Below are positions 1 to 64,000 of a stretch of 64,000 nucleotides of DNA, piece after piece (position 1 is the stretch's first letter; every line of letters starts with the position of its first letter). The stretch covers positions 248,001 through 312,000 of the forward strand of contig NZ_JAKMAJ010000004.1 of assembly GCF_022378355.1 (NCBI RefSeq), read 5' to 3'. The stretch is from Brenneria bubanii. GTDB lineage: Bacteria > Pseudomonadota > Gammaproteobacteria > Enterobacterales > Enterobacteriaceae. The position numbers and the translations under genes were made by a program. Under the pieces are notes generated by a model. That model was not told the origin of the DNA and did no database searches. It saw only the letters and a program-made list of their open reading frames with translations.

Positions 1-947
1 AATATGTGCTGGAAGGCAAAAACCCGCAATATTGGGGAACAACCAACGGGCCGGATGAAATTAAATGGACCTGGAGCAGCGAACCCTCGGTGATGAACAT
101 GGCGCTTCAGGCCGGCCAGGTCGATGTGATCAATCCGGTGCCGCCGCAGTTTGCCGGCATGCTGAAAAATAACCCGACGGCGACGCTGTATCAGGCGCCC
201 GGCGCCGCGGTGTTTTGGGTGGCGCTTAACACCCAAATCAAGCCGCTGGATGACGTTCGGGTTCGCCAGGCGCTGAACTTCGCCACCGATCGCAGCGCGC
301 TGGTGAAGGCCATTTCCTTTGGTTACGCCACGCCGGCTAATTCGCCGCTGGCCACCGTCAACGCTGGCTACGATCAAACCCTGAACGACTATCCGTTCAA
401 CATTGAAAAAGCGAAAGCGCTGCTGAACGCGGCGGGCTATGCCGATGGTTTCTCCATGTCGATCGCGGTACAGGGGCCGGAAGCGCGTATCGCTCAGGTA
501 CTGCAAAACATGTGGGCTCAGATTGGCGTGAAGGTTAACGTCAAACAGATGGAAAGCGGCGTTTGGGCTAAAGCCGCGTTCGCCAATCAGGGCGAAAAAC
601 GGGCGCAGGGCGTCAGCGCCGTGCTGGCCTCCTGGTCCTCCGGCTCTTATGGCGCCGATCTGCAGTTGCGTCCGCTGTATCACAGCCACAGTTTCGCTCC
701 CGCCAGCGCCAATCTGGGCTTTTTCAGCGACGAAAAGACCGATCGGCTGATCGACCAGGCGGCCAGTACGCTGGATGAAGCGCAGCGCAATGCGCTGTAT
801 GTTCAGGCGCAGAAACAAATCAGCATTCAAGCGCCGCAGGTCCTGTTGTTCTATCAGGATGACCTGTTCGCCACGCGGAAAAATATTTCCGGCGTGAGCA
901 TGTTGCCGGGTGGTCAACTGGCGGTTCGCGATGCGCGTAAGGATTGA
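1..947 (+). CDS. ABC transporter substrate-binding protein, peptide/nickel family, 3' part
   Basis: This is the C-terminal part of a periplasmic solute-binding protein of the SBP_bac_5 (DppA/OppA) family. The reading frame is open to the left edge of the window, so the true start lies outside it. The fragment opens with the NPxYWG-like segment that follows the first lobe in this family. It also carries the VRQALNFATDR block and the final hinge and lobe segments (residues about 80-310). Two permease genes of the DppB and DppC type follow within 50 bases, so it is the receptor of that importer. The ligand cannot be read from the sequence. A ROK sugar kinase further down the operon makes an oligosaccharide or amino-sugar conjugate as plausible as a peptide. 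Confidence 0.88.
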   Translation, partial: YVLEGKNPQYWGTTNGPDEIKWTWSSEPSVMNMALQAGQVDVINPVPPQFAGMLKNNPTATLYQAPGAAVFWVALNTQIKPLDDVRVRQALNFATDRSALVKAISFGYATPANSPLATVNAGYDQTLNDYPFNIEKAKALLNAAGYADGFSMSIAVQGPEARIAQVLQNMWAQIGVKVNVKQMESGVWAKAAFANQGEKRAQGVSAVLASWSSGSYGADLQLRPLYHSHSFAPASANLGFFSDEKTDRLIDQAASTLDEAQRNALYVQAQKQISIQAPQVLLFYQDDLFATRKNISGVSMLPGGQLAVRDARKD

Positions 948-992
948 TAGCGCCCGCGCGCGTTGCCGGATTGCCGCAGGCTGGAGGCCGTA

Positions 993-1913
993 ATGAGAGC
1001 CTATGTCGCTAAAAAAATATTGGCGTTGCCGTTAATCCTTTTCGGCGTGTCGATCATTATTTTCATGGCTATTCGCGCCTTGCCGGGCGATCCCGCCCGC
1101 CTGATGGCGGGGCCGGAAGCGCCACAGGAAGCGGTCGACAACATGCGTATCCGACTGGGCCTGGACAGACCTCTGCCGGTGCAATACCTGAATTTCGCCG
1201 CCGATGCGCTGCGCGGCGATTTGGGCGTGTCTCTCCAGTCCCAGCAGCCGGTGATCAACGAGATTGGCGAACGTTTGCCCTATACCCTGTCGTTGGCGGT
1301 CTTCGCCTACCTGTTGGCCATCGCCGTCGGCGTGCCGGCGGGGATGATCGGCGCGGTTTACCGTCAGCGCAGCCCGGATCATCTGGTGATGGTGCTAACT
1401 ATCGCCGGGGCGTCAATCGCCAATTTCTGGCTGGCGCTGATGGCGATGAATACCTTCTCGGTGCAGTTGGGATGGTTGCCTTTACTGGGCGCCGACAGTT
1501 GGCAGAACTATGTGCTGCCGACGTTGATTCTCGCCATCATGCCGATGGCGATGATGGCCCGGATGACCCGTTCCAGTATGATCGACGTTCTTAGCGAGGA
1601 CTATATCCGCACCGCGCGCGCGAAAGGGCTGCCGCCGGTCTGGGTGTATTGGAAACATGCGTTTCGTAACGCGTTGGTTCCGATCGTCACCATTATCGCC
1701 CTCAATTTCGGCAGCCTGATTGGCGGCGCGGTCGTCACCGAGTCGGTTTTCAACTGGCCGGGGATCGGTCGTCTGCTGGTGGATTCGGTACGCTATCGCG
1801 ATTATCCGGTGATTCAGGGCGTGACGCTGATTGCGGTCACGGGCGTGGTGGTGATGAATTTGGTCGGGGAGATCATCATCGGCGTGATTAACCCCAAAAT
1901 AAGGTTCGACTGA
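993..1913 (+). CDS. ABC transporter permease, DppB type
   Basis: Inner-membrane permease of the binding-protein-dependent transport family, 306 residues, the usual length for DppB/OppB proteins. The N-terminal transmembrane helix is followed by the DP-rich periplasmic loop with the typical GLDRPLPVQYL stretch. The EAA-type cytoplasmic loop (YIRTARAKGLPPVWVYWKHAFRN, shown here as the segment near residues 205-225) contacts the ATPase. The start is set at the ATG at 993 because GGAG lies 8 bases upstream; the frame is also open back to a TTG at 963. The stop overlaps the next gene by one base (TGATG). No ATPase gene is seen in the window for this system, so it must lie upstream or be shared. 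Confidence 0.92.
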   Translation: MRAYVAKKILALPLILFGVSIIIFMAIRALPGDPARLMAGPEAPQEAVDNMRIRLGLDRPLPVQYLNFAADALRGDLGVSLQSQQPVINEIGERLPYTLSLAVFAYLLAIAVGVPAGMIGAVYRQRSPDHLVMVLTIAGASIANFWLALMAMNTFSVQLGWLPLLGADSWQNYVLPTLILAIMPMAMMARMTRSSMIDVLSEDYIRTARAKGLPPVWVYWKHAFRNALVPIVTIIALNFGSLIGGAVVTESVFNWPGIGRLLVDSVRYRDYPVIQGVTLIAVTGVVVMNLVGEIIIGVINPKIRFD

Positions 1914-2779
1914 TGAATGGTAGCGAGACGACGGTCGCCCGCGGCCGGTCAGGCGCCGGGGCGGTGCTGAAATGGCTTGCGACGCATTCGAGCGTCGCTT
2001 TCGGCGGCGGATTGATTGCGTTGATCGTGTTGATGGCGCTGTTGGCGCCGTTTATCACCGCCTGGGAGCCGACCGCGCAAGATTTGATGAATACGCTTCA
2101 GCCGCCTTCGGCCGCGCATTGGTTCGGCACCGATGATTACGGGCGGGATATTTTTGCCCGCGTGATTTACGGCGCGCGCATTTCCCTGTTTGAGGTGATA
2201 CTGAGCGTCGGGCTGTCGATGCTGGTGGGGATTCCGTTGGGCGTTATCGCCGGATTGGCGGGGCGGGGCGTGGATCACGTCATCATGTGGGTGATGGATA
2301 TCATTTTCGCGTTTCCCGGCATTGTGCTGGCGATTCTGATCGTCAGCGTGCTGGGGGAAGGGCTGATGAATATGCTGATTGCCATTTCGTTGTTTTCCAT
2401 CCCGGTTTATGCCCGCTTGAGTCGTAACCTTACGCTCGGCCTCAAGGGGATGGAGTATATTGAGGCGGCGCACTCGCTCGGCGTTCGCTATCCGCGTATT
2501 ATCGTACATTACATTTTACGCAACGCCATTGGTCCGCTGATTGTACAATCTACCCTGACGGCCGGCGCCGTGGTTCTGTCCGCGGCCAGCCTCTCTTTTC
2601 TCGGACTGGGCGTACAGCCGCCGATGCCGGAGTGGGGCACCATGATGAGCGATGGGCGAAACTTCCTCGGCTTGAATATTTATGTGTCGCTCTTTCCCGG
2701 ATTGGCCATTCTGGTGACGGTTCTTGGCTTTAATGTGCTGGGCGATGGCTTACGTGACTTATTGGATAGACGCTCATGA
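1913..2779 (+). CDS. ABC transporter permease, DppC type
   Basis: Second inner-membrane permease of the same importer, 288 residues. It has the DppC/OppC signature: one N-terminal helix, then the HWFGTDDYGRDIFAR segment (near residues 60-75) and the EAA loop around residues 180-205, ending with a GDGLRDLLDRR tail. The start codon overlaps the DppB-type stop (TGATG) and the stop overlaps the next start (ATGA), which indicates translational coupling. It pairs with the preceding permease to form the channel. Confidence 0.92.
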   Translation: MNGSETTVARGRSGAGAVLKWLATHSSVAFGGGLIALIVLMALLAPFITAWEPTAQDLMNTLQPPSAAHWFGTDDYGRDIFARVIYGARISLFEVILSVGLSMLVGIPLGVIAGLAGRGVDHVIMWVMDIIFAFPGIVLAILIVSVLGEGLMNMLIAISLFSIPVYARLSRNLTLGLKGMEYIEAAHSLGVRYPRIIVHYILRNAIGPLIVQSTLTAGAVVLSAASLSFLGLGVQPPMPEWGTMMSDGRNFLGLNIYVSLFPGLAILVTVLGFNVLGDGLRDLLDRRS

Positions 2780-3750
2780 ATCATGCTTTTAAACATCCGC
2801 CGGTTATTTGTGTGGATATCGGCGGGTCTTACATAAAATTCGGCTTATCGTCCCGGCAAGGCGAGGTGGAGACGCTGGACAAAGCGCCGATGCCGGCCGC
2901 CGATTGGGCGGCGTTCGTGACCGCGCTGGAAAATCTTATCCAGGCTCACGGCGGGCGTTATCCTGCCGATGCGCCCCTGGCAATCTCCGCCGCAGGGATT
3001 GTCTCGCCGGAATCCGGCGAGGTGTTCGCCAGCAATATTGCCGCCTTCAAAGGAAAAAAACTGGCGGCCGAGCTCAGTGCGCGCCTCGGGCGTCATGTCT
3101 GCATCGCCAATGACGCCGACTGCTTCGCGCTGGCGGAGGCGGTAGCCGGTACAGGCCGAGGGCACCGTGTGGTGTTCGGCGTTATTTTGGGCACCGGCGT
3201 CGGCGGCGGTCTGGCGGTTAATCAGCGGATCCTGTCAGGCGCAGCGGGGCTGACGGGAGAGTGGGGGCATGGACCCATAACCCGAACTGAAATCACGCTG
3301 GCCGGCAAAACCCGGTATTTGCCGCGTCAGGCGTGCGGCTGCGGACAAACCGGTTGTCTGGATACCTTCGGCGGCGCGCGCGGACTGGAACGGCTGCATC
3401 ATATCCTGCATCACCAGACTGCCGACAGCATCGGCATTATTCAACGCTGGCGGCAAGGCGAGCCGCTGGCCGGCCTCACCATCGACGCCTGGGCGCAGGT
3501 GGTCGGCGAACCGCTGGCTTACTGCATTAATCTGACGGGCGCGTCAATCGTGGCGGTTGGCGGCGGGCTAGCCGCCGTTCCGACGCTTATCGACGCGCTG
3601 GACAGCGCGGTGCGTCCGCTGATCCTGCGCAAAGGCGACGGCCCGCTGGTGGTGGCCGGGCGCTTTTCCCAGGACGGCGGCATGGTGGGGGCTTCGGTAA
3701 TGGGACGCGCATTGGCGCATTGCGAACGGGAACCCTATGAACATGCTTAA
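2776..3750 (+). CDS. ROK-family sugar kinase
   Basis: Predicted ATP-dependent hexose or amino-sugar kinase of the ROK family, 324 residues. The N-terminal phosphate-binding motif reads VDIGGSYIKFGL. The EWGHGPI segment supplies the ROK E-x-G-H motif. A zinc-binding CxCGxxGC cluster (CGCGQTGC) follows it, with Asp where many members have Glu. Such kinases phosphorylate glucose, N-acetylmannosamine, N-acetylglucosamine or allose; the specificity here is not readable. It overlaps the permease gene by 4 bases and cutC by 14 bases. It is therefore probably co-expressed with the importer and acts on a sugar released from the imported compound. Confidence 0.88.
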   Translation: MNHAFKHPPVICVDIGGSYIKFGLSSRQGEVETLDKAPMPAADWAAFVTALENLIQAHGGRYPADAPLAISAAGIVSPESGEVFASNIAAFKGKKLAAELSARLGRHVCIANDADCFALAEAVAGTGRGHRVVFGVILGTGVGGGLAVNQRILSGAAGLTGEWGHGPITRTEITLAGKTRYLPRQACGCGQTGCLDTFGGARGLERLHHILHHQTADSIGIIQRWRQGEPLAGLTIDAWAQVVGEPLAYCINLTGASIVAVGGGLAAVPTLIDALDSAVRPLILRKGDGPLVVAGRFSQDGGMVGASVMGRALAHCEREPYEHA

Positions 3751-4492
3751 TAAATTGGAAGTCTGTTGCTACGGACTGAACAGCGCGATGAAGGCGGCTC
3801 AGGCCGGCGCCGACCGAATTGAATTGTGCAGCGCGCCGAGAGAAGGCGGGCTGACGCCGTCCTACGCCACGCTTTGTTTGGCGCGGGAGACGCTCGCTAT
3901 CCCGGTGTTTCCGATTGTCCGTCCGCGCGGCGGCGACTTTTGCTACAGCGATGCCGAGATCGACGTCATGGAGCGCGATCTGACGTTTATGCGCGAGGCC
4001 GGTTTCAAAGGCGCGGTGTTCGGCGTGCTTGACGAACAGGGCGGGGTGGATGTTGCGCGTATGGAACGGTTGCTGAAACGGTGCGACGGTATGGCGATCA
4101 CCTTCCATCGCGCCTTTGATATGTGTCGATCGCCGTTCGACGCGTTAAAGACGCTGACGGATCTGGGCATAAAGCGGATACTCACCTCCGGCCAGCAGCC
4201 GACCGCGGAGCGCGGGCTCGAACTGCTGGCGAAACTTCATCGGATCAGCGGCGGTCCGATCATTATGGCGGGCTCCGGCGTCCGAGCCGACAACCTTACC
4301 GCCTTCTTGTCCATCGGTCTGCATGAGCTTCACTCTTCCGCCGGTATGCGGGTGGCGTCCGCCATGCAATACCGTAATCCGGCAGTGTGCATGAGTCATG
4401 AAAGCAACGATGAATACCTTATCGACACGGTAAGCGAAGCGGGTATTATCGAAATGAAAAGCATCATGCGTAATTTTACTCAGGCCGGCTAG
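3737..4492 (+). CDS. cutC: CutC family TIM-barrel protein
   Basis: Member of the CutC family (PF03932), 251 residues, the usual length. Recognisable segments are LEVCCYGLNSA at the N-terminus, ADRIELCSAPREGGLTPS, IVRPRGGDFCYSD, AITFHRAFDM and RILTSGQQPTAERG, all typical of CutC. The family was named for copper tolerance in E. coli, but that role has been questioned and no enzymatic activity is firmly assigned. Here it is the last gene of an ABC importer-ROK kinase operon and overlaps the kinase gene, which suggests a role in sugar or conjugate metabolism rather than copper handling. Confidence 0.93.
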   Translation: MNMLNKLEVCCYGLNSAMKAAQAGADRIELCSAPREGGLTPSYATLCLARETLAIPVFPIVRPRGGDFCYSDAEIDVMERDLTFMREAGFKGAVFGVLDEQGGVDVARMERLLKRCDGMAITFHRAFDMCRSPFDALKTLTDLGIKRILTSGQQPTAERGLELLAKLHRISGGPIIMAGSGVRADNLTAFLSIGLHELHSSAGMRVASAMQYRNPAVCMSHESNDEYLIDTVSEAGIIEMKSIMRNFTQAG

Positions 4493-4580
4493 ACGGTCGG
4501 CGGCATAAGGATTATCGCCCTTTAATGTCCCGTGCTTAAAAAGCATACCGCCTCATATAGGTTTGTATACCCGCCATACA

Positions 4581-5990
4581 TTAGGCGGCGTTGCGCGGCA
4601 GGGTCAGCGCGACGAACAGCCCGATGACCATCCCCGCGGACGCTAGCGTAAATGCCTGCCGAGCACCATGAGCCAACGCGTTGCGCAGCGGTTCGCCGGT
4701 CAGTTCGGGAAGCCCGCTATGGGTTAATGCCACCAGAATCGCCAAACCGATGGCGTTGCCGATATTGAGCGTGGTTGACGCCATGCCGGACGCAATGCCC
4801 TGTTGGTGATGGGCGACGCCGGCGCTGGCGGCAATCCACATGGCGGTCCAGACGATGCCCTGCCCCATGCCGGAAATGATTAAGCTCGGCGCGATATGCG
4901 CATAGCCGGAATCTACCGAAGTAGCGCCGGCCATCATTAGCGTACCGATAATGCCGATCAGACTGCCGGCCGTCAGAGTGGCGCGTATCGACAGACGGTT
5001 CGCCAGTCTGGCTCCAAACTGAGTGCCCAGAAAGATCGAAACCGAGGGAACGATAAACGCCAGACCGGTTTGCAGCGCCGTATAACCATAAACATGCTGA
5101 AATAGCATGGTCAGAAAATAGGGGAGCGCGCCGAAAGTGCCCATATAGATAAACGTGATGCTCATACCAGCGGCAAGGCTGCGGTTGCTGAACAGTCGCA
5201 GCGGCATCAGCGGGTAGCGGCTACGCGCCTCGATCAGCGCAAACGACAGTAGCAATGCCGCCGCCAGAATCAGACTGCCGACGATCGCGGCGTTTGCCCA
5301 TCCATCTTCCGGTCCTTGCACCAGCGCGTAAACCAGCAGCGTAGCGCCGGCGGTTGAGGTTAACGTGCCCGGCACGTCGAAGGACCGCTGTTCCCGGCGT
5401 TCGGGATCCGTCGGAATGACTAAAAATGCCGCCGCCATCGCGATGACGGAGAGCAGGACGTTGACGAAAAACACCGACGGCCAGCCGAAGGCGCTGGTCA
5501 AAAATCCCCCTAGCAGCGAACCCAGCGTCAGGCCGCTGGCTCCCGCGCCGCCCCAGATCGCCAGCGCGCGGTTGCGTGGCGCGCCCTCGGTAAATAAGCG
5601 GTTGATCAGCGACAGCGTAGAGGGAAACAGCAGCGCGCCGCCGATGCCCTGAACCGCGCGCGCGGCGATAATCACGTCCGGGGTCCACGCCAATCCGCCC
5701 ACCAGCGAGGACAGGGCGTATAGCCACAGCGCGAAAATAAACATACGCCGCTGCCCTAAAAGATCGGCCGCGCGTCCGCCCAGCAATAGAAAACCGCCGC
5801 AGAACACGGTATAGGCGCTAACCACCCATTGCAGCGTTTGGCCCGAAAATCCCAGACCGGCGCCGATCTCCGGCAGCGCCACGAATACGATGTTGATATC
5901 CAGAGAGATAATCAGTTGGGCAAACGCCAGCAAGGCTAAACTTCAGCCGGGAGAACGGTGGGAAGCTGATAGCTGAGAAATAGAAGACAT
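4581..5990 (-). pseudogene. MFS drug exporter (DHA2-like), interrupted by an early TGA
   Basis: A 14-helix-type major facilitator exporter. From 5933 to 4581 the frame is intact for 450 codons, including the helix-1 segment SLDINIVFVALPEIG, the motif A loop GGRAADLLGQRR and the motif C-like segment GASGLTLGSLLGG. Upstream, an ATG at 5990 preceded by GGAG begins the natural leader MSSISQLSASHRSPG. Codon 16 is TGA (5945-5943), where TGG for Trp would restore a normal N-terminus running straight into helix 1. Only a TTG at 5933 remains downstream, without a good ribosome-binding site. The gene is either inactivated, weakly re-initiated or affected by a base-call error. It is divergent from the ArsR-type gene at 6141. 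Confidence 0.72.
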
Positions 5991-6014
5991 GAAATAGGCA
6001 CTCCGATGGAATAA

Positions 6015-6130
6015 AATAAATGTACGTATTTTCCAGTACATTACTAATGTACGAGTATATTAGTACATTTGCAAGCTGCGGCACCGATATCAAAATTCAA
6101 ATAGTTTGACTGTTCGAGTACTAATGGATA
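6015..6130. promoter_or_regulatory. Divergent promoter with palindromic operator repeats
   Basis: The space between the MFS exporter and the ArsR-type regulator contains a perfect 17-base palindrome at 6036-6052 (GTACATTA-C-TAATGTAC). Related half-sites lie at 6021 (TGTAC), about 6062 (TTAGTACA) and about 6117 (AGTACTAATG). Winged-helix repressors of the ArsR family bind such dyads, so this is the probable operator for autoregulation and for control of the exporter. Binding is inferred. Confidence 0.6.
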
Positions 6131-6140
6131 CATTGCGACG

Positions 6141-6488
6141 ATGATGAAAAACCACCCCGAACGTGATCAAATCAGACTGGAAAATGTGCTGGCGGCGCTG
6201 GGCAATCCCCTGCGGCTGACGGTTGTCCGCGTGCTGGCAAACGGCGGCGAATTCGCCTGTAGCGCGGTGTTGCAGGGGATCCCAAAATCGACGCTGACGC
6301 ACCACTGGCGGGTATTACGCGATAGCGGCGTGATTTGGCAACGCCCCTACGGGCGGGAAAATTTGCTCTCGCTGCGCCGGGACGACCTGGATTCGCGCTT
6401 CCCCGGATTGCTTGATTCGCTGCTGAACGCGGTTTATCAGGATCCCATCACCGCCGAGTCGACGTCAAAAAATCTGCCTTCGGCCTGA
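6141..6488 (+). CDS. ArsR-type winged helix transcriptional regulator
   Basis: Small regulator of 115 residues with a winged helix-turn-helix. The segment VLAALGNPLRLTVVRVLANGG starts the domain, and IPKSTLTHHWRVLRDSGVI is the recognition helix region with the usual S-T-L-T-H-H pattern; the wing follows (GRENLLSLRRDDL). There is no ELCVC-type metal-binding cysteine motif, and only one cysteine is present (FACSAV), so a non-metal signal is likely. It is divergent from the MFS exporter and presumably represses it from the palindromes between them. ATG codons at 6141 and 6144 are both usable. Confidence 0.85.
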   Translation: MMKNHPERDQIRLENVLAALGNPLRLTVVRVLANGGEFACSAVLQGIPKSTLTHHWRVLRDSGVIWQRPYGRENLLSLRRDDLDSRFPGLLDSLLNAVYQDPITAESTSKNLPSA

Positions 6489-6542
6489 GTAGCGGCGCGC
6501 AACGACGTTCTTTTCGCTGTAAGGCTCTCGCCAGGCGCTTTT

Positions 6543-7481
6543 TCAATAGCCTTTACTGCGGTCAAAACGGTTGCGTAAAGGTTGTCCGCTTTCATAATCA
6601 GCGATGATTTCAGCCACGTGTCGGGCGCGATCGGCGTATGACGGCGAAGCCGCGCAGTGCGGCGTCATCATGACCTGCGGGTGTCGCCAGAAAGGGGAGG
6701 TTTGCTCAGGCGGCTCGTGCGCGAATACGTCGAGCAGCGCATTGCTCAACTGTCCGCGGTTCAGCGCCGCCAATAAGTCCGCTTCCACCACGTGCGTACC
6801 GCGACCGACGTTGATAAAAGACGAGCCGGCGGGCAGCGCGTTCAGGGTGGCGGTATTGATGATGCCCCGGGTTTGTTCGGTATCCGGCAACAGGCAGACC
6901 AGAATATCCGTGGCGGCGAGAAACGCCGGCAACTGCGCCTGTCCGGCAAAACAATCGATGCCGGACAGCGATTTCGCTTCACGGGACCAGCCATTCACCT
7001 GAAATTCGATCCGCCGCAGATACTGGGCGACGTGCGCCCCCAGCGCGCCGAGTCCCATAATGCCAACGCGGCGGCGGCGCGCCTGCGGCGAGTCGGTCGG
7101 CTCTCGCCAGCAAAGGTCCTGCTGGAGGCGAATAAAATGCGGCATGCGCCGCATTAACATCAGCGCCGCCATGGCGACGAATTCCGCCATCATCTGTTGT
7201 GTTTCCGGCATGACCATGCGCACTATCGGGCAATCTGACGGCAGCTCGCTGTCGGCAAGAATATGATCGACCCCGGCCGCCGAGCTGAAGATGACCTGCA
7301 GATTGGGGTAGCGCGCCAGCCGGCCGGGTTCCGGCTGCCAGACCAGCGCATAACGCACGCTTTCGGGATCGACGGTGGGGTCGTCCCATTCCCTTACCGC
7401 CAGGTGCGGCAAAATACGTTGAAAGCCGGACACCCATTGGGGAAAGGCGGCGGAGCCGCCCGATTTGATAAGTAACGTCAT
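6543..7481 (-). CDS. D-2-hydroxyacid dehydrogenase, GhrA-like
   Basis: NAD(P)H-dependent 2-oxoacid reductase of 312 residues, similar in size to glyoxylate/hydroxypyruvate reductase A. The Rossmann motif is GLGALGAHVAQYL. The catalytic set is present: Arg in NVGRGTHVVE, Glu in DVFAHEPP and His in MTPHCAASP. It is the last gene of the eight-gene minus-strand operon, 16 bases behind the binding-protein gene. Its likely job is to reduce a 2-oxoacid, such as glyoxylate or pyruvate, produced when the dehydrogenase encoded upstream cleaves its N-substituted amino acid substrate. That link is inferred from position. Confidence 0.87.
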   Translation of the reverse strand: MTLLIKSGGSAAFPQWVSGFQRILPHLAVREWDDPTVDPESVRYALVWQPEPGRLARYPNLQVIFSSAAGVDHILADSELPSDCPIVRMVMPETQQMMAEFVAMAALMLMRRMPHFIRLQQDLCWREPTDSPQARRRRVGIMGLGALGAHVAQYLRRIEFQVNGWSREAKSLSGIDCFAGQAQLPAFLAATDILVCLLPDTEQTRGIINTATLNALPAGSSFINVGRGTHVVEADLLAALNRGQLSNALLDVFAHEPPEQTSPFWRHPQVMMTPHCAASPSYADRARHVAEIIADYESGQPLRNRFDRSKGY

Positions 7482-7496
7482 ATTGATTTCTACCGC

Positions 7497-8555
7497 TTAT
7501 TTCTCGATCTCGCGGTTCCATTGTTTATTCCACTGCGGGCGGTTTTTGTTCACTTGGTTCCAGTCAAGCACCACGGCGCTTTTCACATAATCCTGCATTT
7601 TTTTCAGCGCTTCGCCGGTTTCGCCGCTGGCGGTCACCGTGGTATTGGTCGGACTGTAGGAAGCGTGTTCCAACCCCAGCTTTTGCGCTTCGGCCGACAG
7701 TACCCAGGCCGCCAGTTTTTGCGCCAGCGCCGGCTGACTGTTGTTCGCCACCACGCATTGGGAATACATCAGTAATACCGCGCCTTCTTTCGGGTTGGCG
7801 TATTCTACCTGAATTCCCTGTTTTTTCAGCGCTGAGGTTAAGGTCGGGGTGAAGGGGAAAATCGCCGCTTCATCGGTCTGAATCATTTCCGACAGTTTGG
7901 CGGAGCTGGAGAGATAGACTTTGACGTTCTGTCCGACGCTCGACGGCCAGGCTTTAAAACCCGGCTCGACATTGCCGTCGTCGCCGCCGTGCAGACGGTT
8001 GAACATCAGGAAACCGTGCAGGCCGAAAGTGGAAGAGGGCAAGGATTGGAATACCACCTTATCTTTGAATTTGGCGTCCGCCAGATCGTTCCATGAGGTC
8101 GGCACCGGCCAGTTATTTTGCGCAAACAGCTTGCCGTTATAGCCAATGCCGGTAAGCCCCATGCTGACGCCCGTCGCCATATCGCCTTCGATATGCGCCT
8201 GCGGATAAAGCTGATTGCCGGCCTCGGAAGGCGACTGTTTGGCGCACAACCCCATGCTGATGGCGCGATACATCAGTCCATCATCCAGAAACATCAGGTG
8301 CATTTGCGGATTGGCGCGGCCGGCCTGGACTTTTGCCAGCACATCAGCCGAGGTGCCGGGCACGATGGCGATTTTTACGTTATTGGCTTTTTCAAAGGGC
8401 GGAAAAATGTAATCGGTATAGGTCTTCTGCATCGTGCCGCCGTTCATGCCGACGTACAACGTGGTTTCGGCCTGAGCGACGGCGGCGCCAGCCAGCAGAG
8501 GCGCGCTGAGCAAGGCGAAGGCGATCGAAGATAAACCTGGTTTGGCGATATTCAT
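7497..8555 (-). CDS. ABC transporter substrate-binding protein, polyamine/opine type
   Basis: Periplasmic binding protein of the PotD-like SBP_bac_8 class, about 352 residues. A signal peptide with a hydrophobic core (AFALLSAPLLAG) ends at an AxA site near residue 29. The mature part begins with TTLYVGMNGGTMQKTY and ends with a WN-rich tail. ATG codons at 8558 and 8555 are adjacent; 8555 is preferred because GGGG sits 8 bases upstream. The matching permeases and ATPase are encoded at the head of the same operon, with three dehydrogenase genes between, so the imported compound is probably the dehydrogenase substrate. Confidence 0.88.
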   Translation of the reverse strand: MNIAKPGLSSIAFALLSAPLLAGAAVAQAETTLYVGMNGGTMQKTYTDYIFPPFEKANNVKIAIVPGTSADVLAKVQAGRANPQMHLMFLDDGLMYRAISMGLCAKQSPSEAGNQLYPQAHIEGDMATGVSMGLTGIGYNGKLFAQNNWPVPTSWNDLADAKFKDKVVFQSLPSSTFGLHGFLMFNRLHGGDDGNVEPGFKAWPSSVGQNVKVYLSSSAKLSEMIQTDEAAIFPFTPTLTSALKKQGIQVEYANPKEGAVLLMYSQCVVANNSQPALAQKLAAWVLSAEAQKLGLEHASYSPTNTTVTASGETGEALKKMQDYVKSAVVLDWNQVNKNRPQWNKQWNREIEK

Positions 8556-8593
8556 CATTATTCCCCTGATTGTGCAAGTGATGGCGCAAAGCG

Positions 8594-9721
8594 TTATGCG
8601 GCGGTCTTGGTGGATGAAAAGCGTCGAATGTCGAACGCGTCGATCGGCGTTTCCGTGGTCTGATTAATTACCAGATCGGCCAGCACTTCGCCGGCGGCGG
8701 GGCCGGTTTCAAAGCCGCCGCCGCTGAAGCCGAAACCGTGAAACAGGCCCGGCGTCGCGGGGCTGGCGCAGATCACCGGCTGGCGGTCGGGAAGATAACC
8801 TTCAACGCCGCTCCAGGTGCGGATGATTTGCGCGTGCTCCAGCACCGGGATCAGGCGGATGATTCTCGCCATCAGCTGGAGAAGGTTGTCCTGGGTGGAG
8901 CGCGCCAGCGCCGGCCCCAAGCCGATGCCGCGTCCGCCGCCGATGATGACGTTGCCGCGCGCGACCTGGCGGCAATAGATATCGCCGCCCTGTACGCCGA
9001 TACCGTAACGAATAAAGTAGGGCAGCGGTTCCGTGACCGCCATTGCCGGGTAACCCTGGGTAAGCGGCACGACATCGCCGAATTGTTCGGCGATAGCCAG
9101 ACTCCAGGCGCCGGCGCAGTTCAGTAGAATTGGCGCGCTAAAGCGTAAGCCGTCGCTGGTGTCGACGGTAAATTCGCCGCCCTGACGATCGACCCGCACC
9201 ATTTCCTGCCGTTCGAAAATGCGCGCGCCGGCGCGTCTGGCGGCGGCGGCGAAAGCGGGCGCCACCAGACGCGGGTTGGCCTGGCCGTCGCCGGGGCAAA
9301 AAGATGCGCCGGCCAGCGTCGGGGCGAGCCAGGGGCAACGCCGGCGCAGGGCCGCCGCGCCAAGCAGCTCCAGTTCCAGTCCGTAATCGCGCGTTTTGTC
9401 GCGGTAGGCTTCCAGCGCGGCGAAATCCTGCGCGCTGCGGGCCAGCTTCAGGTGCCCGGTACGGCTATATTCGCCCTGGATGCCGATGATCGTCTCCAGA
9501 TTGTCCCAAATCTTTTTGGCGCGCAGGGCGAGAGGCAACTGCGCCAGCGTGCGCCCCTGACGACGAACGCCGCCAAAATTGATGCCGCTGGAACGGCTGC
9601 CGCAGGTATCGCGTTCTAGCAGAATTACGTTAAGGTTTCGGCGGCTGAGCGCCAGCGCCGCCGAGCTGCCGACCAGGCCGCCGCCGACGATCAGCACGTC
9701 CGCCGTTGATTGATTAGTCAT
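8594..9721 (-). CDS. FAD-dependent oxidoreductase, DAO family (opine oxidase B / HcnC-like)
   Basis: Flavoprotein of 375 residues in the D-amino-acid oxidase/glycine oxidase fold. The N-terminal FAD motif reads VGGGLVGSSAALALSRR, ending in an acidic LLERD. The C-terminal FAD region GLFHGFGFSGGGFETGPAAGE is near residues 325-345. It overlaps the upstream NAD/FAD subunit gene by 8 bases. Together with that gene and the ferredoxin-like gene it matches, in order and size, the three-part opine oxidases and the HcnABC cyanide synthase. The DAO-fold subunit normally carries the site for oxidising the C-N bond of an N-substituted amino acid. The exact substrate is unknown. Confidence 0.87.
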   Translation of the reverse strand: MTNQSTADVLIVGGGLVGSSAALALSRRNLNVILLERDTCGSRSSGINFGGVRRQGRTLAQLPLALRAKKIWDNLETIIGIQGEYSRTGHLKLARSAQDFAALEAYRDKTRDYGLELELLGAAALRRRCPWLAPTLAGASFCPGDGQANPRLVAPAFAAAARRAGARIFERQEMVRVDRQGGEFTVDTSDGLRFSAPILLNCAGAWSLAIAEQFGDVVPLTQGYPAMAVTEPLPYFIRYGIGVQGGDIYCRQVARGNVIIGGGRGIGLGPALARSTQDNLLQLMARIIRLIPVLEHAQIIRTWSGVEGYLPDRQPVICASPATPGLFHGFGFSGGGFETGPAAGEVLADLVINQTTETPIDAFDIRRFSSTKTAA

Positions 9722-11099
9722 CGTCCGCTTCCCTATTCTGTAAGCTAATGGGGATGGGCTTCAGGGGAGACTGCGCGCGCAGCCGTCCAACCTGTTCGGC
9801 GGTTTTCCCCTGAATATGCGCCAGCAGTTCGGCGGCGGCGATGCCGCACATCCGCCCCTGACAGCGGCCCATTCCCGTTCGGCAGAAAGCCTTGAGCTGA
9901 TTAACCTCATCGCAGCCGGTTTCCGCGACGGTACGACGAATCTCGCCGGCGGTGATCTGTTCGCAGCGGCAGATCACCGTCTCGTCGGGCACCCTGGCGG
10001 CCCACTCGTCGGGAAAGGGGAAGGCGCTGTCCAGGCCCTGGGCAAAGCGTTGCAGACGGGCCAGTTTCTTTTCCAGCGCGCCCAGACGCCGTTCGTCAAT
10101 CGCCACGCGGCGCTGGCGCAGCAGCAGCAGCGCGGCGCGCTCGCCGCTTAGTTCGGCGGCTTGCGCGCCGAGAATTCCGGCGCCGTCGCCGGCCAGGTAG
10201 ACGTTAGGCTGGCTGGTGCGGCCATTTTGTTGTTGCGGCAGCCAGGCATGCTGCGCGTCTTGGTAACTGAAGCGACAGCCGAGCAGGTCGGCCAACTGCG
10301 TTTCCGAGCGCAAACCATAACCAAACGCCACGGCGTCACAGGCGATCGTTTCGATTTTTCCCGGCTGGTCGCGCGACTGCCAGCGCAGAGCGCTGACGCG
10401 ATCGTCGCCCTGCGCGTCGACGATACCGGCGTTGGCGATCAACGCCACGCCGTGGCTGCGTAACCAGGCGATAAAATACAACCCCTTGGCCATGACTTTG
10501 GGCGCGCGGCTCATGTCCGGCAATGCCCGCAGCTTTTGCCGCATATCGGCGTAGTCCAACACCGCGCGCACATCCACGCCGGCTTTTTTATATTGCCAGG
10601 CGAGCAGATAGAGCAGCGGGCCGCTACCGGCCAGCACCACTTTTTTGCCGATGGCGCAGCCTTGATATTTCAGACCGACCTGCGCGCCGCCCAGGGAATA
10701 GACGCCGGGCAGCGTCCAGCCGGGGAAGGGCAAAATGCGGTCGGTCGCCCCGCTGGCGATAATGATTTCCCGCCAGGCAATGCGCGCGACCTGCTGTTGA
10801 CTCCATATGTCCAGGTGGCTGGCGTCGGCATTCCACACCAGGGTATCCGGCCGGTAGTCGACCTGCGTTTCAAGGTGGTCAAAGCGCTTTAGCACGGCGG
10901 CGGCGGCCTTGGCTTCAAAACCGTAAAGCTGGCGGGCGGTGCGTTGAAACGCCCTGGGGGGCTGGCGGTAAATTTGTCCGCCGGCGCGCGCCCCTTCATC
11001 AATAACCAGCGGGATCACTCCGTACCTGACCAGCGTTTCGGCGGCGCGAATACCTGCCGGGCCGGCGCCGACAATGACCGTGCGGGGTTGCTTGTTCAT
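9714..11099 (-). CDS. NAD/FAD-dependent oxidoreductase with BFD-like Fe-S domain (opine oxidase A / HcnB-like)
   Basis: Large subunit of 461 residues. Two dinucleotide-binding motifs are visible: VIVGAGPAGIRAAETLV at the N-terminus and VVLAGSGPLLYLLAW near residue 160. A C-terminal BFD-like domain holds four cysteines in CRCEQITAGEI and FCRTGMGRCQGRMCG, suited to an Fe-S cluster. The ATG at 11099 is chosen because it opens directly into the Rossmann motif and overlaps the upstream ferredoxin gene by 4 bases; the open frame further upstream has no conserved sequence. It is predicted to pass electrons between the DAO-type subunit and the ferredoxin-like subunit. Confidence 0.88.
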   Translation of the reverse strand: MNKQPRTVIVGAGPAGIRAAETLVRYGVIPLVIDEGARAGGQIYRQPPRAFQRTARQLYGFEAKAAAAVLKRFDHLETQVDYRPDTLVWNADASHLDIWSQQQVARIAWREIIIASGATDRILPFPGWTLPGVYSLGGAQVGLKYQGCAIGKKVVLAGSGPLLYLLAWQYKKAGVDVRAVLDYADMRQKLRALPDMSRAPKVMAKGLYFIAWLRSHGVALIANAGIVDAQGDDRVSALRWQSRDQPGKIETIACDAVAFGYGLRSETQLADLLGCRFSYQDAQHAWLPQQQNGRTSQPNVYLAGDGAGILGAQAAELSGERAALLLLRQRRVAIDERRLGALEKKLARLQRFAQGLDSAFPFPDEWAARVPDETVICRCEQITAGEIRRTVAETGCDEVNQLKAFCRTGMGRCQGRMCGIAAAELLAHIQGKTAEQVGRLRAQSPLKPIPISLQNREADDD

Positions 11100-11425
11100 T
11101 TTGCAGGCTCCGGGATGGCAAGCGGCGAGGTGCGTAAGCGCATCTGCGGCTCGATCAGGGTTGAACAACTGCGAATCCGTATGCCGTCTTCGCTCCAGAC
11201 CCAGCAGTCCTGACAGGCGCCCATCAGGCAAAAGCCGGCGTGGGGATTACCGCTGAATTCACTGGCGCGCAGGCGCGAGCGGTTGGTCAGAATAGCGGTC
11301 ATCACCGTGTCGCCTTCCTGCGCTTCCAGGGTTTCGCCGTCCAGCGTGAAGGTCAGCGTTTTACGCGCCGTGTCTTTCACCCGCTGCATCTGCCCCTGAT
11401 TTTTCTGTTTTTCAGTGTTTTTCAT
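11096..11425 (-). CDS. Small (2Fe-2S) ferredoxin-like subunit (HcnA-like)
   Basis: A 109-residue protein with the fold of the N-terminal ferredoxin domain of heterotetrameric sarcosine oxidase alpha and of HcnA. The cluster ligands lie in FCLMGACQDCWV (Cys-x4-Cys-x2-Cys) plus RSCS about 13 residues later. The preceding LDGETLEAQEGDTVMTAIL strand-helix region is typical. The ATG follows directly on the stop codon of the permease gene (TAA-ATG). An internal ATG at the MQRVKD segment could also be used. It is a subunit of the dehydrogenase whose two flavoprotein genes follow. Confidence 0.87.
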   Translation of the reverse strand: MKNTEKQKNQGQMQRVKDTARKTLTFTLDGETLEAQEGDTVMTAILTNRSRLRASEFSGNPHAGFCLMGACQDCWVWSEDGIRIRSCSTLIEPQMRLRTSPLAIPEPAK

Positions 11426-12226
11426 TTATCCGCGTCCTACCAGAATGCGATCGAGGCCGTATAACCGGTCTATCACCACCATCGCAACGGCCGTAATGCC
11501 AATCATTACTGCTGATACCGCCGCCATCATCGGGTCGATGGATTCAGTGGTGTACATGTACATCTGTACCGGTAACGTGATGGTGGAAGGGGACGTGACG
11601 AAGATGGACATCGTCACCTCATCAAAGCTGTTGATAAATGCCAGCACCCAGCCGCCGGTAATACCCGGCAGGATCATCGGCAGCGTAATGCGCAAGAAAA
11701 CCGTGGCTTTACCGGCGCCCAGCGAGACGGCGGCCTGTTCCGCCGTGCGATCGAATCCCGCCAGCGCCGACAGCACCAGCCTCAGCACATAAGGCGTAAT
11801 CACCAGCGTATGCGCCAGCAGCAGCCAGCCGAAGCTGCCGGTGCCGCCCAGCAGCGTAAACAAGCGCATTAACGCCACGCCAAGCACCAGATGGGGCACC
11901 AGCAACGGCGAGAGCAGCAGGCCATTCAGCATGTCGCGGCCGCGAAACCGATCACGGGCGATCGCCAGCCCGGCCGGCACGGCAATCAGGCAGGAAAGGC
12001 TGGCGGACGTTAAGGCCAGCACCATACTCAGCCAGAAGGCATTGATAAACTCGCGGTGTGAAAATAGAGTGCGGAACCAGCGCAGCGATGGCGCCGACGT
12101 CGGCAGCGTCAGCGTATTGGCGGGCGTAAACGCCATCACGCAGATGATCGCCAGCGGCGCCAGCATAAAGGTGATAACCAGCGCATTGAACATCAGGGAG
12201 AACGGGCCGTTTTTTTGCATCATCAA
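11426..12226 (-). CDS. ABC transporter permease, PotC type
   Basis: Inner-membrane permease of 266 residues from the spermidine/putrescine (PotC) group, with six predicted helices. The EAA loop reads EQAAVSLGAGKATVFLRITLP (near residues 165-185), followed by GWVLAFINSFDEVTMSIF, the characteristic PotC segment. It overlaps the PotB-type gene by 4 bases (ATGA). It forms the channel with the preceding permease. Confidence 0.9.
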   Translation of the reverse strand: MMMQKNGPFSLMFNALVITFMLAPLAIICVMAFTPANTLTLPTSAPSLRWFRTLFSHREFINAFWLSMVLALTSASLSCLIAVPAGLAIARDRFRGRDMLNGLLLSPLLVPHLVLGVALMRLFTLLGGTGSFGWLLLAHTLVITPYVLRLVLSALAGFDRTAEQAAVSLGAGKATVFLRITLPMILPGITGGWVLAFINSFDEVTMSIFVTSPSTITLPVQMYMYTTESIDPMMAAVSAVMIGITAVAMVVIDRLYGLDRILVGRG

Positions 12227-13119
12227 TCCTCCAGCTTTTTCTTGTAACGCTGTTCCAGCAGGCGGTTATAGGTGAACATGATGGCGAGATTGGCGATCAG
12301 CAAAATGACGGCGATCGCCGCGCCCAGCGGCCAGTTCAGTTCGCTGAGGTATTGGTCATAGACCAGCGTCGCCACCACTTTGAGGCTACGGCCGCCGAGG
12401 ATGCCGGGAATAACAAAGGAGCTGGCGCTGAGGCCGAAAACAATCAGGCAGCCGGAGAGAATGCCGGGAGTCAACTGCGGCAACAGGATACGGCGCAGCA
12501 TGGTCAGGCGCGACGCATTGAGGGATAGCGCGGCGTTGCTGACGCTGGGATCGATTTTTTGCAGCGTGGTCCACACCGGAATAATCATGAACGGCAGCAT
12601 GACGTGCACCAGGGCAATCACGATCGCCGTTTCGGTGTACATCATGTGCAACCCGCCGATGCCGAGCGCGATCAGCAGTTTGTTCACCAGTCCGCTATCG
12701 CCCAGCAACAGGCTCCAGCCAAAAGAGCGCACCACGACGGAAACCAGCAGCGGCGCCAGCACCACCACCAGCATGATAGAGCGCCAAGGCGCGCGCATGC
12801 GGTTAAGGATCAGCGCCTGTGGTACGCCAATCAGGACGCAAATCACGGTTACGACCAGACAAATCCACAGCGTGCGCCAGAAAATACCGTAGAACCAGGG
12901 ATCGACGACGATCTCGATAAAGTTGTCCAGCGTCCAGGTGCCCGGCCGCGCGCCGAGGTCGGGATCGTTGACGTTGAAGGCCAGCAGGAGGGTCATCGCC
13001 AGCGGCACAATCAGCATCAGGCTAAACAAAATAATACCGGGGGCCGACATGAGCCACGGACGAAGCGGCAACCTTTTCTTTGCTTCTGCCGGCGTCGGCG
13101 GGCGCAGCGTCTCTGACAT
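12223..13119 (-). CDS. ABC transporter permease, PotB type
   Basis: Inner-membrane permease of 298 residues, PotB-like. A long cytoplasmic N-terminus precedes the first helix (IILFSLMLIVPLAMTLLL). The EAA loop is SNAALSLNASRLTMLRRILLPQ around residues 190-215. It overlaps the ATPase gene by one base and the PotC-type gene by four, so the transporter genes are translationally coupled. Confidence 0.9.
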   Translation of the reverse strand: MSETLRPPTPAEAKKRLPLRPWLMSAPGIILFSLMLIVPLAMTLLLAFNVNDPDLGARPGTWTLDNFIEIVVDPWFYGIFWRTLWICLVVTVICVLIGVPQALILNRMRAPWRSIMLVVVLAPLLVSVVVRSFGWSLLLGDSGLVNKLLIALGIGGLHMMYTETAIVIALVHVMLPFMIIPVWTTLQKIDPSVSNAALSLNASRLTMLRRILLPQLTPGILSGCLIVFGLSASSFVIPGILGGRSLKVVATLVYDQYLSELNWPLGAAIAVILLIANLAIMFTYNRLLEQRYKKKLED

Positions 13120-14198
13120 CAGCCGACCTCCTCAGTCTGCGCATCCCGCGCCGGCAGCAGACGCACGCTTTCATCCAGCCAGTCAAGATCGAGACGGTCG
13201 CCCGGTTGGTAGGGCGGCGCGGCGCTATTGGCGACCATGACCTGCATGTCGCCCAACGGCGTTTCGATGTGGTACAGCCAATGGCTGCCCATAAAAAAGC
13301 GTTCTTTCATTTGTCCGTTCAGGCGGCCCTGATCGCAGGCGACCAGGTGAATTTTTTCCGGCCGCAGGCTGAAAAGCACCTCGACTCCGGCGCGGAACTG
13401 TACGGCGTGCGACAGCGTAAGCGTTTGCTGGCGGGCAAACGCCAACCGCGGGGCGTCGCCCTCGTTGCATACGCGCGCCGGGATCAAATTGGTTTTGCCG
13501 ACAAAAGCGGAGACGAACTCGCTGCTCGGCTGTTCGTAAATGGAATAGGGTTGATCGACCTGAACAATGTGGCCCTGCTCCATTACCACCACGCGATCGC
13601 TGACCGACATCGCCTCGTTTTGATCGTGAGTCACCATCAGCGTGGTGGTGCCCACGGTGCGCTGTATACGGCGCAGCTCGAACTGCATCTCTTCACGCAG
13701 TTTGGCGTCAAGATTGGACAGCGGCTCATCCAGCAGCAGCACCGGCGGCTCGATAACCAGCGCTCGCGCCAGCGCCACGCGCTGCCGCTGGCCGCCGGAA
13801 AGCTGACGCGGGTAACGCCGTTCGTATCCGCTCAGATGGACCAGATCCAGGATGCGTTTTACCCTGCGCCTCTGTTCATCCGCCGCGACTTTGCGCATTT
13901 GCAGGCCGAAGAGAATGTTCTCTTCCACCGTCATATGCGGAAACAGCGCGTAGGTTTGAAAGACGATGCCGAGCCCGCGGGTATTCGGCTGGGCGCGGGT
14001 GATGTCTGCGCCGTTCAGCGTAATCTTGCCGTGGGATACATCGACAAACCCGGCAATCATCTGCAGTGTGGTGGTTTTTCCGCAGCCGGACGGCCCGAGT
14101 AACGAGATGAATTCACCTTGCTGGATGTTCAGGGAGATATTGCTGACAACCTGGCGTTCACCATAAAACTTACTCACATTACTCAGTATGAGCGACAT
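13119..14198 (-). CDS. ABC transporter ATP-binding protein, PotA type
   Basis: ATPase of 359 residues that energises the polyamine/opine-type importer. Walker A is GPSGCGKTT, the Q-loop lies in IVFQTYALFPHMTV, the signature is LSGGQRQRVALARAL, Walker B is VLLLDEPLSNLDA and the switch His is in MVTHDQNEAMS. A C-terminal TOBE-like region follows from about residue 240. It is the first gene of the operon, so the operon promoter must lie between it and the divergent IclR gene at 14587. Confidence 0.93.
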   Translation of the reverse strand: MSLILSNVSKFYGERQVVSNISLNIQQGEFISLLGPSGCGKTTTLQMIAGFVDVSHGKITLNGADITRAQPNTRGLGIVFQTYALFPHMTVEENILFGLQMRKVAADEQRRRVKRILDLVHLSGYERRYPRQLSGGQRQRVALARALVIEPPVLLLDEPLSNLDAKLREEMQFELRRIQRTVGTTTLMVTHDQNEAMSVSDRVVVMEQGHIVQVDQPYSIYEQPSSEFVSAFVGKTNLIPARVCNEGDAPRLAFARQQTLTLSHAVQFRAGVEVLFSLRPEKIHLVACDQGRLNGQMKERFFMGSHWLYHIETPLGDMQVMVANSAAPPYQPGDRLDLDWLDESVRLLPARDAQTEEVG

Positions 14199-14586
14199 AA
14201 GATGCTGTCTCCTGTTTCGCGTTTAACATTGCCGATCGCAATACCTTTAGTGAGATAACAAGCACTAAACGTGCCAGATGAAGCGAGATATTCCTTTAAA
14301 CGGAATGTTTTTGTATTTAATTCCATTCAATGGAATAAATAGGCATGTGGTTTGTGGGTTGATTTTAGTGACGACAATAAGCATAAATCGGTTTTTTTCC
14401 GGTTAGGCGAAGGTGCCTTTTTAGAGTGAATGCCTGCACTATTGCTGGGCAGCATAATGAAATGCGCGACGCCTGCTTGCATTTTCCTCACTATCGCTGG
14501 ATGCTTCTTGGTGTTAACCAACGGAATAAATAATGATATTGATCCGTTTTTAGCATGAGTCGTCAGATCAGAGAGGAGAGTCATAC
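14199..14586. promoter_or_regulatory. Divergent control region with IclR-type palindromes
   Basis: This 388-base space separates the dehydrogenase/transporter operon from its divergent IclR regulator. It contains a perfect 17-base palindrome at 14320-14336 (ATTCCATT-C-AATGGAAT). A second dyad with ATTCC and GGAAT arms spans 14290-14305, and a half-site CGGAATAAAT lies near 14522. IclR-family proteins bind TGGAA/TTCCA-type dyads, so these are candidate operators. No gene was found in the interval. Confidence 0.6.
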
Positions 14587-15390
14587 ATGAGTGAAAGCGC
14601 GGCGGGCAGCGCATCACGGCTGTTTGCGGTGATCCGCGCGTTGGCGGAACAGCAGCAGCAAGGCGGCAGGGTGACCCATATTGCCACCGCAACCGGTCTG
14701 AAACCGGCGACGACGCAACGGCTGATTCAGTCCCTGGTGCAGGAAGGCATCGTCGAGCAGGATGTCGGCAGCAAGCGTTATCGCCTTGGCATTGAGTTTT
14801 TTGCACTGGCGGCCAAAGCCGGCAATGTTCACTGCTTGCGTAATCTGTGCCGTCCGGTATTGCTGCGTCTGGGCGCACGGCTCAACGATGCGGTTTTCCT
14901 GCTGGTGCGCAGCGGATACGACGCGATCTGCCTCGATCGCAATGAGGGGCCATACCCGATTCGCACCTTTACGGGCGATATCGGCGGTCGCGTGGCGCTG
15001 GGCGTTGGGCAAGGGCCAATGGCGATGCTGGCGTTTTTGCCCGAAGCGGTGCAGGAAGATATTCTGCAATACAATTTGCCGCGCCTGCGCGACTTCGGCG
15101 TTTACGACGAAGTCTATCTGCGTTCGGAGATCGCGCATATCCGCCGTGAAGGATACTGCGCGCGCAGCAGCGGCTTATTGCCCGGCATGGCCGGCGTCGC
15201 GGTGCCCATTTTCGATCGGGAGGGAAACGCGGTCGCCGCGTTGAGCATCGGAACGCTGAGCGAGCGGCTGAACGAAGAACGCCTGCCGGTAGTGGCGGCG
15301 TTACTGAAAAAAGAGGCGGATGCGCTCAGCCAGCAGATTAATCCGTTCGATCCGACGTTGCGCCGGCCGTGGCTAGGCGGCGCGGAGTGA
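14587..15390 (+). CDS. IclR family transcriptional regulator
   Basis: Regulator of 267 residues with an N-terminal winged helix (SRLFAVIRALAEQ through GLKPATTQRLIQSLVQEGIVE, residues about 10-60) and a C-terminal IclR effector domain (ICLDRNEGPYPIRT, VALGVGQGPMAMLAF, GYCARSSGLLPGMAGVAVPIFD). A GAGAGGAGAG ribosome-binding site lies before the ATG. It is divergent from the dehydrogenase/transporter operon and probably controls it, with the imported compound or its 2-oxoacid product as a possible effector. Confidence 0.9.
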   Translation: MSESAAGSASRLFAVIRALAEQQQQGGRVTHIATATGLKPATTQRLIQSLVQEGIVEQDVGSKRYRLGIEFFALAAKAGNVHCLRNLCRPVLLRLGARLNDAVFLLVRSGYDAICLDRNEGPYPIRTFTGDIGGRVALGVGQGPMAMLAFLPEAVQEDILQYNLPRLRDFGVYDEVYLRSEIAHIRREGYCARSSGLLPGMAGVAVPIFDREGNAVAALSIGTLSERLNEERLPVVAALLKKEADALSQQINPFDPTLRRPWLGGAE

Positions 15391-15553
15391 TGCGCCGGCC
15401 TGCGGCCTGATAGGCCATTGGCTGATGGAATTAATCGCACAATTCGGTCGGATTTATCTTCAAATAGTATATTATTTGTGAAATCCGTTTATACCCCGCG
15501 CCCTGAACGACGACGGGATATATAGCTTTTTATCCACTTAGAAAGACAGGTCT

Positions 15554-16492
15554 ATGAGCAACAAATATCGTGTATTTATTGACGGTCAGGCGGGCACCAC
15601 CGGGTTGCAGATACAGCAACGTCTGGTCAACCACCCTCATATCGAGCTTCTCAACATAGAAGAGGAGAGACGTAAAGAGGCTGAAGCTCGTCAGGAGATG
15701 ATGTCCGCCGCCGATATCACTATTTTGTGTTTGCCGGATGCTGCCGCGCGTGAAGCGGTAACGCTTGCCGATGCCGTCGGCGCACGCGTATTGGATGCCA
15801 GCTCGGCGCACCGCACCGAGGCGGGCTGGGTTTACGGCATGCCGGAACTGGCTGACGATCAGCGCGAAAAAATCCGTCAGTCCGGCCACGTGTCCAACCC
15901 CGGCTGTTATGCCACCGGCGTTATCACGCTGCTGGCGCCGCTGGTCGGCAAAGGGATCATCGATGCGGCGACGCCGTTGTCGATTAACGCCGTCTCCGGC
16001 TATAGCGGCGGCGGCAAGGCGATGATTGAGCGCTACCAGCATGACGCCGTCGGCTACGCCGCTTATGGCCTGGGGTTTGATCATAAGCACCTGAAAGAAA
16101 TGCAGAAGTGGAGCGGTCTCGCGGTTCGCCCGATATTTCAGCCGGCGGTAGGCAACTACGCTCAGGGAATGCTGGTGTTCATTCCGTTGAATATGCAGGT
16201 GGACGGCGGCAGCGTTTACCGCGCGTTGAATGAGTTTTATGCCGGTGAACAGTTTATCAAGGTAAAAAGCCTGAACGTCGTACCGGAAGACAGCGCGCCG
16301 TTTCTGATGCCGGAAGCGCTCAACAACAGCAATATGCTGGAGCTGTTTGTTTTTTCTCATCCTGAATATAAACAAACCTTGCTGGCATCGCGTCTGGATA
16401 ACTTAGGTAAGGGCGCGTCGGGCGCGGCGGTGCAGAACCTTAACGTGATGCTGGGCTTGCCGGAAGATATCTGCGTCAATCTGCTTGCATGA
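15554..16492 (+). CDS. argC: N-acetyl-gamma-glutamyl-phosphate reductase, type 2
   Basis: ArgC of the short type-2 class, 312 residues, about 20 shorter than the type-1 ArgC of the enterobacterial argCBH operon. The NADP-binding segment is IDGQAGTTGLQIQQRL. The catalytic Cys118 lies in SNPGCYATG and the substrate loop in GYSGGGKAMIERYQ. An AGACAGG ribosome-binding site precedes the ATG. The enzyme reduces acetylglutamyl phosphate to the semialdehyde. Because enterobacteria normally carry type 1 with the other arginine genes, this isolated copy beside an opine-type operon may be an acquired paralogue or may act on a related acyl phosphate. Confidence 0.88.
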   Translation: MSNKYRVFIDGQAGTTGLQIQQRLVNHPHIELLNIEEERRKEAEARQEMMSAADITILCLPDAAAREAVTLADAVGARVLDASSAHRTEAGWVYGMPELADDQREKIRQSGHVSNPGCYATGVITLLAPLVGKGIIDAATPLSINAVSGYSGGGKAMIERYQHDAVGYAAYGLGFDHKHLKEMQKWSGLAVRPIFQPAVGNYAQGMLVFIPLNMQVDGGSVYRALNEFYAGEQFIKVKSLNVVPEDSAPFLMPEALNNSNMLELFVFSHPEYKQTLLASRLDNLGKGASGAAVQNLNVMLGLPEDICVNLLA

Positions 16493-16743
16493 GCATTCGC
16501 GCTGAAAAATAGCGTTCGGGAGTGGCCTCCATTCCCGGAGCTAGACAAAAAAGCATCGCCATGGCGCCTCAGCCGACTATCGGACAATATTCCTCTTTAT
16601 TTCTTACGGTTATTTATAAAGCCAATTAATTAAAAATAATGATGTTTTTGTGGTTTTTTGGCTCTTTTTTCGTCTGGGTATCAATTATTACTCAAATAAA
16701 TATTAGGTTATTTTAAGTTATGGCGAATATTTCCCCTATGCTC

Positions 16744-16760
16744 TAGGTGAGTGCCACCTA
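16744..16760 (+). promoter_or_regulatory. Inverted repeat just upstream of ipdC
   Basis: TAGGTG and CACCTA arms separated by five bases lie 18 bases before the ipdC start codon. The position fits a 5'-UTR hairpin or an operator overlapping the transcription start. No TyrR-type box was recognised nearby. Confidence 0.35.
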
Positions 16761-16778
16761 CAAGGCGAATATACAGCC

Positions 16779-18446
16779 ATGAACAGGAATTATACGATCG
16801 GCGATTATTTATTGGATCGTCTGACACAAACCGGCATCCAGCACATTTTCGGCGTGCCTGGTGATTACAACCTGCAATTTCTTGATCATGTCATCAGTCA
16901 CCCTGATATTACCTGGGTCGGTTGCGCCAACGAGCTCAACGCCGCTTATGCCGCCGATGGCTATGCGCGCTGTAAACCCGCCGCCGCGTTGCTTACCACT
17001 TTTGGCGCCGGCGAGCTCAGCGCCATCAACGGGATTGCCGGCAGCTATGCCGAATACGTCTCCGTGATTCATATTGTGGTTGCTCCCAGACTGTCATCGC
17101 AACAGCAAGGCGAATTACTGCACCATACCTTGGGTGATGGCGATTTTAATCATTTTCTGCGCATGGCGATGGAAGTTACCGTCGCTCATGCCAGCCTCAC
17201 CATCGACAATGCCGCGGCTGAAATCGATCGGGTCATTGGCGAAACTCTCGTTCACCATCGGCCGGTCTATTTATTTCTGCCGTTGGATGTCGCAGCCGCG
17301 CCGACCAACGATCGTCCTTATCCGCTGACGCCGGCGTCACCCTGGTGCGATGAAACCTCTCTCCAGTGCTTTACCAAGGCTGCGACGGAAAAACTGCGCC
17401 AGGCGAATTCGGTGTCGCTGCTCGCCGATTTCCTGGCGCAACGTTTTGGCGCGACAGAGGCATTACGGCGATGGCTTGATTCCACCTATTTCGCACACGC
17501 CACCTTGCTGATGGGGAAGGGCACGCTCAACGAACAGCAAGCCGGTTTTACCGGCACTTATGCCGGCGGCGGCAGTGAGCCGACGGTCAAATCCCATATT
17601 GAAGAGGCTGACGTTATCATCAGCGTCGGCGTCCGCTTTACCGACACCATCACCACCGGATTCAGTCATCAGATTCCGCCGGAAAAATGCATTGATGTTC
17701 AGCCCACTCAGGCACGCGTTGGCTTGCAGATTTTCCCGGCGATTCCGATGCTGAAAGCGATTGAAGCGCTGGAAAAAATAACCGCCATGTTTTCATGCCG
17801 CTGGCAATACCGCGAGATTAAGCCGCCGGTATTGCCCTTGCCGGCGCACCAAAACAAGCTGAGCCAGCGCGCATTTTGGCGGCAAATTCAACATTTCATA
17901 CATGCCGGCGATATTATCGTCGCCGAGCAGGGAACCGCCTGTTTTGGCGCAGCCATGCTAAGGCTGCCGCGGGACTGTCATTTCATCGTGCAGCCGCTGT
18001 GGGGATCGATCGGTTATTCATTATCCGCGGCGTTCGGGGCGCAGATAGCCTCTCCCACTCGCCGGGTGATTTTGTTGATCGGCGATGGTTCATTTCAGCT
18101 TACGGCGCAGGAACTCGGCTCAATTATTCGGGACGATCTCAGGATAGTGATCTTTGTTCTCAATAATCAGGGTTACACCGTCGAAAGAGCGATACACGGA
18201 CCGGATCAACGCTACAATGACATTGCTTGCTGGAACTGGACGCAACTTCCGGCTGCATTGGGCGGTGAGAATCGTGAAATGCTGATCCGCAAAACCAGTA
18301 CGCCAAAGCAGTTGGCTCAGGCTCTGGAGCAGATAGAGCAAGCGCGTCGTCTTTCACTGGTCGAGGTTGTTTTACCGAGAATGGATGTACCGGATTTGCT
18401 GCAATCGATATCCCAATCGCTTGAGAAACGTAATGCAGTTCATTAA
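16779..18446 (+). CDS. ipdC: Indole-3-pyruvate (or phenylpyruvate) decarboxylase
   Basis: Thiamine-diphosphate decarboxylase of 555 residues, the usual length of enterobacterial IpdC. The cofactor-activating Glu is in GCANELNAAYAADGYAR (near residue 52) and the paired His of the active site in LLHHTLGDGDF (near residues 114-115). The GDG-type cofactor motif reads LIGDGSFQLTAQE and ends with LNNQGYTVER. IpdC converts indole-3-pyruvate to indole-3-acetaldehyde, the key step of auxin synthesis in Enterobacter and Pantoea. It appears monocistronic, with its own leader and no partner gene. Confidence 0.9.
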   Translation: MNRNYTIGDYLLDRLTQTGIQHIFGVPGDYNLQFLDHVISHPDITWVGCANELNAAYAADGYARCKPAAALLTTFGAGELSAINGIAGSYAEYVSVIHIVVAPRLSSQQQGELLHHTLGDGDFNHFLRMAMEVTVAHASLTIDNAAAEIDRVIGETLVHHRPVYLFLPLDVAAAPTNDRPYPLTPASPWCDETSLQCFTKAATEKLRQANSVSLLADFLAQRFGATEALRRWLDSTYFAHATLLMGKGTLNEQQAGFTGTYAGGGSEPTVKSHIEEADVIISVGVRFTDTITTGFSHQIPPEKCIDVQPTQARVGLQIFPAIPMLKAIEALEKITAMFSCRWQYREIKPPVLPLPAHQNKLSQRAFWRQIQHFIHAGDIIVAEQGTACFGAAMLRLPRDCHFIVQPLWGSIGYSLSAAFGAQIASPTRRVILLIGDGSFQLTAQELGSIIRDDLRIVIFVLNNQGYTVERAIHGPDQRYNDIACWNWTQLPAALGGENREMLIRKTSTPKQLAQALEQIEQARRLSLVEVVLPRMDVPDLLQSISQSLEKRNAVH

Positions 18447-18672
18447 TCATAAGGCGCTCAGATGAACGCCTCAGATTAATGACACAGCGTGGTTTATTGA
18501 CATTAATGACCCGTCCCGGTCAGCTGCCCGAGGAAAGAAGCTGAACCTATCCCTTCCCCTGCGAACAGCAGGCCGGCCTGGAGCCAAACGAGAATGATTT
18601 TCGGCAGACCCGTGTCTTATTTTATGTTTTACGTAATACCCTGGTGTTGACTAAATAATCCGCGCGCTGGGA

Positions 18673-20007
18673 TTAGTGGAAAAACTCTGCAATTAATGCC
18701 GCGCCAATAAAGGTGCCGAAGTTGGCGACAAAAGACACCACGACAATTCTCCAGCCCAGTTTGCGAAACGCGGGCAAATCTTTGGCAATAGAGAGGCCGG
18801 CAAAGGTTAGCATCGGCGTAATGATGGAAAGCATGTTGATGCTGCCGGTTAACGTCGCGATCTCCTTCGCCCACGGGCACCATGGCGATGTGGCGAACAT
18901 GGCGATAACCGACACCCAGCAGACGGTCGGGATTTTTCCGCGGGTGAGTTTGTAAACGATATCACCCAACAGCGAGACCAAAATCAGGATTAAACAGCCG
19001 GCGACAACGTCGAATGAAAAATGGCCAAAGGCAATCCAGTTCGCCACGGAAGAGAGTATGGCGGTGGCAAACCAGGCGATGATTTTATCCGACCAGGAAA
19101 GGCTGCTGGACGATTCTTTTACTGCCTGAAGAGCCTGTTCGTCATTGGCTTGTTCCGCCGTGCTCTTTTTCGATCTTTTTCCCAGGATGGGTTCGAGAAT
19201 TTTATATGACGCAACCGCCAGCGGCAGGGAAATGAAGAGCGTAAAATACGTGCCGAAGGTGGTGGTAAGCAGGTTGGATGCGGCGGCAAGAGCCATCACG
19301 GTCTCTGCGGTTTGCTTATCAACCTGAGCGGCGATGGCGCCGGATGCCGCGGCCATCATACTGCCGGAGCCTACGCCGGAAGCCATGGCTAGCGAACGCG
19401 GATCGAAGATGTTCAGGCTGGTGATAAACCCGGCCACGATAGCAATGAAAACGGCGCCGAACAGCGTACCGGTGAGGTACTCGGCCAGAACGCCGCGTCC
19501 TTCCGGTGAACTCATGCCATATTTTTCGCCGATGATGGCGAGGCTTGGCTCCCGACCGACGGAAAAGGTGGCGCCGATCGCCTCGCGCTTAATGCCTAAC
19601 AGCAGCGCGACGGGCATCGCCAGCAATACGGTGCCGACGAAATGCCCCAATTCCTGAAAGGCCAGCGCCCATCCCGCATTGGCGATAACCGGCAATGAAC
19701 CGCCGACGACAACGCCCAGCTTGGCAATAAAAATAAGCAAAGCCGGTTGCAGAATATGTGAGGCAATAACCTGTCTGTTGCGGGTTAAAGAAAATGCGGA
19801 AGAGGATTTGTAACTCAGCGTGCCTAATATCGCGCCGATAATCAAAGCCCATATCATGGGCAATAAAACAACTTTAGCCGACCCTAGCGGAATAGATATT
19901 GAACCAATGAGCTCTGCCACGATAAGTACAATAACAGCCCATAAATATATGGGAATGTAGTCTTTTAAGCATCTTGATTGATCAAGACCAAGCGTTTTCA
20001 CGTGCAT
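18673..20007 (-). CDS. DUF3100 family multipass membrane protein
   Basis: Integral membrane protein of 444 residues with about ten hydrophobic helices, recognised as DUF3100. Typical segments are IWALIIGAILGTLSYKSS, ATFSVGREPSLAIIGEKYGM, ASGVGSGSMMAAASGAIA and ISIITPMLTFAGLSIAKD-like sequence near the C-terminus. A charged cytoplasmic loop (GKRSKKSTAEQANDEQ) lies near residues 275-290. The family is uncharacterised and is thought to be a transporter. The neighbouring M20 amidohydrolase and serine deaminase suggest transport of an N-acyl amino acid or its product. This is inference from context. Confidence 0.85.
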   Translation of the reverse strand: MHVKTLGLDQSRCLKDYIPIYLWAVIVLIVAELIGSISIPLGSAKVVLLPMIWALIIGAILGTLSYKSSSAFSLTRNRQVIASHILQPALLIFIAKLGVVVGGSLPVIANAGWALAFQELGHFVGTVLLAMPVALLLGIKREAIGATFSVGREPSLAIIGEKYGMSSPEGRGVLAEYLTGTLFGAVFIAIVAGFITSLNIFDPRSLAMASGVGSGSMMAAASGAIAAQVDKQTAETVMALAAASNLLTTTFGTYFTLFISLPLAVASYKILEPILGKRSKKSTAEQANDEQALQAVKESSSSLSWSDKIIAWFATAILSSVANWIAFGHFSFDVVAGCLILILVSLLGDIVYKLTRGKIPTVCWVSVIAMFATSPWCPWAKEIATLTGSINMLSIITPMLTFAGLSIAKDLPAFRKLGWRIVVVSFVANFGTFIGAALIAEFFH

Positions 20008-20112
20008 TTTATTTCTCTTCTCTTGTTACATTGTCAAGGATTCATTAATGACTCGTGGGAATAATGAAAGTTATTATTGTTATAAGTCCGAGTATGTTAG
20101 ATGCCGACAGGT

Positions 20113-20144
20113 GCAACAATATCTGAAAATGAAAATATTGTTGC
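20113..20144. promoter_or_regulatory. Inverted repeat upstream of the DUF3100 gene
   Basis: Two perfect 10-base arms, GCAACAATAT (20113-20122) and ATATTGTTGC (20135-20144), are separated by 12 bases and lie about 110-140 bases before the DUF3100 start. The same GTTGC/GCAAC core occurs in the LysR promoter at 23721-23739, so this is a candidate site for that regulator. Confidence 0.5.
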
Positions 20145-20165
20145 GTTTAGAACAACACAGAGAAG

Positions 20166-20212
20166 GCCATAAGATAATCTTATTTTACTGAAAAATAAGA
20201 TTATCTTATGGC
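20166..20212. repeat. Perfect 21-base inverted repeat made of two internal palindromes
   Basis: Arms 20166-20186 and 20192-20212 are exact reverse complements with a five-base loop (ACTGA). Each arm contains its own 15-base palindrome, ATAAGAT-A-ATCTTAT and ATAAGAT-T-ATCTTAT, with centres 26 bases apart. It could be a long hairpin in the RNA downstream of the serine deaminase gene or a pair of tandem operators ahead of the DUF3100 gene. No T-tract follows, which argues against a simple terminator. Confidence 0.7.
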
Positions 20213-20383
20213 TAGTTGTGTGAATTATGAGCGGCGCCAAATTCACCGAAACGGTCGATTACTCGCCTTTTCAGGCGCGGTGATTGGGCTCTATATTGGT
20301 CAATATAATTGAACGCAATCCCGCGATTTTATAAAAAATGACGCTATTTTTCGTTTACGCTTAGTTCAGGCCGCTGGTGCTGA

Positions 20384-21760
20384 TCAACATTCGATGGTAT
20401 TGACCGCCAGTCCGCCCAGCGATGTCTCTTTATACTTTTCTGACATATCTTTCCCGGTTTCCTTCATCGTTCTGATGACCTTATCGAGCGAGACGAAGTG
20501 GCTGCCGTCGCCGCGTAACGCGATTTGCACTGCATTGACGGCCTTAACGGCGGCAATGGCATTACGCTCGATACAGGGCACCTGCACCAATCCGCCTACG
20601 GGATCGCAGGTCAGGCCCAGATTATGCTCCAGCCCGATTTCCGCCGCGTTCTCCAACTGTTCCGGCGTAGCGCCCAGTATCTCGGACAGCCCGGCGGCGG
20701 CCATCGCGCAGGCGGATCCCACTTCGCCCTGGCAGCCGACTTCCGCACCGGAAATCGAGGCGTTCAGCTTGCACAGAATGCCGACGGCGGCGGCGCTTAA
20801 GAAAAATTTGACCACATCTTCCTCGCAGGCCTCCGGCGAAAACTTCATGTAATAGTGAAGCACGGCCGGAATAATGCCGGCGGCGCCGTTGGTCGGCGCC
20901 GTGACCACACGCCCGCCGGCGGCGTTCTCTTCATTAACCGCCAAAGCGAAAAGGTTGACCCATTCCATGGCGCTAAGCGTAGACGTGATAATGTTCGGCT
21001 TGTTGACATCAAGAAGACGCTGATGAAACTGGTGCGCCCGGCGTTTCACCTGTAAACCGCCGGGCAATACGCCCTCGTGCTTGATGCCGTTATTGACGCA
21101 CTGCTGCATAACGGACCAGATGGACAATATTTTTGTCCGCACTTCCTCTTCGCTGCGCCAGCACTTCTCATTCTCCATCATCAGCTTACTGACGGACAAC
21201 CGATGAGTCTTGCATAAGTGCAATAGCTCCGCGGCGCTGCGGAAGGGATAGGGGAGCCTGGTTTCATCATCAACCAGCACCCCTTCCTGCGCCTGTTGCT
21301 GATTAACAATGAATCCGCCGCCGATAGAATAGAGCGTATCCGAATAAATTTCTGCCTGTTGTCCCCATGCCGTGAGCGTCATGGCGTTGGGGTGGTAAGG
21401 CAGACTTTGTTGCAGGAAGATCACATCATCGTGATAGTCGAAGGCAATGGGATGCTGATTGTTTAACTTCAATACGCGATCGCGCTTTATGGTCTCAACC
21501 AGGCCGTTCACCCGATCCGTATCAATGGTCTCTGGTTCAAATCCCATCAGCCCGAGCAGTATGGCATTGTCCGTTCCGTGCCCTACGCCGGTGGCGGATA
21601 ATGAACCATAAAGTTTGATCTGAACGCGATGGGTCTGCTCGATCAATTTATTTTCCCTAAGGTGCTCAATAAATTGACAGGCAGCGCGCATCGGGCCGAC
21701 GGTATGCGAACTGGATGGTCCGATGCCGATTTTGAACAGATCAAAAACGCTTAACGCCAT
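20384..21760 (-). CDS. L-serine ammonia-lyase (SdaA/SdaB family)
   Basis: Iron-sulfur L-serine deaminase of 458 residues, similar in length to E. coli SdaA and SdaB. The N-terminal beta domain starts with [19 protein letters not shown]. The C-terminal alpha domain carries the cluster cysteines in [31 protein letters not shown] and [20 protein letters not shown]. It converts L-serine to pyruvate and ammonia. The gene lies between the M20 amidohydrolase and the DUF3100 protein, so serine or a related amino acid released by the amidohydrolase is a plausible substrate. Confidence 0.93.
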
Positions 21761-21817
21761 AAAAAACCTCGGTCAGGGTAGTAGCTAATCGCAATATCTG
21801 ATGATGCATCATCGCCG

Positions 21818-22975
21818 TCAGGATTTCAGTAACAGCTTTTCGACCAACGATGTCCATGATTCGACACCCGGCTTAATCAACTCGTCATTAAAATCGTAAT
21901 AAGCATTATGCAGCGGTTTTGATGGCGCGGCTCCGTCGGAACCAAGCCAGAAATAGGCGCCGGGACAGGCTTCCAGCATGCAGGCAAAATCTTCGGACGC
22001 CATCGAAGGATTGATCTGCCAATGCACCTTGGATTCGCCTAATACGCTGCTGACGGCTTCGCGCACGTTTAGCGCTTCCTGCTCGTGGTTCATGGTTACC
22101 GGATAGCCGGGATAGTAAGTGATTTCGCCGTTGACGCCGAAAACGCGCGGCAGTTCATTGACAAATTCGTCAATCAGATTTTTAACCTTGATCCGCACAT
22201 CGGTCTGTAAACATCGCATGGTGCCGCGCAGCGTCACCTTCTCAGGTATCACGTTAATCGCTTCGCCGCCGGAAATTTGCGTAATGCTGACCACGGCGGA
22301 TGATTGCGGCGATAAGCGACGGGCGGCGATGGTTTGCAGCGATTGTATCAACTGCGAGGCGGCGATGATCGGATCGGCGCCGTTTTCCGGCATTGCCGCA
22401 TGACAGCTTTTGCCGGTCAGGGTGATTTCGAACGAGTCCAGCGAGGCCATCATGGCGCCGCTGCTTAAGCCCACATGGCCGACCGGTAAGCCGGGCCAGT
22501 TATGCAGGGCGTAGATGCCGTCCATGGGAAAACGTTCAAATAGACCGTCCGCGACCATTTTGTAGGCGCCGCCGAGGTTTTCTTCGGCGGGTTGAAACAC
22601 GAAATGCACCGTGCCGCTAAAGTTGCGGGTTTCACTCAAGTGCTTGGCGGCGGCCAGTAAAATCGCCGTGTGCCCATCATGACCGCAGGCGTGCATCACG
22701 CCTTTATTACGTGACTTGTGGCTGGCCTCGCCAAGCTCGGTGATCGGTAATGCATCCATATCGGCACGCAGCCCAATCGTCGGCCCCTGACCATTTTCCA
22801 GCGTCGCCACGATGCCGGTGCCGCCCAGTCCGGTATGAACCTGAAGGCCGAATGACGTGAGTAGTTCAGCCACGCGTTGAGACGTGGCGTATTCTTCATA
22901 CCCTAATTCGGGATTAGCATGGAATTCATGACGCCATGCGGTGGCTTCAGCGATTAAATGTTGTGAAATAGGCAT
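21818..22975 (-). CDS. M20 family amidohydrolase (hippurate hydrolase/N-acyl amino acid deacylase type)
   Basis: Metal-dependent amidohydrolase of 385 residues. The metal ligands are in GLRADMDALPI and MHACGHDGHTAILL, the general base in FVFQPAEENLGGAYKM, and the C-terminal His region in WLGSDGAAPSKPLHNAYYDFND. This class hydrolyses N-acyl amino acids such as hippurate, N-acetyl amino acids or auxin-amino acid conjugates. There is no signal peptide. Downstream on the same strand are the serine deaminase and the DUF3100 membrane protein, and a LysR gene lies beyond on the other strand. Given the nearby ipdC gene, an auxin-conjugate hydrolase is possible but unproven. Confidence 0.9.
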   Translation of the reverse strand: MPISQHLIAEATAWRHEFHANPELGYEEYATSQRVAELLTSFGLQVHTGLGGTGIVATLENGQGPTIGLRADMDALPITELGEASHKSRNKGVMHACGHDGHTAILLAAAKHLSETRNFSGTVHFVFQPAEENLGGAYKMVADGLFERFPMDGIYALHNWPGLPVGHVGLSSGAMMASLDSFEITLTGKSCHAAMPENGADPIIAASQLIQSLQTIAARRLSPQSSAVVSITQISGGEAINVIPEKVTLRGTMRCLQTDVRIKVKNLIDEFVNELPRVFGVNGEITYYPGYPVTMNHEQEALNVREAVSSVLGESKVHWQINPSMASEDFACMLEACPGAYFWLGSDGAAPSKPLHNAYYDFNDELIKPGVESWTSLVEKLLLKS

Positions 22976-22979
22976 CAGG

Positions 22980-23636
22980 TTATTCCTCTCCAGCGCCGTA
23001 ATTAAAACCAGACAGCCTGTGCTCTGCGCTTTTAAGCCAGAGACGCGTCACTTCACTGTCGGCACGTAAAACGTCAATATCCGATGAACATCGATACCGG
23101 CGGTCATGGGCGATGCGGATGACATCGGCCTGATGGCGAAGCGGCGCGGTAACGACCAAAGGGGCGATGATGTCTTCATCGGCTGCGTGAATGTCGCCAT
23201 TTCCTGCGGGCAGGGTTGGCGCGATGTCGTTTCGCCAGACATCGGGGGCGAAAACGCGATCACCCTTTGCAGACGCCTCATTCGCTGGCGCGGATTTTCG
23301 CCGGGCGAGAATGGGCTGATTGGGTTTGGCGGTGTCGATCGGCCTGACCTCGGTGGTTTTATCTTCCGGATTGGCAACATGAATTTTGGCCGAAGCCGCC
23401 GCTAAACCGGAAATGAATTTTTTATCTATCGTTTTCTCAACCCGCCGATGCGAGTCAGACGCGCCGCGCCGATGCACAGAGCCAAAGCACGTCAATCCAG
23501 TCTCTGGACGCCCGGCCTCCGTCAGTACGGCCCGGCAATCTGCATAAAGAACGTGGCTGTTCGTGGCGTCATGTATCGATGTCGCGCCTTTCCTGCTGAA
23601 GGAGTCGGCATAACCAACAGGGTTTGATGAGAACAT
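22980..23636 (-). CDS. Doubtful open frame of unknown function
   Basis: A 218-codon frame between the amidohydrolase gene and the LysR promoter, ending 4 bases before the amidohydrolase start. I recognise no domain in it. Its composition is Ala/Asp/Arg-rich without hydrophobic core segments, and overlapping frames of about 100 codons exist on both strands here. It may be a decayed gene, a real orphan, or non-coding leader sequence. No good ribosome-binding site was seen at its first ATG. Confidence 0.22.
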   Translation of the reverse strand: MFSSNPVGYADSFSRKGATSIHDATNSHVLYADCRAVLTEAGRPETGLTCFGSVHRRGASDSHRRVEKTIDKKFISGLAAASAKIHVANPEDKTTEVRPIDTAKPNQPILARRKSAPANEASAKGDRVFAPDVWRNDIAPTLPAGNGDIHAADEDIIAPLVVTAPLRHQADVIRIAHDRRYRCSSDIDVLRADSEVTRLWLKSAEHRLSGFNYGAGEE

Positions 23637-23699
23637 GACGGCTGCTTGATTGAGAATTTTAATGTTGAGCGAGTATAGACATTGGTGGAAAATCTAATC

Positions 23700-23745
23700 A
23701 ATAATCAAAATTTCAAATTTTGTTGCCATCATCGCAACACTCATT
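23700..23745. promoter_or_regulatory. Dyads in the LysR autoregulatory region
   Basis: Two dyads lie just before the LysR start. The first is a perfect palindrome at 23706-23722 (CAAAATTT-C-AAATTTTG). The second has TGTTGC and GCAACA arms at 23721-23739 with a seven-base spacer. The second has the interrupted-dyad form of LysR-type binding sites and shares its GTTGC/GCAAC core with the repeat upstream of the DUF3100 gene. Confidence 0.55.
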
Positions 23746-23756
23746 GAAGGTGAGAA

Positions 23757-24665
23757 ATGAGCATCATTCAGGATCATCGCATCCGGTATTTCTATGAGGC
23801 AGTCAAACGCGGCAGCGTCAGAGCGGCGGCAGATTTTCTCAATGTGGCGCCTTCAGCCGTCAGTCGGCATATCAGCCAGCTTGAAAGCGAGCTGTCGACG
23901 GCGCTGGTGGAGCGTCATCGGCGCGGCGTGAGGCCGACGGAAGCCGGTGAAGAGGTTCTCGCCTATTATCGCTCACATATGGCTGAGCAAGATCTGTTGA
24001 TGGATACGCTGCAATCGCTGAAGGGTTTGCAGAGCGGTACGGTCTGTATCGCGATTGGCGAGGGATATATCGACGACGTTTCTTCCGTTTTGTGCCAATT
24101 TTCGGCGAAATACCCTTCGATAAAGATCAAGGTCTCGGTGTGCGGCAGCAATGAATTGCTGCGTCAGATTAGCGAAGATGAAGCCCATATCGGCGTGGTA
24201 TTTCATCCGGGGCGAGGACCTAAAATACGTACGCATTGCCACGCGGTTCACCCGGTATGCGCTGTGGTGAACAGAGAGCACCCGCTGTTTGCTATGCAGG
24301 AGCCGATTGATTTGAATCAGCTTAATCAATACCGACTGGCGCTGCCTGATGTATCGCACGGCGTCCGCCAGATTATTGCGGAGGCGGAAGAGGATTCCGG
24401 CATCACGCTGACGCCTACGCTGGTGTGTAATAATCTCTCCACGCTGAAACCCTATGCGCTGCATGGCGGCGTTACGCTTCTGCCGGTCTTCATGGCGCAG
24501 GAAGAGATCGATCAGAACAGACTGCGCGCCATTCCGCTGCATAACCCGGTCTTCTCTTCCACCAAAACACACGTTGTTACGCGTTTGGGGCGGCAACTCA
24601 GCGTGGGCGCAGGCCAATTATTACAACTGATGACTCAGGAAATGCGATCGCTGAAACCGCTGTGA
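23757..24665 (+). CDS. LysR family transcriptional regulator
   Basis: LysR regulator of 302 residues. The N-terminal helix-turn-helix is IRYFYEAVKRGSVRAAADFLNVAPSAVSRHISQLE (here given only as the region of residues 10-44). The effector domain starts near residue 90 (GTVCIAIGEGYIDDV). The ATG follows GAAGGTGAGAA. It is divergent from the amidohydrolase/serine deaminase/DUF3100 group and likely controls it. It converges on the uroporphyrinogen decarboxylase-like gene, which looks like a separate unit. Confidence 0.9.
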   Translation: MSIIQDHRIRYFYEAVKRGSVRAAADFLNVAPSAVSRHISQLESELSTALVERHRRGVRPTEAGEEVLAYYRSHMAEQDLLMDTLQSLKGLQSGTVCIAIGEGYIDDVSSVLCQFSAKYPSIKIKVSVCGSNELLRQISEDEAHIGVVFHPGRGPKIRTHCHAVHPVCAVVNREHPLFAMQEPIDLNQLNQYRLALPDVSHGVRQIIAEAEEDSGITLTPTLVCNNLSTLKPYALHGGVTLLPVFMAQEEIDQNRLRAIPLHNPVFSSTKTHVVTRLGRQLSVGAGQLLQLMTQEMRSLKPL

Positions 24666-24727
24666 CGCGCGTGCGTTTTAGCGCGCCGCGCCAGCGAATC
24701 AGGGAAAATAGCCGGCGCCGACGGCGT

Positions 24728-25729
24728 TTATATGCTATTGGCCACCTGTGCGGCCAACTTGATGTTATTAAAATCAGTATCTTTTGGCATGCTGCAATCG
24801 GCGCCTAACAACAACCCCGTCTTGCCATTACGGGCAATAATATCTCGCGTTTGTTTTTCGATTTCACCGGCGGCGCCTTGATATAGAACGCCTTGAGAGG
24901 TGTTATCAAATCCCCCCAGAATGGCTTTGCCGGGAAATAATCGCCGCCCGGCCTGCAGTGAAACCTTTTCTACGCAGGTCGCCCAATTGACGGCCTTGAC
25001 CGGATAGTGGGAAAAGTGCTGTAAGTTATTGATTCGGCCTTCAAAACCACAAATATGCAGTACGTTGTAATCGCTTAGCTGATTGGCTGAGTTGAGTACC
25101 CGCAATTGGCTGGGTTCAATATACCTGCGATAGTTTTCTTCGCTAAAGGTCGGGCTTTGTACGCTTTGCACACACAAATAGATGCCGTCAATATGCGCCT
25201 CATTGATGAGCCTTTCTACTAATCGGGTAATATCATCGGCTATTTTATTCAGGGCCAGTGAAAACACGTAGGGATCTTCTTCAACAAGGCGTGGAAATTT
25301 GTTTTTGTCGTTATCAACCATGTCGAATTTTAATCTGAAATAATATGCGGGGGCGAAAATGTTATATATGGCGGCTATTTCACCACCATAAGAAGAAACG
25401 ATTTCTTTAACCGCATCGACCTGTTTTACTATCCATTCATCATCATCACCTACGGACTCTATTTTTTTGAAGTCCTCAGCGCTATTGATTTCCGTATTAA
25501 GCACAGAAGGATGAAGAAGAAACGCGTCACTCATTATTTTAGTAAAGTCAGGACGGTTTTTTTTATAAAATTGCTGTTGCGAAATAATGTTTTTTTTGAT
25601 TGTTTCATCATTTTTATAACCATAAATTTGTTCATCGCTATTTAAAAAATGATGCCAAATGCTGGCTAAAACCTTTTCATTTTTATTATCCAATGAATCG
25701 AAAAAAATCTGTCGTTTATTTGCCGTCAT
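24728..25729 (-). CDS. Uroporphyrinogen decarboxylase-fold protein, MtaA/methyltransferase-like
   Basis: A 333-residue TIM-barrel protein of the URO-D superfamily. It has the zinc-ligand arrangement of corrinoid or thiol methyltransferases of this superfamily: His225 and Cys227 in VLHICGFEG and Cys312 in LLGADCSMP. A true haem-pathway HemE would not have this HxC...C set. The gene is AT-rich and uses AT-ending codons, unlike its left-hand neighbours. It is divergent from the ABC transporter and ATC-hydrolase-family genes, separated by a dyad at 25853-25890. A thiol- or sulfur-directed methyl transfer is a reasonable guess; no corrinoid protein gene is seen in the window. Confidence 0.78.
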   Translation of the reverse strand: MTANKRQIFFDSLDNKNEKVLASIWHHFLNSDEQIYGYKNDETIKKNIISQQQFYKKNRPDFTKIMSDAFLLHPSVLNTEINSAEDFKKIESVGDDDEWIVKQVDAVKEIVSSYGGEIAAIYNIFAPAYYFRLKFDMVDNDKNKFPRLVEEDPYVFSLALNKIADDITRLVERLINEAHIDGIYLCVQSVQSPTFSEENYRRYIEPSQLRVLNSANQLSDYNVLHICGFEGRINNLQHFSHYPVKAVNWATCVEKVSLQAGRRLFPGKAILGGFDNTSQGVLYQGAAGEIEKQTRDIIARNGKTGLLLGADCSMPKDTDFNNIKLAAQVANSI

Positions 25730-26099
25730 TGTGGGGTGCCCATTGAAAAAAGTAAGTTGAATATTTCTACATGGTACTCACTATTCTTTCCTGATATCAA
25801 TAGGTTAATGAGATTTTTATATTATTTTGTCAGCTATGTATATTCTCTAATATTATAATAATAACGAGGGTAACTATGTTATTATTATAACAATGATTTA
25901 TATCATTTTAATGACCAGGCTGGAACATCAAAGAAACGCTTTGTTCACATTGGAACAATTCAAGTCGCAGAAAGGCGACGACGCAAGTATGTGGCTAGAT
26001 CGAGTAACAAAGCCAGACATAGGCAACCTGAGGTATAACGGGGATAAAAAATATTGTTGCCCGCTAATGACGACGACATATGTAACATAGGAAATATTA
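25730..26099. promoter_or_regulatory. AT-rich divergent control region with a perfect dyad
   Basis: This 370-base interval between the URO-D-like gene and the ABC ATPase gene contains a perfect inverted repeat, with 13-base arms at 25853-25865 (TTATAATAATAAC) and 25878-25890 (GTTATTATTATAA) and a 12-base spacer. A 65-codon open frame at 25893-26090 has no recognisable content and is probably chance. No other gene was found. Confidence 0.5.
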
Positions 26100-26840
26100 A
26101 TGGTCAGATTAGAAAATATTCATAAACGTTTTGATGATGAAGAAGTGTTGAAGGGCGCAACGATAGAGATCAAAAAAGGCCAGGTAGTTTGCCTTATCGG
26201 GCCGAGTGGTTCAGGGAAAACTACATTATTAAGATGCATTAATTTTTTGGAAAAAGCGGATAAAGGCCGTATCACTATTGATTCCGTCTCCGTGGATTGC
26301 GAAAAAGCCAGTAAAAAAGACATCGACAATATTCGTGCGAAAACCGCGATGGTCTTCCAGTCATATAACCTGTTCAATAACAAAACCGCATTGGAAAATG
26401 TTATGGAAGGGCTGGTTTACGCCAAGGGCATGGCTAAACGCGAAGCGAAAGAGATTGCTGAAAATTTACTGCACAAGGTGGGATTGGCGCATAAGCAAGA
26501 TACCTATCCCAGTAAACTTTCCGGCGGGCAAAAACAGCGCGTCGGCATTGCCAGAGCTCTGGCGATGAATCCCGAGGTTCTGCTTCTGGATGAACCGACA
26601 TCGGCGTTAGACCCTGAGATTGTGGGTGAAATATTAAAGTTGATTAAGGAAATCGCTCAGGAAGGGCAAACGATGATTATCGTCACCCACGAAATGAGCT
26701 TTGCTAATGAAGTGGCTTCGAACGTCATTTTTATGGAAAAAGGTTCAATCGTCGAGGAAAACGCGCCGCGTGAAATATTCAGTAATCCGAAAGAGGCGCG
26801 CACGAAAGAGTTTCTGGAACGCATTAATTTCACGATATAA
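26100..26840 (+). CDS. Polar amino acid ABC transporter ATP-binding protein
   Basis: ATPase of 246 residues of the GlnQ/HisP group. Walker A is GPSGSGKTT, the Q-loop is in MVFQSYNLFNNKTALEN, the signature is LSGGQKQRVGIARALAM, Walker B is VLLLDEPTSALDPE and the switch His is in IVTHEMSF. A TAGGA ribosome-binding site precedes the ATG. It is the first gene of an AT-rich transporter operon with two permeases and a lipoprotein receptor. The set would import an amino acid or amino-acid-like compound. Confidence 0.92.
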   Translation: MVRLENIHKRFDDEEVLKGATIEIKKGQVVCLIGPSGSGKTTLLRCINFLEKADKGRITIDSVSVDCEKASKKDIDNIRAKTAMVFQSYNLFNNKTALENVMEGLVYAKGMAKREAKEIAENLLHKVGLAHKQDTYPSKLSGGQKQRVGIARALAMNPEVLLLDEPTSALDPEIVGEILKLIKEIAQEGQTMIIVTHEMSFANEVASNVIFMEKGSIVEENAPREIFSNPKEARTKEFLERINFTI

Positions 26841-26874
26841 ACCCGTTCTGAACAGGTAAAACGAGATTTTGATA

Positions 26875-27570
26875 ATGGCAAGTAGATTTATTGATGTGTC
26901 TGAAATTATTGAAATATTCCCTAAGCTATTAGAGAATTTATCGGTAACCTTGTATATCTCGATAGCGTCTCTGGTGTTGGGGTTGCTGCTTGGTTTGTTG
27001 TTGACCGTTATGCAGGAAAGCCAGCGCGGCGTCATCAGACGCAGCGCATTGATTTACATTGATGTCATGCGCAGTACGCCGTTGTTGCTGCTGATTTTCC
27101 TGGTCTTTTTCGGCTCAAAGGTTTTCTTGTCTCAGCTTGGCGTTAGCCAGAGGTTATTCAGCGATAGCTTTTTAGCCATTGTGGCCATTACGCTGGGTAT
27201 GAGCGCCTATTTTTCCGAGATGATGCGCTCGGCCTACCGCGCCGTCGATAAAGGGCAGCTCGAGGCGATAAACAGTCTGGCCATTCCTGTCTTCGGCGGT
27301 TTTTTGCGCATTATTCTGCCTCAGGCTACCGTTATCGCCATCCCCAATCTGGGAAACTTGATGATAAATATTGTGAAACTGACCTCGTTAGTCAGCCTGA
27401 TCGGTATTGTCGATGTATTTGGCCGCGCTAAAAAGATATCCAACAGCAACTATGGGGTTAACCAGCTTGAGGCCTTTATTTCAGTAATCATTATTTACTG
27501 GATAATTAATGTATTAATTGATGTCGCCATGAAATTCTTAGAGAAGAAGTATCGGTATCTATTGGATTAG
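26875..27570 (+). CDS. Polar amino acid ABC transporter permease
   Basis: Inner-membrane permease of 231 residues of the HisM/GlnP type. The N-terminal helix NLSVTLYISIASLVLGLLLGLLL-like region is followed by IDVMRSTPLLLLIFLVFFGSK and the EAA loop (EAINSLAIPVFGGFLRIILPQA). The ATG at 26875 is preferred over a TTG at 26869; it lies 34 bases after the ATPase stop. It pairs with the next permease. Confidence 0.9.
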   Translation: MASRFIDVSEIIEIFPKLLENLSVTLYISIASLVLGLLLGLLLTVMQESQRGVIRRSALIYIDVMRSTPLLLLIFLVFFGSKVFLSQLGVSQRLFSDSFLAIVAITLGMSAYFSEMMRSAYRAVDKGQLEAINSLAIPVFGGFLRIILPQATVIAIPNLGNLMINIVKLTSLVSLIGIVDVFGRAKKISNSNYGVNQLEAFISVIIIYWIINVLIDVAMKFLEKKYRYLLD

Positions 27571-27582
27571 AAGGTATATATT

Positions 27583-28275
27583 GTGTTCAGCTTAGATTTC
27601 TTTATTGTTAACTTTCCAGTGGTCTTGCAAGCTGTTCCGTTAACGTTAGGCATTGCTTTGTCATCCGTTATATTATCGACCTTATTGGGATTCATTTTTG
27701 CCGTTATAAAAATAAAACGCATACCCATCCTTTATCCTATATCGGCTGTGTTTATGTCGTTTAGCCGTTCCGTACCTAACTTAGCCGTGCTTTACTTTTT
27801 ATATTTTGCATTTCCTTATTTCGTAGGTGCATTAAGCGGCGATTATTCCATTTCACTGGGTGCCAACAAGCTAAATCCTAATCTGGTGGCGATTATTACG
27901 TTTACTATTACCTTCAGTGTCTATTTCGCCGAGGTGTTTCGTTCAGCCTATAATTCCGTTGACAAAGGGCAGTTTGAAGCGGCATGGTCGATTGGTCTGC
28001 CGACCCGGAGTTATTTACGCCGGATTATATTTCCTCAGGCAACGACGCAGGCTTTACCTAATTATACCAGTGTGGTGATCGACTTAATAAAAGATACGTC
28101 TTTAGTGTATACCATCTCGGTAATGGATATTATGGGAAAGGCGACGTTTGTCGCCGCGAGAGGTTTTCACTATATTGATGCTTATCTGATTGCATTTGTC
28201 ATCTATTTGATTATTTGCTTCGCGATTTCAAAATCATTACGGTTTTTAGAAGTTAAACTGAGCTGTTATAAATAA
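27583..28275 (+). CDS. Polar amino acid ABC transporter permease
   Basis: Second permease of the importer, 230 residues, starting with GTG 12 bases after the previous stop. AAGGT precedes the start. Typical segments are FMSFSRSVPNLAVLYFLYFAFP and the EAA loop FEAAWSIGLPTRSYLRRIIFPQA. Two different permease genes imply a heterodimeric channel. Confidence 0.9.
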   Translation: MFSLDFFIVNFPVVLQAVPLTLGIALSSVILSTLLGFIFAVIKIKRIPILYPISAVFMSFSRSVPNLAVLYFLYFAFPYFVGALSGDYSISLGANKLNPNLVAIITFTITFSVYFAEVFRSAYNSVDKGQFEAAWSIGLPTRSYLRRIIFPQATTQALPNYTSVVIDLIKDTSLVYTISVMDIMGKATFVAARGFHYIDAYLIAFVIYLIICFAISKSLRFLEVKLSCYK

Positions 28276-28338
28276 TATCACGACCGATAGCGGTGGTAAT
28301 ATAGGGTATATGATTAATCACGGGAGTTAATTAATAAT

Positions 28339-29220
28339 ATGAGTAAAAAATATTTATATGCAATCGTCGCGGCGTTGGCCTTAGGCATCGCAGGATGCGA
28401 TAACGCGTCGGATTCCAGCAATGCAGCGGCCAGCAGCGGGAATACGTCGGCAAAGGATCAGGTGAAAGAAGTCGAAGTGGTCATCAATGAAAACTCTTTT
28501 CCGTTTTCGTTTGTTGACGATGCCGGTAAGTTCTCGGGTTACGATGGCGAACTGCTGGGAATTATTGATGAAAAGTTACCGCAATACGCATTTCATTTTA
28601 ACGCGGTATCCCGTGATGCGATGTTGGTTGGTTTATCCACCGGAACCTACAATTTAGCGGCGAATCACTTTTATATTAATAAGGAACGCGCTGAAAAATA
28701 CGACTATTCACATGAGCCGACGGGCCTAAGTGATTTGAGATTGATCGTAAGAAAAGATGATAACGAAATAAACTCCCTGGCCGACTTCGCCAAATCCGGG
28801 AAAAAACTGGTTCCTATTCATGTCAGCGACGCTCGTTATCAGGTGATTGCGGATTACAATGCGGCTAACCCGAATAATCAGATTGTGTTAAAAGCAACCG
28901 GCGAACAAACGGCGGCCGATATTTTCAAATCAGTGGCGTCCGGTGAGTATGATGCCGCCATTTATCCCATCGGCGCATTTTTAGCCGTCACTAAAAAAAT
29001 CGATTTGAATTTGAAGGTATCCAACTCGGTGGGCATTTTCCCCAATGTGTTTTTGTATAGCAAAACGCCAGAATCGGCTGAGCTTATGAAGGCGATTGAT
29101 AACGTCTTAATCGATCTTAAAAACGATGGCACATTAGCCAAACTGTCCGTTAAATGGCTTGGCGAGGATGTTTATGCGTTGGATGGCGCAAAAAATACAA
29201 CAGTGCCAACCCAGTTTTAG
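28339..29220 (+). CDS. Amino acid ABC transporter substrate-binding lipoprotein
   Basis: Receptor of 293 residues in the SBP_bac_3 family. A lipoprotein signal peptide ends at LGIAGC with the lipidated Cys at residue 20. Asp follows at position +2, which in enterobacteria favours retention in the inner membrane. A Ser/Ala/Asn-rich linker (residues 21-42) precedes the binding domain (VVINENSFPFSFVDDAGKFSGYDGELL). Lipoprotein receptors are less usual for amino acid importers in enterobacteria than in Gram-positive bacteria, which fits horizontal origin for this AT-rich operon. Confidence 0.9.
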   Translation: MSKKYLYAIVAALALGIAGCDNASDSSNAAASSGNTSAKDQVKEVEVVINENSFPFSFVDDAGKFSGYDGELLGIIDEKLPQYAFHFNAVSRDAMLVGLSTGTYNLAANHFYINKERAEKYDYSHEPTGLSDLRLIVRKDDNEINSLADFAKSGKKLVPIHVSDARYQVIADYNAANPNNQIVLKATGEQTAADIFKSVASGEYDAAIYPIGAFLAVTKKIDLNLKVSNSVGIFPNVFLYSKTPESAELMKAIDNVLIDLKNDGTLAKLSVKWLGEDVYALDGAKNTTVPTQF

Positions 29221-29233
29221 CGCGATCTAGAAT

Positions 29234-29270
29234 AAGGATGCACGGTGATAAATGTTAAACCTGCATCCTT
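29234..29270 (+). terminator. Inverted repeat after the receptor gene
   Basis: Arms AAGGATGCA and TGCATCCTT enclose a 19-base loop, immediately downstream of the receptor stop and ahead of the ATC-hydrolase-family gene. There is no clear T-tract. It may be an attenuator or an mRNA-stabilising hairpin that lowers expression of the last gene. Confidence 0.4.
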
Positions 29271-29334
29271 AAATTGGATGGGGCGGCTTTAAATTAGTGA
29301 TGAGTTAAGCATAATGAATAAAGAGGTAGCGTTG

Positions 29335-29862
29335 ATGAGCAATAATTTACTGGATGACATAAAGAAAAATAATACGCCGTCAATAACTGATGAGGTAACG
29401 CTGGCTCTGAGAGCGGTGACGGAAAAAAGGGCGTCCACCATTGCGAATATGATTGATGAAGCGAAAAGTAAAGGGCTGAATGACAATTTCGCCCGCGCAG
29501 CTATTTATAATTATGGCGTCGCTAATGGTCATGATATGGCTAAATCGATGAAAAATCCTGACGATCTCATCGAATTTTCAAACACGTTCATCTCGGGTCT
29601 GGAACCTGATGTTTATGAGATGGAGCTAATCAAGGCGACGGAGGAGGAGTTTCAGGTTCACTTTCATTACTGTCCCTACGTCACCAAGTGGTTACAGCAA
29701 AACAGAACTACCGATGAACTGGCGAACTTATGTGATATCTGCATGGAAGGCGATGGCGCTTTGGCAACGGTATTTTCGGATCTGGAGTTTGAATTGGGCA
29801 GCACCATCGCCAAAGGCGGTCAGGTCTGTGATATTCATTATAAACGATCGCAAACTTCTTGA
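29335..29862 (+). CDS. ATC (L-2-amino-thiazoline-4-carboxylate) hydrolase family protein
   Basis: Protein of 175 residues recognised by its pattern as a member of the ATC hydrolase family. The region ARAAIYNYGVANGHDMAK is followed by EEFQVHFHYCPYVTKWLQ, LANLCDICMEGDGALA and FELGSTIAKGGQVCDIHYKR. Cysteines at about 113, 133, 136 and 165 match the Cys-rich pattern of the family. The founding enzyme opens the ring of aminothiazoline carboxylate in conversion to L-cysteine in Pseudomonas. AGAGG lies 8 bases before the ATG at 29335; an ATG at 29314 would add seven residues. It closes the AT-rich transporter operon. The real substrate is not shown by sequence. Confidence 0.72.
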   Translation: MSNNLLDDIKKNNTPSITDEVTLALRAVTEKRASTIANMIDEAKSKGLNDNFARAAIYNYGVANGHDMAKSMKNPDDLIEFSNTFISGLEPDVYEMELIKATEEEFQVHFHYCPYVTKWLQQNRTTDELANLCDICMEGDGALATVFSDLEFELGSTIAKGGQVCDIHYKRSQTS

Positions 29863-30092
29863 TATTGAAAAGGAATATTTGATCGTGGCGTAGGTATTCT
29901 CGAAAACATCCTATCGCTGGCGTTTTCCTTCAGACAAAACGGGCAATCTATGGCTGTGAGTCTTGGGAAATTCCGGCGATAAGATGAAAATGGCGTTTGA
30001 TACGTTTTAGTGCAATTGATATCGGTTACTTGCGGATCCGCTTATTATTGGTGCAGTAGGTGATTTCTCTCCCTTACCGGGCGGTATTTACC

Positions 30093-30305
30093 TCAATAAA
30101 CGTTTTCAGGAATAATTGTTTTTTTCATTGAAATAATAAAGTGGCCATCTTTTTTGAATATTTTCCCACCTCTATCCGCACACATCATGGCAAGTTTGAA
30201 AAAATCATCGCTTCCGATATCAAAAGCTAACTTTATCTTTTTGGCGATGCCAGCCTTAATAAGTTCTTCGGCCTGGTAATATGTGGATGCCTGAACTAAC
30301 GACAT
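30093..30305 (-). CDS. Small hypothetical protein
   Basis: A 70-residue frame with a good ribosome-binding site (GAGGGAG five bases before the ATG). It has a helix-rich N-terminus (ASTYYQAEELIKAGIAKKIKLAF) and a basic C-terminus. There is no signal peptide, membrane helix or known motif. It is AT-rich like the cassette to its left. It stands alone between the ATC-hydrolase-family gene and the serine hydrolase. It is plausibly real on codon pattern and ribosome-binding site; its function is unknown. Confidence 0.5.
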   Translation of the reverse strand: MSLVQASTYYQAEELIKAGIAKKIKLAFDIGSDDFFKLAMMCADRGGKIFKKDGHFIISMKKTIIPENVY

Positions 30306-30525
30306 AATGACTCCCTCAAAGAAGTGTTGGAAAAATCCATATATTTCAAATATGCGCCATTTTTATTTCATAAAGATGAAGATAAGTTTACATTTTAATG
30401 AATTAACACGGTTCGTTTATACAGTGTTTCTTTTGACATGCGTCTGACACAGAAACGCGCTATGGTTGACCCGTTATCTGCTTATCACCAGCGACTCGTC
30501 GTTCCTTGAATCAGCAGGAGGATGT

Positions 30526-31092
30526 ATGAGCTATGTCAATAATATCATCATAGTGCATGGGTTCTTATCGACGCCGAGACACCATTGGTTCCAATGGCTG
30601 GCTCAACAGTGGCAAGACGCCAATATTCGCGTTTTCATTCCTAGGATGCCGATGCCGCGTGCGCCGAAACCTGATAAATGGCTGGCTCAGTTGCGTAATA
30701 CCATCGCTATGCCCAATGAAAAAACCTGGTTTATCGGGCACAGTTTGGGATGTATTACCGTGTTGCGTTATTTGTCTTCTTTGCATGAAGAGCTGAAAGT
30801 CGGAGGCGTCATTCTAGTATCCGGATTTGCGGAGCAGGTCGATACGCATCCTGAGCTTAATGATTTTACCGCCACGCGCATTGACTTTAATTTATTGCGT
30901 AAAACGATAAAGCATCGCATCACCATCCTGTCGTCGAACGATAGCGTCGTCGCGCCGCACCATACGGTAAAACTGCGCGAGCAGCTGGATGCCGAACTCT
31001 ACAGCTTTACCGGATGCGGGCATTTTCTGGCGTGCGACGGCTTTGATCAATTCCCGGCGTTAAATAATATACTGCGCGACTATTTGAAATGA
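30526..31092 (+). CDS. RBBP9/YdeN-type serine hydrolase
   Basis: Small alpha/beta hydrolase of 188 residues in the RBBP9/YdeN family. It begins NIIIVHGFLSTPRHHWFQWL. The nucleophile elbow is GHSLG (Ser near residue 76), Asp lies in SSNDSVVAPHH and the His in GCGHFLA. The ATG at 30526 is chosen because AGGAGG lies six bases upstream; the open frame to 30466 has no conserved sequence. It appears to be a single-gene unit. Substrates of this family are not well known. Confidence 0.88.
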   Translation: MSYVNNIIIVHGFLSTPRHHWFQWLAQQWQDANIRVFIPRMPMPRAPKPDKWLAQLRNTIAMPNEKTWFIGHSLGCITVLRYLSSLHEELKVGGVILVSGFAEQVDTHPELNDFTATRIDFNLLRKTIKHRITILSSNDSVVAPHHTVKLREQLDAELYSFTGCGHFLACDGFDQFPALNNILRDYLK

Positions 31093-31094
31093 TT

Positions 31095-31205
31095 GCATAG
31101 CCCTTTGGCTATGTAATACCCACGATTTGCGGAGGAATAATCCCGATGAAGATATTGCGCTGGTCGGCGATGATGGGATACTCCATGCCTTGAAGGCATG
31201 GAGTC
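31095..31205. repeat. Two hairpins between the hydrolase and ClpP-like genes
   Basis: The first has arms CATAGCC (31096-31102) and GGCTATG (31107-31113) with a four-base loop. It lies just after the hydrolase stop and could terminate or stabilise its mRNA. The second has perfect 11-base arms, ACTCCATGCCT (31180-31190) and AGGCATGGAGT (31194-31204), with a TGA loop. Neither is followed by a T-tract. The second resembles the end hairpins of IS200/IS605-type elements, but no transposase is present. Confidence 0.45.
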
Positions 31206-31277
31206 AGAAGGTATGTCGCCGTTTTTCACCGCTTGCCTCATCAGGCGCGGCGTGAACCCGGCGTTTTGCGGCCGGCT

Positions 31278-31874
31278 TTAGGCGTCCAGCTCATCCCAGC
31301 GAGTGATCAGGTGACTGGTGATGCCGTAGTCGATGGCTTGTTGTGGCGACATCCAGTAGTTGCGGTCGGTATCTTCCACCACTTTTTCCAGCGGTTGCCC
31401 CGTCGCTTCGCTGATCAGTTTGTTGATGCGGGTACGGATACGCAATAGCTCATTGGCTTCGATCTGGATATCCGTGACGCGGCCCTGCACGCCGCCTAAT
31501 GGCTGATGAATCATGAAGCGCGTATTGGGCAGGGTATAGCGATCCTGCTTGTCTGCGGCCAGATAAATAGTAATCCCCGCACTGGCGACCCAGCCGGTGC
31601 CGATTGCCAGTACCCTGGGCTTAACAAATTTAATCATGTCGTGGATAGTATCGCCCGCTTCGACATGACCACCCTGACTATTAATAAATAGCTTAATCGG
31701 CTCATCGCTCATTTCCTGTAAAATAAGCAGTTGAGCAGCCACCTTTTCAGCCAACTTTTGGTTTATTTCACCAGAAATAATAACTGAACGTGATTTCATT
31801 AATTCATTCATCGCAGAGGACGCGCTGTTATCCTGCTTATCATCCTCTTGTTGTTTCTGCGGTTCTTTCGACAT
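31278..31874 (-). CDS. ClpP-like protease subunit with Asn in the triad
   Basis: A ClpP paralogue of 198 residues. The nucleophile Ser98 is in GWVASAGITIYL and His123 in RFMIHQPLGG. In place of the third triad residue, the Asp of E. coli ERDRFLS, it has Asn172 (TDRNYWMS). The Gly-rich INSQGGHVEAGDTIHDMI segment and the handle region are normal. The N-terminal 25 residues are charged and differ from the usual propeptide. The ATG at 31874 has GGAG upstream; the frame runs open to 31976 without conserved sequence. No ClpX/ClpA gene is adjacent, so it is a second, lone ClpP, possibly working in mixed rings. Confidence 0.87.
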   Translation of the reverse strand: MSKEPQKQQEDDKQDNSASSAMNELMKSRSVIISGEINQKLAEKVAAQLLILQEMSDEPIKLFINSQGGHVEAGDTIHDMIKFVKPRVLAIGTGWVASAGITIYLAADKQDRYTLPNTRFMIHQPLGGVQGRVTDIQIEANELLRIRTRINKLISEATGQPLEKVVEDTDRNYWMSPQQAIDYGITSHLITRWDELDA

Positions 31875-32126
31875 TACAAATACTCCATCGCTTGGTGTCT
31901 TTAATATCAGTGCGCGTTTAGCATGGCGGAATGCTAGCGTACGTCGATTACGCCATTTGGCAATGATATACGTCATGCTTTAGTCGCACGCGCGTAGGTT
32001 TTATTATTTTGTCCCGTAAATAACGCTATCGCAAATACCGAGCTTCAATTATTTGCCGATGATTATCTTTCCCTATTCGTGAAAGCGCGTGCATAGGGCC
32101 GCTTATCCGGCCCATGCCGCTGAGCA

Positions 32127-32582
32127 TTACATCTCTTTTGTGAACTTATCCCGCAGGCTTTCTCTTTGCTGCTCAAACCATCGCAAGATTGAACGGCACT
32201 CTTCTACCTGCTCAAACGTGAGCGGATTTTCACTGCCGGGATCCTGCTGGTGTATGGCAAACTGTTTTTGCTTAAGATTGAGCGATTCGCCTTTTTCCGC
32301 CACCAGATTTAAAAAATCGCGCAACGCCGCGCTAAAGAGAAAGTCCGCTTCGGCGAGCGCCTCTTCATATTCCATCATCATCGAATCGGTAACATCGGCA
32401 TCTTTGATAACCAGCTTTATAAAATTTCGCGTTTGTTTGTAGACATATAATCTTCTACTGTACAACCGTTCACGAACTTCACGATTTTTCTCAGTTTGGT
32501 CTCTGAATATTATCCAGAACAGGATGAACAGCGACACGGTGCTGATCAGAGTTTGTCCAATGAAAAGGACATTGGTGTTCAT
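32127..32582 (-). CDS. Hypothetical single-helix membrane protein
   Basis: A 151-residue protein with one N-terminal transmembrane helix (LISTVSLFILFWIIF, residues about 12-26) and a basic, helix-rich cytoplasmic domain with charged coiled-coil-like stretches (NREVRERLYSRRLYVYKQTRN; YEEALAEADFLFSAALRDFLNLVAEKGESL as separate segments). I recognise no family with confidence. It overlaps the DUF421 gene by 4 bases, so the two are co-translated and probably form a complex in the inner membrane. Confidence 0.72.
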   Translation of the reverse strand: MNTNVLFIGQTLISTVSLFILFWIIFRDQTEKNREVRERLYSRRLYVYKQTRNFIKLVIKDADVTDSMMMEYEEALAEADFLFSAALRDFLNLVAEKGESLNLKQKQFAIHQQDPGSENPLTFEQVEECRSILRWFEQQRESLRDKFTKEM

Positions 32583-33286
32583 TCAACTATCTCCTTTTTC
32601 TTTTTTATCAGGGAGGAAAGACTACGGAATTTGCGCGGACGGACGCTGCCATCTTTCAGAATACATTTTAAATTACCTTGCCAATATTCACCTAAAAAAA
32701 CATCGTCGGGATCTTTTATGCCGATTAATTCCATCTCATTCAAAAGATCGTGTTTAGTGATGCCAAGCTCTCTGAGCTCTGTATCCCTGACATTGCCGTT
32801 ATGAAAAACGATGATGGCAGGCTGCGAGTTTTTATCGCAGATTGCGGTAACTGAACCATCCGGTTCGATTTGCGCATAACTGATTTCATCAAAAGAGTAT
32901 ATCCCCTGACTATTCAACCTGGATGCTATATGAAATATATCGATCTTGTTTTTCTTTTTTAAAATATTTTCCATAATAAACACACCATCCTTAATGATCG
33001 GAATAGGACGGCCGACGGCGATGTTTCTAAAAATATGATATTTTTTGCAAAAGGTATTCAGAAAAAAAAGCACCATAATGCCCAGTAACAATACCAGTAC
33101 ATACTCATAGAGCGGAATCGCCTCTGAGTAAATAATGCCGCCAATTATGCCGCCCAGCACGAAGTTGCCAATAAGATCGATAGCATTCATCTGCGACATT
33201 TGCGTTCTGCCCGACAGATTGAAATAAGTGATGATTAGCGCGAAGCCGATGATAAACTTGATCAAAACCAGAAAATAAAAATACAT
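32579..33286 (-). CDS. DUF421 (YetF-like) membrane protein
   Basis: A 235-residue protein with three N-terminal helices (residues about 5-80, including LIGNFVLGGIIGGIIYSEAIPL) and a C-terminal soluble DUF421 domain with the typical LKKKNKIDIFHIASRLNSQGI and SYAQIEPDGSVTAI segments. In Bacillus, YetF/YdfR-type proteins are spore or membrane proteins of poorly known role. It is AT-rich relative to its right-hand neighbours. The downstream gene overlaps by 4 bases. Confidence 0.85.
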   Translation of the reverse strand: MYFYFLVLIKFIIGFALIITYFNLSGRTQMSQMNAIDLIGNFVLGGIIGGIIYSEAIPLYEYVLVLLLGIMVLFFLNTFCKKYHIFRNIAVGRPIPIIKDGVFIMENILKKKNKIDIFHIASRLNSQGIYSFDEISYAQIEPDGSVTAICDKNSQPAIIVFHNGNVRDTELRELGITKHDLLNEMELIGIKDPDDVFLGEYWQGNLKCILKDGSVRPRKFRSLSSLIKKKKEIVE

Positions 33287-33727
33287 GAATAATCAGCCTG
33301 TTAATTATCGTATTGTTATTTTACCTCACCCATTATAGTAACACAATGTAACATTTAGCCCTGTGAAATATCGTCTGGATGACGCAGCGATATTGAGCGC
33401 GTCATCAGATTAATTTCAGTGCTGATATTTAATGAAGCAAGCTTTTGTTTTTTTCTTTCGTTAAGCCAGCCTAATAATGAAAATATTGTTTATTGACCTC
33501 ACCCGCGCCGCGGGCGGGGCTAAATCATCCACGGCGCGGCGGCGCGTGTTCCCATTGGCGAAAGCGCTGAAAGTGCGCGGAGGACGGCGCGCTAAAAGGC
33601 CGCGCCCACGATACGGGGCAGTCGGCTAATTGCTTGATTAATATTTATTTTAATATTTAAAAATAAATGACAACCGTTAATTTACGGTATGAGGACAAAC
33701 ATGTCGCTGATTGTTCCGCATAATAAA
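33287..33727. other. Long intergenic stretch before the RND operon
   Basis: No gene was found. An inverted repeat with arms GATGACGC (33378-33385) and GCGTCATC (33399-33406) lies in the first third. A very GC-rich block spans about 33500-33610, and a short dyad ACCGT/ACGGT lies at 33673-33688. The two flanking genes diverge, so both promoters must lie here or in the adjoining Fur-like site. Confidence 0.4.
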
Positions 33728-33746
33728 TGAGAATTATCATTCTCAT
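33727..33746 (+). promoter_or_regulatory. Fur-box-like palindrome before the RND operon
   Basis: Perfect eight-base arms ATGAGAAT and ATTCTCAT flank TATC, 23 bases before the adaptor start codon. This matches the GAGAAT-x-ATTCTC form of enterobacterial Fur boxes. Its position would let Fur block transcription or early elongation of the efflux operon when iron is plentiful. Binding is inferred. Confidence 0.62.
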
Positions 33747-33769
33747 CATTCCATGGAAACCATTCTATT

Positions 33770-34906
33770 ATGCGGTTAAAAACATCATTGCTTGTCATGA
33801 GTCTATGTCTGACCGCCTGTGACGGTTCTACCCCCGTAACCACCGCGCCGGCGCCTGCTCAGGTCTGCGTGGTCACTTTGCAGACCCAGCCCATTACCTT
33901 GTCTTCCCGCCTTCCCGGCCGCACCACGGCGATACGTCGTGCAGAAGTCCGACCGCAGGTCGACGGTATCATCCTCAAACAGATGTACAAAGAAGGCGCG
34001 GATGTTAAAGCCGGTCAGCAGCTTTATCAGATTGACGACGCCAGTTATCAGGCCGCTTACGATAAAGCTCTGGCGACGTTGAACAACGCCAATGCGGTGG
34101 TTAAACGCTATAGGCCGCTGGTTGCGGCCAAAGCCATCAGCGCGCAGGTCTACGATGCCGCGCTGTCCGATGCCGCGCAGGCGAAGGCGGATGTTGAAAC
34201 CGCCCGCGTGAATCTGGAGTACACCCGGGTCAAAGCGCCGATATCAGGACACATCGGGCGCTCGCTGTTTACCGAGGGGGCGCTGGTCACCAGCGGGCAA
34301 ACCAGTTATCTGACGACTATTTCCCAGCTAGACCCCATTTATGTCGACGTCAGCGAATCGTCGCGGAAGCTGCTGCAACTACGCCGCGCGCTGGCAGATG
34401 GCAAACTTAAGGCCGTCGGCAATCATGCCGCGGCCGCCCGGCTGACGCTGGAAGATGGTTCCGCCTATTCGCGGGAAGGGCAGCTGGAGTTTTCCGAAGT
34501 GACGGTGAACGAGGGTACCGGCACGGTAACCATGCGAGCCTCGTTCCCTAATCCGGACAAAGCGTTGCTGCCGGGCATGTTTGTCCATGCCATTGTGCCG
34601 CAGGGCGTTCAGGATAATGGCATTATGGCGCCGCAGCAGGCCATCAGCCACGATAGCAAGGGCAAACCCTATGTTTACCTGGTGAAAGCGGATAACACCG
34701 TTGAACAGCGCACCATTACCACCGGCGATATGATTAACGGCAAATGGCTGGTGACCAGCGGTTTGGCCGCCGGTGAAAAAGTCATTACGTCAGGGTTACA
34801 GCATGTTCAGCCGGGTAGCACGGTGTCGGCCAGCGAGCAGCCTCAGGACACTTCATCGAGCGTCAGCGACAACAACTTGTCGATGACGGACGCCTCCGCG
34901 CAGTAG
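33770..34906 (+). CDS. RND efflux periplasmic adaptor, AcrA/MexA family
   Basis: Membrane fusion protein of 378 residues. A lipoprotein signal ends at CLTAC with Cys17 as the lipid site and Asp at +2, favouring the inner membrane. The lipoyl half-motifs ([24 protein letters not shown] region and [10 protein letters not shown]) flank a helical hairpin at residues about 100-160. Beta-barrel and membrane-proximal domains follow. It is the first gene of a complete tripartite operon, with 10 bases to the RND pump gene. A Fur-box-like palindrome lies just upstream. Confidence 0.92.
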
Positions 34907-34916
34907 GGAAAAAACG

Positions 34917-37900
34917 ATGTCGAAATTTTTTATCGAACGGCCCATTTTCGCCTGGGTCATTGCGCTGGTGGTGATGCTGGCCGGCGGGTTGTCGATCAGG
35001 TCGCTTGCGGTCAACCAGTATCCCAACATTGCGCCGCCGGCGATTTCGGTCTCGGTGACCTATCCCGGCGCCAGTGCCGAAACCACCGAGAAAACGGTGG
35101 TGCAGGTTATCGAACAACAACTGAACGGTATTGATAATCTGCGCTACATCGAATCCACCAGCAGCAGCGACGGCAGCGCCACCATCATCGCAACTTTCGA
35201 ACAGGGCGCCGATCCTGATATCGCCCAGGTTCAGGTGCAAAACAAGGTGTCGCTGGCGGAGGCGCAGCTGCCTAGCGCCGTTACCCAGCAAGGGCTGCGG
35301 GTGGCGAAATACCAATCCAATTTTATGATGGTCGTCAGCCTGATCTCGGAAAACGGCAGGCTAAGCGATTCCGATCTCAGCGATTTGCTGGTGTCTAAAA
35401 TGGAAGACGCCGTCGCTCGTACCAAGGGCGTGGGCGACTTCATGGTCATGGGGTCGGAATACGCGATGCGCATCTGGCTCGACCCTGCGAAATTGTATAA
35501 ATACTCGCTGATCCCAAGCGACGTCAGTAACGCGATCGAGCAGCAGAACGTTCAGGTCTCTTCCGGTAAGCTCGGGGGGCTGCCGACGGTGAAGGGCGCT
35601 AAAATCAGCGCGACTATCATCGGCAAAACGCGCATGAGCAGCGCACAGCAGTTTGAAAATATCCTGCTTAAGGTGAACGCCGACGGCTCGCAGGTACGCC
35701 TTAAAGATGTCGCCAGGGTCGATCTGGGCCCGGAGGATTACAGCATTTCCTCTACGTTTAATGGCAAGCCCTCCTCGGGTATGGCGCTGCGTCTTGCCAG
35801 CGGCGCCAATATTCTGGATACCGTGAAAGCGGTGCGCGCCACCATTGACGGGCTGAAAAGCTCGCTGCCGGCAGGCGTAACGGTGGAATATCCTTACGAT
35901 ACTTCGCCGGTGATCAGCGCATCGATTGAAGAAGTGGTAAAGACGCTGTTCGAAGCCATTGCGCTGGTATTTTGCGTGATGCTGCTGTTTTTACAAAACC
36001 TGCGCGCGACGATCGTCACCACCATGGTGGTGCCGGTGGTTCTGCTGGGGACGTTCGGCGTGCTGTATGCGTTTGGCTATTCGATCAACACCCTGACCAT
36101 GTTCGGTATGGTTCTGGCCATCGGGCTGCTGGTGGATGATGCCATCGTGGTGGTGGAGAACGTCGAACGCGTAATGCATGAAGAAAATCTGGGGCCGAAG
36201 GAAGCGACCATCAAATCCATGGCGCAGATTCAGAGCGCGCTTTTTGGCATCGCGCTAGTGCTGTCGGCGGTGCTGGTGCCGATGGCGTTTTTCAGCGGCT
36301 CCACGGGAATTATCTATCGTCAGTTCTCGGTCACCATCGTGTCCGCGATGGCGCTGTCGGTGCTGATGGCGCTGATCTTCACGCCGGCGCTGTGCGCCAC
36401 CATCCTGACGCCGTCGGTGGGGGAACGCTCGCAGCGCGGCTTTTCCGGCTGGTTCAATCGTAATTTCGACGCAGGTACGGTGCGCTACACCCGAATGGTC
36501 GGTACGGTGGTGAGTAAACGCAGGTTATTCATGGCGATTTATCTCTGCATTCTGCTCGCCACCGGTTATCTGTTTACCCGGGTGCCGACCACCTTTCTGC
36601 CGGATGAGGATCAGGGCGTGATGATGATGCAGGTTACCTTGCCGACCAATGCGTCGGCCGAGAGAACCCAGGCGGTTTTGCAGGAGATGCAGCGCTACCT
36701 GATGAAGAATGAAAGCGATACGGTCAGTTCGGTGTTTGCCGCTAACGGATTCAGCTTCGCCGGACGCGGTCAGAACAGCGCGATGGCGTTCGTCCGCCTG
36801 AAGGACTGGAGCGAACGCGGCAACGGCAACCAGGGCGTTCAGGCGTTGGCGGCGCGGACCATGCGGCATTTCGCCACAATCAAGGATGGCCGGGCTTTTG
36901 CCATGATCCCGCCGGCGGTAATGGAATTGGGCAACGCCACCGGTTTCGATTTTTTCCTCGAGGATGTCAGCGCTCAGGGGCATGAGGCGCTGGAAGCGGC
37001 CATGGCGAAATTCCTGCAGCTGGCGAATCAGGATCGCCGCTTAAGCATGGTGCGCCACAATGGAATGGCCGACGAACCGCAATACCAGTTGAGCATCGAT
37101 GATGAACGGGCGCGGGCGCTTGGGCTGAGCCTGGATGACGTGAACGATACGCTGTCCACCGCCTGGGGCTCGAGTTATGTCAATCAGTTCATCTATGAAG
37201 ACCGCGTGAAAAAGGTATATCTGCAGGGGAACGCCTCTTCGCGCGTGACGCCGAAAGACTTCGCCAAGTGGTATTTCCGCAACGGCAACGGCGAGATGGT
37301 GCCGTTCTCCGCCTTCGGCAGCGGCAAATGGATTTACGGCTCGCCGCGGTATGAACGTTTCAACGGCGTTTCCGCGGTTGAAATCATGGGCGCGCCGGCC
37401 TCGGGTTACAGCTCCGGCGATGCGGTTCAGGCCGTCGCGGAGATTGCGGCTCAACTGCCGCCGGGATTCAAGGTCGCGTGGCACGGGCTGTCCTATGAGG
37501 AACAGATGTCGGGGTCGCAGACGCCGGCCTTGTACACCCTTTCGGTTCTGGTGGTCTTCCTCTGTCTGGCGGCGCTGTACGAGAGCTGGTCGGTGCCGTT
37601 CTCGGTGCTGCTGGTGGTGCCGCTCGGGGTGCTGGGCACCATTCTGGCCGTATTGCTGCGCGGATTGCAAAACGATGTGTTCTTCCAGGTCGGGCTATTG
37701 ACTACCGTCGGCCTGGCGGCGAAAAACGCCATTTTGATCGTGGAGTTCGCCAAAGAGCGCCATGAGAAAGAGGGCAAAGATATCATCGAGGCCGCCAGCG
37801 AAGCCGCCAAAATGCGTATCCGTCCGATTCTGATGACGTCCATGGCCTTCGTGTTGGGCGTATTGCCTCTGGCGCTTTCCAGCGGCGCCGGCTCAGGCAG

Positions 37901-38057
37901 CCAGCACTCCATCGGTACGGCGGTCGTCGGCGGCATGATTACCGCCACCTTCCTGGCGATCTTTTTTGTACCGATGTTCTACGTGCTGATCGTGAAAATT
38001 TTCAGCCGCGAAAGAAAGACGCCGTCCCGGCAGCCAAAGGTGACCGATCATGAATAA
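34917..38057 (+). CDS. RND multidrug efflux pump, AcrB/MexB (HAE1) family
   Basis: Proton-driven inner-membrane pump of 1046 residues, the usual HAE1 length. The proton-relay pair Asp407-Asp408 lies in [14 protein letters not shown], the same numbering as AcrB, and the partner Lys in [17 protein letters not shown] near residue 936. The start [13 protein letters not shown] is typical. It overlaps the outer-membrane factor gene by 8 bases. The substrate range cannot be told from sequence; the possible iron control suggests siderophore or metal-chelate export as well as drugs. Confidence 0.95.
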
Positions 38058-39465
38058 GAAATATCAGCGGCGGTTGATGGCGCCGGTTCTACTGACGCTG
38101 GCGCTGTCGGCATGTACCCTGCAACCTTCCTATGAACGTCCGGCAATGCCGACGGCCAGTAACTGGAACAGCACGGGAGCCGCCGGGAATACGGCGGCAA
38201 ACGGCGCAGATATCGGTTGGCGATCGTTTTTTACCGACCCGGCCATGCGTCAGTTGATTGAGCTGGCGTTGCAAAATAACCGCGATCTTCGGGTCGCGGC
38301 CTTCAATGTTGAAACCGCCCGCGCCCAGTTTCGTATCGAAAGCGCCGGGCTGACGCCGACGGCGAATACGGGCCTAAGTCAGACTGCCGAGCATTTGCCG
38401 GGCAATCTGTATTCAACGTCCAACTCCGGACCGGTTACGTATCATCAGCTCGAAGGGGCGATGAGCACCTCCTGGGAGCTGGATTTCTTTGGCCGTTTGC
38501 GCAGCCTGCGCGATGAGGCGCTGGAAAGTTATCTCTCCAGCGAGGCGACTCGGCGCGCGACGCAAATCAGTCTGGTATCGGAAGTGGCGTCGGGCTACCT
38601 GACGCTGTGCGCGGATAATGAACTGTTGCAGTTGGCTCGGTTCACGGCGGAAAGCCAGCGTGATTCCTATGCCGTCACCCAGGCAGGGTACGACGCAGGC
38701 GCCAGCAATGCTCAGGATCTGTCGCAGGCGGAAACGTCTGTGCGCAGCGCCGAAGCGCAGGTGGCGCAGTACCGTCGCCAGGTTCGTCTGGACGCCAATG
38801 CGCTGCGGCTGCTGCTTGGCGCCGAGTTGCCCGCCAATCTGCTGGATAACGCGCGGCTGAACGGCGACTGGCGCTTCCCGGCTACGCCGGCGGGGCTGCC
38901 TTCCGACCTGCTGACGCGGCGTCCGGATATCATCGCCGCCGAACATACGCTGAAGGCCGCCAATGCCGATATCGGCGCGGCGCGCGCGGCATTTTTCCCC
39001 AGCATCAGCCTGACGGCGTCTGGCGGCTCTTATTCGAGCAGCCTGGATCATTTATTGACAGGCGGCACCGCCTTCTGGTCGTTTGTGCCGAGCATCAGCG
39101 TGCCGATCTTCGACGGCGGCGTGAATCAGGCCAATCTGGATATTGCCAGAATAGCGCAGCGCAGCGATGTGGCCGCCTACGAGAAGGCCATTCAGCAGGC
39201 GTTTAAAGAGGTCGCCGATGCGCTGGCCGGGCAGGAAACGTATCGTGATGAGTTAAGCGCTCGTCGGCTGGATACGGCCGCCAGCCAGCGTTATTACGAT
39301 CTTGCGGCGCTGCGTTTTCGCCAGGGGGTGGATAATCACCTCAATGTGCTGGTCGCGCAGCGCTCGCTTTACACCGCCCAGCAGAGCCAGATCACCACGC
39401 GAATGAATATGCTGAATCAGCAGATTACGCTGTATAAGGCGTTGGGCGGCGGGTGGAAGGAATAA
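38050..39465 (+). CDS. Outer membrane efflux lipoprotein, OprM/NodT family
   Basis: TolC-like channel of 471 residues. The lipoprotein signal ends at LALSAC with Cys22; Thr at +2 allows sorting to the outer membrane. The two repeated helical-hairpin halves are visible, with the [15 protein letters not shown] and [21 protein letters not shown] segments typical of the family. It overlaps the pump gene by 8 bases. With its own outer-membrane partner the system does not depend on TolC. Confidence 0.93.
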
Positions 39466-39485
39466 GCGGCCGCGCAACCTCATGG

Positions 39486-39507
39486 CCGCCGCGCCGCATC
39501 GCGGCGG
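39486..39507. terminator. GC-rich hairpin after the RND operon
   Basis: Eight-base arms CCGCCGCG and CGCGGCGG enclose a six-base loop, between the convergent ends of the RND operon and the LysR gene. No T-tract follows, so termination is only probable. Confidence 0.4.
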
Positions 39508-39620
39508 TCAATGCCTTCCGTGGCCCATGTCTGCCTGGTCGGTACGCGAGTTATCCGCGAGGGCCGAGCCGTTTTCCTACTCAGAGGCGGATTCGATGCG
39601 CTTGAGCATGGATGAGCCCA

Positions 39621-40535
39621 TCAGGATCCGGACGTCCCGTCCGCCAATAACCGCTGAGGCGTCAGCCGTTCGGCAATATAATCGATAAAGGCCCGCAGGC
39701 GCGGGGTGACCTGATGCCCGCGCGGGTAGACCGCATTGAGTGGGGCCGCGGATACCCCATGTTGCGGCAGCAGTCGGATGAGGTTCCCGGTCGCCAGATC
39801 GTCAGCCACATCAAGCAGCGATTTCAACACAATGCCCATCCCCGCCAGCGACATGGCGTGCGCGGCTTCGCCGTCGTTGCATACCGTACGCGGCATGATA
39901 CGAATAGATTGCTCATCGTCAAAACGCCATTCGGTCGAGGCGGTGGATCCGATGTGAATGCAATCATGCTGGGCCAAATCCGCCAGACTCTGCGGTTGGC
40001 CGCGTCGCCGCAGATAGTCCGGAGAAGCGCACAGCACGCGTCGATTCGGGGCGAGAACCCGCGCAATAAGGCTGGAGTCCGGCAGTTCGCCATAACGCAG
40101 CGCGAGATCGAAGCCGTGCGAGATCAGATCCAATACATCGTCGCTGAGCTGTAATTGAATCTGTATCTGGGGATGCAATCTGCTGAAGCCCGCCAGCAAG
40201 GGCACGATCCGCCGCCGTCCGAAGCCATTCGGTGCCGTGATTTTAAGTATCCCGGATACGCCCTCGCTCTGGCGTATCAGCGTCTCCTGAGCCAGTTTTA
40301 ACTCGGCGATGACCCGAGTCGCATGCGTAAAAAGCTGCCGGCCTTCATCGGTAAGCGAGAGTTTGCGCGTACTTCGGTTAAGCAAATGAATGCCCAATCG
40401 TTGTTCAAAATTAGCCAGACGCTTGCTGACCACCGATAGCGATACGCCAAGTTCCCGGGCGGCAGCGGTAAAACTGCCTAAAGCCGCAGTACGTTCAAAG
40501 ACAATAAGGCCGGGCAGGTCGTCCATTAGGTTCAT
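39621..40535 (-). CDS. LysR family transcriptional regulator
   Basis: LysR regulator of 304 residues of the group that controls short-chain dehydrogenases and related genes. The helix-turn-helix is in FTAAARELGVSLSVVSKRLANFEQRLG, and the effector domain begins near residue 90 (GILKITAPNGFGRRR). ATG codons at 40535 and 40526 are both possible. It is divergent from the SDR gene and converges on the RND operon, so control of the SDR gene is most likely. Confidence 0.9.
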   Translation of the reverse strand: MNLMDDLPGLIVFERTAALGSFTAAARELGVSLSVVSKRLANFEQRLGIHLLNRSTRKLSLTDEGRQLFTHATRVIAELKLAQETLIRQSEGVSGILKITAPNGFGRRRIVPLLAGFSRLHPQIQIQLQLSDDVLDLISHGFDLALRYGELPDSSLIARVLAPNRRVLCASPDYLRRRGQPQSLADLAQHDCIHIGSTASTEWRFDDEQSIRIMPRTVCNDGEAAHAMSLAGMGIVLKSLLDVADDLATGNLIRLLPQHGVSAAPLNAVYPRGHQVTPRLRAFIDYIAERLTPQRLLADGTSGS

Positions 40536-40558
40536 AGCAGCTTATTCTCAATGTTATG

Positions 40559-40572
40559 GAAATAGTTATTTC
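40559..40572. promoter_or_regulatory. Palindrome between the LysR and SDR genes
   Basis: GAAATA-GT-TATTTC is a perfect 14-base dyad in the 114-base divergent space. It is a candidate LysR binding site. Confidence 0.35.
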
Positions 40573-40649
40573 TGATATTTTCCATTTTAATCATACAACA
40601 CATCAGTAAGAATGATCTTTTATCCTTTCATTATCATGAGGTGGAAATC

Positions 40650-41369
40650 ATGCATGCCCGTCTCGCTAAACAAAAAGTCCTGGTCGTCGGTGGTAGCTCT
40701 GGATTGGGACTAGCCATCGCCAAAGCGTTTGTCGCGCAGGAAGCCGAGGTGACGATTGCCTCGCGTAACCAGGCCAAACTGGAAGCGGCTGCCGTCCAGA
40801 TTGGCCATGCGACGCGTACCGCCGTGCTCGATACCACCGATAATGCCGGCGTTGAAGCCTTTTTTGCTCAATCAGGCAATTTCGACCACATCGTGATTTC
40901 CGCCGCTCAGACGCCGGGTGGTCTGGTTCGCCAATTGCCGCTGGAGGACGCCTATGCGGCGATGAACAGTAAATTCTGGGGCGCCTATCACGTCGCGCGC
41001 GCCGCCGGGATCAACGAAAGAGGATCGCTGACCTTTATTTCGGGTTTCTTGAGCGTCCGGCCGGGAGACTGGGTATTGCAAGGCGCAATCAATGCCGCCT
41101 TGGAGTCGTTGGGACGGGGTCTGGCGCTGGAACTGGCGCCGCAAAAGGTTCGCGTCAACAGCGTATCGCCTGGAATGATCGCCACGCCGCTGTGGGATGA
41201 GATGGACGCGCAGGCGCGTCAGGACATGTACGACAACATCGCCGCTACGCTGCCGGCTCGCGTGATGGGACAACCGGAAGATATCGCCAATGCGGTATTA
41301 TTCCTGGCCACCACGCCTTATGCGACCGGCTCGACGGTGCTGGTGGACGGCGGCGGCGCGATTGCGTAA
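40650..41369 (+). CDS. Short-chain dehydrogenase/reductase
   Basis: NAD(P)-dependent SDR of 239 residues. The cofactor motif is VVGGSSGLGLAIAK. The NAG-type motif is replaced by VISAAQTP. A catalytic Ser is likely in LTFISGFLS, but the usual YxxxK is not evident: the expected stretch reads WVLQGAINAALESL, with no Tyr or Lys in place. This makes it an atypical SDR. The ATG at 40650 is preferred over a GTG at 40641 because AGGTGG lies upstream. A LysR regulator is divergent. Confidence 0.87.
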   Translation: MHARLAKQKVLVVGGSSGLGLAIAKAFVAQEAEVTIASRNQAKLEAAAVQIGHATRTAVLDTTDNAGVEAFFAQSGNFDHIVISAAQTPGGLVRQLPLEDAYAAMNSKFWGAYHVARAAGINERGSLTFISGFLSVRPGDWVLQGAINAALESLGRGLALELAPQKVRVNSVSPGMIATPLWDEMDAQARQDMYDNIAATLPARVMGQPEDIANAVLFLATTPYATGSTVLVDGGGAIA

Positions 41370-41479
41370 ATGCGGCTGAACTGCCTGCCGGCGTGAAGCT
41401 CGGCTGGCGCATCTTTCTTTGTACTTCTTGGTTCGAGGCGTTCCGCGTCCGCAAGGTTATTGCCGGACGCGCGTCAACG

Positions 41480-41702
41480 TCGCCGATGCCGAAACGCCAC
41501 TGGCATTCGTGCGCCGGGGTTGGGCATCGAACCGATAGCGACCTGGCTGGTGAAGGACGATCTGCGTGTCGGAAACCTTGTGGATATCATGACGGCGTTC
41601 GCCAGCGACGCTGCTACTACTATGGCCGGTCGCAAGGCAATTAACGCCCAAGGTCAGCGCATTGGCGCTAAACTCACCCGCGCGTCAGGTGAATGCGTTT
41701 AA
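41480..41702 (+). pseudogene. Remnant of a LysR-type regulator C-terminus
   Basis: The segment at about 41515-41600 encodes GLGIEPIATWLVKDDLRVGN, which matches the last part of a LysR effector domain (GxGIxxxPxWLVxDDLxxGxLV). The preceding piece (VADAETPLAFVR) is in another frame, so a frameshift separates them. No start or DNA-binding domain is left. After 41607 the frame continues for about 30 codons without recognisable content. The rest of 41370-41876 shows nothing further. Confidence 0.5.
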
Positions 41703-41876
41703 TGATATGGGCTATCCGCTATAAACATAGCCGGAATTCGGTCGCTGCGGAAAGGTCATGTTGCCGGGATACATCAGGCGACTCGGGTTATTTGCGCGTC
41801 GACAGTTTGACTGCCGGTATGGGCGATGCTTAAGATTAGCCGAATGATATACTGAATCAATCAATATTGAGCAACG

Positions 41877-42614
41877 TTACTTTGCGGGTAAAAATGTGAT
41901 AACGTCCTGCGCTGAAAGCGGGCCGGAGAAGACGAACCCCTGAATGCCTATTTTTTCACAACAGGGTATCATTTTAAGATCTTCTACATTTTCGATACCT
42001 TCGCAAATAACTTCAGCGCCACTATCAAGAAAGAAAAAAAGAATTTTTAAAAACCTGTCATGTTTTACTCTGGATTTTCCAATGCCGCTGACAATACCGC
42101 GATCTATCTTAATCGTGTCGAAATTATGATTTTTTAAATCTTTTTCTTGCAATATACCCAGGCCAAAATCATCCAGTGCTATTTTAAAACCGCGATTTTT
42201 TATATGATTAAGAAAATCAAAGTGGGTTATTAAATCAACTGGTGAGATGTTTTCATTAATTTCAATTTCAATTTTTCGGCTGCACAATGAATGCTCCAGA
42301 CATTTATTTGTCAGATAGTCTATTATTTCATAGTCACCTAACAAAAAATGAGAAAGATTAAGGCTTATTTTGTGGTTATTAGCTTTCGCCAGAAAATCAA
42401 TAACTGAATCCATCACAAAGTATGTCGCTGCTTTTATATTTCCAGTTTTTTCCAATTCACTTATTACATCAAGAACAGGAATAGGTTTTCCCTGGGAATC
42501 AAAGAATCTCGATAAGGCTTCCAGTTTGTAAATCATCCCAGAGTGTCTATTTATTACAGGCTGATAAACAATTCGGTGGATACAGTATTTCCCTAATGGT
42601 TTTAAATCCCGCAT
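41877..42614 (-). CDS. EAL domain cyclic-di-GMP phosphodiesterase
   Basis: A stand-alone EAL domain of 245 residues with no sensor or GGDEF domain. The motif is KLEALSRF (Glu32). The other metal and catalytic residues are in place: Asn86 (SLNLSH), Glu in EIEINEN, Asp148-Asp149 (ALDDFGLG), Lys169 (TIKIDRG), Glu205 (CEGIEN) and Gln225 (GIQGFVFSGP). It is therefore predicted active in hydrolysing c-di-GMP. It is AT-rich and divergent from the PilZ gene 584 bases away, so the two may form a signalling pair. Confidence 0.88.
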   Translation of the reverse strand: MRDLKPLGKYCIHRIVYQPVINRHSGMIYKLEALSRFFDSQGKPIPVLDVISELEKTGNIKAATYFVMDSVIDFLAKANNHKISLNLSHFLLGDYEIIDYLTNKCLEHSLCSRKIEIEINENISPVDLITHFDFLNHIKNRGFKIALDDFGLGILQEKDLKNHNFDTIKIDRGIVSGIGKSRVKHDRFLKILFFFLDSGAEVICEGIENVEDLKMIPCCEKIGIQGFVFSGPLSAQDVITFLPAK

Positions 42615-43197
42615 AGATGCTTGCTTTTATGATTATAAATTAGGCTAACACTAATACAAAGCCAAGTCGGCGTTAAATCGTTTTTATCGATCAATAATAG
42701 TTTTGCGATAGTAATTACCTATCATTTAAGTATTTATTGATCGCTGAGTCCTATTATAATATATTCCAATATAATCTTATCCCTAGGAGGAATATTGAGG
42801 TAAACGTGGTGTGCCGCGGGAAGTAAAGTTCTTTAGTCATTAATGCATGATGTTGTAATTAGCAGAAAGATTTATAACAAAATTTATATATTTTTCATGT
42901 AATTAAAGTAATTTAATGTGATCTTGAACACGGAATTATTCTTTTTTTTTGATTTCTGAAAGTCATTTTAGGCGCTGTAACAGCCTTCATCATTGAAAGC
43001 GGTGTTTATGAAGACGTGTTCATGTTGAGCAGACTGGCGCCTTACATAGATTCTTAAGTATTGCTTATATTACTCACAACGATGTTTTTACCATTCTGAA
43101 ATTTTAGATTGGTAAGGTTAACATATGATTGTTTTATTGATGATGAACGCATGGATGATCTTTCAAAAGACAGCTATGGCCTGGATAGGTATTCCAA
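42615..43197. other. Long AT-rich divergent intergenic region
   Basis: No coding sequence, tRNA or strong hairpin was found in these 583 bases between the EAL and PilZ genes. It must hold both promoters. An AGGAGG sequence at about 42786 is not followed by a frame of useful length. Confidence 0.4.
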
Positions 43198-44928
43198 ATG
43201 ATTACACAGAATGACAACCCTTCAGCAAAAGTGATTTCTTCGCTGCTTCAGTATAAACATACATTATCTGTATATAGTAAAGAAATTCCTTTCTCACTGA
43301 CCGCGAAGGTTATGAATTTAGAGCTGGTTACGGGACGTATGATATTTGAAATGGAGTATCCAACGGCGGATATTCAGGAATACCTGTCAGTTAATGGCAT
43401 CAGCTTTGACCTGGAAGCCATGAACGGCGCGCACCCCACAGAACGGGATACATACAATCTCAGTAATGTCCCGTGCAATCTCGTTAAAATAAACGGAATG
43501 CAGTACCAACTGGAGTGCCAGCTTCCCAACTCTGTCTTTGTACAAGAGAGTCGAGGGGCGATCCGCATCCCATTTATATTCGGCATGCGGGGGCGTGTCA
43601 GCATCGAGGTATATCCCCATGAGTTAAAAGTAACCGGCAGTCTGCATAACTTATCTGCCGGCGGTTGCATGATCGATGTTAATTTGTCGGATGGTGTCGT
43701 GCTGAATATAAACCAAAATGTGCCAAGGGTGACTCTGGCATTTCCTAATGGAGAAACTTTTTGGGCGGAGGGCAATATTCGTCATATCCGCCCGTTTGGC
43801 AACCATGGATATGCCGCCATTGGTATTCAGTTTATTAATTTATCATCGTCACAAACTGAAGCGCTATATCATTATGTCAATGAATCAGAAAGGGAAGCCA
43901 TTTATCGAACCGGTGCAAGCGATAAGGTTGAGCAGCCGTCTCCGCTATTTATTCCCGGAGTCGGGGAGAAAATGATTCTGCAACATGAAATTCAGGAACG
44001 TGAAAAGTTTGCTCGCCGACTGCCCGCTGAACAGAGCGTGATGAACATCTCCCATCAACTCCAGATTGGCCTGATGTATATAAAAAACCATAATTTGTTT
44101 CCTGTTAAGCTATTTTATAGCTGTGTTGACACTTTGCTCAATTTGGTTAAAGAAGATCGAAAAAATTTTTTGTACGCGCTTAATTTTTTACGCGATGAGC
44201 CTGATTGGGTCAGGCATGCCATAAAGGTTGCCGCCCAGCTTGCTGATATGCTGTTGTTGCATGATCCCTATAATGATCAGATACGCGAAGCGGTATTAGG
44301 CGCATTGCTGCATACCATGGGGAAAGCGCTGCTAACCGGCGTCAATCTGCCTTCACTTAAAGTCTATATGACGCCACCTCAAAAGAATATTCTCAAGGGC
44401 CATGTCGCCGCCCTCAGTAAAAAATTAAAGCAGTTGGGTTGGGAGCCGAGTCCGCTATGCAGAGAGGTAATTGAAAATGCGAATGAACGCCTTGACGGCA
44501 CCGGCTATCCGGCCGGCAAGCATCGTTTTGAACTTTCGTATTTGATGCGACTAGTCTCGGTAATCAAAATCGTTAATAAATTAATATATGCCCGTAACGG
44601 TGTTCCGCCTCGTACGCCACTGGAGGCCTACCGTTATATCAATGAAGCAGGCGATACCTATGATAAGGCCGTCTTGATCGAATATATACGGACCTATGGT
44701 CCCAATCCAATCGGTACGTTAGTTAAATATAGCGGCGGATTTCTCGCCTGGGTTGTGGATGTAAACGATCGTGGGGAACCGATAAAAGTGAATATTATTA
44801 AAAACCTTCGATTCCCGGAAAGTAATATAAACAGCCTTCTTTCCAAAAGCGATTTATTACAAATCGGCAAGCTTGAAGGTGTCGTAAATCCAACGGACTT
44901 TGGGGTGAAAATCGGCGTTATTGAGTAA
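43198..44928 (+). CDS. PilZ protein with degenerate HD-GYP domain
   Basis: A 576-residue protein. The N-terminal part (residues 1-110) resembles the YcgR-type flagellar brake domain. The PilZ domain follows, with c-di-GMP ligands R119-xxx-R123 (SRGAIR) and N151-x-S153-xx-G156 (NLSAGG). The C-terminal half (residues about 280-500) has the HD-GYP fold, but the HD pair is His372-Thr373 (LLHTMGKAL). The HERxDGxGYP motif reads NERLDGTGYP, and the later metal Asp is Asn460 (KIVNKL). It is thus likely a catalytically dead c-di-GMP receptor. Confidence 0.82.
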   Translation: MITQNDNPSAKVISSLLQYKHTLSVYSKEIPFSLTAKVMNLELVTGRMIFEMEYPTADIQEYLSVNGISFDLEAMNGAHPTERDTYNLSNVPCNLVKINGMQYQLECQLPNSVFVQESRGAIRIPFIFGMRGRVSIEVYPHELKVTGSLHNLSAGGCMIDVNLSDGVVLNINQNVPRVTLAFPNGETFWAEGNIRHIRPFGNHGYAAIGIQFINLSSSQTEALYHYVNESEREAIYRTGASDKVEQPSPLFIPGVGEKMILQHEIQEREKFARRLPAEQSVMNISHQLQIGLMYIKNHNLFPVKLFYSCVDTLLNLVKEDRKNFLYALNFLRDEPDWVRHAIKVAAQLADMLLLHDPYNDQIREAVLGALLHTMGKALLTGVNLPSLKVYMTPPQKNILKGHVAALSKKLKQLGWEPSPLCREVIENANERLDGTGYPAGKHRFELSYLMRLVSVIKIVNKLIYARNGVPPRTPLEAYRYINEAGDTYDKAVLIEYIRTYGPNPIGTLVKYSGGFLAWVVDVNDRGEPIKVNIIKNLRFPESNINSLLSKSDLLQIGKLEGVVNPTDFGVKIGVIE

Positions 44929-45064
44929 ATCGATCGCGGGTCTGCCTGGCGGCCGGTATCGGATATCATCAAGATAAAAAAGTCTGGCGCGGTAAGGCAA
45001 GGCCGGGCGTCATCAGCGGGCAAATCAGCGTGACCGGCGTATGATCCGGCACAGCACCGCTGAC

Positions 45065-45151
45065 GGCGCTGAAAAAAGCGCCGGGAATCGTCCCTGTTCA
45101 GATAAAGATAGCCTGCTTAACAACGCCGGGAGAGCGGGCGGGGAGAAGCAG
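45065..45151. terminator. Hairpins between the convergent PilZ and glucan synthase genes
   Basis: GGCGCT and AGCGCC (45065-45082) form a six-base stem with a six-base A-rich loop. GCCTGCTT and AAGCAGGC (about 45111-45150) form an eight-base stem with a long loop. Either could end transcription from one side, but neither is followed by a clear T-tract. Confidence 0.35.
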
Positions 45152-45168
45152 GCCCGGATAAACCCAAA

Positions 45169-48100
45169 TTAGTTCTGCGTAATGCTGACCCTATGGTTTC
45201 GCCCGTCATCGAGTAATGGAATTTTGTCGTCCGGCAATATCACGCCATCCATTTCGACGCTATATTCGCCGCCGCGCGCGACCCTGATGTGATACTGACT
45301 ATGGCCATGCCGGTATCGCATGCTGAGAGACGGCCAGTGAAGAGGCAACTGAGCATGCACGGTGAAGGCCGTACCGTAACCTTTAATTCCCAGTAGTTCT
45401 TCTGTCAGCAGGCGATATGCCCAGCCCGCGGAACCGGTATACCAGCTCCAGCCGGCTCGTCCGGTATGCGGCGCGACGCTGTAGACATCCGCACTCATGA
45501 CATAAGGCTCCGCTTTATATATTTCGACAGCCGTTGCATCGAGGGTGTGATTTATCGGATTGATCAGCGACCACAACTGCCAGGCGCGCTCGGTATTGCC
45601 CATCCTGGCAAAAGCCATTATCGCCCAGATCGCGCCATGCGTATATTGACCGCCGTTTTCCCGCACGCCCGGCAGATAACCCTGTATGTAACCCGGATTC
45701 GGTCCATGACCATCGAACGGCGGCGTTAACAGTTTAATCAGTCCGGCATCGTTTTCCACCAGATACTTATCCAGAGCCTGCATGGCCTGCGTGCTCCGCG
45801 CCGGGCTAGCGGCTCCGGACAGCACGGACCAACTTTGCGCGATCGCATCAATCCGGCAATCCTGAGATGTCTTGGCGCCCAGCGGGGCGCCATTGTCGAA
45901 ATATCCGCGCCGGTACCATTCACCGTCCCAGCCGGACGTCTCCAGACTTTTTTGTAAACGCGACGCCTGCGTGCGGCACAGCGAAGCCAGACTGTGCTCC
46001 TGACGCGTTTCGGCAACATCCGCGAAGCGCTGTAAAATGCCGTACAGGAAAAATCCCAGCCAGACGCTTTCACCCTTGCCTTCAATGCCGACGAGATTCA
46101 TCCCGTCATTCCAGTCTCCCGCGCCCATGAGCGGCAGGCCATGCGGACCGAACCGCAGGCCGTGCTTAATGGCCTTGATGCAGTGAAGCCACAGCGTTTC
46201 TTCAATCGTGCTGATGACCGATGGACCGTAGACGGACTCTTCTCCGGCCTGGAGCGCTCGCGCTTCGAGATAAGGTATGCGCTGTTCCAGCACGTCGGTG
46301 TCCCCGGTCGTTTCCACATAGTGACAAACGGCCAGCGGAAGCCAGAGATAGTCATCCGAGCAGCGCGTGCGCACGCCATTGCCATGAGGCGGGTGCCACC
46401 AATGCTGCACGTCGCCCTCGACAAACTGTCGCGATGCGCATAGCAGGATCTGCGCGCGCAACCGTTCCGGGGCGGCGTGACTCAGCGCCAGGGTATCCTG
46501 AAGCTGATCGCGAAAACCAAAGGCGCCGCCGGACTGGTAGTAGCCGCTGCGCGCCATCAGGCGACAGGCTATCGTCTGGTACAGCAGCCAGCCGTTAACC
46601 AGTAAATTAACGCTGGTATCCGGGGTGTCGACGACGATTTTATCCAGCGCCTGGCGCCAGAACCGGTGAACATGGTTCAACTCTTCGCGTGCGGCCTCTT
46701 CGTTCAGATAGCGAGCGAGTGTCGCCTGGGCCTGAACCGGATCTTCGCCGATGCCAAGGACAAAAATAAATGTTTTCTGATCGCCATCTATCAAGGTGGC
46801 GGCGGATTGTACCGCGCCGCACGGATCGAGACCGGCGCCCGTTTTATCAGACAGCTTGCGTAACCGCATTGCCGTCGGCTGTTGCATCGAACCATTGCGG
46901 CCGAGAAACTCGCGGCGGTCTCCCGTCAGCGAACAGTGAGCGCCGGTGACGGCAAAAAAGGCGGTGCGTTCGCCACCCTTCGCGCCGTAAAAGTTGTTCG
47001 CCATGATCCCGCAGCCGCCTGCCACGCTGACCGCCTGCGTGACGACGTGACGGGCGGATTGAGAACGTGATTCGCCGAGCGTCCACTCCACATAGCCCGT
47101 GACGGACAGTTTACGTGTTCGCCCTGAGTTATTGCTGAGCGTCAGGATGGCGAATTTAACCGGCGCCTGTTCGGCAACCAATACCGTCATTTCGCTGTCT
47201 ATGCCGTTCTCCCGGTGGGCAAATACGCTGTAGCCGAAACCATGACGGGATAAATAGTCTCCCCGTCCACGTATCGGCAGCGTGGTCGGCGACCAGCATG
47301 CGCCGCTCTCTTCGTCGCGCAGATAGAAAGCTTCCCCGCTGCGATCGCCGACCGGATCGTTTTCCCACGGCGTCAACCGATATTCGTGGGCATTCTCATA
47401 CCAGCTGTAGGCCTGTCCCGCTTCAGACAGCACGCTACCGAAACAGGCATTAGCCAGCACATTGGACCAGGGGGCGGGCGTCGGTTCGTTTTCCCTGAGT
47501 ACAATCTGATACTCCCGGCCGTCCTGAGAAAAGCCGCCGTAGCCGTTAAAATGGCGCAGTTGGCTGATATCCGGCGTCCAGGGACGATGTTGATTTATGC
47601 CTAACGCATTCTGTGGAACAAATAGCCGCGGAGTGGGGAGTCCGCTATGAAGACGCTGACTGATCTGTTCGTTCAGGCCGCCTGCGCGGTCATCCAGGCT
47701 GATGTGGGCCGCGCTCATTAACAGCAGTTTGTCTTCAGCGGAAAGATGTTCGCCATTACGCACAAAAATCCCGCCGGACTTATCCAGAAGACTGGCTTCA
47801 GAACTGGCATAAATCAGGTTCAATATCTGATTTTGCCGTGCTTGCTGGTAGCCGCCCAGGCCGTCATTCAGAATCACTAAATCCACTGCCAATCCTTTCT
47901 GGCGCCAGTAGCGGTGCGCCAGAATAAGCGTAGTAATGGATAAAATACTCTCCTCGCCGGCGACGCTGAGCAGCACAATGGGCAGGTCACCCGAAATGGA
48001 CCAGCCCCACAGATCGGACTGACCGCGTCGGTTACGGCTGATTATCTGACTGCTTGCGCGCAGTTCCGGACTGGAATACAAAATGGCGCTGGCGAGACGG

Positions 48101-51100
48101 TTAAACAGTGCGGCGTCGTCTTCGCTGGCGTTCATTTGCCGTAGCGCCACCAGACTGTGCGACCAGGCCAGTTCAAAGACGCGATCGGCGATCGGGGGAT
48201 CCCGGTATTTTTCCAGCAGCGCCAGGCCGAGCTCGCGGCTCTCGCTGACGCCATAGAAAATATCAATGGTGGCCGCCTGTCCAGGCTGAAGCGTGATGGA
48301 CCGCCGTATCGCCAGTATCGGATCCAGCACGGCTCCCGATGTGTTGCCGAGCTGTCTGTTTTTTCCGGCCGCCAGCGCGTCAGCCGGATGCTTGCCGCGC
48401 CCGAGAAATGCCGCGCGATCGGTGTCAAATGAGGCGTTGTTGCGGCTATCGCCATGTACCACCATCATATGAAACAACCAGGGACTCGATTCGTCCGGCG
48501 AGCGTGGACGCCGGTGACACAAAAGCGCAGCCTGAGCCGGAACCCACTCGGTCTGGATGAATAAATTGCTGAACGCAGGATGCGCCAGATCGCTGGCCGC
48601 AGGCGCCAGCACGACTTCTGCGTAGGTGGTCAGCTCAACAGTGCGCGGTTTTCGCCCTTGATGCAGCAGCGTGATCCGCCGCAGTTCAATATCGTCCTCC
48701 GGCGACACGACGACCTTGGTCTTGATGCCGATCGTGCCGATGGTTCGTTTAAATTCAGCGCTTGAATCGGTAAAGGTCGCCTCGTCGCTGTGGGCGGCAT
48801 GATTGGTGGGTTGCCAGGTATTGCTCCACACCTCGCCCGTTTGCGGATCGCTGATATAGCAGAATGCGCCCCAGTTATCGCGGGTGGCGTCGCTGCGCCA
48901 GCGCGTAAGGTCAAGACCGCGCCAGCGACTGTAGCCGCCGCCGCTGTGGGTTATCATCAGGTGGTAATGGCTGTTGGACAGCAGTTGAACTTCGGGCGTC
49001 GGAGTGTTTGCTTCGGTCAAAATACGCGGTTCGTAGCGAACCGGTTTGATCCTTCCCTCATGAGACTCAAAGTGACGGCGCGGGCTGTAGAGATCGACCG
49101 TATCCGGCACAGGTTCCTGTAACAGCAGGCTTGCCGACTGGAAGAGGGGACTGGACATGAATCTTTCCGCCATTGGGGCGCCAAGCAACACGTGAGCCAG
49201 CGCCTGAAATGCCATTCCCTGATGATGCGCCATCCATGACTGTACCACGGCATACAATTGTCCGGTGGCCAGACGCGACGGCGTATAGTCGAGCGCTTCA
49301 TAAAAACCGTACTCGCCGCGAGCGCCATTTTTTTCCAGCCTAACCAGATTTTCACAGGCTTTTTGCGCAGAGACCATCAGCGCCAGCAATGTGGCATAGG
49401 GAGCGACAACCATATCGTCGGCCAGCCCTCGCCGCAGGCCAAGGCCAGGTACGCCAAAGGCCTGATATTGATAATTTTTCTGAACATCAAAAGCATGGTA
49501 GCCGGACTCTGAAACGCCCCACGGCACCCCACGCTCTTTGCCCCAGCGTATCTGGCGCCGCACCGCCGACTGACTCATTTTGTCAAGCAGGCTGGCGGGC
49601 CAGATGGGCATCACCAGATTGGGCATCAGATACTCAAACATCGAGCCGCTCCAGGACATCAATGCCGTTTCTTGATCAATCGTGGTAAATAATCTCCCCA
49701 GCGCGTACCAGCTTTTGAGCGGTAGCTGGTTAGTCGCCACGGCGAGAAAACTGGTCAGACGAATTTCCGATGGCAACAGGTCGTAGTGACTTTTATCCAG
49801 CAGATTAGCGTCGCAGTTGTAGCCGATGCTGAGCAGACAGGTCGCTTCATTGTACAGAAAGGTGAAATCCATTCGGGCATGTTCATTCAGCCGCTGTTCC
49901 AGCTCGCTAATGATGTCCAGCCGCATTCGAGCCAGCGTGATCGCGGATACCGGCGGGCTTCCCTCGCCGGTAAATTTCGCCTGGGCGAGCCAGCTCAGCG
50001 AGGGTAATGCTTGCGCATCGTAGGTCGGCGTCAGCCAGCCAAGCAGATGAGACCACTCATGGCACAGCTGTATCAGTTGACGCTGCAGGTGGCCGATCCA
50101 GCGCAGAACAAGTTTGTCTTCCTGATGGCACAACGTATGCAGATGATTGCTTTGCGCGCGCATTTTTTTGAATTCGGCAAACAGCTGCGCCGCAGGCAGC
50201 GAAGCCGCGCTGAGGCAATGTTTACGCAGCAGCCGCAGACCGGTAGGTGCGTTCCGGCCCCAGTGTTTTTCCAGAATACCCAATGTATCGTCCAGCCCGG
50301 CCAGCACTTGCGCGCTGTTTAATATCGGCTGATTACGCATGGCGGTGAGCCCTTCGCGCAGGGTCAGTAAATGGCCGGCCATATTGCCGCTGTCGACGCT
50401 TGAAACATAACGAGGGCTGAGTGGAGCGAGGGTGCGGGTATCGTACCAGTTATATAAATGACCGCGGAAGTGTTCCATTTTATCCATCGAGTCCAGGGTG
50501 AGCGTTACCCGCTGTAGCACGTCGCCGATTGGCAGGTAACCAAAATCCCATGCCGTCAGGTCGGCCATCAGCGACAGACCAATATTGGTCGGGGAGGTGC
50601 GGTGTGCGATGACCGGTTGCGGTATCTCTTGATAGTTGTCAGGCGGAAGCCAGTTCTCTTCGGCCGTTACGAAGGTGTCAAAAAAGGCCCAGATTTCACG
50701 GCTCGTCTGACGTAGCTGCCGTTTCTGCTCTTTATTCGGCGAAAACGTATTTGGTGCCGGCTGGCGGCTCATCCAGCTCAGCAGCAGCGGCGCCAGACAC
50801 CATAACAGGCTGACCGGCACGGCAAACGCCGAGAGCGATGGTGAAAAATAGGCGGTCAGGCAGGTTAATGCCACGCCGCCGGCCACATTCAGCCACATCG
50901 CCCGGTAAAAGCGGACGGCTGAAACCCTTTTCTGATCATGGTCCGGGCGGTAACTGGCCCACTGGTTGAGGTTGTGCCGGCTAATGCCCAGACGCCACAG
51001 CGTCACGGCGATGGCGTACAAAGAGTAGCCGGCTTCATGCGGCAAGACGATAAAATTCAACCCGATGCGTGAAAGTCGTTTCAGCGCACCGGCGGCCACC

Positions 51101-53766
51101 AACAGCAGATGCTGCCCAACCGGACGGCGGGCGGGTTTATGGAAAAGATCATGAGCGACGCTCAGCATCGTTGGCAGCAGCCACGTTAGCGCCAGCACGC
51201 CCAACCAGTAAAATGGATTCGGCACCAACAGCAGCGCACAAAACAACAGCGCCAGCAAACAAGGAGAGACCAGGCTGCGCCGCAGGTTATCGAATAACTT
51301 CCAGTAAGATAGCGCGGATAACGGGTTTTTAGCCTGGGTTCCATCCGCTTTCCTGACGCGAGGCTTGAGCCAGTTAAGCAGTTGCCAGTCTCCCCGGATC
51401 CAGCGTGTGCGCCGCGCGACGTCCGTCAGGTAGTTATTCGGGTACTGTTCGTAGAGTAAGACTTCGCTCAGTAACCCCGACCGGGCGTAGCATCCCTCCA
51501 GTAAATCATGACTGAGAACCAGATTTTCGGGGCAGACATTCTTCGTCGCCTGAATAAATATATCGACATCGTAAATACCTTTGCCGACAAAGGAGCCCTC
51601 GCCGAAGAGATCCTGATAGATATCGGAAGACATCATGGAATAAGGATTGTTGCCCGGCACGCTGCTGCGCATGGCGGCATAGCGACCCTGTCCGTGACGT
51701 GGGATCTCCTCGGCCAGCCCCGGCTGTAAAATGCCGTAGCCTTTTACCACTCTCTGGCGGACAGGATCATACTCTGGCCGGTTAAGCGGGTGTGCCATGG
51801 TGGCGATGAGTTTATGTGCCGTATCGCGGGGCAAAATCGTATCGCTGTCCAGCGTAATGACATACTTTATCCGTTCCGGCAACGCCGTCCCGGACATGTC
51901 AGCAACGCTGGAAAACTGGGTGGCCGGCTGGCGTAGCCAGTGGTTCAGCAGCGCCAGCTTACCCCGTTTGCGTTCATAGCCCATCCATACCGCCTGCGGC
52001 GGGTTCCACTCAGGGGGCCGATGGAGCAGGTAAAAGCGCGGACGGCTGGCTGAATGGCGTCGGTTAAGCGCCTGTGTTTGCGCGATGGCCTGCTCAAGCA
52101 GGGCGCGGTTTCCCGGCGTATGTTCATGCGCTGAATCGGTGAAGTCGGTCAATAGGGCGAAGCAGAGGTGTTCGCTCTGATTGCCGAGCCAGCACACCTC
52201 AAGGCTGGCGATAAGTCTGACGATGTTTTCGCTGCTGGTCAGCAGACAGGGGATGACGACCATAGTCGCGGAGCTTTCTGGGATCCCGGCAGAAAAATCC
52301 ATTCGCGGCAGCGGTCGTGGCGTGCGAAATCGGGTCGTGGCCTCGCTCAGCAGGTCACTCATTAACTGGCTGATCGCAACAATCAGCGGTATGACCAGGA
52401 GTACCAGCAGCCAGCCCATTCCCTGTGCTGCCGTCTCACTTAATATCCCGGCCGTCGCCGCCGTGGTCAGTAGACTCAGACTGCCGAGCCATGAAATCAA
52501 CGGCAACTGGTTGAAGCGGTGCCGCAGGCGGATGAGTTGCGAGGCGTCGGCCGACAGCCGTACTTCCAATTGTTGCCGACCTTCGCCCAGCAGATAATAG
52601 CCAATATGATACCCCGGCGCGTCAGGAAGGCTTTCTCTTGAAAGCGCCAGCACGCGGCGGGCGACCTCCGGCTCGCTGATATGGCTGTCTCTGGCCAAAA
52701 TCTCGATGACATGGCGGTAGTGGTCCCGAGTATCAAAGTGCATCAACGGATAAATGCCCGCAGGGTCAAGGCGCAGCGTCTGTTCCGCCACGCTCATGGC
52801 CTCAGCGAAATCGGCCCAGTTTGTTTCACTCACTAACCGCAAACCGATGATACTATTGCTGACTGAAAGCTGACTGGCGGCAAGTTGCTGGTTGAAACGC
52901 TGAATGAGTGCGTCGGCTGTGTCGCCTTGTTCCGCGAGGCGCTGTTCAATCCAGGTCAAAGGCAGGGCCAGCACCTTGCCGCGTCCCTGTAGACGGCGTA
53001 CCAGTTCGGCGACAAAGGCGCTGCTCATCGGCGGACGGGCGCGCGCCATGTCGGCGATCACCATGATCAAGTCGGCGGGGGTATCCTCGGCACACTCGAA
53101 AAATCGGGTTATCCAGGTATCGGCCAGATCACGCTCTTGTTGCGCGTTGACCACCGCTATACTGACTCGGCGCAGGTTTTCAATTAAAGCCAGGCGCAAC
53201 ATGCCCGGCAAAGCCCATACTTCCCCGAGCGTCAGCGATGTCTCCCGTTGATAAGCGGCGATATAGCTCTTCAGACTGACCGCGTCCCAGCGACCGTCGC
53301 CGTGAGCAATCGCCTCGGCGGCGATATCGTAAACACGCGGACAATGGCGCGGCGATGCCAACGCCGGCAGGCCTTTACCGAAGTTTTTCGGCAGATGCTG
53401 GCGAACGATGCGGATCTGCTCCTCAATCAGATAGTAATTGTCCAGCAACCACTCGCCGGCAGGCATGATGCTGGTTTTTTTGCCCGCGTTGAGCAGATAG
53501 CAGTTTTGCGTAATGACCACCTCATTGTCATTGAGCCGCTTGAGAAGGTAATAAGGCAGTCTGTCGGGAGATAATTTATGCGAACTTGCCAGCTTTTGCC
53601 CGTAGCGCTCCATCTGCGGCGTTGAAAACAATGCTGTACTGAGACTGTTTTCGCCTACGGAATCGTTGCTGTGTAACGGCGTAGGCGCTGGGACTGGCCG
53701 CAGGAAACGAAAGCCGGTGAGCCACTTCTTTAGATTCATTTTCATCGGGTTGCTCTGATGCGACAT
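45169..53766 (-). CDS. ndvB: Cyclic beta-1,2-glucan synthase (NdvB/ChvB/Cgs type)
   Basis: A giant membrane enzyme of 2865 residues, close to the length of Brucella Cgs and rhizobial NdvB. The membrane glycosyltransferase half has helices near residues 415-470, 830-870 and 950-1000. It has the donor motif ITLDSDTILP near residue 640 and the acceptor motif RTRWIRGDWQ near residue 789. The C-terminal part is a GH94-type phosphorylase domain with the acid residue in GAGDWNDGMN near residue 2553. Such enzymes start, elongate and cyclise beta-1,2-glucan from UDP-glucose and trim its length. The export gene (ndvA/chvA) is not in the window. The product is a periplasmic osmoregulated glucan often needed for plant or animal infection. 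Confidence 0.93.
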   Translation of the reverse strand: MSHQSNPMKMNLKKWLTGFRFLRPVPAPTPLHSNDSVGENSLSTALFSTPQMERYGQKLASSHKLSPDRLPYYLLKRLNDNEVVITQNCYLLNAGKKTSIMPAGEWLLDNYYLIEEQIRIVRQHLPKNFGKGLPALASPRHCPRVYDIAAEAIAHGDGRWDAVSLKSYIAAYQRETSLTLGEVWALPGMLRLALIENLRRVSIAVVNAQQERDLADTWITRFFECAEDTPADLIMVIADMARARPPMSSAFVAELVRRLQGRGKVLALPLTWIEQRLAEQGDTADALIQRFNQQLAASQLSVSNSIIGLRLVSETNWADFAEAMSVAEQTLRLDPAGIYPLMHFDTRDHYRHVIEILARDSHISEPEVARRVLALSRESLPDAPGYHIGYYLLGEGRQQLEVRLSADASQLIRLRHRFNQLPLISWLGSLSLLTTAATAGILSETAAQGMGWLLVLLVIPLIVAISQLMSDLLSEATTRFRTPRPLPRMDFSAGIPESSATMVVIPCLLTSSENIVRLIASLEVCWLGNQSEHLCFALLTDFTDSAHEHTPGNRALLEQAIAQTQALNRRHSASRPRFYLLHRPPEWNPPQAVWMGYERKRGKLALLNHWLRQPATQFSSVADMSGTALPERIKYVITLDSDTILPRDTAHKLIATMAHPLNRPEYDPVRQRVVKGYGILQPGLAEEIPRHGQGRYAAMRSSVPGNNPYSMMSSDIYQDLFGEGSFVGKGIYDVDIFIQATKNVCPENLVLSHDLLEGCYARSGLLSEVLLYEQYPNNYLTDVARRTRWIRGDWQLLNWLKPRVRKADGTQAKNPLSALSYWKLFDNLRRSLVSPCLLALLFCALLLVPNPFYWLGVLALTWLLPTMLSVAHDLFHKPARRPVGQHLLLVAAGALKRLSRIGLNFIVLPHEAGYSLYAIAVTLWRLGISRHNLNQWASYRPDHDQKRVSAVRFYRAMWLNVAGGVALTCLTAYFSPSLSAFAVPVSLLWCLAPLLLSWMSRQPAPNTFSPNKEQKRQLRQTSREIWAFFDTFVTAEENWLPPDNYQEIPQPVIAHRTSPTNIGLSLMADLTAWDFGYLPIGDVLQRVTLTLDSMDKMEHFRGHLYNWYDTRTLAPLSPRYVSSVDSGNMAGHLLTLREGLTAMRNQPILNSAQVLAGLDDTLGILEKHWGRNAPTGLRLLRKHCLSAASLPAAQLFAEFKKMRAQSNHLHTLCHQEDKLVLRWIGHLQRQLIQLCHEWSHLLGWLTPTYDAQALPSLSWLAQAKFTGEGSPPVSAITLARMRLDIISELEQRLNEHARMDFTFLYNEATCLLSIGYNCDANLLDKSHYDLLPSEIRLTSFLAVATNQLPLKSWYALGRLFTTIDQETALMSWSGSMFEYLMPNLVMPIWPASLLDKMSQSAVRRQIRWGKERGVPWGVSESGYHAFDVQKNYQYQAFGVPGLGLRRGLADDMVVAPYATLLALMVSAQKACENLVRLEKNGARGEYGFYEALDYTPSRLATGQLYAVVQSWMAHHQGMAFQALAHVLLGAPMAERFMSSPLFQSASLLLQEPVPDTVDLYSPRRHFESHEGRIKPVRYEPRILTEANTPTPEVQLLSNSHYHLMITHSGGGYSRWRGLDLTRWRSDATRDNWGAFCYISDPQTGEVWSNTWQPTNHAAHSDEATFTDSSAEFKRTIGTIGIKTKVVVSPEDDIELRRITLLHQGRKPRTVELTTYAEVVLAPAASDLAHPAFSNLFIQTEWVPAQAALLCHRRPRSPDESSPWLFHMMVVHGDSRNNASFDTDRAAFLGRGKHPADALAAGKNRQLGNTSGAVLDPILAIRRSITLQPGQAATIDIFYGVSESRELGLALLEKYRDPPIADRVFELAWSHSLVALRQMNASEDDAALFNRLASAILYSSPELRASSQIISRNRRGQSDLWGWSISGDLPIVLLSVAGEESILSITTLILAHRYWRQKGLAVDLVILNDGLGGYQQARQNQILNLIYASSEASLLDKSGGIFVRNGEHLSAEDKLLLMSAAHISLDDRAGGLNEQISQRLHSGLPTPRLFVPQNALGINQHRPWTPDISQLRHFNGYGGFSQDGREYQIVLRENEPTPAPWSNVLANACFGSVLSEAGQAYSWYENAHEYRLTPWENDPVGDRSGEAFYLRDEESGACWSPTTLPIRGRGDYLSRHGFGYSVFAHRENGIDSEMTVLVAEQAPVKFAILTLSNNSGRTRKLSVTGYVEWTLGESRSQSARHVVTQAVSVAGGCGIMANNFYGAKGGERTAFFAVTGAHCSLTGDRREFLGRNGSMQQPTAMRLRKLSDKTGAGLDPCGAVQSAATLIDGDQKTFIFVLGIGEDPVQAQATLARYLNEEAAREELNHVHRFWRQALDKIVVDTPDTSVNLLVNGWLLYQTIACRLMARSGYYQSGGAFGFRDQLQDTLALSHAAPERLRAQILLCASRQFVEGDVQHWWHPPHGNGVRTRCSDDYLWLPLAVCHYVETTGDTDVLEQRIPYLEARALQAGEESVYGPSVISTIEETLWLHCIKAIKHGLRFGPHGLPLMGAGDWNDGMNLVGIEGKGESVWLGFFLYGILQRFADVAETRQEHSLASLCRTQASRLQKSLETSGWDGEWYRRGYFDNGAPLGAKTSQDCRIDAIAQSWSVLSGAASPARSTQAMQALDKYLVENDAGLIKLLTPPFDGHGPNPGYIQGYLPGVRENGGQYTHGAIWAIMAFARMGNTERAWQLWSLINPINHTLDATAVEIYKAEPYVMSADVYSVAPHTGRAGWSWYTGSAGWAYRLLTEELLGIKGYGTAFTVHAQLPLHWPSLSMRYRHGHSQYHIRVARGGEYSVEMDGVILPDDKIPLLDDGRNHRVSITQN

Positions 53767-53902
53767 TAAAGCGCAGGCGCAGTTGCGAAATCAGTTCAGA
53801 AACGTTCTCTCAGGATGGGCGTCAGGCATCAGGGATTTAACAGCTGCCGGTAGGGTGTTTAAGTATTAAACACCGATTTTGTGTCTGGACGCGCTTCAGG
53901 GC

Positions 53903-54068
53903 TCAGCGCGGCGCAACAAACAGGGCTTTACATTGGCTGCAAAGCATTGCCTGCTTCAGACGAATTTTCGATACGGATTGAGATGATTTGAAGCCGCAAA
54001 CCGGGCAGGCGATAGTGGTTGTGGATGCCCCTCCAATGAATTTCATTGCGTAATCGATAAAAGACATA
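53903..54068 (-). pseudogene. Small zinc-ribbon protein, apparent frameshift near the start
   Basis: A 47-codon frame from the ATG at 54046 to 53903 encodes a zinc ribbon with CPVCG and CSQCK pairs 20 residues apart and a KALFVAPR tail. No ribosome-binding site precedes that ATG. Another ATG at 54068 has AAAGG upstream but is in a different frame, because of a run of five A on the plus strand (54059-54063). With four A the protein would read MSFIDYAMKFIGG into the ribbon as a 54-residue product. It is either a real frameshift or a homopolymer error. The protein is similar in form to small enterobacterial zinc-ribbon proteins of unknown role. Confidence 0.5.
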
Positions 54069-54435
54069 ATGATTAACCTTTCAATGAATGAGCTTCATTC
54101 TATCACGCCTGGTTAAAATTCAGGCAAACAATATTTTATCTCCGCACACCTGATATATAAATCAGATAGTTGAGTCTGGGTGAGTGGTTATCTCGTCGGC
54201 CTTCTCTATCCGGCGCCGGGTTTATGACGCACAGGTGGGAGAAGGGCAGGCCTGACGCATCGTCATGAACTATGGCCTGCTGATTTCCGTCTGTCGCCGG
54301 TTGCTTCGGCAAGATATAGATAAATTGTTGAGGTTGTCCTCTGCTTTCGATTAAATATATATTTTAGCGTGTTCCGGATGAAGCCGTGCGCACCGCCGTT
54401 TCCGCGTGCAATTATTTGATAAAGGGATAGGACTC
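54069..54435. other. Intergenic region before the LysR gene
   Basis: No gene, tRNA or strong repeat was found. The last 80 bases are AT-rich (near 54330-54370) and probably carry the LysR promoter. Confidence 0.35.
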
Positions 54436-55344
54436 ATGCTGACATTACGCCAGATTCGCCATTTCATTGCCGTCGCGGAAACGGGGTCGATTTCCGCCGC
54501 GGCGCAAACGGCGTTTGTCTCTCAGTCGTCGCTGACGCTGGCGATCCAGCAATTGGAGACCGAAACCGGCGTGCGCCTGTTCGAACGCCATGCGAAAGGG
54601 ATGACGCTGACCCATCAGGGACACCTGTTTCTGCGCCAGTCCTACCTGATTCTGGCCACGGTGGACAATGCCACGCGTAGTCTGCGCTCGGGCAGCGAAA
54701 ACGTGACCGGTTCGTTGACCGTCGGCGTGACCAGCCTGGTGGCCGGCTATTTCCTGGTCGACCTGCTAAAGCGTTTCAAGGATTCCTATCCACACGTCAC
54801 GGTTCAGGTCGTGGAGGATGAGCGCCGCTATATTGAGCATTTGCTGGTGAGCGGAGAAATCGATATCGGGGTGCTGATTCTCTCTAATCTGGAAGATCGG
54901 GACGCGCTGCAAACGGAAGTGCTGTCTCACTCACCCTACCGACTGTGGTTGCCTCCGCTGCATCCGCTGCTGGAGCGGGACAGTATCAGTCTGGCCGATG
55001 TGGTCAATGAACCGTTGATTCAGCTCAACGTTGATGAAATGGAGGTTCATGCCCGCTATCTGTGGGCGCGGGCCGGGCTAAAACCGGAAATTGTACTCAA
55101 AACCACCTCGACCGAGGCGGTCAGAAGCCTGGTGGCCGCCGGCATGGGGGTCTCTATCCTGCCGGATATGACCTACCGCGCCTGGTCGCTGGAGGGCAAT
55201 ATGATTGAAGCCAGCAAGCTGGCCGATCCGATCGAACAGCTGGAGATCGGGCTGGCCTGGCGTCGGGGCAGCACTCGACCACCGCTCGTCGCCCCTTTTT
55301 TGAGCATCGCGCGCGAAGCTGGTGCGCCCCGCAAACCATTTTAG
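54436..55344 (+). CDS. LysR family transcriptional regulator
   Basis: LysR regulator of 302 residues. The helix-turn-helix region is FIAVAETGSISAAAQTAFVSQSSLTLAIQQLE (given as residues about 8-40), with the effector domain from about residue 90 (GSLTVGVTSLVAGYFLV). The ATG at 54436 is chosen because AGGGA lies upstream and the protein then begins MLTLRQIRHF as is usual; the frame is open to 54406. It is on the same strand as, and 300 bases ahead of, the aldehyde dehydrogenase and ydcSTUV-type operon, which it likely controls. Confidence 0.9.
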   Translation: MLTLRQIRHFIAVAETGSISAAAQTAFVSQSSLTLAIQQLETETGVRLFERHAKGMTLTHQGHLFLRQSYLILATVDNATRSLRSGSENVTGSLTVGVTSLVAGYFLVDLLKRFKDSYPHVTVQVVEDERRYIEHLLVSGEIDIGVLILSNLEDRDALQTEVLSHSPYRLWLPPLHPLLERDSISLADVVNEPLIQLNVDEMEVHARYLWARAGLKPEIVLKTTSTEAVRSLVAAGMGVSILPDMTYRAWSLEGNMIEASKLADPIEQLEIGLAWRRGSTRPPLVAPFLSIAREAGAPRKPF

Positions 55345-55642
55345 TGCAAAATGGTGAGCATTCGATTTTTTCGAATGCCCCGTTCAGTAATTAACATTTG
55401 TTACCTTCTGTTAGCTTACTTATTGTGTGAATTGTAGGTTATTAGTTCAGTGAATATCGCGCTCTGGGCACATGCCCTTCGGGATTATTAGCACGCTGTT
55501 ATACCCGGCGCCTGCCGTCATGCCGTCGACCGCTTTTCATACTCTGAAGCGAACGGCTGTGGGTATGTCAGACGCCAGCGCAGCGATATCGTCGTTTGCG
55601 CTGATCCGCAGAGCCGTTCACGCAGAGCAGAAGGAATATCCA

Positions 55643-57106
55643 ATGTCGGACGTGGATTTCGTCGCCAGTTTTTCCAGCCGCCACCTGATCAACGGCAGGT
55701 TAATTAAGGGGGAGGGGCCGGCGCAGCAGATTTTTAACCCGGCCAGCGGCGAGATTGTGGCCGAAATCGCCGAGACCTCTTTGTCCCAGGTCGCGCTGGC
55801 GGTGGACGCCGCCCAACGGGCATTTACCCGCTGGTCGCGAACCACACCGGCGCAACGCGGCGCGCTGTTGATGCGTATTGCCGACGTTATCGAACGGCAG
55901 GCGGCTTTGCTGGCGGCGCTTGAGGCGCTCAACTGCGGTAAGCCGCTGCATCAGGCGCTGAATGACGATATTCCCGCCGCGGTGGATGTATTTCGCTTTT
56001 TCGCCGGCGCGGTGCGTTGCCAGCAGGGACAGCTGGCCGGCGAATATCTGGACGGCCATATTTCGATGGTTCGTTGCGATCCGCTCGGCGTGGTGGCGGC
56101 GATTGCGCCGTGGAACTATCCCCTGATGATGGCGGCGTGGAAAATCGCGCCCGCGTTGGCCGCCGGCAACGGCGTGGTGTTTAAACCATCCGAACATACG
56201 CCGCTCACCATTCTGGCGTTGGCGCCGGCGCTGAATGAGATTCTGCCGCCCGGCGTGCTGAATATCGTCACCGGCAGCGGGGAAGGCGTCGGCGACGCGC
56301 TGGTCAGCCATCCGCTGGTGCGCCTGGTGTCGGTCACCGGCGATATCGTCACCGGGCAACGCATCCTGCAGGCCGCCTCGCGCAACGTTAAACGAACTCA
56401 TCTGGAACTGGGCGGCAAGGCGCCGGTAATTGTGTGCGACGATGCTGATTTGGACGCCGCGGTACAGGCTATCCGTTCCTGGGGCTACTACAATGCCGGA
56501 CAGGATTGCACCTCGGCTTGCCGGGTCTATGCGCAGGCCGCTATCTATCCGCGTCTGGTTGATAAACTGGGCAGCGCCGTGGCCGATCTGCGCTTTGCCC
56601 GCAAGCAGGACGAAGAGAATGAACTGGGGCCGCTGATTAGCGCGCGTCAGCGCGACCGGGTTTCCAGCTTTGTCGAGCGCGCCCTGAGTCAGCCGCATAT
56701 CGAATTGATCACCGGCGCCGCCGCATACTCCGGTCCCGGCTTTTATTATCAGCCTACACTGCTGGCCGGCTGTATGCAGAGCGATGAAATCGTGCAGCGA
56801 GAGGTGTTCGGGCCGGTGGTGAGTATGACCCGCTTCGATACGCTCGGCCAGGTGGTCGACTGGGCGAATGATTCTGAATACGGCTTGGCCTCTTCGATCT
56901 GGACGCAAAATATCGATATCGCCATGCAGGTCGCCGCCCGTCTGCAGTATGGCACTACCTGGATTAATACCCATTTTTCATTAATCAGTGAAATGCCGCA
57001 TGGCGGATTAAAACGCTCGGGTTACGGCAGCGATTTATCCAGTTACTCATTACAGAATTACAGCACGGTGCGACATATTATGGCGAAGTTTAAACAACAA
57101 TTTTAA
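55643..57106 (+). CDS. Aldehyde dehydrogenase, aminobutyraldehyde dehydrogenase-like
   Basis: NAD-dependent aldehyde dehydrogenase of 487 residues, clearly related to PatD. Asn is in [13 protein letters not shown], Glu in [10 protein letters not shown] and the catalytic Cys in [15 protein letters not shown]. The ATG at 55643 follows AAGGA; the open frame to 55472 lacks conserved sequence. A second, closer PatD homologue closes the same cluster at 61481. The two probably oxidise different omega-amino aldehydes released from polyamines or a related amine. Confidence 0.88.
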
Positions 57107-57281
57107 TTCATTCGCCACGCCTCATTTAGATAGTATTTTTTTATATCGAATTTTTCCGCAGATTAATTTTAATGAAACTGTCTGCTGAAATTGATTGGCA
57201 ATTAACTAAAGCACATTCGCTGATAATAAACGGTGGCGCCGTTCCCGCCATCACCACAATATTCACGACAGGAGTATTCAC

Positions 57282-58436
57282 ATGGGGAAATCTACCGCAG
57301 CCGCTTCTTTCTCTGCGATTTGTCTGAGTGTGTTGTGCGGCATTCATAGCGCAAACGCCGCCGCGCCGGATTTGACGGGCAAGGGCGAGGGCCGATTGGA
57401 TATCGTTGCCTGGCCAGGCTATATCGAACGCGGCCAGAGCGATAAAAATTACGACTGGGTGACGAAATTCGAGCAGGATACCGACTGCCAGATTAACGTG
57501 AAAACCGCCGCCACCTCCGACGAGATGGTCAGTTTGATGGCGAAAGGCGGGTACGATCTGGTAACGGCCTCCGGCGACGCCTCGTTGCGTTTGATCGCCG
57601 GCAAACGCGTGCAGCCCATCGATACCGGAGCCATCGCCAACTGGAAGAGCATCGATCCCCGTCTGGTCAATGCGCCCTGGTACACGGTTAACGGCAAGGT
57701 CTTCGGCACGCCTTATCAGTGGGGCGCGAATTTACTGATGTTCAACAGCAAGGTTTTCCCCGTGCCGCCGGAAAGCTGGTCGGTGGTGTTTAGCCAGCAG
57801 ACGCTGCCCGACGGCAAGTCCAATAAAGGTCGGGTTCAGGCCTACGACGGGCCGATCTATATCGCCGATGCGGCCCTCTACCTGAAGAGTACGCAGCCCC
57901 AGTTGGGTATTACCGACCCCTACCAACTGAATGAAGAGCAGTATCAGGCGGTGCTGACGCTGCTGCGCAGCCAGCATGTGCTGATCCACCGTTACTGGCA
58001 CGATACCTCGGTGCAGATGAGCGACTTTAAAAATGAAGGCGTGGCGGCATCCAGCGCCTGGCCTTATCAGGCCAATGCGCTGAAAGGCGAAGGGCAGCCG
58101 ATTGGCACGACAATCCCCAAAGAGGGCGTGACCGGCTGGGCGGATACCACCATGCTGGCCGCGGACGCCAAGCACCCGGTCTGCGCCTACAAATGGATGA
58201 ACTGGTCGCTGGAGCCCAAAGTGCAGGGCGACGTCGCAGCCTGGTTCGGCTCGGTGCCTGCGGTGCCGGCCGGCTGTCAGGCCAGTACGTTGCTGGGCGG
58301 CGGCGGTTGCGCAAATAACGGCGCCGGCGATTTCGATAAGGTCGCTTTCTGGAAAACGCCGCAGGCCGAAGGCGGTAAATATGTGCCTTATAGCCGTTGG
58401 ACGCAGGACTATATCGCCATTATGGGAGGACGCTAA
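57282..58436 (+). CDS. ydcS: Putrescine-type ABC transporter substrate-binding protein, YdcS-like
   Basis: Periplasmic receptor of 384 residues, close to E. coli YdcS in length. The signal peptide ends near residue 28 (SANAAAPD). The mature protein begins GEGRLDIVAWPGYIERG, a YdcS hallmark, and ends with FWKTPQAEGGKYVPYSRW. CAGGAG precedes the ATG. It heads the transporter genes ydcT, ydcU and ydcV, all on the same strand. Confidence 0.9.
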   Translation: MGKSTAAASFSAICLSVLCGIHSANAAAPDLTGKGEGRLDIVAWPGYIERGQSDKNYDWVTKFEQDTDCQINVKTAATSDEMVSLMAKGGYDLVTASGDASLRLIAGKRVQPIDTGAIANWKSIDPRLVNAPWYTVNGKVFGTPYQWGANLLMFNSKVFPVPPESWSVVFSQQTLPDGKSNKGRVQAYDGPIYIADAALYLKSTQPQLGITDPYQLNEEQYQAVLTLLRSQHVLIHRYWHDTSVQMSDFKNEGVAASSAWPYQANALKGEGQPIGTTIPKEGVTGWADTTMLAADAKHPVCAYKWMNWSLEPKVQGDVAAWFGSVPAVPAGCQASTLLGGGGCANNGAGDFDKVAFWKTPQAEGGKYVPYSRWTQDYIAIMGGR

Positions 58437-58630
58437 TAGGGCATCGCCTTAATAATGCGTACAGCACAATAGAAAATAAAGGGCTGCCGGAAAATTCGCG
58501 ATTTTTAATTTTCTATGCTGCGCCGGCGGCCGTTATTTATTTATCGTCGACGATCTCGTCGTTCGACGTTTTTATTGAATTATGTATTACAAATAACCGC
58601 GCTTGCGCGGCTATTTGTCAGGAGTGTGTT

Positions 58631-59662
58631 ATGTCCAATGCCGTGGAATTTATTGACGTATGTCGTACATTTGGCGACGTTCATGCCGTGGACCATGTAT
58701 CTATCGAAATAAAAGATGGCGAATTTTTTTCCATGCTTGGCCCTTCGGGATCGGGTAAAACCACCTGCCTGCGCCTGATTGCCGGTTTTGAACAGTTAAC
58801 GTCGGGCTCGATCCGTATTCATGGTCAGGAGGCCGCCGGGTTGGCGCCCTATCAGCGCGATGTGAATACGGTATTCCAGGATTACGCGCTGTTCCCGCAC
58901 ATGAGCGTGCTGGAAAACGTGGCCTATGGGCTGATGGTGAAAGGGGTTGGTAAGAAAGAACGGCGCAATCGCGCGCAGGAATCGCTGGATCGCGTGGCGC
59001 TGGGCTTCGCCGCTGACCGCAAACCGGCTCAGCTTTCCGGTGGTCAGCGTCAGCGTGTGGCGCTGGCGCGGGCGTTGGTCAATCAGCCTAGCGTACTGTT
59101 GCTGGATGAGCCGCTGGGGGCGTTGGATCTTAAACTGCGTGAGCAGATGCAGGGCGAGCTGAAAAAGCTGCAGCGCGAACTGGGTATTACCTTTATTTTC
59201 GTCACCCACGATCAGAGCGAAGCGCTGTCGATGTCCGATCGCGTGGCGGTCTTCAATAATGGCCGTATCGAGCAGGTGGATGCGCCGCGCGAACTCTATA
59301 TGCGGCCGAAGACGCCGTTTGTGGCGGAATTCGTCGGCACCTCGAACGTATTGCCGGCTGAACTGGCGCAGCGCCTGACCGGCGAAGCGGCCAGCTATGC
59401 CATCCGTCCGGAGCATATCTGGCTGGCGGAATCCGCCGTCGGCGCCAGAACCGGCGATATCAGCGTGCCGGCTCAGTTAAAGGACATCCACTATCAGGGC
59501 GCCGCCACGCGCTATGAATTGATGCTGCCGCAGGGCGAGCGTCTGCTGGTGAGCGAATCGAACGATCAGAGCGGGACCCTGCGTCCTGAACTGTGTATCG
59601 GACGAAAGGTGACCGCCTGCTGGGATCGCAGCGCCATGGTTATGCTGCAGGAGGCGCGCTGA
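58631..59662 (+). CDS. ydcT: Putrescine-type ABC transporter ATP-binding protein, YdcT-like
   Basis: ATPase of 343 residues. Walker A is GPSGSGKTT, the signature LSGGQRQRVALARAL, Walker B VLLLDEPLGALDL and the switch His in FVTHDQSEALS. A TOBE-type region lies at the C-terminus (from about residue 240). The ATG at 58631 has AGGAG 6 bases upstream; the open frame to 58397 overlaps ydcS and is not conserved. Its stop overlaps the next start (TGATG). Confidence 0.92.
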   Translation: MSNAVEFIDVCRTFGDVHAVDHVSIEIKDGEFFSMLGPSGSGKTTCLRLIAGFEQLTSGSIRIHGQEAAGLAPYQRDVNTVFQDYALFPHMSVLENVAYGLMVKGVGKKERRNRAQESLDRVALGFAADRKPAQLSGGQRQRVALARALVNQPSVLLLDEPLGALDLKLREQMQGELKKLQRELGITFIFVTHDQSEALSMSDRVAVFNNGRIEQVDAPRELYMRPKTPFVAEFVGTSNVLPAELAQRLTGEAASYAIRPEHIWLAESAVGARTGDISVPAQLKDIHYQGAATRYELMLPQGERLLVSESNDQSGTLRPELCIGRKVTACWDRSAMVMLQEAR

Positions 59663-60606
59663 TGGATAGGGGTTTGATGGCGACAACGCGCCGCGCCGGT
59701 TGGCTGCATAGGCTGGCCCACTTTTTCTATCGTCGCCCCGGTTTTTATCTGGCGTTGCTGCTGATACCGCCGCTGTTGTGGTTTGGCGCTATCTATCTCG
59801 GCTCGCTGCTGGCGCTGCTGTGGCAAGGGCTGTATACCTTCGATGATTTTAGTATGACGGTATCGCCAACCTTGACGCTGGCGAACATTCAGGCGCTGTT
59901 CAGCCCGGTCAACTACGACATCATTATCCGCACGTTGACGATGGCGCTGCTGGTGTCGCTATTCAGCGCGGTGCTGGCCTTTCCCATCGCCTGGTATATG
60001 GCTCGCTATACCAGCGGCCGACAGAAGGCGTTTTTCTATATCGCCATTATGATGCCGATGTGGGCCAGCTATATCGTCAAGGCCTATGCCTGGACGCTGC
60101 TGTTGTCGGGCGATGGCGTTATCCAGTGGTTTTTGCGCCATCTCGGTCTGGAGTGGGTGTTGAACAATATCCTGCTGCTGCCCGGCATCGGCGGTAATAC
60201 GTTGTCTACCTCCGGATTGGGGCGTTTTCTGGTGTTCGTCTATATCTGGCTGCCGTTCATGATCCTGCCGATTCAGTCCGCGTTGGAGCGTTTGCCTAAC
60301 TCGCTGCTGCAGGCTTCGGAAGATCTGGGGGCGCTGCCGCAGCAAACCTTCCGCTATGTCGTGCTGCCGCTGGCGATACCGGGCATCGCCGCCGGTTCAA
60401 TCTTTACCTTCTCGCTGACGCTCGGCGATTTTATCGTGCCGCAACTGGTGGGGCCGCCGGGCTTTTTTATCGGCAATATGGTTTATTCCCAGCAAGGGGC
60501 GATCGGCAATATGCCGATGGCGTCCGCGTTCACGCTGGTGCCGATTGTTCTGATTGCGCTTTATCTGGCGCTGGTTAAACGACTGGGGGCCTTCGATGCA
60601 CTCTAA
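59662..60606 (+). CDS. ydcU: Putrescine-type ABC transporter permease, YdcU-like
   Basis: Inner-membrane permease of 314 residues, as in E. coli YdcU. The first helix is [17 protein letters not shown]. The EAA loop is [22 protein letters not shown], near residues 215-235, followed by [15 protein letters not shown]. The start at 59662 overlaps the ATPase stop; an ATG at 59677 is also possible. It overlaps ydcV by 11 bases. Confidence 0.9.
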
Positions 60607-61402
60607 ACACGCGCCGCTGTTATTGAAAATTTCGGCATGGGCCGGGGTGCTGTTTTTGCACTTCCCGCTGATCATCATCGCCATCTACGCTTTTAATACC
60701 GAGGATGCGGCCTTCAGCTTTCCGCCGCAGGGCTTCACGCTGCATTGGTTCCGGCTGGCCGCCGAGCGGCAGGATATTCTGCAATCCATCGGCCTGTCGC
60801 TGAAAATCGCCGCGCTGGCCACGCTGCTGGCTCTGGTGCTGGGTACCCTGGCGGCGGCGGCGCTCTATCGACGCGATTTCACCGGCAAAAATAGCATCAT
60901 GCTGATGTTTATGTTGCCGATTGCGCTGCCGGGCATCATCACCGGCCTGTCGTTGCTGTCCGCCTTTCGTACGGTGGATCTCGAACCGGGCATGCTGACC
61001 ATTGTGATCGGCCACGCCACCTTCTGTATGGTGATCGTTTTTAACAATGTCATCGCGCGCTTTCGGCGTATTTCATACCCGCTGATCGAAGCGTCGATGG
61101 ACCTGGGCGCGGATGGCTGGCAGACCTTTCGCTACATTATTCTGCCGAATCTGGCCACCGCATTGCTGGCGGGCGGGATGCTGGCGTTTGCGCTTTCATT
61201 CGATGAAATTATCGTTACCACCTTTACCGCCGGACATGAGCGCACGTTGCCGATCTGGTTGCTGAACCAGTTGGGGCGGCCGCGCGATGTGCCGATAACC
61301 AACGTGGTTGCGCTGTGCGTCATGCTATTGACCATGTTGCCGATCCTTGGCGCCTGGTATCTGACCAAAGACAGCACCGACGTCGCTGGCGATGGTAAAT
61401 AA
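60596..61402 (+). CDS. ydcV: Putrescine-type ABC transporter permease, YdcV-like
   Basis: Inner-membrane permease of 268 residues, as in E. coli YdcV. The first helix is [17 protein letters not shown], and the EAA loop is [22 protein letters not shown] near residues 165-185, followed by [13 protein letters not shown]. The start at 60596 lies inside the end of ydcU, in another frame, which is the same gene overlap style as in the rest of the operon. Confidence 0.9.
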
Positions 61403-61480
61403 CCCCTCTATTCAATGGGATATCCAAGGGCCGGCGCGTGCGCGCCGCGGCCCGAAAAATGACGCAAGAAGGACATTAGA

Positions 61481-62905
61481 GTGCAGACACAGATGTTGAT
61501 TAACGGCCAGTTAGTGGCAGGCGAGGGCAGCGCGCTGCCAATCTACAACCCGGCGACCGGCGAGGTCATTGCGCAGATTGCGCAGGCGACGCCGCAACAG
61601 GTCGATCTGGCGGTCAACTGCGCGGACGCGGCGTTCGCCGACTGGGGACAAACCACGCCGAAAGATCGCGCCGAGCGGCTGCTGCAGTTGGCGGATGCCA
61701 TCGAGCAGCAGGCGGAGGAATTTTCCCGTCTGGAGTCGCTCAACTGCGGTAAACCGCGGCACTGCGTGCTGAATGATGAAATCCCGGCGGTCGCCGACGT
61801 GTTCCGTTTCTTCGCCGGCGCCTGCCGCTGTCTGAACGGTATGGCGAGCGGCGAATATCTGACCGGGCATACCTCGATGATTCGACGCGACCCGCTCGGC
61901 GTGGTGGCTTCCATCGCGCCGTGGAACTATCCATTGATGATGGCGGCCTGGAAACTGGGCCCGGCGCTGGCGGCCGGCAATTGCGTGGTGATCAAACCAT
62001 CCGAGCTGACGCCGCTGAGTACGCTGAAACTGGCGCAGCTGGCGGCGGATATCCTGCCGCCGGGCGTCCTGAACGTGGTATTCGGCGACGGCGCGTCGGT
62101 CGGCGATGCGCTGACCGGCCATGACAAGGTTCGCATGATTTCCCTGACCGGCTCGATCCGCACCGGCGAGCACATCATTCGCCATTCCTCGCCCGGCATC
62201 AAGCGTACTCATATGGAGCTGGGCGGCAAGGCGCCGGTGATCGTGTTCGACGATGCGGATATCGCTCAGGCCGTCGACGCCATCCGTAATTTCGGCTTCT
62301 ACAACGCCGGCCAGGACTGCACCGCCGCTTGCCGCGTCTATGCCCAGAAGGGCATCTATCCGCAACTGGTCGCCGCGCTGGGCGAAGCGGTCGCTTCGCT
62401 GAGGATGGGCGCGCCGGACGACGAAACCACCGAACTGGGGCCGTTGATCAGTCAGAAGCATCTTGAATGCGTGCAGGGCTTTGTCGAGCGCGCGCGCGCC
62501 ACCGGCCATATTCAGGTGGTCACCGGCGGCGAGAAGGGGCCGGGCGCGGGCTATTATTTTCAGCCGACGGTGCTGGCCGGCGCCCGTCAGGACGATGAGA
62601 TCGTGCAGCACGAGGTATTCGGGCCGGTGGTCAGCGTGACTGAATTCGAGGATGAGGCGCAGGTGATGGGGTGGGCCAACAACTCGCGCTACGGGCTTGC
62701 CTCATCGGTCTGGACCCGCGATCTCGGCCGCGCGCATCGCCTGAGCGCCCGTCTGCAGTACGGCTGCACCTGGGTGAATACGCATTTTATGCTGGTCAGC
62801 GAAATGCCGCACGGCGGGCAGAAGTTGTCCGGCTACGGTAAGGATATGTCGGTGTACGGGCTGGAGGACTATACCCTCGTGCGGCACGTGATGATTAAGC
62901 ACTGA
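61481..62905 (+). CDS. patD: Gamma-aminobutyraldehyde dehydrogenase
   Basis: Aldehyde dehydrogenase of 474 residues, the same length as E. coli PatD (YdcW) and very similar along its whole length. The nicotinamide-site Asn is in [13 protein letters not shown], the Glu in [16 protein letters not shown] and the Cys in [15 protein letters not shown]. It ends [14 protein letters not shown]. It starts with GTG. PatD oxidises 4-aminobutyraldehyde from putrescine to GABA. The order ydcS-T-U-V-patD is that of E. coli; a putrescine aminotransferase gene (patA) is not in the window. Confidence 0.93.
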
Positions 62906-62995
62906 TACGGCGCCTTGGGATTTTCGTTCGCGGAGGTGGGGATGTCGTGGCGCACTGTCATAGAGATCCGGCCCAGCCACGAAAAAGGCTATTTT

Positions 62996-63027
62996 ATTAT
63001 TGAGTGGGAGATATCCCACCCAATAAT
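62996..63027. terminator. Bidirectional hairpin between patD and the AbgB-like gene
   Basis: A 14-base stem with one mismatch (ATTATTG-GTGGGA pairing with TCCCAC-CAATAAT) and a GATA loop lies exactly between two convergent genes. The outer A/T arms could supply weak U-tracts in both directions. Confidence 0.55.
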
Positions 63028-63036
63028 GATCATTGA

Positions 63037-64000
63037 TTAACGGCTTAATGGTCGCGGCAACGCGGATGCAGGTAACAAAGAGCAGTACGCTTCGCCCTCT
63101 AGTCGCTGCAAATGCTCTTCTTTGGCGGCGGCAATCAACGATGGCGTGATTAACGCCCGTACCGCAGACGCGGCCATCACCTTGCCTGCCAACAGCATGC
63201 CTTTATGGGCATATGACGTTTTACCCTGGGTAACCATCTGCCAGGAGTGCGGCGGGGTTCCCCATGCGCAGGTGGCGATGTATACCTGACCTACCGGCAC
63301 CAGCCAGTTGACATCGCCGACATCGGTAGAACCATTGAGAAAATCCGGTTCTTTACGAAACGGGGTGAGATCTTCCGCCAGCGTTTTGCCGCGCTTCGCA
63401 ACCCTGGCTTTTTCTTCATCAGAAAAGGTTTCCTGGATCGAGTGGGCAAAGGCTTTCTCTTCCGGCGTGAAGACCAGCGGGCCGATTTTTATCAATTCCT
63501 CATTCATCATGCTCGCAATGGTCACGTTCGGAATGAGATCGGCAGAGGCCGCATCGAATTCAATGCCACCGCAGTGCCGCTCATCAGCGCTGCGCTTCGA
63601 GCAATATCGTGTACGCGTTCGGTGATCTCGCGCACCTGCTGCATTCTGGGCGATCGCACTTTATAGAGCACTTCGGCATCGGCCTGAACCACGTTCGGCG
63701 CATTGCCGCCTGCATTGGTAATGGCATAATGCAGACGCGCTTCGGGAATAATGTGTTCGCGCGGGAAATTGGCGCCTACGTTCATTAACTCGACGCCGTC
63801 AAGGGCGCTGCGTCCAAGATGCGGGCTGAAAGCGGCGTGCGTGCTTTTGCCTTTAAATTGATATTTCACCTGATTGGTCGCCAGCATCCGCGCATTGTAG
63901 GCCAGATTTTCGTCCCAGGGATGCCAGGTAAACGCCACATCCACGTCGGCAAACAGGCCTGCACGGGCCATAAACGCCTTGCCGCCGCCGCCTTCCGCCG
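63037..64000 (-). pseudogene. AbgB-like M20 amidohydrolase, frameshifted and cut by the window edge
   Basis: The minus strand encodes the C-terminal two-thirds of an aminobenzoyl-glutamate utilisation B-like M20 hydrolase. From the right edge to about 63562 the frame reads GLFADVDVAFTWHPWDEN, SPHLGRSALDGVELM and HYAITNAGGNAPNVVQA. It then leaves frame after the segment ending GTAVAL. The other half (63560-63037) continues with TIASMMNEELIKIG, NGSTDVGDVNWLVPVGQ and AHKGMLLAGKVMAA. Restoring one C near 63561 (plus strand) joins the halves as GTAVALEFDAASADLIPNV. The metal-binding N-terminus lies outside the window. The lesion is a pseudogene mark or an assembly error. Confidence 0.8.

What the first reader, a model, noticed from the sequence alone, without database searches (positions are those of the whole stretch)
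24728..29862. AT-rich cassette: URO-D/MtaA-like protein, amino acid importer with lipoprotein receptor, and ATC-hydrolase-family protein
Five units of one functional look lie together: an importer of the polar amino acid type, a protein related to the aminothiazoline-carboxylate ring-opening enzyme, and a divergent methyltransferase-like TIM barrel with an HxC...C zinc site suited to thiol chemistry. Codon use and base composition are far more AT-rich than the genes on the left. The receptor is a lipoprotein with Asp at +2, unusual for enterobacterial amino acid importers. I infer a horizontally acquired pathway for a cyclic or S-substituted cysteine-like compound, feeding cysteine or sulfur metabolism. 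I know of no described enterobacterial system with this set.
Basis: partly seen in the sequence, partly recalled or inferred. Interest (0 to 1): 0.8.

Follow-up and report, generated by a model that had tools for sequence, protein, structure and literature searches.

The report
Sulfur amino acid salvage cassette
Six neighbouring genes in this bacterium look like an importer plus two enzymes for an unidentified sulfur-containing amino acid; relatives of the set in some lactic acid bacteria carry a methionine-sensing RNA switch, which points to an undescribed route for salvaging methionine or cysteine.

Summary
Six AT-rich genes (24728-29862) encode a URO-D/MtaA-like protein with HxC...C, a polar amino acid ABC importer with a lipoprotein receptor, and a PF14196 (ATC_hydrolase) protein above its cut-off. 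The set is not private to this strain: importer plus PF14196 recurs in 12 named genomes (5 lactobacilli, 7 Enterobacterales); 4 of the lactobacilli add URO-D. In sampled Lactobacillales, URO-D lies beside the same importer family in 42 of the 46 genomes that have it. The new evidence is regulatory: 16 of 25 scanned lactic-acid-bacterial loci have a predicted T-box leader before the operon, and all 18 leaders read the methionine codon AUG. One form without T-box matches S. mutans SMU.932/933 (tcyDEFGH, published as HomR-activated cysteine transport). I place the set in methionine/cysteine salvage. The window's importer and PF14196 group with other cassettes but its URO-D with a different clade, so URO-D and PF14196 were probably combined twice. 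A new variant of a known kind (S-amino-acid importer operon). No structure model was obtained.

The parts
24728..25729 (-). URO-D/MtaA-like protein (333 aa), HxC...C (H225, C227, C312); divergent from the importer
   Evidence: tree places it with the URO-D1 of a ~3-Mb Lactobacillales group
25730..26099 (.). 370-base divergent intergenic region; no Rfam match at gathering, best MetJ-box score no better than shuffles, no MetR box
26100..26840 (+). importer ATPase, TcyN-like (324 bits, cut-off 406)
26875..27570 (+). importer permease 1
27583..28275 (+). importer permease 2 (GTG start)
28339..29220 (+). lipoprotein receptor SBP_bac_3, lipobox IAGC with Asp +2; nearest solved chains Lmo2349 (4gvo), 4eq9, YtmK (2o1m), 4c0r
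29335..29862 (+). PF14196 ATC_hydrolase-family protein (175 aa)
23757..24665 (+). LysR regulator tail to tail with URO-D; candidate regulator only
   Evidence: a LysR also lies beside URO-D in L091

Best explanation
It is a horizontally acquired import-and-salvage module for a sulfur amino acid derivative that feeds methionine and/or cysteine. The lipoprotein receptor, two permeases and ATPase import a carboxylate-bearing S-compound. The PF14196 protein then hydrolyses it to free cysteine, homocysteine or a simple N-acyl form. The URO-D-like protein binds zinc and a thiolate at H225/C227/C312 and moves an S-bound alkyl (most likely methyl) group to or from it without a corrinoid partner. Shown by computation: gene set, families, conservation, methionine-specifier T-box leaders before relatives' operons. 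Inferred: acquisition, zinc, compound class, both enzyme reactions, and that regulation in this enterobacterium answers to the same need.
For: The reading rule gave the expected codon for 9 of 11 control leaders in two of the same genomes (LeuS twice, ValS twice, TrpS, SerS, IlvB, MetE, MetA). tcyDEFGH is HomR-activated along with metBC (passage of PMC5131005); the C-terminal decamers printed for SMU.932 and SMU.933 (PMC10782952) agree at 8 of 10 residues each with the URO-D and receptor of L091. URO-D beside the full importer in 42 of 46 genomes. Receptor nearest to YtmK, Lmo2349 and two chains that I recall as GshT. Distant PF14196 genes: MetQ-like importer set beside 3 of 26, cysteine-desulfidase-like gene beside 6 of 26, cysteine synthase-like gene beside 1 of 26. 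The Arg that I recall as carboxylate-binding is kept in 41 of 41 receptor rows, some of them duplicates.
Against: The window has no T-box and no MetJ or MetR box, so methionine control is by kinship only. 9 of 25 lactic-acid-bacterial loci lack a detected T-box. URO-D and PF14196 are each dispensable: URO-D is absent from L011 and from the 7 enterobacterial genomes; in 395 Lactobacillales genomes URO-D occurs in 46 and PF14196 in 1. The window genome already has a MetE-sized PF01717 protein, a MetH-sized protein and a 324-aa MmuM-type protein. 16 of 26 distant PF14196 loci had none of the reference sulfur or M20 neighbours beyond weak ATPase matches; the references were picked from these same loci and no background rate was computed. 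Other neighbours were a helicase, regulators and sugar genes.
Confidence: 0.62

Rival explanations
1. Thiazoline/thiazolidine route: the importer takes up 2-aminothiazoline-4-carboxylate or thiazolidine-4-carboxylate, PF14196 opens the thiazoline ring to an N-carbamoyl or N-formyl cysteine, and a deacylase frees cysteine. In the enterobacterial variant the ProC-like enzyme would first oxidise the thiazolidine.
For: PF14196 above cut-off; ProC-like gene in 7 of 7 enterobacterial cassettes, the Kosakonia one 183 bits to TIGR00112 with cut-off 197; M20 beside distant PF14196 in L007 and L039; the column where GlnH has its amine-binding Asp (recalled) is Pro, Ile or Val in 41 of 41 receptor rows, which would suit a ring nitrogen. 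P5C reductase acting on thiazolidine carboxylates is recalled.
Against: No deacylase inside the window cassette (an M20 gene lies outside, 21818-22975, which had it among its queries, labels none in the cassette loci). By eye in the alignment YtmK also lacks that Asp. Methionine rather than cysteine specifiers in the lactobacilli. The function of PF14196 here rests on the family name.
Confidence: 0.28
2. Methyl-donor route: the importer takes up a methylated sulfur amino acid (for example S-methylmethionine or S-methylcysteine) and the URO-D-like zinc enzyme transfers the methyl to homocysteine, giving methionine without folate or corrinoid; PF14196 acts on a side product.
For: HxC...C in 25 of 27 aligned rows; TIGR01463 is the best profile; AUG T-boxes; related URO-D-superfamily proteins are proposed to act on methyl-S/Se compounds in corrinoid clusters (preprint PMC10418091: abstract, part 1 of 2 of Results, Discussion).
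Against: No corrinoid gene in the cassette. MmuM-type proteins are not complementary to URO-D: 15 of 48 lactic-acid-bacterial URO-D genomes have one of 310-355 aa against 2 of 31 without URO-D, and the window genome has one. URO-D is absent from the enterobacterial cassettes and L011.
Confidence: 0.25
3. Plain high-affinity methionine, cystine or glutathione importer; the URO-D-like and PF14196 proteins have accessory roles (redox, sensing) rather than processing the cargo.
For: tcyDEFGH is described as cysteine transport; ATPase and receptor score best against TcyN and cystine-receptor models, both below cut-off; nearest solved receptors.
Against: An importer for a common amino acid needs neither enzyme, yet URO-D is beside it in 42 of 46 genomes; receptors lack the usual amine contact.
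Confidence: 0.22
4. Acquired but decaying or unused island.
For: AT-rich, patchy, absent from the three same-genus genomes searched; cut-down copies on Enterobacter and Klebsiella plasmids.
Against: All six frames open; HxC...C and the PF14196 invariant residues kept.
Confidence: 0.05

Closest known systems
S. mutans tcyDEFGH (SMU.932-936; that the two names are the same operon is recalled), HomR-regulated cysteine transport operon
   Same: URO-D-family gene (inferred from the C-terminal decamer of SMU.932) beside receptor, permeases and ATPase of the same family; sulfur amino acid regulon
   Different: no PF14196 in the matching locus L091; no T-box; order UROD-SBP-perm-perm-ATPase
B. subtilis TcyJKLMN (YtmJKLMN) importer
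   Same: receptor YtmK among the nearest solved chains
   Different: no URO-D or PF14196 in that operon (recalled)
MtaA/MtbA/CmuA and Mlp URO-D-superfamily methyltransferases
   Same: weak profile match; HxC...C ligands
   Different: 46 bits against a cut-off of 235; no corrinoid protein or activase beside it
Pseudomonas L-ATC hydrolase pathway (AtcB/AtcC, recalled)
   Same: PF14196 family name
   Different: different gene set; enzyme activity not shown here

Membership tests
PF14196 ATC_hydrolase | profile score above gathering | tested here: met
   62.1 bits against 28.1
PF14196 ATC_hydrolase | hydrolysis of L-ATC | not testable with these tools
   no assay; no solved relative at E 1
MtaA/CmuA methyltransferases (TIGR01463) | profile score above curated cut-off | tested here: not met
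   46.4 against 235.4
MtaA/CmuA methyltransferases (TIGR01463) | HxC...C zinc ligands | tested here: met
   residues H225, C227, C312 present; zinc itself not tested
MtaA/CmuA methyltransferases (TIGR01463) | corrinoid protein partner in the same cluster | tested here: not met
   none among the 10 proteins profiled at 21818-31976; the rest of the genome was not searched
URO-D superfamily PF01208 | profile score above gathering | tested here: inconclusive
   window protein no hit at 0.01; 8 of 8 relatives tested pass
tcyDEFGH-type operon | URO-D-family gene beside receptor, two permeases, ATPase | tested here: met
   all five present; URO-D is divergent in the window, co-directional in relatives
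tcyDEFGH-type operon | sulfur amino acid regulation | tested here: inconclusive
   predicted in lactobacilli and a ~3-Mb group by T-box; no known site in the window
Cystine importer equivalogs (TcyN, TcyJ-type receptor) | equivalog cut-offs | tested here: not met
   ATPase 324 of 406, receptor 66 of 312

The most novel reading that the evidence does not exclude
The URO-D-like protein is a corrinoid-independent zinc S-alkyl(methyl)transferase, present in many Lactobacillales (S. mutans SMU.932/TcyD probably among them), that takes its alkyl donor from the co-encoded importer under methionine control; PF14196 is its hydrolytic partner. The window then carries an independently assembled copy of an undescribed methionine-salvage pathway shared between Bacillota and Enterobacterales.
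Probability: 0.3. Interest if true: 0.8.

Novelty: new variant of a known kind. Interest (0 to 1): 0.55.

Why it matters
It ties two families of unknown or doubtful function (URO-D-like proteins without a corrinoid partner, and PF14196) to methionine supply through an independent signal, the T-box specifier, and makes both directly testable. It would give a role to the unassigned gene SMU.932 beside an amino acid importer of S. mutans, and would add a sulfur source used by lactic acid bacteria and enterobacteria.

Tried and rejected
Tried without result: near match in E. coli genomes (none); PF14196 profile against solved structures (none at E 1); URO-D profile against solved structures (none at 1e-5); MetJ and MetR sites (boxes recalled, best MetJ scores reached by most shuffles, no MetR box in the 11 regions); a clean empty site in same-genus genomes (of two fetched stretches only the serine hydrolase at 30525-31093 and a 300-base piece at 30103-30402 matched the window by DNA).

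Rejected: URO-D as a simple replacement for MmuM (not complementary). The second URO-D-profile hit of this genome as HemE: I guessed so and labelled it HemE_own in script 123, but its sequence is of the URO-D2 kind.

T-box control: 11 of 30 fetched control loci were used, those whose downstream protein I recognised from its N-terminus (names recalled, not profiled). The script gave the expected codon for 9 of 11, two of these with a second, spurious reading, and missed HisZ and PheS (by eye CAC and TTC). Of 17 operon T-boxes given to the same script ATG was among the readings in 9 and the only reading in 3; 4 (L095, L096, L099, L100) gave AAT only, because an extra A shifts the pattern; 2 (L093:1148, L101) gave nothing; the 2 of L011 gave other codons.

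Literature searched; no listing described the set with PF14196. Sperandio 2010 is not held and is known to me only through a passage in PMC5131005 and recall. Papers: PMC10418091 abstract, part 1 of 2 of Results, Discussion and passages; PMC5131005, PMC10782952, PMC10900908, PMC6004538, PMC2494555, PMC10233336, PMC12815764, PMC9387928, PMC6952196 and PMC11921374 passages only; the rest search listings.
Full report
What is there. The window lies in G000 contig C4. Between a LysR gene (23757-24665) and a small serine hydrolase (30466-31092) are six open genes: a URO-D/MtaA-like protein on the minus strand, then, after 370 bases, ATPase, permease, permease, lipoprotein receptor and a 175-residue PF14196 protein on the plus strand.

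Is it conserved. A scan of named genomes with the PF14196 alignment gave 38 loci. Twelve form the cassette group at 43% identity or more: five lactobacilli (Loigolactobacillus iwatensis, L. backii, L. bifermentans, Ligilactobacillus ubinensis, Lentilactobacillus kefiri) and seven Enterobacterales (Klebsiella spallanzanii, K. oxytoca, K. michiganensis, K. grimontii, Kosakonia, Raoultella, Enterobacter). In 12 of 12 the order is ATPase-permease-permease-receptor-PF14196. Four of the five lactobacilli have URO-D at the front; L011 and the seven Enterobacterales have none (URO-D in 4 of 12 genomes). The Enterobacterales carry instead a ProC-like gene (7 of 7) and a VOC gene (5 of 7) by blastp; domain names were checked on the Kosakonia copies only. 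An L. kefiri plasmid holds the full set. Within the window's own family a PF14196 relative occurs in 3 of 295 genomes and URO-D in 1 of 295, the window's genome counted in both; the three same-genus genomes searched lack both.

URO-D and the importer. In Lactobacillales 46 of 395 sampled genomes have the URO-D family at E 1e-30 and 1 of 395 has PF14196 at E 1e-10. I fetched all 46 loci: in 42 the URO-D lies on one strand with receptor, two permeases and ATPase of the window's importer family, gaps under 1.5 kb. Of the four others, G580's URO-D lies within 3 kb of its contig start, so the importer side is probably cut off; G320, G617 and G639 are the three weakest hits and lie beside genes that I read as PTS. 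Many genomes have two URO-D copies; in a ~3-Mb group (L093, L095, L096, L099-L101) a Gfo/Idh/MocA-type gene lies between them.

Regulation. Of 25 lactic-acid-bacterial loci scanned with Rfam, 11 have a T-box at gathering directly upstream of the operon and 5 more below it (L010, L011, L012, L088; L089; 77-93 bits against 93). Nine have none: L048 (a URO-D without importer), L049, L087, L082, L091, L092, L094, L097 at the lax threshold and L083 at gathering. L004 and L014 are the same species. All 18 T-box elements read AUG at the specifier position (alignments; contexts of L004 and L099), with one inserted base to allow for in the first L011 element. A pattern script was much less sure on the operon leaders than on the controls (counts in Tried and rejected). 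The rule gave the expected codon for leaders of LeuS (CUC, two), ValS (GUA, two), TrpS (UGG), SerS (UCC), IlvB (AUC), MetE and MetA (AUG) in two of the same genomes. AUG-specifier T-boxes before methionine genes and ABC receptor genes are described in L. paracasei (PMC6004538, passages). The ABC-PF14196 operon without URO-D in L011 has two such leaders in tandem, so the methionine link does not hang on URO-D alone. The window and the two enterobacterial cassettes scanned have no Rfam match at gathering.

Link to a known operon. The forms in L082, L091 and L092 have no T-box. In S. mutans, tcyDEFGH is HomR-activated together with metBC and listed as cysteine transport (PMC5131005, passage), and SMU.932-936 are reported as an amino acid transport cluster (four of the five); that tcyDEFGH equals SMU.932-936 is recalled. 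PMC10782952 prints the last ten residues of SMU.932 and SMU.933: the first eight of those of SMU.932 recur in a row near the end of the L091 URO-D, and eight of ten of SMU.933 agree with the L091 receptor tail. L091 also has a LysR gene beside URO-D. I infer that SMU.932 is of this URO-D family; the S. mutans gene itself was not seen.

Distant PF14196. Of 26 distant loci with a PF14196 ORF, an ATPase, permease and MetQ/NlpA-like lipoprotein (199 bits, cut-off 229, tested in L041; MetN and MetI are my labels) lie upstream in L039, L041 and L044; a PF03313-type gene lies beside L027 (short match), L030, L034, L037, L044 and L045, the L037 one nearest to solved L-cysteine desulfidase (E 1e-25); a cysteine synthase-like gene (below cut-off) beside L023; M20 genes beside L007 and L039. 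The other 16 had weak ATPase matches or none of these references within 3.5 kb; L035 and L038 lie beside sugar genes and L025 beside a helicase. The references were chosen from these loci and no background rate was computed, so this is suggestive only.

History. Quick maximum-likelihood trees with SH-aLRT support: PF14196 of the window, six lactobacillar rows and ten enterobacterial rows form one set (99); receptor and ATPase of the window join the nine enterobacterial rows (99, 97); the window URO-D joins the URO-D1 of the ~3-Mb group (99), not the URO-D of the lactobacillar PF14196 operons. URO-D also stands divergently in the window and co-directionally elsewhere. The simplest reading is that URO-D and PF14196 were combined twice. 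The window URO-D branch is long and the trees carry no bootstrap, so this is likely rather than shown.

Mechanism. HxC...C is complete in 25 of 27 aligned URO-D rows; the other two are the second paralog of the ~3-Mb group, with His at position 227. A zinc-bound thiolate is the known use of this triad in MtaA-type enzymes (recalled). No corrinoid gene was found among the 10 proteins profiled around the cassette, so any transfer would be direct. Receptor rows keep one Arg in 41 of 41 and have Pro 23, Ile 10 or Val 8 where GlnH has its amine-binding Asp (residue roles recalled; rows include duplicates), which allows but does not prove a masked or cyclic amine. Among receptors only the window's and those of the ~3-Mb group show a lipobox. 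The window genome also has MetE-, MetH- and MmuM-type proteins, so the module would add a source, not a missing step. I commit to a methionine/cysteine salvage module (0.62) and leave the compound open between the thiazoline and methyl-donor routes.

Verdict. The finding is real and worth following. It is a new variant of a known kind: an S-amino-acid importer operon with two unassigned enzymes. Structure models were not obtained.

Noticed in passing
L166 (G000:C15:32000-49000), 7582-8667: This genome has a second URO-D-type gene, 40% identical to the URO-D2 of the ~3-Mb group (position 227 is His), beside a TIGR04028 peptide-type ABC receptor, a likely permease, an ATPase and a CMD/alkylhydroperoxidase protein.
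   Followed up: partly
L005 8462-10286, L006 8980-10247, L009 8914-10067: Enterobacter and Klebsiella plasmids carry cut-down copies (part of the receptor and PF14196 with VOC, or PF14196 and VOC alone) beside insertion sequences and next to a GntR, ABC receptor, SIS-domain and PfkB set.
   Followed up: no
L093 1148-12741: One genome has two importers and three URO-D copies in a row, with two AUG T-boxes, one before each block.
   Followed up: no
window 41877-44928: A second AT-rich pocket (GC 0.35-0.45): an EAL-domain protein and a 576-aa protein.
   Followed up: no
window 31278-33286: A ClpP-family protein and a YetF/DUF421 membrane protein in the same AT-rich stretch.
   Followed up: no
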